This document shows positions 1 through 40,583 of a DNA stretch of 40,583 bases, in pieces. Position 1 is the stretch's first letter; each line of letters opens with the position of its first letter. The notes under the pieces were generated by a model, which was not told the origin of the DNA, did no database searches, and saw only the letters and a list, made by a program, of their open reading frames with translations. The position numbers and the translations under genes were made by a program. Location of the stretch: positions 1-40,583 of the IMG/VR virus record IMGVR_UViG_3300035701_000096; one strand, written 5' to 3'. The DNA comes from a virus.

Positions 1-80
1 CCCTCGGTGTCGTAGCATGGCGCCGAGTCCGTCCGAACCGCGTCGACCAACTCCTGCAGGGTGCCTGGCTTGCCGTTCAT
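1..80 (-). CDS. 5' end of a gene cut by the left window edge
   Basis: Only the first 26 codons are visible (MNGKPGTLQELVDAV and on to CYDTEG). The start is well supported: AGGAGG sits five bases before the ATG and a consensus promoter (P1) lies about 60 bases upstream of it. It is the first gene of the P1 transcript. I cannot assign a function from this piece. Its start (a short helix followed by a charged stretch) resembles the beginning of DUF932 phage proteins. A DUF932 gene lacking its 5' end sits at the other edge of the window, so the two could be one gene on a circular genome; that is inference. Confidence 0.7.
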   Translation of the reverse strand, partial: MNGKPGTLQELVDAVRTDSAPCYDTE

Positions 81-140
81 CGTAGCCTCCTGCCCCCGGG
101 AAACTGCGCGGCCGGCTCGCCGCCCCTGTCCCCAAGGGCT

Positions 141-157
141 GGGAACAGCATATTCCC
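141..157 (-). promoter_or_regulatory. Operator-like 17-bp site over the P1 -10 box
   Basis: On the minus strand the site reads GGGAATATGCTGTTCCC, an inverted repeat with GGGAA/TTCCC arms that covers the -10 box and the region just before the expected start point. It matches the site at promoter P2 (9755-9771) at 15 of 17 positions. A repressor bound here would block RNA polymerase. The HTH protein encoded at 9533-9754 is the obvious candidate, by inference. Confidence 0.5.
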
Positions 158-175
158 TTTTCGCCCTCCTGTCAA
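147..175 (-). promoter_or_regulatory. Promoter P1, sigma-70 type
   Basis: On the minus strand TTGACA (170-175) is followed after exactly 17 bases by TATGCT (147-152). The -35 is a perfect consensus match and the -10 matches four of six. Transcription should start near 140, giving a leader of about 60 bases to the ATG at 80. The TGA inside TTGACA is also the stop codon of the upstream 64-residue gene, so the promoter starts where the replication operon ends. Confidence 0.75.
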
Positions 176-366
176 GCGCCAGGGATGGGGTCAATTTTCA
201 CTGCTGCCACAACCCTTGCCCACAGCCTTGGCCAGTCGCATCCGTAGAACCGACGCTCCAACTTTGCCCCTCTCCAGATCCCGACTCGGAATTGCCTCGT
301 GCCATGCGCCCAAACCATGATCTCCCGACCATCATCAAGTCGCAGGAACCTTACCAGCAGCGCCAT
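172..366 (-). CDS. Small hypothetical protein, last gene of the replication operon
   Basis: This 64-residue protein (MALLVRFLRLDDGREIM...) begins one base after the methylase stop codon, and its own TGA forms part of the P1 -35 box. It is basic and rich in Trp and Arg (for example WAHGTRQFRVGIWRG), which suggests a small beta-rich nucleic-acid or protein binder. I do not recognise the family. A longer reading with 16 extra codons would overlap the methylase and has no better ribosome site, so the inner ATG was chosen. Confidence 0.6.
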   Translation of the reverse strand: MALLVRFLRLDDGREIMVWAHGTRQFRVGIWRGAKLERRFYGCDWPRLWARVVAAVKIDPIPGA

Positions 367-367
367 G

Positions 368-1231
368 TCAGCTCCAATCTCCCAGGGGCATACATGTCTG
401 GTGCTCCCAGGCATTTGGTGAGATCCACAGGACCTCGACCCGGTTGCCTCGCGCGCTCACCCGGCTGCGCGTCTCGACCCGCTTCCAGTCCGGGTACAAC
501 TCCTGGTCGTACAGGTCGCTCGCGTACCCGCTCACTATGGCCATGCCCTTGATGCTGTGCAGTAGGCTCGCCAAGGTCTTGTGGTCCTCATCGCTCATGC
601 TGTGCTCATACACCCGGCTGGCATCCCGCCCCGCCACCGCTTTCACGTAGGGAGGATCGCAGTAGAACAGAGTCTCTGGCGTGTCGAAGCGCGTGATGAT
701 GGCCAACGCTGGCAGGCACTCGATCAGCACTCCCTGCAATCGGTCGATGAACCACTCGATTTCGTTTGGGTAGGCTGCCCAGCTCCTGGCCTCGTTGGTG
801 TGCTGGGCAAAGGTCCGGCTGCGGAATCCGGTCGGTCGGCCGTGCGTCTTGACCCGGTATGCGCCCTGCGCCCGGACGATCGTCAGCCTGGCCAGCTCCA
901 CATCGTCAGCGCCCGGTGGCATTGTCGCTGCCGCCTCGAACTCAGCCCGCGAGAATGGCGTCAGGCGCAGACGCCGGCTCAGCTCGTCGCCCTTCTCCCG
1001 ATCGCGCAGGACCCGGAACACGTTGACCACCGTCCCCCAGGCGTCGTTGTAGACCTCGGTCCGGCTGCGATTCTTCGCCATCAGCACGGACGCGGCGCCG
1101 CCGAACGGCTCGACGTAGATCTGGTGGGGTGGCATCTGGCTGATGATCCAGTCGGCCATACGCCACTTCCCGCCGTGGTAGTGCATGACCGGCCGGCGCG
1201 GCCGGCGCGTCTCACCCTGGGCTGGCATCAT
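368..1231 (-). CDS. dam-like: DNA adenine methylase, Dam/D12 class
   Basis: This 287-residue protein transfers a methyl group from S-adenosylmethionine to the N6 of adenine in DNA. The D12-class signature is complete and in order: HGGKWRMADWI (residues 19-29, motif X, SAM binding), VEPFGGAASVL (40-50, motif I) and YCDPPY (190-195, catalytic motif IV, DPPY). The length is normal for the family. No cognate restriction enzyme lies nearby, so it is an orphan phage methylase that could protect phage DNA from host nucleases or time packaging. The start overlaps the previous gene by 20 bases; Met-1, Met-2 and Met-16 are all possible and the ribosome site is weak, so the N-terminus is uncertain. The target sequence cannot be read from the protein. 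Confidence 0.92.
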   Translation of the reverse strand: MMPAQGETRRPRRPVMHYHGGKWRMADWIISQMPPHQIYVEPFGGAASVLMAKNRSRTEVYNDAWGTVVNVFRVLRDREKGDELSRRLRLTPFSRAEFEAAATMPPGADDVELARLTIVRAQGAYRVKTHGRPTGFRSRTFAQHTNEARSWAAYPNEIEWFIDRLQGVLIECLPALAIITRFDTPETLFYCDPPYVKAVAGRDASRVYEHSMSDEDHKTLASLLHSIKGMAIVSGYASDLYDQELYPDWKRVETRSRVSARGNRVEVLWISPNAWEHQTCMPLGDWS

Positions 1232-1607
1232 TCAGGTTCTCAACGCCCTCGCAATTGTCGCCCTTCGCCCTGAAGGATCCCTCCGCCACGCGCTTGTCAA
1301 TCAACGCTTTCATCGGCTCCTGGACCTTTGCGCACTCGAAGCCCTGCCCGCCCACAATCAGGTACCGGCAGCACTTCTCGCCCTGCCCGATCTTGCAAAC
1401 ATTCGCCACCTGCCTCGGCAGGTTCTTGTCCATGTCAGCCTCCAGGATCTCCCGCGCCTTGCGCAGCCGGCGCACCCGCGCGGCGCACTTCCCAGCCCAA
1501 GGGTAGTCACCGAGTCCGCGCTCATGCACGTTGGCATCGAATGCCAGCTTCTGGATCCGCGCGTCGATCGCTTCCACCGCCAGGCGTAGCGCCTGGTCCT
1601 TGTTCAT
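1212..1607 (-). CDS. Hypothetical protein with Cys-rich C-terminal half
   Basis: This 131-residue protein starts at an ATG that overlaps the previous stop codon as ATGA, which fixes the start. Residues 1-60 look like two charged helices (a coiled-coil or helical hairpin with many Arg and Lys). Residues 70-125 hold five Cys, including a CKIGQGEKCC stretch and a GDNC near the end, which could bind a metal or form disulphides. I do not recognise a named family. It lies between a membrane-anchored zinc-ribbon gene and the methylase, in the run of small accessory genes. Confidence 0.72.
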   Translation of the reverse strand: MNKDQALRLAVEAIDARIQKLAFDANVHERGLGDYPWAGKCAARVRRLRKAREILEADMDKNLPRQVANVCKIGQGEKCCRYLIVGGQGFECAKVQEPMKALIDKRVAEGSFRAKGDNCEGVENLNDASPG

Positions 1608-1885
1608 GATCGCAACAGCCGGTGGATCCGCACGTCGATTGCCTCTGACCTCCCCAGCGTTCGCAGGTAGAGGGGCACTGGCGCATCGAAGTCCCACACG
1701 GTCAGGGCGCCACAGCCCGGGCACCGATAGACAACCGTCTCGCGGTCAGTCAGCACATCGCCCCACGCTGTCAGTTCAGTGTGGCACCATGGGCACCAGG
1801 TCCAGCACGTCTGCTGGGGCGGTGGACAGCCGAAACCCAGGAACAGCAGCAGCCCAGCCAGCGCGTCCCGCAGCCAGGCTCTCAC
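1604..1885 (-). CDS. Membrane-anchored zinc-ribbon protein, GTG start
   Basis: The 93-residue reading starts at a GTG that overlaps the previous stop as GTGA; this explains why the reading frame upstream of it looks unstructured. A hydrophobic segment (about residues 8-19, LAGLLLFLGFG) is followed by CPWC at 31-34 and CPGC at 55-58, a classic pair of zinc knuckles. The architecture, an N-terminal membrane anchor and a small cytoplasmic or exposed zinc ribbon, is seen in many tiny phage proteins of unknown role. It directly follows another small membrane protein (1882-2040), so the two may act together. Confidence 0.72.
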   Translation of the reverse strand: MRAWLRDALAGLLLFLGFGCPPPQQTCWTWCPWCHTELTAWGDVLTDRETVVYRCPGCGALTVWDFDAPVPLYLRTLGRSEAIDVRIHRLLRS

Positions 1886-2040
1886 GGCGCCACCATTTCG
1901 ATGATCCAGGCCAGGAACATGCCGGTAGCCAGACCGCCCAGGAATGGACCGGCGCTGCTCTGCGGATCCAGCACTGCCACGAGGACGCAGGCCACCAGGA
2001 ATACCAAACCCATCCGCTTGAACGTCCGCCATTTGTTCAC
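1882..2040 (-). CDS. 52-residue two-helix membrane protein, GTG start
   Basis: This gene is easily missed because it is very short and starts with GTG. Both ends are locked to its neighbours: its GTG overlaps the upstream stop as GTGA (2037-2040) and its own TGA overlaps the next GTG as GTGA (1882-1885). The protein (VNKWRTFKRMGLVFLVACVL at the start) has a basic N-terminus, a first hydrophobic helix (about 11-25), a short Asp/Pro/Gly turn and a second helix (about 33-49). It could be a small inner-membrane protein involved in superinfection exclusion, host take-over or lysis timing; none of these is shown by sequence. Confidence 0.72.
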   Translation of the reverse strand: MNKWRTFKRMGLVFLVACVLVAVLDPQSSAGPFLGGLATGMFLAWIIEMVAP

Positions 2041-2246
2041 TTCGTCGCCTCCAGCCTGGCCAGCTCGTCAACCTTGCGCAGCGCCTCGGCCGCATCGCCC
2101 ACGTCCCAGGACCGATCGCAGCTCACACACTCGAACCCGTACAGGCTAAACGTGATGGCCAGGACGCTGGTCATGGCATGGATCGTCGGCTTGATCTCTG
2201 TGTGCAGGCACTTCGGGTTGTGCGGCCGCAGCGGTTTGTCGCCCAT
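2037..2246 (-). CDS. Small Cys/His-containing hypothetical protein
   Basis: The start at 2246 is chosen because a strong ribosome site (GAGGAGGTGGAG) lies a few bases before this ATG. The 69-residue protein begins MGDKPLRPHNPKCLH and carries CVSCDRSW further on; with the earlier Cys and His residues this could form one small zinc site. The C-terminal third is a charged helix. It overlaps the upstream zinc-ribbon gene by 101 bases in another frame, which is long but backed by the ribosome site. Family not recognised. Confidence 0.62.
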   Translation of the reverse strand: MGDKPLRPHNPKCLHTEIKPTIHAMTSVLAITFSLYGFECVSCDRSWDVGDAAEALRKVDELARLEATK

Positions 2247-2409
2247 TCTCCACCTCCTCGACTGGGACGCTACCCTGGCAGTGGGGCCAGTCAGCGCACC
2301 CGTAGAACGGTGCCCAGTCCTGATATGTTGGGCTGCCAGATTGCGGTCGGCGCAGCACGGTCCGGCCGCCACACTCTGGGCAAGGCGGTCCCTGCATCTT
2401 AGTGCTCAT
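2146..2409 (-). CDS. Topoisomerase-type C4 zinc-ribbon protein
   Basis: This 87-residue protein starts at an ATG overlapping the previous stop as ATGA. Residues 9-45 form a zinc ribbon of the kind repeated at the C-terminus of bacterial topoisomerase I: CPECGG, a short basic strand, then YGCADWPHCQG. Such ribbons bind single-stranded DNA or proteins. The C-terminal 40 residues are low-complexity and overlap the next gene in a second frame, so they may be unstructured. As a free-standing ribbon it is probably an accessory factor for DNA metabolism. Confidence 0.72.
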   Translation of the reverse strand: MSTKMQGPPCPECGGRTVLRRPQSGSPTYQDWAPFYGCADWPHCQGSVPVEEVENGRQTAAAAQPEVPAHRDQADDPCHDQRPGHHV

Positions 2410-2618
2410 TGCTCAAGCACCATAACACCTTGACACTCTCGCCACCACTCCGCAAACTCCCGCCCGTCGAACGAATTGTGCAGCACCAGGGAATGCCTAT
2501 CGTCAAGTCTCTTGACCCGAGGCTGGCAGGGGCAATCCTTCCCACCCAGCTTGTGGGCGTGCGCGTCCCCCATCGGGAACACATGCACAGCGCCCAGCAA
2601 TTCGGGGTCCTCGGTCAC
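2406..2618 (-). CDS. Small hypothetical protein, GTG start
   Basis: This 70-residue protein starts at a GTG overlapping the previous stop as GTGA and ends in an ATGA overlap with the zinc-ribbon gene, so it is locked into the operon at both ends. It starts TEDPELLGAVHVFPMGDAHA after the initiator and has the look of a compact alpha/beta domain with conserved-looking Gly, His and Trp. I do not recognise a family. Confidence 0.68.
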   Translation of the reverse strand: MTEDPELLGAVHVFPMGDAHAHKLGGKDCPCQPRVKRLDDRHSLVLHNSFDGREFAEWWRECQGVMVLEQ

Positions 2619-2959
2619 AGTTTGACCTCCAACCCACTCGCCGGCCCGCCAGCTCCATCCTTGCGCCGGTGTCGGACGATCGCGCTGGCAGCCTGGGTAT
2701 CGCGCACTAGGTCCCAGACCATGCTGACAACCCCGTTGCCCAGATAACAGCAGATAGGCCCCAGCTTAATGGCCTCCGCCTCGATCCGGTTGGGATCGGC
2801 CTGCCGGCCAATCTCCAAGTCCATGCCGCAGCGCTCCATGAACTCCCTGTTGCGCATGAGTAGTCGGACCAGGTGACTGGTAGCCATGTCGCCATTCAGC
2901 CCGGTGCTGGCCGGCCGGAAGTGATGCTCACACCAGACTCTAATCTCGCCCATCGTCAC
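2615..2959 (-). CDS. Hypothetical 114-residue protein, GTG start
   Basis: The start is a GTG overlapping the loader gene's stop as GTGA; a second Met is codon 3. The sequence is mostly helical with Cys at 10, 44, 70 and 71 (WCEHHF, ERCGMD, ICCYLGNG). The central part (RLLMRNREFMERCGMDLEIG) reads like a structured helical core and the C-terminal 25 residues like a basic, flexible tail. It follows the putative helicase loader directly, so a role in replication is possible but not shown. Confidence 0.65.
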   Translation of the reverse strand: MTMGEIRVWCEHHFRPASTGLNGDMATSHLVRLLMRNREFMERCGMDLEIGRQADPNRIEAEAIKLGPICCYLGNGVVSMVWDLVRDTQAASAIVRHRRKDGAGGPASGLEVKL

Positions 2960-3534
2960 CCACCCCCGCTCCCCGGCCCGTCCAGATGCAGGGTTTCCGG
3001 CCTGTCCTTTGGCACGTCAAATACGCCAGCCACTACCGCCTTGGCGCGGCTGGGATCTAGGTAACGCATGGCGCTGGGCTTGGCCAGCTCCGCCACCACC
3101 ACAGCCTCGCGCCAGGCAAACCGGCGCAGTTGGTTGTACGCCTCGAAGAACTTGGCCCGGTCGGATGTCGGCGTCTCGCTCATGCAGATGTCAACCCAGC
3201 CTAGTTGCCGCACCGCCTCGTCAATCAGCGGGTGACTGAACTCCGGCTTGCGCATGTGACCGACTGCCAGGATCGCCCGGTTGACCTCGGCCCACGCCTC
3301 ACCCACTTCCGGTAGCTGGCAGATCAGGGACGCAACCTCGTCCCGGATCTCCGCCACCGTTGGGAAGAACTTGCTGACCTGCACCAGACGCAGGACCGAT
3401 CGTTGCAGCGGCTCAGTCGGCAGGTCAACCAGGTTTCGCACGTACACTTCCACCGTCGCCTTGGGGATGTTCTCCCGCGGGAACGCTGCCGCCAGCATCG
3501 TCACCACTTCCAGCACTTCCTGTTCCTTGGCCAT
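2956..3534 (-). CDS. Probable replicative helicase loader/inhibitor, G39P-like
   Basis: The N-terminal 85 residues match the pattern of the SPP1 G39P family (helicase loader and inhibitor): a first helix with VVTMLAAAFP, then VEVYVRNLVDLPTEPLQRS (residues 28-46) and the strongly typical end SKFFPTVAEIRDEV (53-66). G39P binds the phage or host hexameric replicative helicase and delivers it to initiator-bound origin DNA. The C-terminal half is helical with an RRFAWREAV helix. It sits next to a replication-initiator-like gene, as SPP1 gene 39 sits next to 38. No helicase gene is visible, so the partner would be host DnaB. Start supported by GAGGGA upstream; it overlaps the initiator gene by 110 bases. 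Confidence 0.68.
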   Translation of the reverse strand: MAKEQEVLEVVTMLAAAFPRENIPKATVEVYVRNLVDLPTEPLQRSVLRLVQVSKFFPTVAEIRDEVASLICQLPEVGEAWAEVNRAILAVGHMRKPEFSHPLIDEAVRQLGWVDICMSETPTSDRAKFFEAYNQLRRFAWREAVVVAELAKPSAMRYLDPSRAKAVVAGVFDVPKDRPETLHLDGPGSGGG

Positions 3535-4327
3535 GTCTGTCCCTCACGTAGTCTCGCACTCCGCCGAACCCGCGCGGCTCGGTCGTCGTCCCGTTCTTGC
3601 GCTGGGGAACGGCGCCCGCCGTCGCCCAGTCGAACAGCCAGCCCAGATTCATGGGCCGATATCCGCGCTTCACCCATTCCCGGAAGAACGGCATCAGCTG
3701 GTCGATCGTCTTGTCGCCCACTGCTTCGATCACTTGGTCCCAGATCGCCTTGGGTGGGTACTGTCCAGCCACTGCCCGGAAGGTTTGGAGCGCGGGCGAG
3801 TCTGTCCTTGAGTCCCTCTCTTTACCTCGGCGCTGCTCTGTACCCTCGCTCTTGATCTTGCTCTTAAGATCTTTGGTGGACATGGCTGGAGTCTCAGCCG
3901 TAATTTTGCCGCCACTGGCTGGGTCCTCAGCGTCCCCGGTGTCAGGTGTGGGGGCGTCATTACCGCTGGCTTCCTCACCTTGTCGTTCCGGTGGCGACGT
4001 GGCCAACTTCTCAGCCACAACTGCCCGGGCCGGTTCTTTCTGCTTGGCCTTCGACCAGTCCAGCTCGTACTCGGGTGGCAGCCGGCGCGCCATGTTGGCC
4101 GGTGCCACTTGCCGCAGGATTCCGGGCACATGGCTGGTGCCTTTCAGGGTCAGGATGATCCGCTCAATCTGGCGCGGCGTGTAGCCCGTTTTCCATGCAA
4201 CCCTGGCCAGCGCTATCCGTATACACTTCCCAAACTCGTCAGCGTCGTTGGCCAGCACCAGCATAACTGCCTGCTGAGGATGGTCGAAGTCATGCTCCCA
4301 GACTTTCACCATCTGCTCGAAGCTCAT
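3425..4327 (-). CDS. Probable replication initiator / DnaD- or O-like protein
   Basis: This 300-residue protein has an N-terminal winged-helix-like region (residues 1-70; KTGYTPRQIERIILTLKG resembles the recognition helix region of primosomal and O-type initiators). A long acidic, Pro-rich linker (about 95-165) follows, then a compact helical domain (about 180-245; PPKAIWDQVIEAVGDK to LGWLFDWATAG) similar in layout to the DnaD C-terminal part. The last 55 residues are Gly-rich and overlap the loader gene in another frame. This layout and the G39P-like neighbour suggest origin recognition and helicase recruitment. If that is right, the origin may lie in or near this gene; I see no clear iterons. 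Confidence 0.6.
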   Translation of the reverse strand: MSFEQMVKVWEHDFDHPQQAVMLVLANDADEFGKCIRIALARVAWKTGYTPRQIERIILTLKGTSHVPGILRQVAPANMARRLPPEYELDWSKAKQKEPARAVVAEKLATSPPERQGEEASGNDAPTPDTGDAEDPASGGKITAETPAMSTKDLKSKIKSEGTEQRRGKERDSRTDSPALQTFRAVAGQYPPKAIWDQVIEAVGDKTIDQLMPFFREWVKRGYRPMNLGWLFDWATAGAVPQRKNGTTTEPRGFGGVRDYVRDRHGQGTGSAGSGDDAGGSVPAGEHPQGDGGSVRAKPG

Positions 4328-4328
4328 G

Positions 4329-4862
4329 CTAGTACCCGAATGCCTTGACTTCCTCCGCCGCCTCCCTTGCCCAGTTGCGCTCGCGCTCGGGTGCCTCGTC
4401 GTCGTCCGCCACCTTCTCAGCGCGCGCCGCGATCTCGCTCATGCGCCGCTCCCAGGCCAGGTCCTGCTCCTCCACGCCCTCGCCCAGCAGTTGGGTCTTG
4501 GCCATGTCAGCCGGCGTCAGGTCCTTGGCCCACGCTTCGAGGTACGCCAGCGCTGCCTCCAGCCCCTGGCCGAACTTCTTGGCTGCTTTCATAGCCAGCC
4601 AGCCATGCTCCCAGCCCAATACAGCGGTGTCGCCTATGAAGTAGGACCGGACCTCGGCTGAGTAGAACACAGCCATTTCCCGGACCTTGCGCACCAGCTC
4701 GGTGGGCAGACGCCAGCGCGCGGCGAGCTTGGGCATCCCCTTTTTCTCGACCTGCTTGGCGAAGTCGCCCAGGTCGAAGAATGCCACGCAGGTGACATTC
4801 GCCATGGTGTCGCCCAGCTCCCCGATCTCCTCCCAGCTGGAATACTTGACTGGTCTAGCCAT
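4329..4862 (-). CDS. Hypothetical helical protein
   Basis: This 177-residue protein starts at an ATG with GGGGAGG upstream and overlaps the previous stop by eight bases. It begins MARPVKYSSWEEIGELGDTM, contains a Lys/Arg/Trp-rich helical core (KLAARWRLPTELVRKVREMA) and ends in a strongly charged Glu/Arg helix (about 140-175). The N-terminal part could be a DNA-binding helical bundle. I do not recognise the family. It lies directly upstream of the initiator gene, separated by one base. Confidence 0.62.
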   Translation of the reverse strand: MARPVKYSSWEEIGELGDTMANVTCVAFFDLGDFAKQVEKKGMPKLAARWRLPTELVRKVREMAVFYSAEVRSYFIGDTAVLGWEHGWLAMKAAKKFGQGLEAALAYLEAWAKDLTPADMAKTQLLGEGVEEQDLAWERRMSEIAARAEKVADDDEAPERERNWAREAAEEVKAFGY

Positions 4863-5064
4863 CGTCGTCCTCCCCGTTTCTCCGCCTTGAGCGGAACTTA
4901 TCAGCTACCGGGCAGGTGTCCCAGTGGCTGGTGTGCTTGGTCATGTCGAATATCGAGTCGCTTGGGCTGGCGGTGGCAGCGTCGACCGGCATCCACCCAC
5001 CCCGGCGCGTCCGCAGCCAGCGGATCTCTTTCATGCAGCCCTTGCACGGTACCACGTTAGCCAT
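4855..5064 (-). CDS. Small zinc-finger-like protein
   Basis: This 69-residue protein starts at the ATG just after the preceding TAG. It carries CKGCMKEIRWLRTRRGGWMP near the start and HTSHWDTCPVAD further on, a possible CxxC...HxxxxxC zinc site, and ends in an Arg-rich then Asp-rich tail. The layout resembles small phage proteins that remain unnamed and often lie near replication genes. A longer reading with 12 extra codons would overlap the upstream gene without a ribosome site. Confidence 0.65.
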   Translation of the reverse strand: MANVVPCKGCMKEIRWLRTRRGGWMPVDAATASPSDSIFDMTKHTSHWDTCPVADKFRSRRRNGEDDDG

Positions 5065-5065
5065 G

Positions 5066-5521
5066 CTACGTTTTCCCGCCAGTGAAGCGCCGGACGGCAT
5101 CCTTTAGTACCCCAAGGCCCCGCACTTGCTGCCGGTTGGCCATCTGCCATACCGCCTCACCACATACCGGGCATTTGTCAATCGGCTCTGGACGCCCACC
5201 CATCAGGCCACGCTGCACAAGCCGGTCGGCCTTGTCCCACAGGCTGTAGGCTACCACCACGTTCTGGTCCGGGTGGATGTGCAGCAGCTCGCCCATGTGC
5301 TCGAACTCGAACGCCGGCTCAAGGCCCAGAGGCCTCGGCTCAGCCAGGACGCGGGTATTCCATCGCGCCCACGCCTCATCCGGCGTCTCCCCAGTGACCC
5401 TCGGCTCAAGAGGACATCCCTCGTTTGGGCACGAGATCATAACCTTCTCCGGGCCACCCCCATGCCACGGCTCAATCTCTGGTGCACTCCCGCAGAACGG
5501 GCACGGCAGTATGTCGCTCAC
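5066..5521 (-). CDS. Lar-like zinc-ribbon protein (restriction alleviation family)
   Basis: The N-terminal 55 residues fit the Lar family pattern: LPCPFCGSAPEIE, a strand with VMISCPNEGCPLEPRV, then GETPDEAWARWNTR. Lar of the Rac prophage eases type I restriction of incoming DNA; most phage relatives are untested. The protein is 151 residues, longer than typical Lar proteins; the extra C-terminal half has another CPVCGEAVW knuckle. The start is a GTG overlapping the ASCH gene stop as GTGA, which is preferred over an upstream start without support. An anti-restriction role is inferred from family only. Confidence 0.72.
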   Translation of the reverse strand: MSDILPCPFCGSAPEIEPWHGGGPEKVMISCPNEGCPLEPRVTGETPDEAWARWNTRVLAEPRPLGLEPAFEFEHMGELLHIHPDQNVVVAYSLWDKADRLVQRGLMGGRPEPIDKCPVCGEAVWQMANRQQVRGLGVLKDAVRRFTGGKT

Positions 5522-5907
5522 TTGGCCTCCTTCACCAGCTCGAACTCGATTACCCAGATCCACCCGCTGGCCGGGTAGTCGTTCCCGTACATGGTGCGCC
5601 AGCGCTCGATGAATGCCAGCCTGCTCGGGAATCCCTCAGCCAGCGCATCCTCCTCGCTGATGGTCGACATCCATTCGTCCCGGATCCGCTTGACCAGGAT
5701 CCGCCCCACGCCTCGCTTGCCGCGCCCCGGGCACACTGCGTAGGTCTTGCCCACCTGCCACAGCAGGTAGCCCTTGCGTCGAACCGATTGGATCTCCGCA
5801 AAGGGCGGCCCGCCCCGCTTGACAACATCATAGGGCTGGAATGGCCTTCGCGTTTGAGTCTTACTTCCCGCCAGAATGGCGGCCACCATGTCCTCGTGGA
5901 ATTGCAT
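5518..5907 (-). CDS. ASCH-domain protein
   Basis: This 129-residue protein opens with FHEDMVAAILAGSKTQTRRP, the hallmark N-terminal strand-helix-TRR of phage ASCH-domain proteins. The fold is related to PUA and binds RNA or modified nucleosides; some members hydrolyse N4-acetylcytidine or cleave RNA. Later parts (WQVGKTYAVCPGRGKRG and GWIWVIEFELV) fit the beta-barrel and its last strand. The ATG overlaps the exonuclease stop codon in a TGATG arrangement. The substrate is unknown here. Confidence 0.78.
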   Translation of the reverse strand: MQFHEDMVAAILAGSKTQTRRPFQPYDVVKRGGPPFAEIQSVRRKGYLLWQVGKTYAVCPGRGKRGVGRILVKRIRDEWMSTISEEDALAEGFPSRLAFIERWRTMYGNDYPASGWIWVIEFELVKEAK

Positions 5908-6485
5908 CAGACCCCCTTGTTCGCAGCCACAGCCCCGATCAGCATGTCCAGTAGCTTGTCGATCGCGGCACCCGTCAGGCGCACATCCTCCAGGGCACCG
6001 TGCTTTCCGCTCGCCCGGCCGAAACCAAGGCTGCCGCAGATGTCGTCCAGGTTGGTGACTGGCTGCCCGTAAGCCATGCGCAGCGCGATCAGCCCGCACC
6101 AGTGAGCTGTCAGCGCCAGCGTTTGCAGCTCCACCACGCGGTATCCGGTGTTGATTACGACCCCGGTCCGCCTCTCCAGCTCCAGGATGAACCGCAAGTC
6201 GAACGCGAGATTCTGCCCAGCGATGATCCCCGGGTTAGCCCGCAGGAACTTAGCGACCTCGGCCGCCGCCTCCACCTCACTCTTGCCTTCCGCGGCCAGC
6301 ATGCCGGGCGTGAACCCATTGACCTCCATCGCCTTCGCCGTCATGGTCAGGCCCTCGGCCGGCTTCACCACCACGTACAGCTCCGCGCCGGTCTTGTCGT
6401 TGCGAACAGCCACCGAGCACAGAGCATGTTCCCAGGCGTGTAGGCCGCCAGTTTCGGTGTCGAGCACGTTCAACGGTGTGTGCAT
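5907..6485 (-). CDS. DnaQ-like 3'-5' exonuclease (DEDDh)
   Basis: This 192-residue protein has all five catalytic residues of the DEDDh exonucleases: LDTETGG (Asp-9, Glu-11; Exo I), GQNLAFDLRFI (Asp-96; Exo II) and KHGALEDVRL (His-162, Asp-167; Exo III). It should remove nucleotides from 3' ends of single-stranded DNA or RNA with two metal ions. With no phage DNA polymerase in the window it is more likely an end-trimming or recombination exonuclease than a proofreading subunit. It is followed by the ASCH gene (overlap) and preceded by the DUF1064 nuclease gene with a one-base gap. Confidence 0.88.
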   Translation of the reverse strand: MHTPLNVLDTETGGLHAWEHALCSVAVRNDKTGAELYVVVKPAEGLTMTAKAMEVNGFTPGMLAAEGKSEVEAAAEVAKFLRANPGIIAGQNLAFDLRFILELERRTGVVINTGYRVVELQTLALTAHWCGLIALRMAYGQPVTNLDDICGSLGFGRASGKHGALEDVRLTGAAIDKLLDMLIGAVAANKGV

Positions 6486-6486
6486 G

Positions 6487-6822
6487 TCAGACCTCCGCGA
6501 TCATAATGCCGTGGACCGCTTCCATCAGGCGCTTTTTCAGGCGATACTCCCTGGTTCTCACACCCTTGGCGTCCTCCACGACTGGCTGCTCGTTGTCGAT
6601 CGCCACCAGGTACACAAAGTCCGCAATGTAATCGCAGATGTGGACCCCGTTCACGTCGAGCTTGTAGCGCACCTGCCGTTTCAGGTCGTAGATCTCGCCA
6701 GCCTTCTGCATCAGCTGGAGATCCTGCCAGCGCTGCGCCTCGCGCTTGCTGTCGAACACCTGGCCGTCGACCGTCGTCTTGCGATTGCCGTACTTGGCCC
6801 GGCGCCCACCCCAGGCAATCAT
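6487..6822 (-). CDS. DUF1064 endonuclease-like protein
   Basis: This 111-residue protein matches the DUF1064 pattern throughout: KYGNRKTTVDGQVFDSKREA, QRWQDLQLMQKAGEIYDLKR, YIADFVYLV, VVEDAKGVRT and YRLKKRLMEA. The family has the restriction-endonuclease-like core (Glu in the first helix, Asp in DFVY, Glu-x-Lys in VEDAKG) and is thought to cut branched or recombination DNA. Length and order are normal. The start ATG overlaps the upstream stop as ATGA. Confidence 0.85.
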   Translation of the reverse strand: MIAWGGRRAKYGNRKTTVDGQVFDSKREAQRWQDLQLMQKAGEIYDLKRQVRYKLDVNGVHICDYIADFVYLVAIDNEQPVVEDAKGVRTREYRLKKRLMEAVHGIMIAEV

Positions 6823-7049
6823 TGCACCACCTGCACACTAGCCTTACCTCTGCGCGCCAACTCACCCTCAATGATCGCCTTGATCTCCTGGTTGCGCTTC
6901 AAGCGCCACTTCACATCCCGCCCGCCTTGGCCATCACCATAGGACTCGATGCCGTGAGTAATAGCAATCTCACACACCCGGATATCCCCAACCGTCTCGG
7001 CCAGGTCATTGCGCAGCTCCTCCAGAGGGATATCCGTGAGCGCTGTCAT
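6819..7049 (-). CDS. Small hypothetical helical protein
   Basis: This 76-residue protein overlaps both neighbours as ATGA. It begins MTALTDIPLEELRNDLAETV and is predominantly two charged helices (ELRNDLAETVGDIRVCEIAI and RNQEIKAIIEGELARRG) around a Gly/Tyr turn. Such hairpins often dimerise or wrap around a partner protein. Family not recognised. Confidence 0.68.
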   Translation of the reverse strand: MTALTDIPLEELRNDLAETVGDIRVCEIAITHGIESYGDGQGGRDVKWRLKRNQEIKAIIEGELARRGKASVQVVQ

Positions 7050-7522
7050 GGGACGTTGATCTCTGGCTTGGGCGGATGCTTGCGGTCATAGTCCTTGCCC
7101 ACCCAGTCCACAATAAAGGCGAGGAAGTTGGCTATGTCGCCGGCCTCGGCAATCAGCTCGGCGTAGCCCAGCAGGTTCTCTGGACCCCAGCGAATCTCCG
7201 TCAACTTGGCCAGAAACTCCCCATACTCATCGCCCAGCCGGCACAGCAGATAGTCCAGCGGCTCCTCGTCCCAGCGGTCGCCCTTCTCCCGGTTCTGCAG
7301 CAGCCGGTCCGTCATGGCATTGGCGATCCTCGACACCAGCGGCTGGTACAGCGGGTCGAAATCGTCCTCCCGGCGCACCAGCAGGCCCAGGTTGGCGTCA
7401 ACGTCAGCCCTCAGGAACAGGCGCTCCCGGCCGAAGATAGTCACCAGGACATCAAGCCCCTTGGAGTGGTACAGCTGCTCGCGCCGTGTCTCGTCCAGGT
7501 TGATCTTGTGAAGATTAGGCAC
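7046..7522 (-). CDS. MazG-like NTP pyrophosphohydrolase
   Basis: This 158-residue protein shows the all-alpha NTP-PPase signature ExxE-x(12-28)-ExxD: EYGE at 99-102 and EAGD at 126-129, 23 residues apart. These acids bind the metal that hydrolyses NTPs or (p)ppGpp-like nucleotides to the monophosphate and pyrophosphate. The C-terminal helix (IANFLAFIVDWV) fits the dimer interface. Phage MazG proteins are linked to nucleotide recycling and to resetting the stringent response; the substrate here is unknown. It starts at GTG with AGGAG nine bases upstream, inside the end of the 47-residue gene. Confidence 0.75.
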   Translation of the reverse strand: MPNLHKINLDETRREQLYHSKGLDVLVTIFGRERLFLRADVDANLGLLVRREDDFDPLYQPLVSRIANAMTDRLLQNREKGDRWDEEPLDYLLCRLGDEYGEFLAKLTEIRWGPENLLGYAELIAEAGDIANFLAFIVDWVGKDYDRKHPPKPEINVP

Positions 7523-7658
7523 GGTCGATCATCTCCTGCGCGATCTTGGCTAGGACTCTTACAGCGATGATGGCCAATTTCGCCCAGAAGATCGTGTCGG
7601 GCGCAGTGTCCATCAGACCCTCGAGTTCTTTCTTGATGCGCTCATCGAACGCTGCCAT
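7515..7658 (-). CDS. 47-residue amphipathic protein
   Basis: This very short gene has an excellent ribosome site (AAGGAGG five bases before the ATG) and its TAA overlaps the GTG start of the MazG-like gene by eight bases. The product begins MAAFDERIKKELEGLMD and continues with a moderately hydrophobic helix (WAKLAIIAVRVLAKIAQEMI). It could be a single amphipathic or membrane-associated helix or a small partner of the MazG-like protein. No family recognised. Confidence 0.65.
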   Translation of the reverse strand: MAAFDERIKKELEGLMDTAPDTIFWAKLAIIAVRVLAKIAQEMIDRA

Positions 7659-7683
7659 GTTGCCTCCTTGTGGCTTTGGTCAA

Positions 7684-7707
7684 TCGGGGCCGCGCGGCCG
7701 GCCCCGA
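7684..7707 (-). repeat. Perfect hairpin, 9-bp stem
   Basis: TCGGGGCCG and CGGCCCCGA flank a six-base loop. It lies just upstream of the 47-residue gene's ribosome site. No T-tract follows on the minus strand, so it is not a normal terminator; it could protect an mRNA end or be a protein site. Confidence 0.6.
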
Positions 7708-7760
7708 CCAGGGCTTACAGGACTGGAGCATCTGTTCCCCACTTTTCGCAATCCACAACC

Positions 7761-7870
7761 CGTCACTGGTTGGATTTCCCGCACCGCCGCCGCTTTGCCC
7801 CGCAGCGGTGGGGGCAAACCTTATCCGCGATCGGCTTGCCACGGCTTCTGTCTCACAGGACCAGTGACGA
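7761..7870. repeat. 10-bp inverted repeat with 90-base spacing
   Basis: CGTCACTGGT at 7761-7770 is matched exactly in reverse complement by ACCAGTGACG at 7861-7870. The arms enclose the 7794-7818 hairpin. The spacing suits a looped protein complex or a long RNA stem. Confidence 0.5.
7794..7818. repeat. Perfect hairpin, 8-bp stem
   Basis: TTTGCCCC and GGGGCAAA enclose a nine-base loop. It lies about 60 bases beyond the end of the 120-residue gene on the minus strand. Neither strand has a following T-run, so termination is unproven. Confidence 0.55.
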
Positions 7871-7878
7871 TGCCGTTC

Positions 7879-8241
7879 TCAGAAGGGCAAGTCCGGGTCT
7901 TTCTCCGGGTCGTACGGCAGTCGCCCTGCCACCGCGTTGCCCGGGTTCTTGACTGGGCGGATGGTGGCGTAGGGCTTGCCCACCTTCTTGAAGGCACTGA
8001 TCTCGGGATGGGCAGCCTCGTAGCCTTCCAGCTTCTTGCCATCCCAGGTCGTCTTACCCTCAACGAACACCGCCTCCAGCGAGTCACCGCGCATGGTCAC
8101 TCCCAAGCGCACGACCTCGCCCTTGATGGTGGCTTCCAGCGCGCCGATCTTGGCGTCGATCTCGGCCAATGACTCCGCGACCACACCCAGTACCGTTACC
8201 CGCTCCGCCCGCAGTTGGGCCAGCAAATCCAGGTTATTCAT
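7879..8241 (-). CDS. Hypothetical protein next to the recombination gene
   Basis: This 120-residue protein begins MNNLDLLAQLRAERVTVLGV, has an N-terminal helical part (1-42), then a beta-rich core (VVRLGVTMRGDSLEAVFVEG) with KTTWDGKKLEGYEAAHPEI and a basic strand (KVGKPYATIRPV). The core looks like a compact fold seen in short phage proteins that travel with recombination genes; I know no function. It overlaps the upstream gene as ATGA. A 220-base gap follows it. Confidence 0.72.
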   Translation of the reverse strand: MNNLDLLAQLRAERVTVLGVVAESLAEIDAKIGALEATIKGEVVRLGVTMRGDSLEAVFVEGKTTWDGKKLEGYEAAHPEISAFKKVGKPYATIRPVKNPGNAVAGRLPYDPEKDPDLPF

Positions 8242-9482
8242 TTCGATTCCTCGCGCATCGTCTGCGCCAGGGCCAGCAGTTGGCCCAGCTCACTTGCCGC
8301 GGACTCACTGCACACCCACGCCTTGCCCACCTGCGCGGCACCCAACCAGTCAAACCAAAGGGCAGCCGCCAGGCCATCCGACAGATCCTTCACGCTCTTG
8401 ACACCGGTCAGCATCCCCAGGATCTCATGGCGCAGGTCGGTCACAACCTTCGCGTCAGCCGGCACAACGGCAGGCGCGATAGTGTCCTCGATCAACTGCG
8501 CGATCATTCCGCGGTTCTTGCTGCCCAGCTTGACACCCTTTTCCGCATACTTCTTGGCGCTTTCAATCAGCCAGCCCCTGATGGTATCAACCGGCATGGC
8601 CTGGCGCTTGACACCCGATTCGATCTCCGGCGCAGCCTTGCCCCCGCCCTGGTCGGTGCTAGTGCCTTCTGGCAATGGTTGCTGCACAGGTCCCTTGACC
8701 TTCGGGGAGAAGCCTCGGATGGGCGTGTGGTCAGCGTTGCCATCCACAAACTCCTCGGTCGGGCCGGCGTCGGCACCGATGGTGCCCCGATCCATGTCCT
8801 CCACGTCCTGCGTGAAGAACTCAGAGGCGTTGACCGAAATCAGGGTGCCAGCGATCAGCGACCGCTTCTGGCCCATCTTGTCGATCGTGTTTACCACGTC
8901 AGCCGGATTGGGATTGAGCACCAGCCCGGTGGCCTGGCCCTCGATCGACACATCCCCGTCAGGGAACTTGGAGCCGCAGCCGCCCTTCTTGCCGTAGCAG
9001 ACCCAGCCCCCACCGTACTGCTCCTTGCCCTTGATAATGGCTGGCTGATGGCAGTTGGGGCACGTTCGGTCCGCCTTGCGGTAGCGGTACTTCTTCTCCC
9101 AGCTGTTGCAGGATCCAATGCCCTCGCCCACCACCACCCCGCCTCGGGCGCGCACGATGCACCGATAGCGGTAGAAGAAAAACGGCTCCCCGCCATGCTC
9201 CTGCCCGCCCCAGTCCTCGACCACGCTCACAGGGACGAACTCGCAGTTGTAGCCAAAGAAGTTTAGCAGCTTCTCCGCGCCCGGCTTGAGTAGGGTCGGC
9301 TTGTTGATGCCCTCGATCTTGCCCCAGTCCCGGTCCTCCACCAACTGCGCCTTGACGAAGGCCACCAGCATCTGATAGCGCTGGCTCGCCTGCTCAAGCG
9401 ACATGATGGGACTCCAGGGGGTCAGACCCTGGAGTTGCTGAATTGGAGACAACGGGATAACGTCGCGGGGTTCTTCCGTCAT
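8238..9482 (-). CDS. Recombination-type protein with inserted zinc ribbon (possible ssDNA-annealing protein)
   Basis: This 414-residue protein starts at an ATG with AAGGAGG upstream. Residues 30-130 (DWGKIEGINKPTLLKPGAEK, then YRYRCIVRARGGVVVGEG) form an alpha/beta region. A zinc ribbon follows (CPNC at 141-144, Cys-162, Cys-169). Residues 190-230 hold a helix and the motif FFTQDVED. The C-terminal third is a linker and a helical domain (about 300-405). I know this arrangement from phage proteins encoded beside nucleases, and the layout recalls RecT/ERF-type annealing proteins, but I cannot prove the fold. Neighbours (DnaQ-like exonuclease, DUF1064 nuclease) fit a recombination module. Confidence 0.6.
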   Translation of the reverse strand: MTEEPRDVIPLSPIQQLQGLTPWSPIMSLEQASQRYQMLVAFVKAQLVEDRDWGKIEGINKPTLLKPGAEKLLNFFGYNCEFVPVSVVEDWGGQEHGGEPFFFYRYRCIVRARGGVVVGEGIGSCNSWEKKYRYRKADRTCPNCHQPAIIKGKEQYGGGWVCYGKKGGCGSKFPDGDVSIEGQATGLVLNPNPADVVNTIDKMGQKRSLIAGTLISVNASEFFTQDVEDMDRGTIGADAGPTEEFVDGNADHTPIRGFSPKVKGPVQQPLPEGTSTDQGGGKAAPEIESGVKRQAMPVDTIRGWLIESAKKYAEKGVKLGSKNRGMIAQLIEDTIAPAVVPADAKVVTDLRHEILGMLTGVKSVKDLSDGLAAALWFDWLGAAQVGKAWVCSESAASELGQLLALAQTMREESK

Positions 9483-9532
9483 GGCTTCCTCCTTGCCGTC
9501 CGCACCATTGGTTGGCGGCCGGCTCTAGGGAA

Positions 9533-9754
9533 TCAGAGGGACGGTTTGGAAGAGGGGCGGGCGGCCAGGGCAGCCCTCAGTCTGCGCCGGTAGCGCAGCA
9601 GGGTGGCCAGACTGTCCCGGCTCACGACCATGCGCCCAGCGACCAACTCACCGAGCAGATCGCCGCTCACGATCATGTACCGCACCCGGCGCGGGGTCAC
9701 GCCCAGGCGCTTCGCCACTTGCTGCGTTGTGAGAAAACCCGCTCTCTCAGTCAT
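9533..9754 (-). CDS. Small HTH DNA-binding protein (MerR/excisionase-like)
   Basis: This 73-residue protein carries GFLTTQQVAKRLGVTPRRVR (residues 6-25), a clear helix-turn-helix of the MerR/excisionase type, followed by a wing-like segment (LVAGRMVVSRDSLATLLRYR) and a basic tail. It is the first gene of the P2 transcript. P2 is placed so that transcription should begin at the A of its ATG, so the mRNA is probably leaderless. An inverted repeat lies between -35 and -10 and a further site covers the -10, so autoregulation is likely. Without an integrase it is more likely a transcriptional switch than an excisionase. The longer GTG reading would run through the promoter and terminator. Confidence 0.8.
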   Translation of the reverse strand: MTERAGFLTTQQVAKRLGVTPRRVRYMIVSGDLLGELVAGRMVVSRDSLATLLRYRRRLRAALAARPSSKPSL

Positions 9755-9771
9755 GGGCACATCATATTCCC
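9755..9771 (-). promoter_or_regulatory. Operator-like site over the P2 -10 box
   Basis: On the minus strand the site reads GGGAATATGATGTGCCC and matches the P1 site (141-157) at 15 of 17 positions. It covers the -10 and the bases up to the start codon, so binding would prevent initiation. Confidence 0.5.
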
Positions 9772-9789
9772 CCTGGGGAACAAAGTCAA
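9761..9789 (-). promoter_or_regulatory. Promoter P2, sigma-70 type, leaderless
   Basis: TTGACT (9784-9789) is followed after exactly 17 bases by TATGAT (9761-9766); each box differs from consensus at one base. Six bases separate the -10 from the ATG at 9752-9754, so the expected start point is the A of that ATG. The spacer contains the perfect dyad TTCCCC-AG-GGGGAA (9767-9780), a second operator candidate. It should drive the whole replication/recombination operon down to 172. Confidence 0.82.
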
Positions 9790-9812
9790 GCCCCACCTGT
9801 GACAAGGTGGGG
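9780..9812 (-). terminator. Intrinsic terminator after the lysis genes
   Basis: On the minus strand CCCCACCT/AGGTGGGG (8-bp stem, six-base loop, 9791-9812) is followed by CTTGACTTTGTT, a moderately T-rich tail. It lies 20 bases beyond the stop of the last structural-operon gene. Its tail contains the -35 box of P2, so one transcript ends where the next begins. Confidence 0.6.
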
Positions 9813-9832
9813 CCTGATTTCGGCACCGCTGG

Positions 9833-10192
9833 CTAGGCCAGCTTGAGGAAGTTTGCGACGAGGGTTTCGATGTCCTTGGCATGACTCACCGCGAATGTCA
9901 GAGCCAGCGCCAGCACACCGATGGTCAGCCACTTGATGAGGGTCTGGAGGTCTACGATATGGGCCACGATCCCCTTGGCATCCTTGCCTTTGGCCTTTGC
10001 GTCGCCCAACAAGATCTGCCGGTGCTCGATGGTCAGCTGCGCCAAGCCGCCAGGGAACGCCTCGGTCCCAAACATGGTCTGGTGGTCCTCGCGCACCATC
10101 TTGTCCAGGGCAGTTAGGTCAATGGTCTGGAACTGCGCCCAGAGGGCACGCAGGATGTCACTGTCCGACATCGAATCGACTACCGGCATCAT
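9833..10192 (-). CDS. Holin-like protein with one C-terminal membrane helix
   Basis: This 119-residue protein has a helical N-terminal part (LTIEHRQILLGDAKAKGKD, about 53-71), then a single hydrophobic helix (about residues 85-103, LIKWLTIGVLALALTFAVSH) and a short charged tail. The layout, a cytoplasmic helix followed by one membrane helix, resembles XhlA-type holin partners. It directly follows the glycosidase-like lysin gene with an ATGA overlap and is the last gene before the terminator, a normal place for lysis genes. A different holin candidate lies at 38719-39129. Confidence 0.62.
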   Translation of the reverse strand: MMPVVDSMSDSDILRALWAQFQTIDLTALDKMVREDHQTMFGTEAFPGGLAQLTIEHRQILLGDAKAKGKDAKGIVAHIVDLQTLIKWLTIGVLALALTFAVSHAKDIETLVANFLKLA

Positions 10193-11085
10193 GGCTCAGA
10201 CCCGAAGTATTCTCGCCAGCCGCGCCACAAGCGCGGGTAGCCCTCAGAGATTGGTGGTACGTCAGCCGGGGGCGGAGGCGGCAGAGGCGGCACGTCAACT
10301 GGCCACTTCTCGGTCGCCTTGAGGGCAGCCATCCACGTCGGCTGCTTGATTGCCCAGTCTAGGCCCCACCAGCCGACACCTGGGCAGCTGTGCCTGGCCA
10401 TCGCGGCGAACTTGGCGATCGCCCCTGGTGTCGGCGTCCCGTTGTCCCCGATGTAGGCCCGGCCCTCGGGTAGGATCGGTTTCTGGGTGATGCGACGCCA
10501 CTGGTCGACTGCTTGCTGGAGTGCCGGCGTTGGATCCTCCGGCTTCCCTTGCCAGTAGACCATCGGCATCCCAAAGTCGCAATACTCCATGAATGCCCGG
10601 TGGACCTCAGGGTTGTGCCACTGTGCCCCACTGGTCGGACTCCAGATGGTCGGGAACCCACAGAACGCAGTCGGCGTGTCGGGGCACAGCTTGCGGTAGG
10701 CTGTCATTGTGGCCCGGGCATTGCCGTCCGCGCCCGGCCGGGCCTCGAACTCACCCTCACCGTCGTGGAACCAGCCGTCGAGCTTGAGGCGTAGCACCTG
10801 CCCGGCTGCTCGCTGGCCCTCGGCTACCGGATCCGCGCCGGTCAGGAAGCCCCAGCCCCAGACTTTGATGCCCCGGTCATGCAGCGCAGCCACCAGCTCC
10901 GGGCGCAGGTTTTCGCCCCAGGTTGGTTTGTAGACGCGCGAGACGATGAACACGCCGGCGCCATGGGCAGCCTTGATCTCCACACGCTGCATTCCCAGGC
11001 CCTCCACCACGTCGGTGAACCTGAGCGGGTCGCCGTCAGTAATCGTTGGCACGTTCCAGACTGAAATCCCTTTGCCCGGATTCAT
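10189..11085 (-). CDS. Glycosidase-like TIM-barrel protein, probable endolysin
   Basis: This 298-residue protein begins KGISVWNVPTITDGDP and has the alternating strand-helix pattern of a TIM barrel: VEIKAAHGAGVF, LVAALHDRGIKVWGWGF (66-80), LKLDGWFHDGEGEFE (100-114) and GMPMVYWQG. The acid cluster Asp-103, Asp-108, Glu-110, Glu-112 and Glu-114 lies where GH25-type muramidases keep their catalytic acids. The Pro-rich segment near residue 265 (PPLPPPPPADVPP) links a short C-terminal part that could bind cell wall. No signal peptide is seen, so release through a holin is expected. An exact glycoside-hydrolase family is not assigned. Confidence 0.7.
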   Translation of the reverse strand: MNPGKGISVWNVPTITDGDPLRFTDVVEGLGMQRVEIKAAHGAGVFIVSRVYKPTWGENLRPELVAALHDRGIKVWGWGFLTGADPVAEGQRAAGQVLRLKLDGWFHDGEGEFEARPGADGNARATMTAYRKLCPDTPTAFCGFPTIWSPTSGAQWHNPEVHRAFMEYCDFGMPMVYWQGKPEDPTPALQQAVDQWRRITQKPILPEGRAYIGDNGTPTPGAIAKFAAMARHSCPGVGWWGLDWAIKQPTWMAALKATEKWPVDVPPLPPPPPADVPPISEGYPRLWRGWREYFGSEP

Positions 11086-11885
11086 CCCGCCTCCGTCTTG
11101 GCCTCGACCTGGGGCACTGGCTCGGCTGCCTCCCGGATCTCATGGATAATTCTGGCGCCCGCTGGATCGTTGCGGTTCCTGATTGCCCACTCCACTGAGT
11201 CAAGTCGTCTGGATGCAGCCTCCAGCTGTGCCAGCCTGGCCCGGTCGACGGCCACAATCCCAGGTTGCTTTTCCTGCAATCCGACTGTCATGGCCGAAAG
11301 GGCTGCCGCGTCGATAGCCGGCGCGAATTCCTCCACCAGCGCCGTTGTGGCCTGCCTGATCGCGTCCATGTTTCCGATCCCAACTCCGCCGCTCGCCTTG
11401 AGATCCAGCATTGCCTGGCGGGCTAGGCGCTTGGCCCAGTAGACTGGCTCCTCGGTCTCCAACTGCTGGCGCGTCCATGGTCCGCCGTGTTTTTCCTCCA
11501 ACTCTCGAATGATGCCGAACAGCGTCTCCGCCTCGCGCACATTGCCCAGGCGGACAAGGTTCGTCTCGGCAACGTCCAGCTGGAGCTTGTGGATCTGCAA
11601 GTCGCGTTTCTCGGCCGCCCGCCCGCGAACGTGCTTGGCCACCAGGTCCTGGATCTCCAGCATCTTTAGCCGCATGTCGATGGCGATTCTCTCGGCGTTG
11701 AATGCCTTGATTTGGAACTCCAGGACCGCCTGGCTCCAGCGGTGCCCCAGTGTGTCATGCTGATTGACGACAAAGTGCTCCAGCGCGAAGTCCGAGCGGG
11801 GCTGCTGAATGGCGTCGATCGCCATGCGCATCGAGTGGGCATTCGAGATCAAACTTTTCTCGCGGGACTCTAGATCCATTTCCAT
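11082..11885 (-). CDS. Helical virion-associated or lysis-cluster protein
   Basis: This 267-residue protein has AGGAGG eight bases before its ATG and an ATGA overlap with the lysin gene. It is almost entirely helical and charged, with long coiled-coil-like stretches (about 45-135, for example RDLQIHKLQLDVAETNLVRL) and a second helical region (140-250). There is no membrane segment. It lies between the fibre-like gene and the lysin, where tail chaperones, fibre-assembly proteins or minor virion proteins are often found. Function not recognised. Confidence 0.72.
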   Translation of the reverse strand: MEMDLESREKSLISNAHSMRMAIDAIQQPRSDFALEHFVVNQHDTLGHRWSQAVLEFQIKAFNAERIAIDMRLKMLEIQDLVAKHVRGRAAEKRDLQIHKLQLDVAETNLVRLGNVREAETLFGIIRELEEKHGGPWTRQQLETEEPVYWAKRLARQAMLDLKASGGVGIGNMDAIRQATTALVEEFAPAIDAAALSAMTVGLQEKQPGIVAVDRARLAQLEAASRRLDSVEWAIRNRNDPAGARIIHEIREAAEPVPQVEAKTEAG

Positions 11886-11897
11886 CGCTCGGGCCTC

Positions 11898-13364
11898 CTA
11901 AGCCCCTGGGAATGCCATGCTGCTGGCCTGCCCCTGTGAAGCCGGCAGGGCAGTGATGGCAGCTGTAACCTGAGTGCCGAACGTGGTTCGATCGGTGCCT
12001 GTAGATGGCACGTTAGATCCTGGCCAGTACCCGCAAGTGTTGCTCGACAAACCCGAGTGACCGCCCTTGGCAGCTGTCAAGTTGGCGGAGGCCACGGCGC
12101 CGCAGGTTTCCCCGGCGAATACCAGCCGGTTGGCCGTGACTGCTGGGCCAGTGGTCGACCCAGTGATGTACCCCGAGGTACTCGGTTCTGTGACCCCCGC
12201 CGCACCGACCGTATTGTACGACGTTACCGCTCCCAGGGTGCTCTCGGCATCCGTTGCAAAGACCACCTTCCTGATGGCCGTGCTTGTGCCGGTGATGTAA
12301 CCAGCCGTTGTGCCATTCTCCATTCCGCCAGCACCGGTATCTGTGGCGGCGGCCAGGGCAGTTGCACCAGCCACTAGTTCAGTCGAGAAGGTCAGCTTAT
12401 CAACGAACGTCTGGCTGCCCCCGTAGTACCCGCCCATGAAGTAGCCGGCCACGTCGCTCGATACGCCCATTCTGCCTATGTCGATGAGGTGGAGAAGGAC
12501 AGCGCCCAGCGTCGTCATGGTGTCGGTGGCAATTGCTATCCGGTAAATAGCATAGACCGCCGTCGCCCCATCATGGGTCCTGGCATGGTAGCCGTAGGCT
12601 GTAGCATGAACCCCGCAGCCATTCTTAGAGTTGGCTGGCAAGTTCGTTGTGGCAGTTGCCGTCTCGCTGGTGTAGTCGAGCTTGTGGACCAGGACACCAG
12701 CAGTGACGTTGCCGCCCATGTAGCCCCTGCCGCCACTCCGGCCGAAGCGGGTTTCGACCGCCACCAGGGCCACCACTGATCCAGCTCCGCCTCCAGCATA
12801 GGCAGTCACAGCAATAGCAACCGCGGCGAATGGCTTGGTGCTACCAGCCGACTTGCCACGCCACTTCGTCGTGGAGGCGATGATGAAGTCGCCCCGGGCC
12901 ACATTGCCCTGGACCAGCACAGTTGCCAGCTGCGGGCCAACCGCCACCTGGCCCTGGGCATTGCCGACTATCGCCTCTTTCGTGACTCCAATCACCCTCC
13001 CATCCTGCTGGGTCGTGGTGCCCTTGAACGCCTGGTCATTTAGGTCGTCCAGGACAACCACCGCGCCCGAGGGCGCGTCAGTTCCGTCCTTGTTCGTGAG
13101 CGCAGCGCTGCCGCCCCCAGATGCCAGGGTCATGGCGGTTACATGGCCAGTCGTCGAGTCGTACCCGATCACCTGGCCAGGGCTGCCCTTCGGGACCCGC
13201 GTCACGGCATTCGGCGCGGTACCCCGGATTATGTCGTCCTCGGCCTGAATCACACTGAGCGGCACAGACTGGGCAGCCACGTCCTGATCCGGGACGTGGA
13301 CGATCGTCGTCACCAGCTCCGTGAGCCGTATCTGACTGATAGGTTCGTAAATGACGATCTTCAT
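11898..13364 (-). CDS. Tail-fibre-like protein with decoration-type domain and Gly-Tyr repeats
   Basis: This 488-residue protein begins MKIVIYEPISQIRLTELVTT. Residues about 50-205 resemble a beta-sandwich head-decoration fold (VVVLDDLNDQAF, VIGVTKEAIVGNAQG, VLVQGNVARGDFIIAS, then FAAVAIAV). From about 215 onward it has Gly-Tyr-centred repeats of some 45 residues (RGYMGGN, YGYHART, AGYFMGGYYGGSQ, AGYITGTSTA, SGYITGSTTG, CGYWPGSNV), each with a strand like VDKLTFST or IRKVVFAT. Such repeats in phage fibres form beta-propeller or beta-helix shafts for receptor binding. It lacks the long collagen or coiled-coil regions of classical fibres. Receptor binding is inferred from position and repeats. 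Confidence 0.7.
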   Translation of the reverse strand: MKIVIYEPISQIRLTELVTTIVHVPDQDVAAQSVPLSVIQAEDDIIRGTAPNAVTRVPKGSPGQVIGYDSTTGHVTAMTLASGGGSAALTNKDGTDAPSGAVVVLDDLNDQAFKGTTTQQDGRVIGVTKEAIVGNAQGQVAVGPQLATVLVQGNVARGDFIIASTTKWRGKSAGSTKPFAAVAIAVTAYAGGGAGSVVALVAVETRFGRSGGRGYMGGNVTAGVLVHKLDYTSETATATTNLPANSKNGCGVHATAYGYHARTHDGATAVYAIYRIAIATDTMTTLGAVLLHLIDIGRMGVSSDVAGYFMGGYYGGSQTFVDKLTFSTELVAGATALAAATDTGAGGMENGTTAGYITGTSTAIRKVVFATDAESTLGAVTSYNTVGAAGVTEPSTSGYITGSTTGPAVTANRLVFAGETCGAVASANLTAAKGGHSGLSSNTCGYWPGSNVPSTGTDRTTFGTQVTAAITALPASQGQASSMAFPGA

Positions 13365-13366
13365 AG

Positions 13367-13747
13367 CTAGACCCTGCTGACCATCGGCACCAACTTCATC
13401 TTGCCGGCCAGCGCCCGCCAGGCTGCCGTGCTTGGCGGCGTTAGGAACAGGTCGAACACTGCCTCATCGAAGTCAAAAATAGATGTCTGGGCCGCTGTCG
13501 TGGTCCAGGCTACGCGGCCAACCGGGCTGTTGATCGTCACATTCGACTCCGGCGCCGTGTCTTTCCACTGGAACAGGATCTGGTCGCTTTCCGGGGTTGG
13601 CCGGATCTGCATGAGCGCATGGTAGCCGGTCAGGTCGATCGCCTGGTCGTTCTCATCCATGATGTCGATATAGCGGTTCCAGGCCGCACCCTGCGCGATC
13701 TCGTAGTCGTGCTCTGCCCAGGCATGGTCAGAGTCAATGACGGTCAT
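13367..13747 (-). CDS. Small virion protein of tail/baseplate type
   Basis: This 126-residue protein has the layout of a widespread phage structural protein: YEIAQGAAWNRYIDIMDEND (about 15-34), DLTGYHALMQIRPT, VTINSPVGRVAWTTTAAQT, then FDEAVFDLFL and a C-terminal Met/Val strand. In relatives this forms an Ig-like or BppU-N-terminal-like domain attached to fibres or baseplates. It sits directly upstream of the fibre-like gene with a two-base gap. Exact role unproven. Confidence 0.7.
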   Translation of the reverse strand: MTVIDSDHAWAEHDYEIAQGAAWNRYIDIMDENDQAIDLTGYHALMQIRPTPESDQILFQWKDTAPESNVTINSPVGRVAWTTTAAQTSIFDFDEAVFDLFLTPPSTAAWRALAGKMKLVPMVSRV

Positions 13748-14205
13748 CAGCCCCTCCCGAAGGCGGATAGCACAGCAGCCCTTGCCGCCTCTCGCGTCCG
13801 CGATTGTAGCTCAGTGATGTCGACCGGAAGGTTGTATGTACCCCTGTATTTCCAGGACATCCACTCTTTCTTGAAGTCGGTCTCTTTGTCGCGCACCCCG
13901 CTGTGCCAGTAGCCCCCCTTGCCCACGAAAAGCGGAGTAGGCAGAGGCTTGGTCCACACCATGAAGTCGATAACCAGCCCGCCCCGACGTGTCTTGCCCC
14001 CGGCCACATCGTAGTGAAAAGTGAAGGGCATCTTGATCCCCTCCAGGGCCAGGCCAACCCACCACTCGTTGGCGCTATCAACCGCCTGGCCTTGGATGGT
14101 ACCAACCGTCTGTTCCGGTGGCTTCTCGGTCTTGGGCAAGCCCCGGCTATCCGGGATCCCCACCCGCCGCCTGCTCGGGAAATGGGCATTAGCTTTGATC
14201 TCCAC
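13747..14205 (-). CDS. Restriction-endonuclease-fold-like protein in the tail cluster
   Basis: This 152-residue protein starts at GTG and ends in a TGATG overlap with the next gene. A helix (NEWWVGLALEGIKMPFTF) is followed by RRGGLVIDFMVW and PLFVGKGGYWHS, a pattern like the Vsr/DUF559 type of PD-(D/E)xK fold: Glu in the helix, Asp in VIDF, and a strand before GYWH. The usual Glu-x-Lys on that strand is not present (only FVGKG), so it may be inactive or of another fold. A nuclease-like gene among tail genes is unusual. No firm function. Confidence 0.62.
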   Translation of the reverse strand: MEIKANAHFPSRRRVGIPDSRGLPKTEKPPEQTVGTIQGQAVDSANEWWVGLALEGIKMPFTFHYDVAGGKTRRGGLVIDFMVWTKPLPTPLFVGKGGYWHSGVRDKETDFKKEWMSWKYRGTYNLPVDITELQSRTREAARAAVLSAFGRG

Positions 14206-14206
14206 A

Positions 14207-16852
14207 TCATGCCTTCTGCACCGTCATACGCATGAGCATCCAGTCCTTGCTCTGTTTGCCCTCAGTCTTGGCCGAATGCAGCAGCGGCACCATGCTGGCC
14301 GGGTCGATGAACACCAGTTCACCCTGGAAAATAGGGCTGAACGTGTCCATAGACAGCGCCATGCCATTCAAAGCCCACTCATCCAGCAGCAGGTATCCCT
14401 CCTCCAGGCTCACGTCTGGCTGGCCAAGCAGGTTGTTCTTGCCCAGCCTGAACGTCAGGTTGAAATTGCGCTTCACCGGGACCCTGGTCAGGGCGTCAAT
14501 CAGCACCCCCTTGATCTGCGGCGATAGAGCATTGTTGCCGGTCTCGACGCGAATGCGCACACCCAGACGCTTACCATTCACGCCCAACTTCGGCCTCAGC
14601 AGGACCTCCTGCACAGGCGATTCCGTGTATTCCTCCGTCGCCTCCTTCCAGTCCGCGTCAGACTCTTCCTGGTCGGTGCGATAGTCCACATGCCCGATGA
14701 TGTTCTGGCTCTCGTCCAGCCCCTTGGTGATGAGCTTGACCGACTTATACAGCTTCCACACGTCCGAGAGGCCGGCTGAAGCCCAACTCATAGCCACGGC
14801 GCCCTCGTGCGTGAAGCGGTAATTGCTGTCCTGCGTCGGGTCCAGCGTTTCGCTCGGGAATGGCAGGCTGTAAATGTCCTTGCCGGCTGCAAACCACAAC
14901 CTATCAGGCGTGTTACCCGGGATGGTCTGGAAGGACCCGGCTCGGATGCGGCGCCCCAGAATGCTCCGGTACAGTTCGCACCAGCCAGTCTCGTTCCAGC
15001 ACAGGATCTGGCTATAGCCAGTGCTGCCAGCGTCCAGCCCGCCAAAGATGCGGCCAGGGTAGCTGATGAGGAAGCTGATTGGCCCTTGGCGCCCGGCCGG
15101 CAGTCCCTCATCCAGGTCCGGGCCGAACTCATCCAGGGTGCCCTGATAGTAGCGCTCCATCGTGACCTGCAGGGTGAAGAACAGGTACAGGCTCTGGACC
15201 GTGTGCGCCCGCCCGTTATTCTGCGAGGCGACGTTCTGCATCTCGCGCAGTGGCACCGGGTTGGGGATGTCGTTCACCATCTCGAAGAACGCATTTTCCA
15301 GGAACACCCACAGGTCCTCTGGCTCGCCGTACTCCTCCAGCCCGGTGATCTTGGCGAACCCATCCCCGATCGACTTGTGGACCGTGAAGCTGAGATTCGT
15401 GCCCCATGCCACGGAATCAGCCTTGTGGACGCTCACCCCGTTGGTGGCCTCGATGTTGTTGCCCTTCCAGATCTTGACCCCAGCAGTTGTGTCGTTCACC
15501 GCCCGCATGAGGAAAGCCTTGTTGGTGCCATCGTCGGCCCACTCAGCCGCTGTGCTGTCATACCAGACCCCAGCGCTGATCCATTCCCTGTGCCGCCTGA
15601 TGTTGGCCGCATCACCCATCGCAAAGTAGACAACCCCGTTGTTCACCAGCACGTCCGTGACCGGGTTGGTCGAGAAACCGTGGCCGGTCAGTTCCAGCCA
15701 CACATCCAGGCCCAGGATGGCGTACTCGGTCGTGGTGTCGTGCTCGATCAGCCAGGCCGAGTCCATGGTTGCGTCGGTCCCGCTATTGGCCGTTATCTTG
15801 CGCCAGGGCGTGTCCTCGTCAGATCCCTTGCCGGCCACGATCAGCACCACGCCCCCAACCAGGCCGTTGGTGGGCCAGCTGGCGGTGGCATCTATGAGCT
15901 TTGTCAGATTCCCAGTGTTGGGATCGGCCGCGCCGTGGTACCCATTGCGCCACAACTGGCAGGCCGTGCCATCGTCAGGTCTCGTCACAGCGTACTTCGA
16001 GCGTCGGTAGTCGTAGAAGTAGACCCGCCAGTAAGGGCTGTCAGTCGGGGCAACCTTGTAGTACAGGTCCACGGCGGAGGCCGTCCAGGTCGTGCCGTCA
16101 CTGCTCTCCTTGCTCGTCCCAGCCGCAGCCTCGCAGGCAACCTCCCAATGGTCCTGATCGTCGTCAGTGGCAGCACCGTACACCTTGATCCAGTAGGTGG
16201 TCCCAGACGTGACTGCCTGGTTGCCCATGTAGCAATGTTGCCATTCGCTCAGGATGTCGATAACCGCGCTGGCTGCCAGTGTCTTGGTCTTGAGGACGGT
16301 GCCCGGCTTACCGGCGTCGTTGTCGCACAGTTCAACGGTGAACAGTCCAGGGGTTCCGCGCCGGCGCAGCAGAATCTGTGTGTAGACGATCGTCACGCTA
16401 GAAGTCGGGGACCATGAAACTGCCAGGTAGCGCCTGGCGCCAGGGATCAGGGCGACCCACTTGACGCTGCCCGGGTGCTTGAACCACATCGGCCGGTACC
16501 CCGTCGATAGCTTCTCCTGGGGTCCGAGGAACCACTTGTTACCGTAGACGGTGTTCGCCCGGAATCCGTCCAGGTAGCGGGTCATGTCGGTTTCTATGTC
16601 CCGCTGCCCGCGCCCGCCAGAGAAATCGTCTTGGGGAATTGGGGTCCAGGGTGGTTCGAAGTCAGCGTACTTGGTGTTGCCTTGCGCAGTTTTCAGGGCC
16701 GTGGGCGGGGTGCTGCCGATCGAGATTCCCCGGATGTCAGCCTTGCCCTCACCGTCGCACAGCACCAGTCCCAGGGCGCGCTTGCTCTCGTCCTCCAGCC
16801 TGACGTGGTGGGTCTGGTTGCGCTCCCGGGGTCCGACGACGATCTTGCCCAT
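14207..16852 (-). CDS. Large tail/nozzle-like structural protein
   Basis: This 881-residue protein follows the adaptor-like gene immediately (ATG next to TAG). Residues 130-240 carry a jelly-roll-like domain (GTPGLFTVELCDNDAGKPGT to TSGTTYWIKVYG) of a type seen in surface proteins. The central and C-terminal parts are beta-rich, with Gly/Trp strands (GYSQILCWNETGWCELY, WKLYKSVKLI) that suit a beta-propeller. Position and size match the T7 nozzle (gp12, about 790 residues), which follows gp11. No signal of a tape measure or sheath. I treat nozzle as the best guess; a tail-fibre or tip protein is the alternative. Confidence 0.58.
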   Translation of the reverse strand: MGKIVVGPRERNQTHHVRLEDESKRALGLVLCDGEGKADIRGISIGSTPPTALKTAQGNTKYADFEPPWTPIPQDDFSGGRGQRDIETDMTRYLDGFRANTVYGNKWFLGPQEKLSTGYRPMWFKHPGSVKWVALIPGARRYLAVSWSPTSSVTIVYTQILLRRRGTPGLFTVELCDNDAGKPGTVLKTKTLAASAVIDILSEWQHCYMGNQAVTSGTTYWIKVYGAATDDDQDHWEVACEAAAGTSKESSDGTTWTASAVDLYYKVAPTDSPYWRVYFYDYRRSKYAVTRPDDGTACQLWRNGYHGAADPNTGNLTKLIDATASWPTNGLVGGVVLIVAGKGSDEDTPWRKITANSGTDATMDSAWLIEHDTTTEYAILGLDVWLELTGHGFSTNPVTDVLVNNGVVYFAMGDAANIRRHREWISAGVWYDSTAAEWADDGTNKAFLMRAVNDTTAGVKIWKGNNIEATNGVSVHKADSVAWGTNLSFTVHKSIGDGFAKITGLEEYGEPEDLWVFLENAFFEMVNDIPNPVPLREMQNVASQNNGRAHTVQSLYLFFTLQVTMERYYQGTLDEFGPDLDEGLPAGRQGPISFLISYPGRIFGGLDAGSTGYSQILCWNETGWCELYRSILGRRIRAGSFQTIPGNTPDRLWFAAGKDIYSLPFPSETLDPTQDSNYRFTHEGAVAMSWASAGLSDVWKLYKSVKLITKGLDESQNIIGHVDYRTDQEESDADWKEATEEYTESPVQEVLLRPKLGVNGKRLGVRIRVETGNNALSPQIKGVLIDALTRVPVKRNFNLTFRLGKNNLLGQPDVSLEEGYLLLDEWALNGMALSMDTFSPIFQGELVFIDPASMVPLLHSAKTEGKQSKDWMLMRMTVQKA

Positions 16853-17656
16853 CTACCACAGCCCCAGCCTACCCATCGGCTGAGGCCAGTTGTCGCGCCA
16901 GGCTCGGCGGGCCTCCTTCGCCTTGTCCTTGGCCTCGTTCAGCAGGGACACAGAGTCCTTATCGTCCTGCCCGATCTTCTGGAAGTATGTGCGCCTGGCG
17001 TGTTCGACGGCCGCCCACGTCAGCCAGGTAGGATTTACATAGTCGCTGATTAGGTCTGTGTCGGCATAGATCGTGGTGTGGTTGACTTTGTAGGTCAACC
17101 TGATCTTGTAACCCGCCGCAATGGGTGCCCATTCGCCCAGGAACCGCACCTTGCCACCAATCTCAATCCAGCGCCGGTGCGGCACATAGCCGTATGGAGC
17201 AACCAGGTTGCAAGCGACTTCCAGGTTTATAACGCCGAAAACGCCTGTCGGGAGGGTGTAATCCTCCTGGTAGGCGATCGTGGTCAGGGTTGCGTCCTCC
17301 TGGGGGTAGGCACCCTCTTTGGTCAGCGCCGTGTTGATGGCACTTACCAGCTCATGCCGCGGGAACATAGGCCCGGCACAAGCATAGATGTCGGCCGCCT
17401 TGGTCTGTGACGGAAGCGCCAGAAAGGTGAATGTTCCGTTGGCCCAGCGGTCGATCTTGCGAGACAGACCGGCGTTCGAGGGTGTCTGGCTGCTGGTCAC
17501 AAACCAGATTGTCCCCTCCGCCAGCTCGTCGGCTTCCATGCGGAGGGCCTTGTCAACCAGCGTGGTCTTGCCTGCAGCACCGTCAGCCGAGGCAGGCCGT
17601 TCTCGAACGACATCCAGCTCGCGGGCCAACGCAAGCGTCGCTTCTGCGAGCTTCAT
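16853..17656 (-). CDS. Adaptor / head-tail connector-like protein
   Basis: This 267-residue protein starts with helices (MKLAEATLALARELDVVRER), has a central beta-rich part (AYQEDYTLPTGVFGVINLEV, IAAGYKIRLTYKVNHTTIYA) and ends in helices (WLTWAAVEHARRTYFQKIGQ). The mix of helical ends around a beta core, its place after the capsid genes, and its direct coupling to the 881-residue gene fit an adaptor that docks below the portal. The RDNWPQPMGRLGLW end is Trp-rich. Sequence identity to a named family is not evident to me. Confidence 0.6.
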   Translation of the reverse strand: MKLAEATLALARELDVVRERPASADGAAGKTTLVDKALRMEADELAEGTIWFVTSSQTPSNAGLSRKIDRWANGTFTFLALPSQTKAADIYACAGPMFPRHELVSAINTALTKEGAYPQEDATLTTIAYQEDYTLPTGVFGVINLEVACNLVAPYGYVPHRRWIEIGGKVRFLGEWAPIAAGYKIRLTYKVNHTTIYADTDLISDYVNPTWLTWAAVEHARRTYFQKIGQDDKDSVSLLNEAKDKAKEARRAWRDNWPQPMGRLGLW

Positions 17657-17668
17657 GGCCCACCGCCT

Positions 17669-18049
17669 CTACTTTTGCTTCGGGACTGTGAACTTCTCCC
17701 GGGCCAGGGGGCGCAGGATGTATTCGCCCGAATGCAGGGCATGATCGAGCTGGAAATGGGTGCCGTCCTTGTCGTAGACGACGATCGTCAGGATGTCGTC
17801 CACATGCACGGCGCCCTCAGGCAGTTTGACGCGCTTGGACTTGGCCGGTGGCTTCGGAACTGCCGGCACCTGGGCCTTGGGAGCCGTCTTGGCTGCCGGC
17901 CCTTTGGCCTTTGGCGCCACAGGCAGACCAGGCTCATCAACAACCACGGCCGGAGCGGCCGGGTTCACTGACGGGTCCAACAACGGGTCGACCGGTCGCA
18001 CGAACTCGCCGCTAGGCGGTGAGGAAGTTACCGCTTTGTTCTTGGCCAT
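17669..18049 (-). CDS. Pro/Ala/Lys-rich virion protein
   Basis: This 126-residue protein has a long disordered N-terminal half (residues about 10-72) rich in Pro, Ala, Val and Lys, then a small folded domain (about 74-126; VKLPEGAVHVDDILTIVVYD, FQLDHALHSGEYILR). The folded part could be a short beta-barrel. Such tail-and-tether proteins are common beside capsid genes and may be head-fibre or minor decoration proteins. Function unknown. Confidence 0.66.
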   Translation of the reverse strand: MAKNKAVTSSPPSGEFVRPVDPLLDPSVNPAAPAVVVDEPGLPVAPKAKGPAAKTAPKAQVPAVPKPPAKSKRVKLPEGAVHVDDILTIVVYDKDGTHFQLDHALHSGEYILRPLAREKFTVPKQK

Positions 18050-18073
18050 GTCGCAACCCCCGGATACGGCTCA

Positions 18074-18103
18074 GGGTGGCCCACCCTTGCGAATGGGCCA
18101 CCC
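18074..18103. repeat. Perfect hairpin in the capsid gene cluster
   Basis: GGGTGGCCCA and TGGGCCACCC form a 10-bp perfect stem with a ten-base loop. It lies in the 77-base gap between the 120-residue head protein and the Pro-rich gene. The T-run (ATTTTT) is on the plus-strand side only, whereas genes are transcribed from minus. It is best read as an mRNA stabilising or attenuating hairpin, which would give more capsid-gene mRNA than downstream mRNA. Confidence 0.6.
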
Positions 18104-18126
18104 CAGATTTTTGGGTCAATCGTCGG

Positions 18127-18489
18127 TTAGAACTTGTCCTGATCGCCGCCCAGGTCCACGCCGATGATCGCTGTCCCAAAGTTGGGAGTCGTGCCCCCCA
18201 ACGTGATGTAGGCCCTGCGGTAGCGCTGCGAGGACCTTGCCGACCGATAGTACATCCCAACCGCGGTGATGGACGGAAAGCTCAGCAGATCCGTCCAGGT
18301 CGAGTTGTCAGGACTGTCCTGGATCTTCACGGCACAGGTCGGGGTCGTGCCGCTGACCGAAGGGATTTTCACAATGTACGTGAATCCCTTTCTGTCGCCT
18401 GCGCCAAAGTCCACGCCCGCCCGAGCTAGTTCACTAGCGCTCAGGGCGCCGTCCGTGCTTTGGCGAAGGAGTAGGTTTTTATCAAACAT
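18127..18489 (-). CDS. Small head (decoration-like) protein
   Basis: This 120-residue protein has AAGGAG nine bases before its ATG and lies 12 bases after the capsid gene. It starts MFDKNLLLRQSTDGALSASE and continues with SGTTPTCAVKIQDSPDNSTW, then RRAYITLGGTTPNFGTAIIG. This is a familiar beta-rich protein found right after phage capsid genes, where it serves as capsid decoration or a structural accessory. The conserved order and abundant-gene ribosome site support a virion role. Confidence 0.72.
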   Translation of the reverse strand: MFDKNLLLRQSTDGALSASELARAGVDFGAGDRKGFTYIVKIPSVSGTTPTCAVKIQDSPDNSTWTDLLSFPSITAVGMYYRSARSSQRYRRAYITLGGTTPNFGTAIIGVDLGGDQDKF

Positions 18490-18501
18490 GGCTCATTCTC
18501 C

Positions 18502-19476
18502 TTATGCCGCCACGAGGCCGGACAGTCTGGCGATTGACCGCGGGGACACCGTGTAGATGCCCAGCGGCCAGTCAATCACGGTTCGGAATGCGATACCGCT
18601 TTCGAGTTTGCCGATGTCGTCAACCTCGAGGCTGTAGAGTTGGAAGCCCTTGAGGAACTTGTCCCCCAACTTGACGGCATAGATCGAGGTCGCTGTTCCG
18701 CCTGTCAGTGCGGTACCGTTCGTCAGCTCAACATCGGTGATGATGTTGGTCGCCTGGTCGGCCTTGCAACCGGCGTCGATGATCTTGGGGCCGCCCTCAC
18801 CCCAGGTCACGATGGTGCGCCCGAAGGAATCCTTGGTCGTCGCGTACAGCCCCTTCTGGCGCAAAGCCGAACACCATCGCAGGTAGGTCGTCTCGTTGCA
18901 GATGAACAGGTCGCACCTGTGGCCGTCAGTGCGATGCTGCAACTTCTGGACGTTATCGAGGAAGGTGTCGAGGTTCGCGGAGAGACCGGCTGCGTCGGGC
19001 GAAATGTCCAGCCCAGCCAGGTTGATCTCCTGGGTGGTCGGATAACTGCCCGACTTCACGATTCTCCAGAACAACCCGGAGAAGGCGTTTTCGTCGACCG
19101 TGGGATTGCCGTTGATGAAGTAGTCCTGGAACATGTAGGCCAGGGCTGTGGTCCACATGTCAGTCTGGAGCGCGCGCTGATCGACCACGCTTTCCGCACG
19201 CACCAGTAGCTTGTCCACATCGGTGTACCCGCCCATGTCGAACACGCGCTCCGAAATCGGCTCGACCTGGCCCTTGCTTTCGGCCCAGGGACCGCCGATC
19301 GGGCGGAAGCTCACTGTGGGCAGGCTCTTGGTGCGGATGATTTGGATGGTGAGGGTCTTGCTGTCCTCCCACTGGAGGAGATCCATGATGATCGACTCGC
19401 GGCGGAAGATGTTGATTACCCCTCGCCTGAGGGGGTCCGCAGCCAGCCGTTCATATTCCGCAAGTGTGTAGGCCAT
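18502..19476 (-). CDS. Major capsid protein
   Basis: This 324-residue protein follows the scaffold gene and has a strong ribosome site (GGGAGGT seven bases before the ATG). The layout fits an HK97-fold major capsid protein of the gp5-like group without a long prohead leader: helical N-terminus (EYERLAADPLRRGVINIFRR), E-loop region with IRTKSLPTVSFRPIGG (48-63), a helical P-domain (ANLDTFLDNVQKLQHRT), then the A-domain (CDLFICNETTYLRWCSALRQ) and an end with FRTVIDWPLGIYTVSP. The position scaffold-capsid-small head protein supports the call. Confidence 0.86.
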   Translation of the reverse strand: MAYTLAEYERLAADPLRRGVINIFRRESIIMDLLQWEDSKTLTIQIIRTKSLPTVSFRPIGGPWAESKGQVEPISERVFDMGGYTDVDKLLVRAESVVDQRALQTDMWTTALAYMFQDYFINGNPTVDENAFSGLFWRIVKSGSYPTTQEINLAGLDISPDAAGLSANLDTFLDNVQKLQHRTDGHRCDLFICNETTYLRWCSALRQKGLYATTKDSFGRTIVTWGEGGPKIIDAGCKADQATNIITDVELTNGTALTGGTATSIYAVKLGDKFLKGFQLYSLEVDDIGKLESGIAFRTVIDWPLGIYTVSPRSIARLSGLVAA

Positions 19477-19503
19477 AGCCTACCTCCCTAGTCTCAGGTT
19501 TGG

Positions 19504-20322
19504 TCAGCTCTGGCGACGCTTGGCATTGGCAGCATACCCCTGCTTTAGCATGTCCATCGCTGACTTGCCCTCGAAGCTGGGCGCGCCGTGCCGGCCGCCA
19601 CCCAAACCTCCGAGGCGAGCTGCCGCCCGGTCTCGAGGCGTTGGCTGGGCTTCCTCTTCCTCGCCCTCGCCTGGTTCCTCGCCCTCATCCCTGGCGCTTG
19701 CAGCTTTGCCCGAGGCTGCGCGGTTCTTTTTGGTCAGGATTGCGTGGAGCATCGACTCCATGAACGTAGTCTGATCCCCACGCTCCAGGGCCTGGAAGTC
19801 CACAAGGTCGAACTCCTTGTCGTTCTCCTCCAGGTACGTCTGGTGCCTGTCCATCAGCCCCAGCGCTGCGTCTTGCAGGGTGACTGGTGCGCCAGGTTGG
19901 GTTCGGGCCTCCGGGCTTGGCTGCCTTTCTCTCCCACCTGGCGCTGGCTCCTCGACTGTGCTGAGTACACGCTCAACCGCTGCTTGGCGCAACGCCCGCT
20001 CCTGTTCGGCGGTGATGGTAGCGCCACCGGCTTTCAGATCCGCAACGGTTTTCGACGTGTGTCCCAGCTCATCCGCGATCGCCTTCCGCATCCTGTTGTA
20101 CGCATGGTCGGTAAGGCTCTGTGACGTACTCTGGATTCGCGTCTGCGTCCGCTGATCGAGCTGTTGCAACAGCTTCTGCTCGCGCTGGTCCAGAATCTCG
20201 CCAAGCTCCTCCCGAGTGAGCGCACCGCCACCGTCGCCTGCATCCTCGGTATCCCGGGTTTGGGAACCGTCGCCCCGCTGCCCAGCGGGTAGGTCTGCAG
20301 GCCGGGCAAGCAAGTCACTCAT
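19504..20322 (-). CDS. Scaffolding protein
   Basis: This 272-residue protein lies directly upstream of the capsid gene. It is almost wholly helical and charged: an N-terminal disordered part, coiled-coil stretches (ELGEILDQREQKLLQQLDQR, 35-75) and an acidic run (DEGEEPGEGEEEEAQP) followed by a basic C-terminus (QGYAANAKRRQS), the usual capsid-binding end of scaffolds. The ATG at 20322 is supported by GAGGAGG five bases upstream. It is the first gene after P3 and the terminator at 20338-20380, so its expression probably needs read-through. Confidence 0.8.
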   Translation of the reverse strand: MSDLLARPADLPAGQRGDGSQTRDTEDAGDGGGALTREELGEILDQREQKLLQQLDQRTQTRIQSTSQSLTDHAYNRMRKAIADELGHTSKTVADLKAGGATITAEQERALRQAAVERVLSTVEEPAPGGRERQPSPEARTQPGAPVTLQDAALGLMDRHQTYLEENDKEFDLVDFQALERGDQTTFMESMLHAILTKKNRAASGKAASARDEGEEPGEGEEEEAQPTPRDRAAARLGGLGGGRHGAPSFEGKSAMDMLKQGYAANAKRRQS

Positions 20323-20337
20323 TCCGGCCTCCTCGTG

Positions 20338-20380
20338 AAACAAAAAGCCCGCGGGACGCCAACACTGGCGTCTGCCGCGG
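20338..20380 (-). terminator. Intrinsic terminator in the scaffold leader
   Basis: On the minus strand CCGCGG-CA-GACGCCA, loop GTGT, TGGCGTC-CCGCGG forms a 13-bp stem with one two-base bulge, followed by GC and TTTTTGTTT. This is the best terminator of the window. It lies between promoter P3 and the scaffold ribosome site, so it also acts on P3 transcripts. Confidence 0.85.
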
Positions 20381-20409
20381 ACGTATCGCCGTCTCTACGG
20401 GCTGCTGGC

Positions 20410-20438
20410 AGTCTAGCACGTCAGTATCCCCCTGTCAA
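20410..20438 (-). promoter_or_regulatory. Promoter P3, extended -10
   Basis: TTGACA (20433-20438) and TAGACT (20410-20415) are spaced 17 bases apart and the -10 is preceded by TGC, an extended -10. The -35 is inside the last codons of the giant gene. The start point would be near 20403, about 80 bases before the scaffold ATG. The element GTGCTAGACTGC matches the P4 element at all but one base. Confidence 0.78.
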
Positions 20439-23400
20439 TGCCTGCTCAAAAAGCGGGCTGACGTAACTCTGCATGAACGCTTCGACGTTCCCGCCCGCCA
20501 CCTGCTTTGCGTCGAGGATCTGCTGTAGATAGGCTGATGTCCCAGCCGGCAGTGGCGAGTTGCTGGTGACTGCCGAGTAGATCCGCCGCTGCATACTGGG
20601 TGTCAGCTCCGCCAACACAGCCTGCCCGATCGACATGTAATCCTGCTGGGAGAACTTGGCCGCACTGATATAGGGCGCCACGTCTGGGTGATCCACCTTG
20701 TACTGCCTGCTCCACGCCCAGTAGGCCTCCAACTCAGGGAATTGCAGCCGATAGGCTCGCTTCTCGGCCGCCGTCTCTTTCTCGTAGTACCCCGCCTGGA
20801 TGGCATACCAGTTGGGATACTTGGCGTCCCTAGCATTCCGGTAGTCGGTGATGGCCTTCGAGATCGATTCGGGCAGCAGCTCGCCCTGCTGCGCCAGGCT
20901 TGGAACCTCCCCGGCCTGCCCAACCTCTTGCATGGATGGGATAGTTTTGCCCAGCATCTTAGCCCAAACGGCCAGGGTTTCTGTGTCGATCGCGTCGTAG
21001 GCGCGGGTCTCTTTGTTCAGGAACGCCAGCTGGAAGTTGTCGCCCAGCGCGTCCCGGGCGACCTCGCGGTTAGCCCGGTCCAGCGCGTTGTACCCAGCCC
21101 ACACCTTGTCCACGAGGAACCGGCGCAGCCGGTCGGCTGGTTTATCCATCAGCCCCAGCCGCGCTGTGTATTCCGGGTGTGCGTCGAAGAACTTGCCGAT
21201 CGCGTCGGTCTGGCCAGAGTCATAGGCAGCCCCAGCCAGCTTGTATTCATTGGCCAGCGCCCGCTGCTTGGCCTCGCCCGTTGGCAGAGTGTCGCCCGGC
21301 AACCCGATCCAGGCCGTGTAGGTACCGACTGCCATAAGCTTCACCGCCCGCGCCTTGGCCTCCTCGTACACCGGCCCAGCATGAGCCGTCATGGCATTCT
21401 CGGCATCGTCCACAGTGATTTCCCCGTCACCGGCCATATTGGTGATCTCGCGGTCGACCCGATAGACGAACCACTTGTCGCCCTCTGGCATCCCCAGCAT
21501 CTTGCGCACCGGCGCCTCGATGTTCACCCCGCCTGGTTTCCAGAAGGCCGTGGCTGCCTGGATGAGCCGGGTCAAGGGCAGTGGAGAAATATCGCCCTTC
21601 TGGCCAGTCAGGAAGTCATAGGCCCAGGTGACGGGCAGCGCCGGTGACACCAACATGCTCATGTAGTCGAATGGATCTCCGACCTCGTTTTGCAGGTCGA
21701 GTTTGGCCTGGCCCACAGCCCGCTGCCAGAGATCCCCGGTCTTGGTCTGGACCGCGGCTGCTGCATCCTCCCGCGTGGCCTTGCCGTCCTGCACCCAGCT
21801 GGTCAGGATGAACATGGCCGACCGCTCGATCGTGGTCTGGTCCTGGATCATCTGGTCCTGGACCTGGAAGAACTGCTCAGGCGGGAACAGCTGGCGCATG
21901 GGATCAACCCAAATACCGTCTCCCATCCATTCGGGCAGGAATGGCATCGGGATCTGCACCTTGTCGCGCAGCCTGGTCGGGAAGCCCTGGATGGGCATGG
22001 ACCCCTGGAGCTGCCGAATGCGGGCATAGTTGGCGAATATCGCCGGCTTGTCGAGCATCGAAAAGGCCCACTGCAAGGGGGTCCGGCTGTACCAGAACAT
22101 ATAGGGCAGCAGTGCCCCGCCCACGTTGTCGAACCCGTAACGCCGGCTGTAATTCAGCAGGGCTGCATCGCGCCTGTTCTCGCCCCAGCGAATAGCCGCC
22201 ATCTTGGTGGTGCCCATTTCGCCCTGTACGCCATTCAGCCAGCCCTCCAGGGCCTGCCGTGACGCCGGAGGCAGATCACCCACCCCAGCGGCTCCCCCGA
22301 CCCGCTCCGGCCTGCTCAGCACTTCCTGCAGGGCAGTCAGCGTCGGGTCTATGCGACTATTCCAGAACTCCTCGGCCGCCTTGCCCATAAGCATGGGTTG
22401 GGGCGTAGACCCGAACGGCGCAATCCCGGACGCCTTGAGACTGTCAGTAGCCTCGCCCGTCACTGGAATGCGGCGCACAACCCCATCCCCGAACTCGAAC
22501 AGCCACTCGTTGGGATTGTCCATCGCCAGGCCCAGCACCCGGGCTGGCCCCTTGGCCGTGTTGAACCAGTCCGACTTCACGCCCTCGGGCAGATAGGCCT
22601 CCATCTGCCCGTAGCGCCCAGCTTCCCGGTCGACCTTGAAGCCGCCAAAGTCCTTTGGCTCTACTGGCCGCACGGCCAGGCTGTCCTCGTACAGGTGGCG
22701 CGATCGTTCCGGCCAGCCGAACGAATACTCGGGTCCCTTTGGCGCATTCCAGAAGCCGCTGGTGTTGGTTTGTACCATGGACTGGACACTCTTGCCGGCG
22801 AGATCCACTACATCCTTGAAACTACCCGAGAGGACGAAATCCCGCAGGGCTTCGATCGTTGCATCGGGCATAGCCGCCATGTCCGGCACGACCAGGAAGG
22901 CGTTGCTCGATCCCATTTTCCGGCCGTTGTAGCGAATGAACGCTCTCAGTAGCAGGTTTGCCCGAGGCTCAACCCCGCCCGTCTGCCGCCATGGCCCGAT
23001 ACCCTCCGGCATTGGAATGTCCACAATCCCGCGCACATTCAGCCTGGCGCTGGCAAAGATTAGCATTGCCTTAGACTCTGGCCGTTCTGCCATCAGCCCC
23101 TTGGCCAATTTTATGACATCCGCAGGCCCCACTATCCGCTCACCCAAAATCGCGTGTGGCTTCGACGGCTGCAGTAGCTCGTCAACCCAGCCCACTGCCA
23201 TCGACTCGGGCATAACTTCCATCTCGATCGCAACGGATTTGGTGTAGCCTCGCGCAGATCCTCCAGCCACGCTCACATCAGCGAACGCTCCAGGACTCAC
23301 GGTCTCAGGGCGAATCACTGCGTACTTGCCGCTGTCAACTACCAGGTGGCCCTTGAAGCCAGGTAGGCTCTTGGCAATCCAGCCGGTTGTTGCTATATCC

Positions 23401-26400
23401 TCCGGCGAGGGTCCAGGGTCCCCGCTGGGATGGTTGTGCAACAGGTAATAGCCGTCCGCGTCGTAGGCATCCATCGTGCTGCTCGCCCACTCGAACAACT
23501 CTGACTCCCATAGGTCCTTGGCCGGCACCCCGCTCGTCTCGAACGGGTAGGTCACGCCCGGCAACCTGGACGAATAGGCACTCTCAGCCACAACCCTGCC
23601 GTTCTTCACGAACAGCCACCGGAAGGTCTCGAACCGCGGGTCCCTGTAGATCTGCCCCAGATAAGCCACGTCCCTGGGTGTCGCTATCCGCTTGCCGATC
23701 AGCCTTCCGACGCCTGTATTCTGCAGCTCCTCAGCAATCGCCTTACCCAGAACGTCCGACGCCTGGCCCTTGAAAACAGCGTCCATGAGCGCGCTCTTGG
23801 CTAGGTCCCGGACTTCTGGTGTTGCATCCTTCCGCCAGCTGAACAGCGGCTCGGTTGGCTTTATCTTACCAATGCCCACGCCGGGCACTTCCGCCTCAGA
23901 GGGCTTGAAACTCCAAGCCTGACCGCTTACCTCAGCTCCATCAGTACCCCTCAGGACTACCATCTCGCCCATGGGGTCCCAGCCGACCACGGTTCCGGCA
24001 ACGATTCCACCGTTGACCTGCTGCACTGTTCCCCTCATGCCGATCCTGATGCTGGCTGTCTTGACCGACTGCAGCGCCAGATCCACAGCCTGGCGGTTGG
24101 AGAACGTCAGCACGTCGATCGGTGCCATGAGACCGTCCACCTGCACCCGCGCTCGCACAGGCATGATCCGGTAGGCCAAGCCGGAGGTAGAAAGCCTCTC
24201 CAGCTCGGCGGCAGATCCCGACAAGGCCCAGCTGACGGCCCCAGTTTCTGACGTAATTCGCAGTAGATTTACAGGCCCGCGCGCCTGGCTTATGACTTTC
24301 GTCGCCCGGAAGTCCACATCAGCCGGCTCGAGGATGGCCCTGTAGGCACCTTCCCCTTCCCCGATGGGCCTCGGCTTCACTTCCGACTGCAGACCTGGCA
24401 TTGCTCGCCGCAGGATCGCCTCCCTGTCTGGCGGCAGCCCGTCTGGGATGTAGCGCGTTTCCGCCTTCGCCTGTTCCAGCGCAGCCTCAGCATCCAGCAA
24501 TCCCTTCCGCACTGGCTCAGCGTCGGCCTCCAGCCTCTTGATTACCTTGGTCATATTGGCGGCCAGCTCAGCATCCGCCGCCTCGGCAGACTTCGCCATG
24601 CGGGTCGCCGTGTCGATGTGGTCGTTGATCTCGGTCAACCGGGTCCGCAGATGCTCCACATCCAACTGGCGCACAACAACCCGGTTGGAGGCGTCCAACT
24701 GCTGCGCGAACTCAGTCGCTCGGATACGTCCTGTCAATCGGCTCAGTAGATCGCCCTTGGTTGGGTCGCCTTCGACCTGTGCCTTGAGGGCCGTCAACTC
24801 CTCCAGGCTCATCCCGTCCAGCCTTGTGGTCAGCGCCTCGTCAAAGCCAACCAGCGCTGGAGGCTCACCTTTGACCTTGATGGGCTGCATTGCCTCGATC
24901 GGCGGCCTCATACCAGGCAGCGCGTCCTGCGCGAACACGTCCTCCGGCATGAACGGGTCCTGAGTCACACGCTGCGCGGCACCCGACCACAGGGGCAGGT
25001 CCTCGCCCTGGGTCCACATCGTTCCCTGGCCAGCAATCTCGGTCTTTGTGAGGGTGCCGGAACCCATGGTTGCATCTGCCTCTGCCTGGGCGCGCAGTTG
25101 CTCAACGGCCGGCCTCACCTGCTCAGCAACGTCGCCTGGCAGGGCGCGCAGTGCGTGGGCCTTGACGAATGTCGTCTCGCCGTTCGCCAGCCTGACCTCG
25201 GCCAGGGGCATACGGAATGGCCAGCTTCTCCACTCGGAGAGGAACTGCCCCTCCTGGACATCGCCAGGCGTCAGCTCGACGCCAACCCGAGCATTCTGGT
25301 CAAGCGTTCTGTACCACTCGGCCCACGCCTTGGCTGCCTCCGGCTGAACTTCAACGCCGGGGTAGCGGTAGTCGTCCAGGGTCCACAGATCATCCAGGGG
25401 CCGGGTGTCAACCTCGCCCGCTGCTGTCTGCACCCGGTAGAGAGGCGTCCCATCCGTACCCATTGTCTGGCTAACGATCGTGCCCACCTGCTTGGTTGAC
25501 TGAATGCGCACCAACGCGCCAATGCGCTCCGGTATTCCTGGGTCCTTGAAGGGGATGCCGCGCAGCATGGCGTCGGGTAGCGGGTCCACACCCTGCTGAA
25601 TGACGCCGATGAGCTTCTGGCCCTTCCAGACCGTCAGCCGTCCGTCCAGGTCGATACCCAGCTGAGAGTCCGGGTAAGTGCGGCGCAGATTGGAGTATGT
25701 TGCGCCAGAAACCCATGTCTGGCGATCGCCTGCCGATAGCCTTACCTTGGCCGCGCCATCGTAGGCTGGGTCGAATCCGTACTCGATCTTATCCAGCCAC
25801 TGTTGCACATGAAACTGCCGGCCCTCGACCACCACAGGCTCCAGCTGTCCAATCCCACCAGCGTTGAGATCTGGCATGTAGGGCAGTGTTGTCTGCGCAC
25901 CGGCGATAATTCGCTGATCCATCGACCGACCGAAAGCTAGGCCCTCCAGCTTGATGCGAAGGCGCTCCAGGGCCTGTCTCACAGCCGGGTCCCCGCCCGC
26001 CTTGAGCTGGCTATAGAGGATCTGAACACCCGACTGCGCTGCTTCCACCCACTTGCGATCGTGCGGCTCACCACCTGGCAAGCGCGCCGTCAGCAGATCC
26101 TCGATCTTGCCCACCTGGGCAAGTACTGAGGAATCCGGGACCTCGACCGTCTTGAGAGGGGCAACCCCAGCAGCGGCTTTGAGTCTGGCATCGAACTCTG
26201 CCACCCTGGTTCCAAACGCCTGGTCGGGCGCCCAGCCACCACGGACAGCGGCCATCACCGCCTCGTCCTCCATGCCCAGTGCCAGCAGCAGGCGCGGATC
26301 CAGAGGCAATTCCCCGGACGCTGGCCCCCGGCCCATCGCCGCGTCCAGGATGGTCGCCTTGAGCTTTTCCACCAGGGCGCCCTTGTCTCGGCCAGCGTCC

Positions 26401-29400
26401 TCGATGATCTTGTTGACCGCTTTCATCACATCGTCAAACGGGCGGTGCAATGCCGACATCCAATCCGGGTACATGTTGATGCCGCTCAGACCCTGGAACT
26501 CACCACGCGCCACAGCCTCCAGCCGCGCTCGCATGGCGGCTGCGGCTTCCGCGAATGCCTGCGAGGCCTGGGCGTCGATCCGGTCCCGGCCGAGTTTGGT
26601 GAGATCCTGCCGTGCCGCCTGCCTAGCCGTCACCACATCGCCAGCCTCGATGCCCAGCGCCTTCGAGACTCCATCCGCCCAGCGCGCATCAGCGTCCAAC
26701 CCGATCGCTCGGATTGCCTCATCCTCGGGAACCATCGCCAGAGAGGTGGCAACTGGTGCGCCCTCCCCTCGGTGCCTGTTCACGGCCGCCAGGATGTCAG
26801 CTTCGGACGTGCCCAGGCTGTTGGCCTTTGCGTATGCCTGCACCCGCGCCAGGTCTATCGGTGCCGGGGTTGATGGTTTGCCCGATAGCTGCGCGACCCG
26901 TCTTTCAACTCCCGCCAGTTGGGCCTCGATCGCTGTGCGCGCAGCCGGCGTCAGGTCCACCCCGTTCACGTCCTTGCCTACCTGGAGCGTCGCACGCATA
27001 CGATCGACTGCACCCTTGCCACGCAGCAACTCATCTGCACCCACCCGCGTTGTCAGCGCCTGCACCGCCTCAGTGAATGGCACGTCCGCCTCGGTCGGAT
27101 AAGCTGGCAGCCCCTGGCGGATCCGGTCCGCGTTGACCGCATTCAGTAACCCGCGTCGCCCGCGTGTCCAGCCCGCCTGTCTCAACCCGTCCGTGTCGAG
27201 TTGATCCATCGTCGCCGGCCCGCCTTCGGGCTTCGGAGCGACAGGGCCAACTTCCTGGCCCTTTTGTTCTAAGGCCCCTGCCTGCTCCAGCTGGGTGGAT
27301 ATGACCTTCCGCCCAGCCACGGCTGCCTCATCGGCCGCCTTGGCCTGGGACCAGGCATCCAGGGCTGACTTGAGAACCGCCGTTCGCTGCGGCGTCGGGT
27401 TGTCGAACGCGAACTGGTCAATCAGTGGTGTATTGGCCGGCCGGAACTGATTGATCTCTGGCAGTCGAGCCAGCAGGGAAGTCCGAGTCTCGAGGCCAGC
27501 GGCTGCCATCGCGGCCACAACCTCTGCCCGCGCAGGTGGCACCCTGGCCATGATCTTGTTGGTCTCGAAGTTGAACTTGGTCTCAGACCCCAGCGGTATC
27601 CGGGCACCCTGCGGGACCTCGACCCACTCCGGGCCAAGTTGCAGCTCAGGAGCTGCTGCGCCCACGCCTGGCGCCGCCCTTGCTGCAACTCCGCCCGGTG
27701 CCGGGGACGGAGGCCGGGAAGGAGGTAAACCAGCCCCCGCTGGCCGCGGCCCACCTGCACCTGGTACCTCAGGAGGTCCAGCCAGTGGCAATTGTCCCGG
27801 CCCACCAAGGCCAGGCCAACCCCAAATGGATGTCGGACCCGCCCTCTGGCGCTCGAAGAACTCAGCGATCGAAGGCAGGTATTGCTTGTCGAGGAAGTTT
27901 CGCCAGGCTGCATCCCTGGTTGGTGCGTCCATGTGGACCAACGTCTTGCGGAAGTTGGCCATCATCATGGCCATGTCGTCACGGAAGGATCTCAGCCCAT
28001 CCCGCCACGTCTTGACGCGGGCAGCTGTGGCCGGATCGCCCTCCGACCTGAACAGGCGCACCAGGGCCTCGTCGAACGCTTCCTGCGCTGCCCTGGCCTG
28101 CCCGTTGGCTTTGGCGTACTCCACGTCCATGCGCTCGTTGAGGTCGATCCATGACTGGCCGCGGCGTACCGGGTCCTCGAACTCAGGCGATCGGAAGAAC
28201 TTGCGATACTCCTCGCTCCGGTACTTGAAGAACCCATCCCACGTCTTGCGGACGCCGGCAAAGGAGTCGACCATGCCATCGGGGACGCGCACACCCTTGG
28301 CAGTCAGTCCGTCGGAGATACCCTGCAGCGTGGCTTCCTGGTAGGCCCACATACGCCGGGCCTCGCTGTTGGCCTCCGCGCTCCGCGCTTCGATCAGAGG
28401 ACCAGAGTCTGTGCGCTGCCTGGCCTCCTCGAACGTGCGCTGCCACTTGGCGAAATGGCTGTTCCACCACTCCTCAGCGTCGGTCATCGAGCCGAAGAAC
28501 AGATCCGCCACCGCCCCGTACCCCTCAGCTTTCACTCGTTCAGCTGCATACTCCGCAACCTGGCGCCACTCCTCGGTCTGCTGTTTCTCCAGTTGGCCCA
28601 TCACGTTGCGCCGCAGGTCGGCAAAGACCCCAGCCACCTTGTCAGGCGTGTTGGCCTTGGGCAGCCTAGCGTTGAGGAAGTCGGCCACATTCATGGTGCC
28701 CAGTAGATCCCGCAACTCGGTCTCCGCAATGCCCAGCCGGCTGGCAACCTCGGGGACGGCACTCTCGGCCGTCTTGACCACGGCCTGCCCTAGAATGTTG
28801 CCCAGGATCTCCTTGCCATTCAGCCCAGACTCGATGGCGCCGTAGATCAGGGGCGGCAGGTTCGGGTTGATCCCGCCCAGTGCGCTCTCCAGGTCCGGGG
28901 GCATAGCGGAGTACCCCGTCCCCTTGTGCCACAACCTGGCCCACATCTGCTTGAAGCCGCTGGTAAATGCCCGAGCACCGTTCCACTGCTCCATCGACCG
29001 GGCCATTCCCAGGAAAATGCCTACCTTGTCGCTCAGTCCGGCGACTTTGTTGTTGAGCTTGGACCAGACATCATCCACCTGGGTGGCAGCTCTTAGCGTC
29101 CTCTCACCTGCCACAGTGATGTCGCCTGGCATATCGGCCGGACCGATGCCAGCCCTGAGCCGGTAGGGGTCCACGCCCACACGCCTCCAGTAGGCGTCGA
29201 TCTGCTCTGGCATCCACAGGCCCCACACGCCCCGGGCAGCCATCGAGACCTCGTTGTTGACCCAGTTGTTGAAGAAATACACGGGGTTGAGGCCCAGCAA
29301 GACCAGGGACTGGATGCCCTTCATGGTCTGAGCCATGCGCAGTACGGTCGGCTCAGCCTTTATGCCGAAGTGGTCGACCGACCAGTGCGCGTAATGGTCC

Positions 29401-31940
29401 ACCAGACCAGAGATTGCGTCCGAAATCCACAGGTCCGGGCGCCAGGGGACTGACTCCTTGACGTAGATCCGCTCCGCGTCGGCCAGCGCTTGGCCGCTGA
29501 ACTCGCCCCGCCTGGCTGCCTCGATCAGTGTGTCACCCTCGGCCGTTCGGGTAGTCTTGGCTGCATCCAGGACGCGCTGCACCAGCACTTCCATGTCGTC
29601 AGCCGATCGTAGCGCCTTGATTACCTCCTCGGGCGTGGTGCCCAACGCCACGGCCATGTTGCTCAGCATCGTCCGCTGGGGCAGTGTCGCCTCCCATAGC
29701 TCGACCTTGGCGGCCATCATGTCCTTGGCGCCCCGGCCGGCCAGTGCAACGAAGTAACCCTCTGGCCCTGCCAGGAACGTGGAGCTGAGCTGGGCGGCTG
29801 TCTCAACCGGCGTGTCGACCCAGGAGTTGAATGCCTTGCCAGCCTCGACTGGATCGGTGAACCGGCCCATCAGCGTCTGGATGTTGTCGCTGGCAAAGCG
29901 CATGACCTCGGAGGCCTTGGCCTGCGGCGTTTCGCTGAACAGGTAACGCAACCCCGGGATTCTTGCGAACCACGGTTCTCCGATTCCTTTTGGTAGATTC
30001 TCCTGCGTCACAGGCTGCGTCCTGGTGGTCCGCTCCCCGAACCTTGCCAGCCACTCCTGGGCAGCATAATCGTTGGCTCCATTAGGCAAGAGAGGAGTAG
30101 GCTTCTTTCCCTGCTCAATCAGTCGGGCATTGTCAACCCCCATGGCAAGGATCAGATCTTCCTCGTTCGCCCTGGCCGTCAAGGCATGAGCCTTCTGGCC
30201 TACCTCGACTTCCTGTGCCCTGCGCCGTGCGAGATACTCTGGATCACCAGCGTTATACTTTTCTATGTCCAGCCAGTCGAGCTTCAGCGCACCTAGAGAA
30301 CGCCCGAGAGGGGTTTCAATCGGCTGCCCTCCACTAGCTGCGGTTGTCGCCCGACCAGCAATTTCTATCGCTCTCTCGCCTGCGGACAGGGGAACCTCCC
30401 CGCCAGCTGACTCCGTAAGCGGGATCAGCATTCCACTAACTTCTTTTGGCAATCCCTCGGATGTCAGGCCAGCAAACCAGCGCTCAGTCGCACTCATGCT
30501 GCTCAGCTCGGGTGCCGTCCCTGCCATGCCCGTCCGCACAAATGCGCGGTACGCCTGTATCGCCTCGCCCGGTCCCCTGGTCGCCTTGAACGCATCCGCC
30601 AGTGCGTAGTTGCCGGAAGCCAGAGACAGATCCTCGCCCACCCGGTTCGTCGCTTGTGGCAGCACATTGAGGGGATCGAATACCACCTGGCCCAGCAGGT
30701 TGCGCGCCTGGCCGTCCAGTCCCATGCGCGATTGGATGTCCCGATAGACGGTCTCTGGGTCCTCTCGGCGTTGGATGCGGTTTGCCGCTTCCACCAGCGC
30801 TGCCATACCAGCCGCACCCTCGATCTCCTGCCGGCCCGGCGCTGCCTTGCCCGGCTCCAGGTAGGTCGTGGTCTTGGGTGCGCCCACCAGTCCGAACGGG
30901 CCTTCGCCCACGTCATAGGTGAGCTTGGCTGCTCGCCACATTGCCGGCAGGTCAGCCTGTGCTGCCTCCTGCGGGTGGCCCACGCCGTAGGCCGCAATGC
31001 TCGCTGTACCCCATGCCTGCTCGACACCCTCAGCCAGCGCGTTGAGTTTCAGCAGGGCAGCATCCAGGGCATCCGGCTTAGCCACGCCCAGGGTAGCGCC
31101 AACCACAGCGCCCAGGATACCAGCTGGCAGCCCGATCTCCGGGCCGAACATCATGCCAAAACCGCCCGCCAGTGTCCCGCCCATCAGCGCGCCACCAGCC
31201 AGCCCGCCCACAGGGCCAGGTATCGCCTGGCGTATCGCCTGCCCAGCTCCAGTCGCCAGGCCGAAGCCAGCGCCAGCAAGCGCACCGGCCGGCCCACCGT
31301 ATGCCAGGCCAATGGCGCCGCCCATCGCGGTAGGCATCGCAACACTGGACGCCGGGCTGGCCTCAAAGCGGATAACCCACTTCTTCCACGGCTCCAGCGC
31401 ATTCCAGTCGGTCTCGGTGAATCCGTACAGGTTCTTGGCAACGCCAGGCGCATAGCCGCCCACCTGCTGTTCGGAGGGGTTCAAGAACTCAGACGGGGGC
31501 GACCCCATCTGCTGCAGGAAGTCGCGTCCAGGATCTGCTGCGTTGAGGAACTTCCACTCGCTCCAGGGCTGCCCGCCGTTGCGATATTGCAGGTACTTGT
31601 ACGCTGCCGTCAGCTGGTCGACGTTCAACCACTCAGGCGCCTTCTCCCCCTTGGGTAGCGCTTGCAGTGCCAGGTATGTCTTTGCGACACGGCGAGGATC
31701 TTCCCAGTAACCCGGCACATAGCCCAACGACTTCATGGCTGCTTCGCTGGGCGCCTTGAGTTGTGCCGCCATCCAGTCCTGGCCCTTCCCATAGCGCTGG
31801 GCTATGGCCAGGACATCGGTCATGTACCGGCGATAATACTCGTTCGGCTCCGGCTCGATCCTCGGAGGCTCCGGCGCATAGGTAGGCTTCTCGCCCCAGA
31901 ACGCCAGCAGGCGAGGATCAGGCGGGGGTTTGCTTGTCAC
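20421..31940 (-). CDS. 3839-residue giant polyvalent-type protein with RadC-like JAB domain
   Basis: One uninterrupted frame of 3840 codons, about 28 per cent of the window. The GTG start at 31940 overlaps the preceding stop as GTGA. Visible parts: a Gly/Ala-rich membrane-active-like segment (about residues 195-290, AMGGAIGLAYGGPAGALAGA and GGFGMMFGPEIGLPAGILGA); helical virion-like regions (300-1350); a Pro-rich linker (about 1370-1430); SH3-like strands near 2100-2250 and 2600; a coiled coil near 2440-2500; a JAB/MPN domain at about 2755-2880 with LLHNHPSGDPGPSPED, the JAMM zinc and catalytic motif; a second, related but motif-less copy at about 2920-3090 (RIVGPADVIKLAKGLMAERP); and a C-terminal structural region. 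Such multi-domain phage proteins are called polyvalent and are thought to be packaged and ejected into the host. The JAB domain would be a peptidase or a processing enzyme. No polymerase, helicase or transglycosylase motif is evident. Confidence 0.85.
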   Translation of the reverse strand: MTSKPPPDPRLLAFWGEKPTYAPEPPRIEPEPNEYYRRYMTDVLAIAQRYGKGQDWMAAQLKAPSEAAMKSLGYVPGYWEDPRRVAKTYLALQALPKGEKAPEWLNVDQLTAAYKYLQYRNGGQPWSEWKFLNAADPGRDFLQQMGSPPSEFLNPSEQQVGGYAPGVAKNLYGFTETDWNALEPWKKWVIRFEASPASSVAMPTAMGGAIGLAYGGPAGALAGAGFGLATGAGQAIRQAIPGPVGGLAGGALMGGTLAGGFGMMFGPEIGLPAGILGAVVGATLGVAKPDALDAALLKLNALAEGVEQAWGTASIAAYGVGHPQEAAQADLPAMWRAAKLTYDVGEGPFGLVGAPKTTTYLEPGKAAPGRQEIEGAAGMAALVEAANRIQRREDPETVYRDIQSRMGLDGQARNLLGQVVFDPLNVLPQATNRVGEDLSLASGNYALADAFKATRGPGEAIQAYRAFVRTGMAGTAPELSSMSATERWFAGLTSEGLPKEVSGMLIPLTESAGGEVPLSAGERAIEIAGRATTAASGGQPIETPLGRSLGALKLDWLDIEKYNAGDPEYLARRRAQEVEVGQKAHALTARANEEDLILAMGVDNARLIEQGKKPTPLLPNGANDYAAQEWLARFGERTTRTQPVTQENLPKGIGEPWFARIPGLRYLFSETPQAKASEVMRFASDNIQTLMGRFTDPVEAGKAFNSWVDTPVETAAQLSSTFLAGPEGYFVALAGRGAKDMMAAKVELWEATLPQRTMLSNMAVALGTTPEEVIKALRSADDMEVLVQRVLDAAKTTRTAEGDTLIEAARRGEFSGQALADAERIYVKESVPWRPDLWISDAISGLVDHYAHWSVDHFGIKAEPTVLRMAQTMKGIQSLVLLGLNPVYFFNNWVNNEVSMAARGVWGLWMPEQIDAYWRRVGVDPYRLRAGIGPADMPGDITVAGERTLRAATQVDDVWSKLNNKVAGLSDKVGIFLGMARSMEQWNGARAFTSGFKQMWARLWHKGTGYSAMPPDLESALGGINPNLPPLIYGAIESGLNGKEILGNILGQAVVKTAESAVPEVASRLGIAETELRDLLGTMNVADFLNARLPKANTPDKVAGVFADLRRNVMGQLEKQQTEEWRQVAEYAAERVKAEGYGAVADLFFGSMTDAEEWWNSHFAKWQRTFEEARQRTDSGPLIEARSAEANSEARRMWAYQEATLQGISDGLTAKGVRVPDGMVDSFAGVRKTWDGFFKYRSEEYRKFFRSPEFEDPVRRGQSWIDLNERMDVEYAKANGQARAAQEAFDEALVRLFRSEGDPATAARVKTWRDGLRSFRDDMAMMMANFRKTLVHMDAPTRDAAWRNFLDKQYLPSIAEFFERQRAGPTSIWGWPGLGGPGQLPLAGPPEVPGAGGPRPAGAGLPPSRPPSPAPGGVAARAAPGVGAAAPELQLGPEWVEVPQGARIPLGSETKFNFETNKIMARVPPARAEVVAAMAAAGLETRTSLLARLPEINQFRPANTPLIDQFAFDNPTPQRTAVLKSALDAWSQAKAADEAAVAGRKVISTQLEQAGALEQKGQEVGPVAPKPEGGPATMDQLDTDGLRQAGWTRGRRGLLNAVNADRIRQGLPAYPTEADVPFTEAVQALTTRVGADELLRGKGAVDRMRATLQVGKDVNGVDLTPAARTAIEAQLAGVERRVAQLSGKPSTPAPIDLARVQAYAKANSLGTSEADILAAVNRHRGEGAPVATSLAMVPEDEAIRAIGLDADARWADGVSKALGIEAGDVVTARQAARQDLTKLGRDRIDAQASQAFAEAAAAMRARLEAVARGEFQGLSGINMYPDWMSALHRPFDDVMKAVNKIIEDAGRDKGALVEKLKATILDAAMGRGPASGELPLDPRLLLALGMEDEAVMAAVRGGWAPDQAFGTRVAEFDARLKAAAGVAPLKTVEVPDSSVLAQVGKIEDLLTARLPGGEPHDRKWVEAAQSGVQILYSQLKAGGDPAVRQALERLRIKLEGLAFGRSMDQRIIAGAQTTLPYMPDLNAGGIGQLEPVVVEGRQFHVQQWLDKIEYGFDPAYDGAAKVRLSAGDRQTWVSGATYSNLRRTYPDSQLGIDLDGRLTVWKGQKLIGVIQQGVDPLPDAMLRGIPFKDPGIPERIGALVRIQSTKQVGTIVSQTMGTDGTPLYRVQTAAGEVDTRPLDDLWTLDDYRYPGVEVQPEAAKAWAEWYRTLDQNARVGVELTPGDVQEGQFLSEWRSWPFRMPLAEVRLANGETTFVKAHALRALPGDVAEQVRPAVEQLRAQAEADATMGSGTLTKTEIAGQGTMWTQGEDLPLWSGAAQRVTQDPFMPEDVFAQDALPGMRPPIEAMQPIKVKGEPPALVGFDEALTTRLDGMSLEELTALKAQVEGDPTKGDLLSRLTGRIRATEFAQQLDASNRVVVRQLDVEHLRTRLTEINDHIDTATRMAKSAEAADAELAANMTKVIKRLEADAEPVRKGLLDAEAALEQAKAETRYIPDGLPPDREAILRRAMPGLQSEVKPRPIGEGEGAYRAILEPADVDFRATKVISQARGPVNLLRITSETGAVSWALSGSAAELERLSTSGLAYRIMPVRARVQVDGLMAPIDVLTFSNRQAVDLALQSVKTASIRIGMRGTVQQVNGGIVAGTVVGWDPMGEMVVLRGTDGAEVSGQAWSFKPSEAEVPGVGIGKIKPTEPLFSWRKDATPEVRDLAKSALMDAVFKGQASDVLGKAIAEELQNTGVGRLIGKRIATPRDVAYLGQIYRDPRFETFRWLFVKNGRVVAESAYSSRLPGVTYPFETSGVPAKDLWESELFEWASSTMDAYDADGYYLLHNHPSGDPGPSPEDIATTGWIAKSLPGFKGHLVVDSGKYAVIRPETVSPGAFADVSVAGGSARGYTKSVAIEMEVMPESMAVGWVDELLQPSKPHAILGERIVGPADVIKLAKGLMAERPESKAMLIFASARLNVRGIVDIPMPEGIGPWRQTGGVEPRANLLLRAFIRYNGRKMGSSNAFLVVPDMAAMPDATIEALRDFVLSGSFKDVVDLAGKSVQSMVQTNTSGFWNAPKGPEYSFGWPERSRHLYEDSLAVRPVEPKDFGGFKVDREAGRYGQMEAYLPEGVKSDWFNTAKGPARVLGLAMDNPNEWLFEFGDGVVRRIPVTGEATDSLKASGIAPFGSTPQPMLMGKAAEEFWNSRIDPTLTALQEVLSRPERVGGAAGVGDLPPASRQALEGWLNGVQGEMGTTKMAAIRWGENRRDAALLNYSRRYGFDNVGGALLPYMFWYSRTPLQWAFSMLDKPAIFANYARIRQLQGSMPIQGFPTRLRDKVQIPMPFLPEWMGDGIWVDPMRQLFPPEQFFQVQDQMIQDQTTIERSAMFILTSWVQDGKATREDAAAAVQTKTGDLWQRAVGQAKLDLQNEVGDPFDYMSMLVSPALPVTWAYDFLTGQKGDISPLPLTRLIQAATAFWKPGGVNIEAPVRKMLGMPEGDKWFVYRVDREITNMAGDGEITVDDAENAMTAHAGPVYEEAKARAVKLMAVGTYTAWIGLPGDTLPTGEAKQRALANEYKLAGAAYDSGQTDAIGKFFDAHPEYTARLGLMDKPADRLRRFLVDKVWAGYNALDRANREVARDALGDNFQLAFLNKETRAYDAIDTETLAVWAKMLGKTIPSMQEVGQAGEVPSLAQQGELLPESISKAITDYRNARDAKYPNWYAIQAGYYEKETAAEKRAYRLQFPELEAYWAWSRQYKVDHPDVAPYISAAKFSQQDYMSIGQAVLAELTPSMQRRIYSAVTSNSPLPAGTSAYLQQILDAKQVAGGNVEAFMQSYVSPLFEQALTGGY

Positions 31941-32941
31941 CGGCGCACCACCCAGCGGGTCAACGCTCCGGTCCACTTGGGCGTGTAGCTGCCGCCGCCA
32001 CCGCCACCGTAATCCCACCAGCCCTTCGGCTTGGGTTTCTCAGGCGGAGGAAGGCCAGCGTAGGCCGGCACAGTAGGCGCGAAGCCCGGCGCACCGTGCA
32101 ACAGATCTGGGTTCCCAAACCACTGCTCGGGCGTCAGCCAGCTGGCCAGGTAGGACGGGATTGCGCCCTGTCCGATCGGTGCCTGGTTCGCACTTGCACC
32201 TAGCGACCACTGAAGCTTCTGCCCGAGGTCCAGCAGCCACTGCGGCATATCGGGCCTTGCCGTTGGCACCGGAATATCTGCCGGTCGCTCACCTACTGCG
32301 TCCGGGCTGCCCGGCTCGACTGGGTGGCCCTGGGCGTCGACCTGAATGATCCCGTTGGCGTCGGTCATGGCCACGGCGTCCGGGCTGCCAACTGGCACAA
32401 CCTGCCCTATGATGTTGACGGGCACTGCTCCGACGCCAGGATGGATACCCAGCGCCCCGCCCAGCAGGCCGCTCACAATATCAAGCGGTGTCTTAGTCTT
32501 GGCCTCCTTGGCCCGCACCGCATTCCAGTAGTCCGCTCGGTTTTGCTCCTGCTCGGCCCGCGTTGGCCCCAGTTGTCCGGTGTACGGGTTGAACGGTTGC
32601 CCGCCCTGGTTGGGTGTGGCACCCACCAGCGGGTATGTCGTCCCTGGCTGCAACGGCTGGCCGCCCCAGTTCATGTTCCCCAGCCCCTGCAGCAGCAACG
32701 GACCCAGTAGCGGGATCTCACCCAGCCCCTGCATCCAGGCTGGCATCCCCTGGTTCTGGGACCCAAGCCCGGTCAGGTTACGCCCGCCCGTTGTGACTGG
32801 CCCCCGTTGGGTAGGCGCCACGTTTCTCCCACCCTGTAGCCACCAGGGCAGCGGAGCTGGTACAACTGGCTTGGTTTCCGGGTGTGGCGTCCACGGTAGA
32901 TACGGCTGTCCACCCCCACCACCCTCAGCAATCATAGGCAT
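31937..32941 (-). CDS. Gly/Pro-rich virion-associated protein
   Basis: This 334-residue protein sits between the portal-side gene and the giant gene. It is rich in Pro, Gly and Gln (MPMIAEGGGGGQPYLPWTP, and GGQPLQPGTTYPLVG-like stretches) with one hydrophobic glycine-rich segment (about 155-195, LGGALGIHPGVGAVPVNIIG). A basic, Gly-rich end overlaps the giant gene start. It looks largely disordered and could be a minor head protein or partner of the giant protein. Family not recognised. Confidence 0.68.
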   Translation of the reverse strand: MPMIAEGGGGGQPYLPWTPHPETKPVVPAPLPWWLQGGRNVAPTQRGPVTTGGRNLTGLGSQNQGMPAWMQGLGEIPLLGPLLLQGLGNMNWGGQPLQPGTTYPLVGATPNQGGQPFNPYTGQLGPTRAEQEQNRADYWNAVRAKEAKTKTPLDIVSGLLGGALGIHPGVGAVPVNIIGQVVPVGSPDAVAMTDANGIIQVDAQGHPVEPGSPDAVGERPADIPVPTARPDMPQWLLDLGQKLQWSLGASANQAPIGQGAIPSYLASWLTPEQWFGNPDLLHGAPGFAPTVPAYAGLPPPEKPKPKGWWDYGGGGGGSYTPKWTGALTRWVVRR

Positions 32942-32942
32942 G

Positions 32943-33179
32943 TCAAACCTCCTTGATCCGCCCTAGCCGGCGCAGGTGCTCCTCGATCGTCCTGTATATC
33001 TCAGGCTCCTCGAGTTTCACCTTCTGCTTGAGCTGCGGTGGCAGGTAATCCCACGCCCTCACCAGCAGCGCGGCCTTGCCCTCCGCAGTTTCCTCCGCGT
33101 TCATCCTGGCCTCCCACTCCTCGTAGCGGGCAAAGCCCAGGTTGATAGCATCGTCAATCCGCTCCAAGACGCCAGGCAT
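32943..33179 (-). CDS. Small helical head protein candidate
   Basis: This 78-residue protein overlaps the portal stop in a TGATG arrangement. It is fully helical and charged (MPGVLERIDDAINLGFARYE, EEPEIYRTIEEHLRRLGRIK). The place directly after the portal suggests a small head-completion or portal-associated protein. Family not recognised. Confidence 0.68.
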   Translation of the reverse strand: MPGVLERIDDAINLGFARYEEWEARMNAEETAEGKAALLVRAWDYLPPQLKQKVKLEEPEIYRTIEEHLRRLGRIKEV

Positions 33180-35017
33180 CAGGCGCCCCCTTCCGCTCCA
33201 GGCTCACCCCGCGGCGGAAGCGGTTGGCTCTCCGGTGGCCCGACTGGCTGCATAACGCCCGGCGCCCTCATGGCCCCAGCGGCACCAGCACCCTCTGGCG
33301 TAGCCGTAGGCGCCACACCCTGCCCACCAGCTCCACCTGGTACTGGTGTCCCACTAGCTCCGCCACCTGTCATAGCCCGGGCCTTCGCCATGCGCGCTGC
33401 CGTCTCTTGCTCTTGCCTGGCCCGGATTGCTGCCAGGTTCTCCTGCAACTTGTCCGTGAAGCGGGCATCCATTGCGCGCTCGCCCATGATCTCGTCGTCC
33501 ATCGCATCGCTGTCCTGCACGTTCATCAGCTTTTCACGCGCCCAGCGCCGGCTGGCCAGTGGCCGCTCGCCGCCCGTCGCTGCCATCGCTTGCGTGACCA
33601 TCGTCTGCATGTCCTGCGGCAGTGCCAGATCCAGCCGGGCCTCGATCTCGAAGCGCTCCGGGATCAGGCTTGGGTCAAACGTGTACTCTCCGGTTAGGTT
33701 CTTCACGCTGTAGGTCTTGGCCTCGTCTTTCAGCCACAGCAGCGCGATCTTGGCCGCCGTCCCTATCGCCCACCCGCCCAGCCGCTGCGTTGACACCAGC
33801 GGCAGCCGGCCTGCCTGGTGCAGCAGCGCGACCATGCTGTACGGCGCCTGCGCACCCATGGGCTGGCCCAACGCCTGCCGGTAGATCGTCACGTCCTGGA
33901 TGCTCTTGTTGGCTATCTCCAGGCCCTGGCTCAGTGATGCGTCGATCGCGTTCTTCGCCAGGGGCTGGATACTTTCGTTTGGCCCGATGTTGTAGAAGCC
34001 GCCCATCACCGACCAGTCCGGCGTCAGCTTCTTGCCCGCCTCGTTCGCCTGGTAGACAAACATCGGGTTGGCGCCGATGGCAAACAGGGCTGTATACATG
34101 ACCGTCAATGCCAGGTTGGCCCGGTTCCACATGCCGGACTTTATCATGCTGTAGAGGAACGGCCGGCGCTGGCGCTCTGGCTGCCAGAACAGCCGGGACC
34201 CCTCGGTGATCTGGGCTGCAATCGGGATGCGCCGCAAGCCGTGCTTGGCCATCAGGATCGGCTCGCCAGCTCCAGCTCCACCCGCGCCTTCGACCCAGAC
34301 CACATGCCAGATACCATCCCACCAGCGCCCTAGCGTCAGCTCCTTGCCGCGTTTCTCGCCGGCCAGTACAGCCTCGGCCGCCTCTCCGAAGTCGTCCATC
34401 ACTCGCCCGGCCGTGGTTGTCAGGTGCTGGTGGTAGATCCGCAGCCCCAGGCGATCCCAGAAGGGATACCCGCCGTGCGGATTCAGGCATTCGAAGATAT
34501 AGGGCGTGTCACCCACTGCCTCTGTGATCCGGGCTTTGTCCTCGTCGCTGGCCACCAGCAGCATATCAGCCAGGCGCGTCACCAGGATATGCGCCTCCGC
34601 GTACATCAGGGCGCTCAGGGCTGCATCGAAGTGGACCGGTTGCTGAGCCAGGCGCCCGCTCGACTGCCACATGATCCGCGCCATCTTCTCAACCTGGGCA
34701 CTGGTAGCCTTGGCCTGCCCGCTGTTCTTGTCGAACGGGATCTCGAACTGCGGGTCCGTCGCTATCATCAGGCGCAGGGCACCCACCAGGCCGATTGCAC
34801 CCTCCGGCGAGATGGTCAGCTTCACGTCATCAGCCAGGCCCGCCCGCTCGGAGTCCTGCCAGTCCATGAAGTAGGCATCCTCGCACTCGACGAACAGTGC
34901 GTCCCGCTTACTGTGGTCGGTCCGCAACTTGAGCGCATCGACTCTGATCTCCTCCCACTTCGCCAGGTCGATCGTTCCGCCCGATACGTTCGCCTGCTTA
35001 CGTCTCGGCTTGGCCAT
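33179..35017 (-). CDS. Portal protein
   Basis: This 612-residue protein follows the terminase large subunit with no gap. It has the helical wing and stem layout of portals: an N-terminal part with LAKWEEIRVDALKLRTDHSK, a beta-rich region (WWDGIWHVVWVEGAGG), a stem/crown region (SLSQGLEIANKSIQDVTIYR) and a C-terminal helical and Gly/Pro-rich tail (about 545-612). Length fits podovirus and siphovirus portals with an extended C-terminus. It forms the dodecameric DNA channel on which the terminase docks. Confidence 0.84.
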   Translation of the reverse strand: MAKPRRKQANVSGGTIDLAKWEEIRVDALKLRTDHSKRDALFVECEDAYFMDWQDSERAGLADDVKLTISPEGAIGLVGALRLMIATDPQFEIPFDKNSGQAKATSAQVEKMARIMWQSSGRLAQQPVHFDAALSALMYAEAHILVTRLADMLLVASDEDKARITEAVGDTPYIFECLNPHGGYPFWDRLGLRIYHQHLTTTAGRVMDDFGEAAEAVLAGEKRGKELTLGRWWDGIWHVVWVEGAGGAGAGEPILMAKHGLRRIPIAAQITEGSRLFWQPERQRRPFLYSMIKSGMWNRANLALTVMYTALFAIGANPMFVYQANEAGKKLTPDWSVMGGFYNIGPNESIQPLAKNAIDASLSQGLEIANKSIQDVTIYRQALGQPMGAQAPYSMVALLHQAGRLPLVSTQRLGGWAIGTAAKIALLWLKDEAKTYSVKNLTGEYTFDPSLIPERFEIEARLDLALPQDMQTMVTQAMAATGGERPLASRRWAREKLMNVQDSDAMDDEIMGERAMDARFTDKLQENLAAIRARQEQETAARMAKARAMTGGGASGTPVPGGAGGQGVAPTATPEGAGAAGAMRAPGVMQPVGPPESQPLPPRGEPGAEGGA

Positions 35018-36538
35018 CTATAATCTCCCTCGCCGGCCCAGCCGGCTGATTGGTGCCCTCGTGAAGTACTGCTCCTCCGCTGGTGTCCTGCGCTGCTGAG
35101 GCGTCAGGTAGGGCGTGATGTTGGTCAGCCCGTATCTCACCATGTCGTAGGGGTCGTCGCCCTCCACCTTCTCTACGTCCTCAGGGTTGAGCCTCGAGCG
35201 CACCAGGTTAGCCATCACCCGGATGAACCACTGGCAGTCAGTGTCCACAATCAGGCCCGGCTTCCCGTCAGCCAGGGGTGCCAGGAGCCGATCCAGCTTC
35301 CGCTTCCCGTTCACCCGGTCGTTGTCAGCTTTGGTCAGTACTACGCCCTCGGCTGCAAACTCGTCGGCTGCCGTGCTCACCACGTCTGCCACGTTCTTCC
35401 TGGCCCACATGTCCGGGCTGGCGTAGGTAATCCGGATCAGCTCATCGGGTGCCGTCAACTCCTTCATGCGCCGCGCCTGTTGCCGGTCGGTCAGCCCACT
35501 GGCGTTCTCCTCCCGGTACATGAACACCCGCCCATTGTCTGGATCCCTGGCGAACCAGCCCATATCGGCCGGGTGAACATAGCCATAGTCCATCGCTCGC
35601 CACCTGATGTATGTCCCTGGCAGCAGGCCCAGCTGCTCGGTGTGCTTCTCGACGTTCCACTGCGCGAACGCCTGGCCACTAAATACATTCCAGTTGCCCT
35701 CCAGCAGGGCCTCCGCCAGGCTGGTCTCGCGCTCTCTCAGCCGGCTCTTGTAACCTGGGTCCCTGGCCATGCCTATAACGTTGTCGTCAGCGAACGCCCG
35801 CAGCATCCAGGTCTTGCTCCGCTTCCCGTTCGGGTTCACAATCTCCCGCACCTGCTCGCTGGCGCCCGGGTCGATGAACATGGCTTTGTACCAAGCATGG
35901 CCCACGCCGCCCGGGTTGGCTGCCAGCACAGCGAACGGGGTCAGCCCGCTCACCGTCGCCCGGTTCCTGCTCAGGATATAGTCGATCATGTACCAGGTGA
36001 ACTCCGTCGCCTCATCGCCCAGCACAACGTCGATCTGCCAGCCGTGGTAGCTGAACACGTCCGACTCGTACTGGCAGTGGCAAAAGAATGTCTTGGATCC
36101 GCCCGGCCAGTCCCACCTGTGCGCGCTCTGGTTGTAGATCCCGATCCCGCTCCACAACTCCTGACTGCGCTGGATCAGGCCACCAGCTCCGCCCAGCTCT
36201 GTGAACGTGCGCCGGAAGATTGCCACGTTGCTGCCTGGGTAGCTCAGGGCAATGGCGCCGGCGATGCCCAGCAACCCGTCCGTCTTGCCTCCGAACGCAG
36301 CCCCACCGTAGCCGATCAATGGCGCGATCGGTGGCTGAGGCTTAGCGCCCTCGAGCACGGCACCCAGCAGCCCACAGGCAGCCAGCAACTTAGCCTGCTT
36401 GGGCTGGGGGCGCCAGGGCAGCTCGTTCGGCGTCGGTATCTTCTGAGACAGGGACCAGCCGTCCAGGAATCGCGCTACGGATTCGCTGGATAAAAGCCCT
36501 TCGCTGCTCGGGGTCAGGAATGAAGTCACGGACAGCAC
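35018..36538 (-). CDS. terL: Terminase large subunit
   Basis: This 506-residue protein packages DNA. The ATPase part has a deviant Walker A (GYGGAAFGGKTDG, residues 76-88), Walker B (IDVVLGDEA, 169-177; Asp-175/Glu-176) and coupling motif (LAANPGG, 205-211). The nuclease part has AMDYG (Asp-317), ASPDMW (Asp-376) and DDPYDMVRYG (Asp-465), the RNase H-type acids. It overlaps the small-subunit gene by 149 bases in a different frame. The start is uncertain: GTG at 36536-36538 or the GTG three codons later (36527-36529), which has GGAG at better distance. Confidence 0.93.
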   Translation of the reverse strand: MLSVTSFLTPSSEGLLSSESVARFLDGWSLSQKIPTPNELPWRPQPKQAKLLAACGLLGAVLEGAKPQPPIAPLIGYGGAAFGGKTDGLLGIAGAIALSYPGSNVAIFRRTFTELGGAGGLIQRSQELWSGIGIYNQSAHRWDWPGGSKTFFCHCQYESDVFSYHGWQIDVVLGDEATEFTWYMIDYILSRNRATVSGLTPFAVLAANPGGVGHAWYKAMFIDPGASEQVREIVNPNGKRSKTWMLRAFADDNVIGMARDPGYKSRLRERETSLAEALLEGNWNVFSGQAFAQWNVEKHTEQLGLLPGTYIRWRAMDYGYVHPADMGWFARDPDNGRVFMYREENASGLTDRQQARRMKELTAPDELIRITYASPDMWARKNVADVVSTAADEFAAEGVVLTKADNDRVNGKRKLDRLLAPLADGKPGLIVDTDCQWFIRVMANLVRSRLNPEDVEKVEGDDPYDMVRYGLTNITPYLTPQQRRTPAEEQYFTRAPISRLGRRGRL

Positions 36539-36995
36539 TCTCCATCTGCGCAGTCACGAACAGGATTTCCGCACGAGTCAGTGCCGTGTCGTTCCGCGCC
36601 TCGACAATCTTGCTGGCCAGCGCTCCGATCTCGCCCATCCAGCCGATAATGGCATCCGCTTGGTCGATCGTGATAACGCTCTGGAGCTGCACCTTCTCGA
36701 TGTACGCCGCCGCCAGGGTCCGAGCCGCGGCCAGCTCACCGTACAGATCCAGCGGGTCGCCCCCGCTCGCTGCGTGCTTGAACTTCTCGGCCAACTCGCC
36801 CCGGAACACCTTAGCATACAAGCCGTGCTTCCACCGCCCGTTGTCAGGTCCAGTCGCTGCATTGCCACCGTGCAGGTAACAGCGTCCCGTCCCTGCATGG
36901 TCAGTCCGAAAGCCCGCCGGGTTCTCGCATGGTGGGCGCCCCAGTTTCCTCGGGCTGCCGCACTTCGGCCGGCCGTTCGTTCCCGGTGCTTGCAT
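36390..36995 (-). CDS. terS: Probable terminase small subunit
   Basis: This 201-residue protein starts at an ATG with GAGAGGT about eight bases upstream. The N-terminus has Cys/His pairs with TGRCYLHGGNAATGPDNGRW (36-55), the CxxHGG pattern common in small proteins just upstream of terminase large subunits. A helical central region (about 65-165, with LAAAYIEKVQLQSVITIDQA) matches the oligomerisation part. It would recognise the phage DNA and recruit TerL. Position immediately before terL with a long overlap supports the call. Confidence 0.75.
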   Translation of the reverse strand: MQAPGTNGRPKCGSPRKLGRPPCENPAGFRTDHAGTGRCYLHGGNAATGPDNGRWKHGLYAKVFRGELAEKFKHAASGGDPLDLYGELAAARTLAAAYIEKVQLQSVITIDQADAIIGWMGEIGALASKIVEARNDTALTRAEILFVTAQMESAVRDFIPDPEQRRAFIQRIRSAIPGRLVPVSEDTDAERAALAPPAQAG

Positions 36996-37329
36996 CGCTT
37001 GACCTCTCTACTGCTTTCTGCGTGCGCTGTACCACGACGCCGCGCCCGCGCCTGACCCTCGGCTGCCGGCTCAATCGCCCCACCGGCCGCCCTTGCCCGA
37101 CCTTGCGCCCGCTCAGTCGTGCGCTCGCCAGCGCGATCTGATTGCTGCTCACGCGCACGGCCCCAGCTTCCAGCGCTGCCGTTCGTGTCCGTGCGCTCAA
37201 CGTGTCGTAATGCGGGTGACGAGGATTGCCCTGATACCAGCAGCGCTTCAATCCTGCCCGCTGTGCGAACTCATGCAGCTCCGCGATCGACGTGTCACTT
37301 ACCACGTGCAACCCGTCCGTCAGTATCAT
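36901..37329 (-). CDS. DUF4031 protein
   Basis: The first 75 residues fit DUF4031 well: ILTDGLHVVSDTSIAELHEF, GLKRCWYQGNPRHPHYD and RTAALEAGAVRVSSNQIAL. The family is a small, widespread protein with conserved His, Asp and HPHYD, and may bind a small ligand or nucleotide. The remaining 65 residues are Arg-rich and partly overlap the terS gene by 95 bases in another frame, so that tail may be flexible. It is coupled to the previous gene as ATGA. Function unknown. Confidence 0.78.
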   Translation of the reverse strand: MILTDGLHVVSDTSIAELHEFAQRAGLKRCWYQGNPRHPHYDTLSARTRTAALEAGAVRVSSNQIALASARLSGRKVGQGRPVGRLSRQPRVRRGRGVVVQRTQKAVERSSDASTGNERPAEVRQPEETGAPTMREPGGLSD

Positions 37330-37490
37330 AGGCCGAACGCCATTCCCGCCAGGATCTCATCCGTATCAGCCTGCACCATGCCCAGATAGACCAGCGAGTC
37401 TCGCGCCCATGCCGTGATGATCGCCGCTCTCAACACCATGCGCGTCACGTCCATCATCTTGACCAGCGTTAGCGCCAGCTTCTTAGCCAT
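37326..37490 (-). CDS. 54-residue helical protein
   Basis: This short protein begins MAKKLALTLVKMMDVTRMVL, is helical with a basic start and a moderately hydrophobic middle (VLRAAIITAWARDSLVYLG), and ends next to the DUF4031 gene by ATGA overlap. The inner ATG is chosen because a longer reading would overlap the upstream gene without gain. Family not recognised. Confidence 0.6.
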   Translation of the reverse strand: MAKKLALTLVKMMDVTRMVLRAAIITAWARDSLVYLGMVQADTDEILAGMAFGL

Positions 37491-37498
37491 GTCGCCCG

Positions 37499-38017
37499 CT
37501 ATACTGGGATGTCCTCGGCCCACTCAACGAAGCCGCGGATACTATCCCCGATCACAGATACCAACGCGAGCACGATGCACAACCCCTCGCCTGGCGCTAG
37601 TATGATCTCCTCCCGGTCCGGCCCCTCGTCCTTTGTCTCGAAGTGTCCCCGGGCGCCGACCTGGCGCTGCACTCCGAAGTCCGTCATTGGATTCTTCACG
37701 CTCATGCTGCCCTTGGTCAGCCCTGTGTCGAGTACCCGCGCATCAGTCACACAACTGGCCGGCATGGTAGTCGTCTTGGGCACAGGCACAACCGCCGTCC
37801 CGCCCGTAGGCGTTGCCGTGTCGAACTTGCACACCTGGTAGTCCTGGGTTGTCGCTTCCGCTGCGCCATCAAAGCCACAGCTGACATAGACCTTGCGAAC
37901 CCTCACGCTCTTGGTCACGTCCGTATTCCGCATCGCCCAGACCACAGCAGTGGCAGCCGTGGCTGCTGTCTGCCGGACTGCGATCGGCGCCATGTAAACT
38001 CCAACTTGACCTGGCAT
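37499..38017 (-). CDS. Virion-like hypothetical protein upstream of the terminase
   Basis: This 172-residue protein has GGGAGG before its ATG. It is beta-rich (VRVRKVYVSCGFDGAA, IILAPGEGLCIVLALVSVIG) with many Thr and Val, the composition of minor virion or fibre-tip domains (a jelly-roll-like fold is likely). It lies in the P4 operon among small basic genes, apart from the tail cluster. Family not recognised. Confidence 0.68.
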   Translation of the reverse strand: MPGQVGVYMAPIAVRQTAATAATAVVWAMRNTDVTKSVRVRKVYVSCGFDGAAEATTQDYQVCKFDTATPTGGTAVVPVPKTTTMPASCVTDARVLDTGLTKGSMSVKNPMTDFGVQRQVGARGHFETKDEGPDREEIILAPGEGLCIVLALVSVIGDSIRGFVEWAEDIPV

Positions 38018-38035
38018 CCCTGCCTCCCGCCCGGC

Positions 38036-38218
38036 TCAGCGCCCGGGCATCCTGCGCTCCAGCGCCCGCCGTGCTCGGTGCCTGGCGCCCAGCCTGCTCA
38101 GCCTGGCCTTCTCGATCTTGTTGGCCAGGCCCCAGTTGAGCCGCCCCTTGTACCTGGGCAGCTTGCGCACCAGTTGGGTGCGCGTCAGCTTGTCACCACT
38201 CGCATACCTGACTGGCAT
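38036..38218 (-). CDS. 60-residue strongly basic protein
   Basis: This protein begins MPVRYASGDKLTRTQLVRKL and is packed with Arg and Lys. It follows another basic protein gene after a three-base gap. It probably binds nucleic acid, for example as a packaged DNA-condensing or RNA-binding protein. Family not recognised. Confidence 0.62.
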   Translation of the reverse strand: MPVRYASGDKLTRTQLVRKLPRYKGRLNWGLANKIEKARLSRLGARHRARRALERRMPGR

Positions 38219-38221
38219 CGC

Positions 38222-38440
38222 TCACCGCTTGGCCTTGCGTTTGCGCCCGATCATGCGCGCAGTCAACGCCAGCTGCGCGCGCTTCCGTAACGTCTCGTTC
38301 CCGGATCCTGCCGCCTGCTCGACCTTGCCCATCGGGATGGGCTGCCCTGGTCGAGCGCCCAGCTGCCCACGCAACTGACCCCGGGCATTCTTGAACGCTT
38401 CCGCCATCCACTTCTTGGCCTTCTTCCTGCTGCCTGCCAT
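38222..38440 (-). CDS. 72-residue strongly basic protein
   Basis: This protein begins MAGSRKKAKKWMAEAFKNAR with GGGAGGC just before its ATG. It has a helical Lys/Arg-rich start, a Gly/Pro-containing middle and a basic C-terminus (ARMIGRKRKAKR). With the 60-residue neighbour it forms a pair of small basic proteins that may bind DNA in the virion or the host nucleoid. Unproven. Confidence 0.65.
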   Translation of the reverse strand: MAGSRKKAKKWMAEAFKNARGQLRGQLGARPGQPIPMGKVEQAAGSGNETLRKRAQLALTARMIGRKRKAKR

Positions 38441-38459
38441 CTTGCCTCCCTTCCCTCGC

Positions 38460-38705
38460 CTACCGCCGCGACATGGCCGGCAAGTTGGCGATAACATCGA
38501 GGGCGTCCAGTGCCCCCCTTTGGGGTGGGTCTGCGACGCCCTCGCTGACGAACCACTGCACCAGTTTCACCTGCCCCTTCTCGATACGGATGACAACCCC
38601 GCCATAACCAGAGGCAGCCACTCTCGACAAGCGATCGGCCAGCATTTCAAGCTGGCCTTCACTCATCAATGCGCGCAGATCCGCGGGTACGGCTGAGTAC
38701 GCCAC
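38460..38705 (-). CDS. Small DUF2292-like hypothetical protein
   Basis: This 81-residue protein starts at a GTG (38703-38705) with AGGCGG upstream. The middle (LADRLSRVAASGYGGVVIRI, then EKGQVKLVQW) follows the pattern of DUF2292-type short proteins: a helix, then Gly-x-Val-x-Ile strands ending in a Lys/Gln strand. That likeness is weak. Function unknown. Confidence 0.6.
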   Translation of the reverse strand: MAYSAVPADLRALMSEGQLEMLADRLSRVAASGYGGVVIRIEKGQVKLVQWFVSEGVADPPQRGALDALDVIANLPAMSRR

Positions 38706-38718
38706 GGCCGCCTGGCGT

Positions 38719-39129
38719 TTAGCGTCTGCCAGGATACGGCGCGGTCGGTGGACCTACCGGCATCGGCGGGATCAGCCCGAACACTCCAGCAAAGTTGTCC
38801 TTGAGGCTGACGAATACTGCCATCACAGCCCCGATGTAGACCACCACGCTGATGCCCTCCCCGAAGTAGACTGCTACCTCAGCCGGCAAGAATGGCAAGC
38901 TTGGCAACAGCATCGCGGCCGTGTTGACCATGAGATCCACGACAACCCAGCCGACCAGGTAAGGGAGGACCGTGCTCAGGAGGAAGTCACCCACCTTGGA
39001 CCACTTGAACTGCTTGGTTTTGATGGCCAGGAGGATGCCGAACAGGAGATCCGCGACGATCAGCAGGAACAGGAACCACAGCCCGTACAGGAACCAGCTC
39101 GAAAACGCGATGAACGTTCCCAGGGTCAT
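38719..39129 (-). CDS. Holin-4-like membrane protein
   Basis: This 136-residue protein has GAGGAGG before its ATG (39129) and at least three membrane helices (about 12-36, 48-72 and 88-110). The segment ADLLFGILLAIKTKQFKWSK matches the holin class 4 pattern: an Asp-x-x-x-Gly motif in the first helix, then an A-I-K and a basic W-S-K. Such holins form pores that free the lysin. It is the first gene of the P4 transcript, far from the lysin gene. Pro-rich C-terminus. Confidence 0.75.
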   Translation of the reverse strand: MTLGTFIAFSSWFLYGLWFLFLLIVADLLFGILLAIKTKQFKWSKVGDFLLSTVLPYLVGWVVVDLMVNTAAMLLPSLPFLPAEVAVYFGEGISVVVYIGAVMAVFVSLKDNFAGVFGLIPPMPVGPPTAPYPGRR

Positions 39130-39212
39130 GCCAGCCTCCTCATGCGAAACGCCCACGGCCCCCGCGCTTTTCACGCGCTGGCCGCAGGCTGCTGTGTCTC
39201 TCTGACGACCGC

Positions 39213-39242
39213 ACTCTAGCACAGGTGCCCAACCTGTGTCAA
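39213..39242 (-). promoter_or_regulatory. Promoter P4, extended -10, with operator-like dyad
   Basis: TTGACA (39237-39242) and TAGAGT (39213-39218) are 18 bases apart and the -10 has TGC directly before it. The start point would be near 39206, about 77 bases before the holin ATG. Its TTGACA includes the stop codon of the upstream gene. The -10 region, GTGCTAGAGTGC, matches P3 except one base. It should drive the packaging, portal and giant-protein genes. Confidence 0.75.
39220..39238 (-). promoter_or_regulatory. Operator-like dyad within P4
   Basis: CACAGGT (39220-39226) and ACCTGTG (39232-39238) form a 7-bp perfect inverted repeat across the spacer between -35 and -10. A direct copy, CACAGGTGC, recurs upstream at 39261-39269, 41 bases away, about four DNA turns. 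A regulator bound to both would face the same side of the helix. Confidence 0.5.
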
Positions 39243-39511
39243 CTTTGCGAGGTTTCCCTCCACAGGTGCAGGGCCTCGATCAATTCCGGGAACGCCTTGG
39301 CCAGCTGCTCCGCCTCGATATCGCTGGACAGCAACGCTGCCCGGACCAGGGTCTGCTCGAACGGCTGGCCAGCGCGCCCCTTCCTGCCGCCGTAGACCTG
39401 AGCCAAGATCATCTCTTGCCAGCGCGCCAGTGCCCTGCGCCGGCTCGCCTCCACCGCTTCCGCCTTCTGCTGCACCTGTCTTGTGTTTGCTGCGTCCTGG
39501 GGTTTCTGCAC
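39239..39511 (-). CDS. Hypothetical helical protein, GTG start
   Basis: This 90-residue protein starts at a GTG (39509-39511) with GGGAGGA four to five bases upstream, which is better supported than the GTG seven codons earlier. It is charged and helical: ANTRQVQQKAEAVEASRRRA then ALARWQEMILAQVYGG and SDIEAEQLAKAFPELIEALH. A role such as small DNA-binding or tail chaperone is possible. Its stop codon is part of the P4 -35 box. Confidence 0.68.
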   Translation of the reverse strand: MQKPQDAANTRQVQQKAEAVEASRRRALARWQEMILAQVYGGRKGRAGQPFEQTLVRAALLSSDIEAEQLAKAFPELIEALHLWRETSQS

Positions 39512-39530
39512 GGTTCCTCCCTGTAATAGC

Positions 39531-39556
39531 ACCGGGCCGGATTGCTCCGGCCCGGT
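39531..39556. repeat. Perfect 10-bp hairpin
   Basis: ACCGGGCCGG and CCGGCCCGGT enclose ATTGCT. It sits between two small genes (77-base gap). There is no T-run on the transcribed side, so it may be a regulatory or mRNA-stabilising hairpin rather than a terminator. Confidence 0.6.
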
Positions 39557-39588
39557 CGATCAACTCTAGGCGCAGATGTTGCGCCCGC

Positions 39589-39801
39589 TCATCCCTGGCC
39601 GACCCAGACAACCGAGGGCGCCGCCTCCACGGCTACCAGGATCTCGTCCAATCCGCCCTCGGCGCGCAACTGATCCAGCCGCCGCCAGCGCTCCTCTCCG
39701 CCCTCAGTCTCGACCAGCAGCCAGTGGCATGGATCATCTGCCCAGTTCGAGTCACGCCCAACGATCGTCACTTCCCTGCCCATGCGCGTGTGGATAGTCA
39801 T
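39589..39801 (-). CDS. Small hypothetical protein
   Basis: This 70-residue protein starts at an ATG overlapping the DUF932 stop as ATGA. It begins MTIHTRMGREVTIVGRDSNW and has a beta-strand plus helix pattern (WLLVETEGGEERWRRLDQLR). The layout is like small SH3-type or binding modules. Not recognised. Confidence 0.62.
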   Translation of the reverse strand: MTIHTRMGREVTIVGRDSNWADDPCHWLLVETEGGEERWRRLDQLRAEGGLDEILVAVEAAPSVVWVGQG

Positions 39802-40583
39802 GCCGCCACACGTCCCATCGGCCGCACCCACCGCGGGTTTGGTCCAGCCATGAGCACGTCCCCAGCCATGCGCTCGAACAGCTCGCACTCTGCCGGCTGC
39901 CGGCTCTGCGCAACGTAGGTCGCGGCGTTGAGGAAGTCGAACAGCCGCGGTTCAGCCTGGCGCCCGTAGGCTGTGGCCTGGGTGCCGATCATCCGGAACC
40001 ACTCCTCGCGCCCCTCGAGCGTCAGCCCGTACTTCGTCGCCATGTCCCCGACCGCAGTCTTGAGGACGTTGGGATCCAGGTAGATCTCTTGCGCCTGGAC
40101 GAACTTCTCAGCGGCCCGGGTGCTCAGCTTGAGGCCAACCGCAACCGCCTCCGCGACCATGTTCACCAGCCCGCCATGGCTGTGGTAGGCATGGCGCTGG
40201 ACGAACGCGCCCTCGCCCGACCAGCCAATGATCGCGCCATTGCTGCAAATCTCGCGGAACAACCCGCCCGTCACCCGCACCGAGGCCGTGCCGATCTCGC
40301 TGTTGGTGATGTAAACGCCAGGGTGCAGCCCGCCGTCCCGCCCGTACCACTGGTGCAGCTGATCTTCCGCGACTCTTAGCCCGCCGCCCGGCGCCGGCTT
40401 GATCGCGGTCGGGTCCTCCGCGATCGTGATTTCCGGCAGGACGATATAGGCTCGCAGCTCGTCGCCAACCTGCGGCCGGCAGATGCGCGCCTGGGCCTCG
40501 CTGGTGCTGACCGCCTCGGCCAGCAGCTCCACGAACTCCAGATTGTCGAACCGGGTGTATCGGTCGCTCAGCACAGCGCGCAC
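39798..40583 (-). CDS. DUF932-family protein, 5' end outside the window
   Basis: The visible 261 residues begin in mid-domain with VRAVLSDRYTRFDNLEFVEL, the conserved start of the DUF932 core. Further typical parts are GVYITNSEIGTASVRVTGGL (92-111) and the end GREEWFRMIGTQATAYGRQA. Members are phage and plasmid proteins of unknown function that lie near replication or anti-defence genes. The initiator cannot be in the window, as family proteins normally have about 100 residues before this core. It may join the gene at 1-80 on a circular genome. Confidence 0.82.
   Translation of the reverse strand: MRAVLSDRYTRFDNLEFVELLAEAVSTSEAQARICRPQVGDELRAYIVLPEITIAEDPTAIKPAPGGGLRVAEDQLHQWYGRDGGLHPGVYITNSEIGTASVRVTGGLFREICSNGAIIGWSGEGAFVQRHAYHSHGGLVNMVAEAVAVGLKLSTRAAEKFVQAQEIYLDPNVLKTAVGDMATKYGLTLEGREEWFRMIGTQATAYGRQAEPRLFDFLNAATYVAQSRQPAECELFERMAGDVLMAGPNPRWVRPMGRVAA

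Follow-up and report, generated by a model that had tools for sequence, protein, structure and literature searches.

The giant gene of the analysed DNA (the window: a whole IMG/VR record of 40,583 bp from a small tailed phage, more than a quarter of which this gene occupies) belongs to a family of giant phage proteins that has apparently not been described before and whose fixed scaffold for delivery would enclose an exchangeable enzyme slot. We consider it likely that the product is a polyvalent protein delivered by the virion, its conserved N-block, N-core and C-block forming the scaffold and being packaged and injected together with whatever the slot contains. A preliminary description made from the sequence had already called the protein polyvalent-type. 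Family membership, the site in the head gene cluster and the effector domains found at the same place in relatives bear this out; the assignment comes through the relatives and not from this sequence alone. The window protein itself carries one domain of the polyvalent repertoire, the RadC-like JAB listed in the accessible text of PMC5512222.

The frame runs without interruption on the minus strand from 32018 to 20421 (3865 codons from the first GTG), and the plus strand of the giant-frame interval is full of stops. Because it aligns with homologous giant ORFs at about 60 viral loci, the frame is coding and not a product of chance, and the single giant gene of the preliminary description is genuine. 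At 31940 an in-frame GTG shares the sequence GTGA with the stop codon of the gene upstream (31937-32941). Since such an overlap is typical of a coupled start, 31940 is likelier than 32018 and is probably the start of the protein, which would then count 3839 aa and end at the stop at 20421. Residue numbers given here follow the 3865-aa reading; subtraction of 26 converts them to the 3839-aa numbering.

Table 1. Features of the giant gene and its neighbourhood in the window
Feature	Positions	Strand	Basis
Giant polyvalent-type protein, 3839 aa (3865 aa from GTG at 32018)	20421..31940	-	frame, start context, homologues
N-block, residues 98-526, kept in closer relatives	30441..31727	-	profile search
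Hydrophobic Gly/Ala-rich segment, about residues 222-318, membrane-active-like	31065..31355	-	translation
N-core, residues 693-1377	27888..29942	-	profiles, length measurements
Variable cargo slot, residues 1378-3212, 1835 aa	22383..27887	-	profile borders
Pro/Gly/Ala-rich linker opening the slot, about residues 1393-1460	27639..27842	-	translation
RadC-type JAB domain, residues about 2755-2905, HNHP at 2861	23304..23756	-	Pfam PF04002, NCBIfam, AF2 model, RadC 2QLC match, alignment
Second domain, residues about 2944-3082, without HxHP...S..D, pseudo-JAB candidate	22773..23189	-	alignment, profile comparison, model
C-block, residues 3213-3865 (3213-3784 plus tail)	20424..22382	-	homologue alignments
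C-terminal repeat unit, about 70 aa, residues 3715-3784	20667..20876	-	profile of conserved part
Large terminase	35018..36538	-	PHROG E 4e-32; conserved next to family
Probable portal gene	33179..35017	-	position, family alignment; weak PHROG portal match of one homologue
Upstream Pro/Gly-rich gene, stop overlaps the giant's start	31937..32941	-	position, translation
Probable scaffold gene, directly downstream of the giant	19504..20343	-	position, homologues
Major capsid protein	18502..19476	-	PHROG E 2e-42; Pfam GP7 E 4e-9
Head-tail adaptor-like gene	16853-17656	-	weak SU10 adaptor match
Large tail gene, without family match	14207-16852	-	conserved order

No relatives of the window were found at the DNA level, and single-sequence pattern scans with the whole giant protein or the JAB region gave no close relatives. 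The only annotated relative that tblastn of the window protein detected in the phage collection is the podovirus ctptF532, a circular genome of 41,774 bp present as five records. Its homologue of 2156 aa can be aligned in two parts, the C-terminal 600 aa (32%) and about 690 aa towards the N-terminus (21%), and the genes around it are ordered as in the window. Aligned together, the two proteins served to find 25 viral loci; a deeper alignment raised this to 63. The longest giants met on the same scaffold reach 7021 aa (L012, in a record of 86,691 bp) and 4922 aa (L133, 40,276 bp). One homologue of 3311 aa (L028) lies on a bacterial contig of a Chloroflexi rumen metagenome assembly (CADATZ010000005.1, positions 68497-90338). 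Besides an integrase, this contig of 130 kb holds genes of host type (RNA polymerase beta' and serine hydroxymethyltransferase, as judged by eye), so L028 is probably a Chloroflexota prophage of the giant-scaffold family; it provides a host lead for the phage group.

Wherever the flanks are known, the order TerL, portal, small gene, giant, scaffold, MCP, adaptor and tail gene is constant, and the giant is thus encoded among late or virion genes both in the window and in its relatives. That the giant is flanked by the portal side and by the scaffold had been recognised correctly; the names portal, scaffold and adaptor rest on gene order and weak profile matches. The tail gene and the adaptor-like gene are conserved in the whole group. 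The positional counterpart of the upstream Pro/Gly-rich gene in ctptF532 (L002:18363-19748) contains a LysM domain and also overlaps the start of the giant. Near the record ends a Dam-type adenine methyltransferase and a DUF932 protein are encoded (368-1231, 39798-40583).

Comparison of the giants separates constant ends from a variable middle. At the 52 loci where both slot borders could be measured (a few near-duplicates included), the N-core is 691+-17 aa long and the C-block keeps nearly the same size (length ratio 0.96-1.10), and the slot between them ranges from 118 to 3131 aa with a median of 905 aa. Conservation within the family is highest in the C-block (25-41% identity, conserved stretch of about 570 aa). 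The terminal repeat of the C-block is present in a single copy in the window protein and in up to five copies in relatives, three of which (L006, L007 and L018) continue after up to five repeats into an SLT transglycosylase, an ending to be expected if the protein crosses the cell wall. The hydrophobic Gly/Ala segment reported earlier is present in the window protein and in part of the family only. About 3,700 residues had been described as unrecognised and as possible room for several undescribed effector domains. Roughly half of them can now be assigned to the scaffold, since about 2,000 fall into the N-block, N-core and C-block conserved in relatives; we read these as parts of the delivery apparatus rather than as new effectors.

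The N-core and C-block of the window protein matched no described ejection protein, solved structure or PHROG, and searches for solved structures with the C-block, portal and adaptor profiles and the capsid protein returned nothing useful. The model of the C-block, predicted almost wholly helical, is weak (pTM 0.30), and its fold search gave no match that such a model would allow to count. The possibility that the N-core or C-block is a divergent LPD38 was rejected (profile-profile probability below 1% against LPD38-type C-termini), and the window protein has no LPD38 match in Pfam.

The slot contents differ from locus to locus. Pfam scans of the relatives' slots yielded ART-PolyVal, ddrB-ParB, SNF2/helicase, GGDEF, PBECR5, LPD1, LPD5 and DUF6908, with ART in 11 of 50 records and ddrB-ParB in 4 of 50, all within giant-sized frames. 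Several proteins combine two or more disparate domains on this scaffold (ddrB-ParB and ART in L028, PBECR5 and ddrB-ParB in L013, ART and RadC in L094), and modules common to different slots occur at differing offsets. The commonest module, of about 125 aa, bears an HEXXH motif and resembles a zincin-like metallopeptidase, a name suggested by motif and context in the absence of a Pfam match. It is found in 33 of 37 slots longer than 600 aa and in none of 14 shorter than 400 aa (Fisher p 2e-9), from which it follows that the peptidase comes with the cargo. The 14 members with the shortest slots (118-369 aa) still keep the scaffold, which must therefore also act without cargo.

In the window protein a RadC-type JAB is the single recognised cargo domain. 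The Pro-rich linker noted before does open the slot. Of the slot, residues 1393-2734 (about 1,340) gave no match except for 1849-1915, a helical-looking stretch of 66 aa common to the window protein and L017 only, and a plasmid search with residues 1378-2750 found none. A ZorA match in NCBIfam (E 0.03) was dismissed as a chance, coiled-coil-like hit. Scans of the window protein with Pfam, PHROGs and NCBIfam detected no T7-like RNA polymerase domain.

The JAMM/RadC motif HNHPSGDPGPSPED is indeed present at residue 2861 with its metal-binding part intact. RadC (PF04002) is the only Pfam family that matches the window protein (23.4 bits, cut-off 22.1); the NCBIfam radc match lies under its cut-off. 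A model of residues 2735-3090 (pLDDT 78, pTM 0.69) contains two consecutive domains, both ordered helix-strand-strand-helix-strand-helix-strand-strand. The first superimposes on RadC 2QLC (Foldseek E 3e-5; Z 14.7, rmsd 2.5 over 118 residues; next family Z 9.8), so that by its predicted structure the JAB is of RadC-type fold. Its H-x-H-P...S..D site is complete and the metal ligands are invariant among relatives. The Glu aligned to that of RadC is present in the window protein and absent in most polyvalent JAB relatives, as judged from a short aligned stretch. The two halves compare in register but weakly (profile probability 33%), and for this reason the label pseudo-JAB for the second domain is meant as a suggestion.

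Among plasmid proteins, the closest relative of the JAB module (28% over about 340 aa) is encoded on a conjugative plasmid of Nitrosomonas; the gene of this JAB protein adjoins a zincin-metallopeptidase gene and transfer genes. A profile scan with the module gave 235 viral matches; among the 80 loci taken, most lie within giant ORFs on other scaffolds, where LPD38, LPD5, LPD1, ddrB-ParB or ART, for example, accompany them. RadC-type JABs are hence common in phage polyvalent proteins. In the accessible text of PMC5512222 RadC is listed for polyvalent proteins of conjugative elements only, and its RadC section does mention prophages. Loci L050-L118 show such JABs in many phage giants on several unrelated scaffolds, some of 4000-6300 aa. 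A common origin of the three JABs borne by the present scaffold finds no support in the tree, yet is not rejected (AU p 0.077).

Delivery of the giant has to be weighed against a mainly structural function. The protein might be a part of the ejection machine (internal core or tape-measure-like) with slot domains as minor passengers, and the predicted helical C-block, the position among head genes, the terminal SLT transglycosylases and the retention of the scaffold by the 14 loci with short slots all agree with that. However, the slots are mostly long and rich in known effector enzymes, which argues against mere passengers, and the structural role overlaps with delivery rather than excluding it. 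We regard a mainly structural protein as quite unlikely. Packaging and co-injection are the best reading because of the gene position, the type of cargo and the precedents of JC1 gp69, P1 DarB and N4 vRNAP.

As to the substrate of the JAB, an action on nucleic acid or nucleotides, by which incoming DNA would be protected or processed, is a real possibility. The RadC subfamily assignment and the nearest plasmid relative, situated beside a zincin-metallopeptidase protein in a conjugative-transfer region, both speak for it. A nucleic-acid role was also proposed for RadC in polyvalent proteins (PMC5512222, accessible text), but as a context-based hypothesis, and a dispute over RadC in repair is noted there. 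It is conceivable, if doubtful, that the JAB instead replaces the zincin metallopeptidase in processing cargo. Besides the association of zincin with cargo, this is favoured by the absence of an intact HEXXH from all three JAB-bearing scaffold members (window, L094, L133) as against its presence in 30 of 34 others with a long slot (p 0.0045), a post hoc, exploratory contrast of three cases. L133 retains the zincin module, but with a destroyed motif (HELGH to RNTWD), shortly ahead of the JAB pair. Against replacement, the independent comparison in LPD38-type giants goes in the same direction with p 0.20 only (intact motif in 2 of 6 with JAB, 26 of 41 otherwise; 0 of 4 and p about 0.02 for full-length JABs, after two partial matches are dropped), and an HEXXH string does occur in 24 of 60 JAB giants on other scaffolds. 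Moreover, the accessible text of PMC5512222 argues that RadC JABs have no groove for the ubiquitin tail and work on nucleic acid, which counts against a peptidase role. The reported lack of this groove likewise speaks against a JAB that strips ubiquitin-like modifications of antiphage defence (Bub/Bil, CBASS Cap2/Cap3 type). Cap3, BubCD and a bacterial Ubl deubiquitinase are among the structural neighbours of the model, but RadC is clearly closer, and they rank far under it, in the range of common fold likeness; such a target is very unlikely.

If the protein is delivered as we suggest, it would be made together with the head proteins, probably packed into the capsid in the manner of an ejection protein, and enter the cell with the DNA or ahead of it. 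The cargo would then act before phage transcription; in the window phage its recognisable part would be the RadC-type JAB and the JAB-like domain without active site. A more elaborate scheme, rather improbable as a whole, sees a delivery scaffold with an open cargo bay, in which the ends package and eject, a slot peptidase frees the cargo, and a pair of RadC JAB and pseudo-JAB has replaced a lost or inactivated zincin in a minority of lineages, the window phage included. Were the JAB to have taken over from the zincin, RadC-type JABs would gain a proteolytic function, and the exchange makes the old question of their role testable. From the comparison of slots, candidate early effectors can be listed directly, many of them unknown. 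Should the ends be enough for packaging, the scaffold could account for the delivery of several enzymes along with the DNA by small podophages.

Like the phage-type polyvalent proteins of PMC5512222 (accessible text), the window giant is very large, probably multidomain, encoded among late genes and equipped with JAB/RadC, and its relatives share ART-PolyVal, ddrB-ParB, SNF2, GGDEF, PBECR, LPD and zincin-like domains with them; Iyer et al. (2017) proposed there that a zincin-like metallopeptidase processes polyvalent proteins. Unlike in those proteins, the N-core/C-block scaffold matches no LPD or other described family. The accessible text holds no description of constant ends around a variable slot, and the literature searched contained no paper that connects polyvalent with ejection proteins. 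The JAB shares with RadC (PDB 2QLC) the fold and the HNHPSG..PS..D motif; it differs in identity (about 21%), in its place inside a giant protein and before a second JAB-like domain, in an SSRLPG loop where RadC has KGT, and in that the equivalent of the RadC Glu is unconserved among its polyvalent relatives.

The N4 vRNAP (gp50) has an N-terminal helical injection part, a central enzyme and a C-terminal encapsidation part (PMC5512222, accessible text), a three-part layout like that suggested for the window giant, which differs in having no RNA polymerase or MPTase family match. To the DarB-like giants no homology was detectable (tblastn against the phage collection matched ctptF532 only). The likeness lies in the antirestriction-type domains of JC1 gp69 and P1 DarB and, for the giants of Bcep22-like podoviruses such as JC1 gp69, in a share of about a quarter of a podovirus genome. 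P1 DarB is packaged in the head (PMC9024508), and the DarB-like protein of JC1, 4515 aa long, was found in virions by mass spectrometry (PMC9144972).
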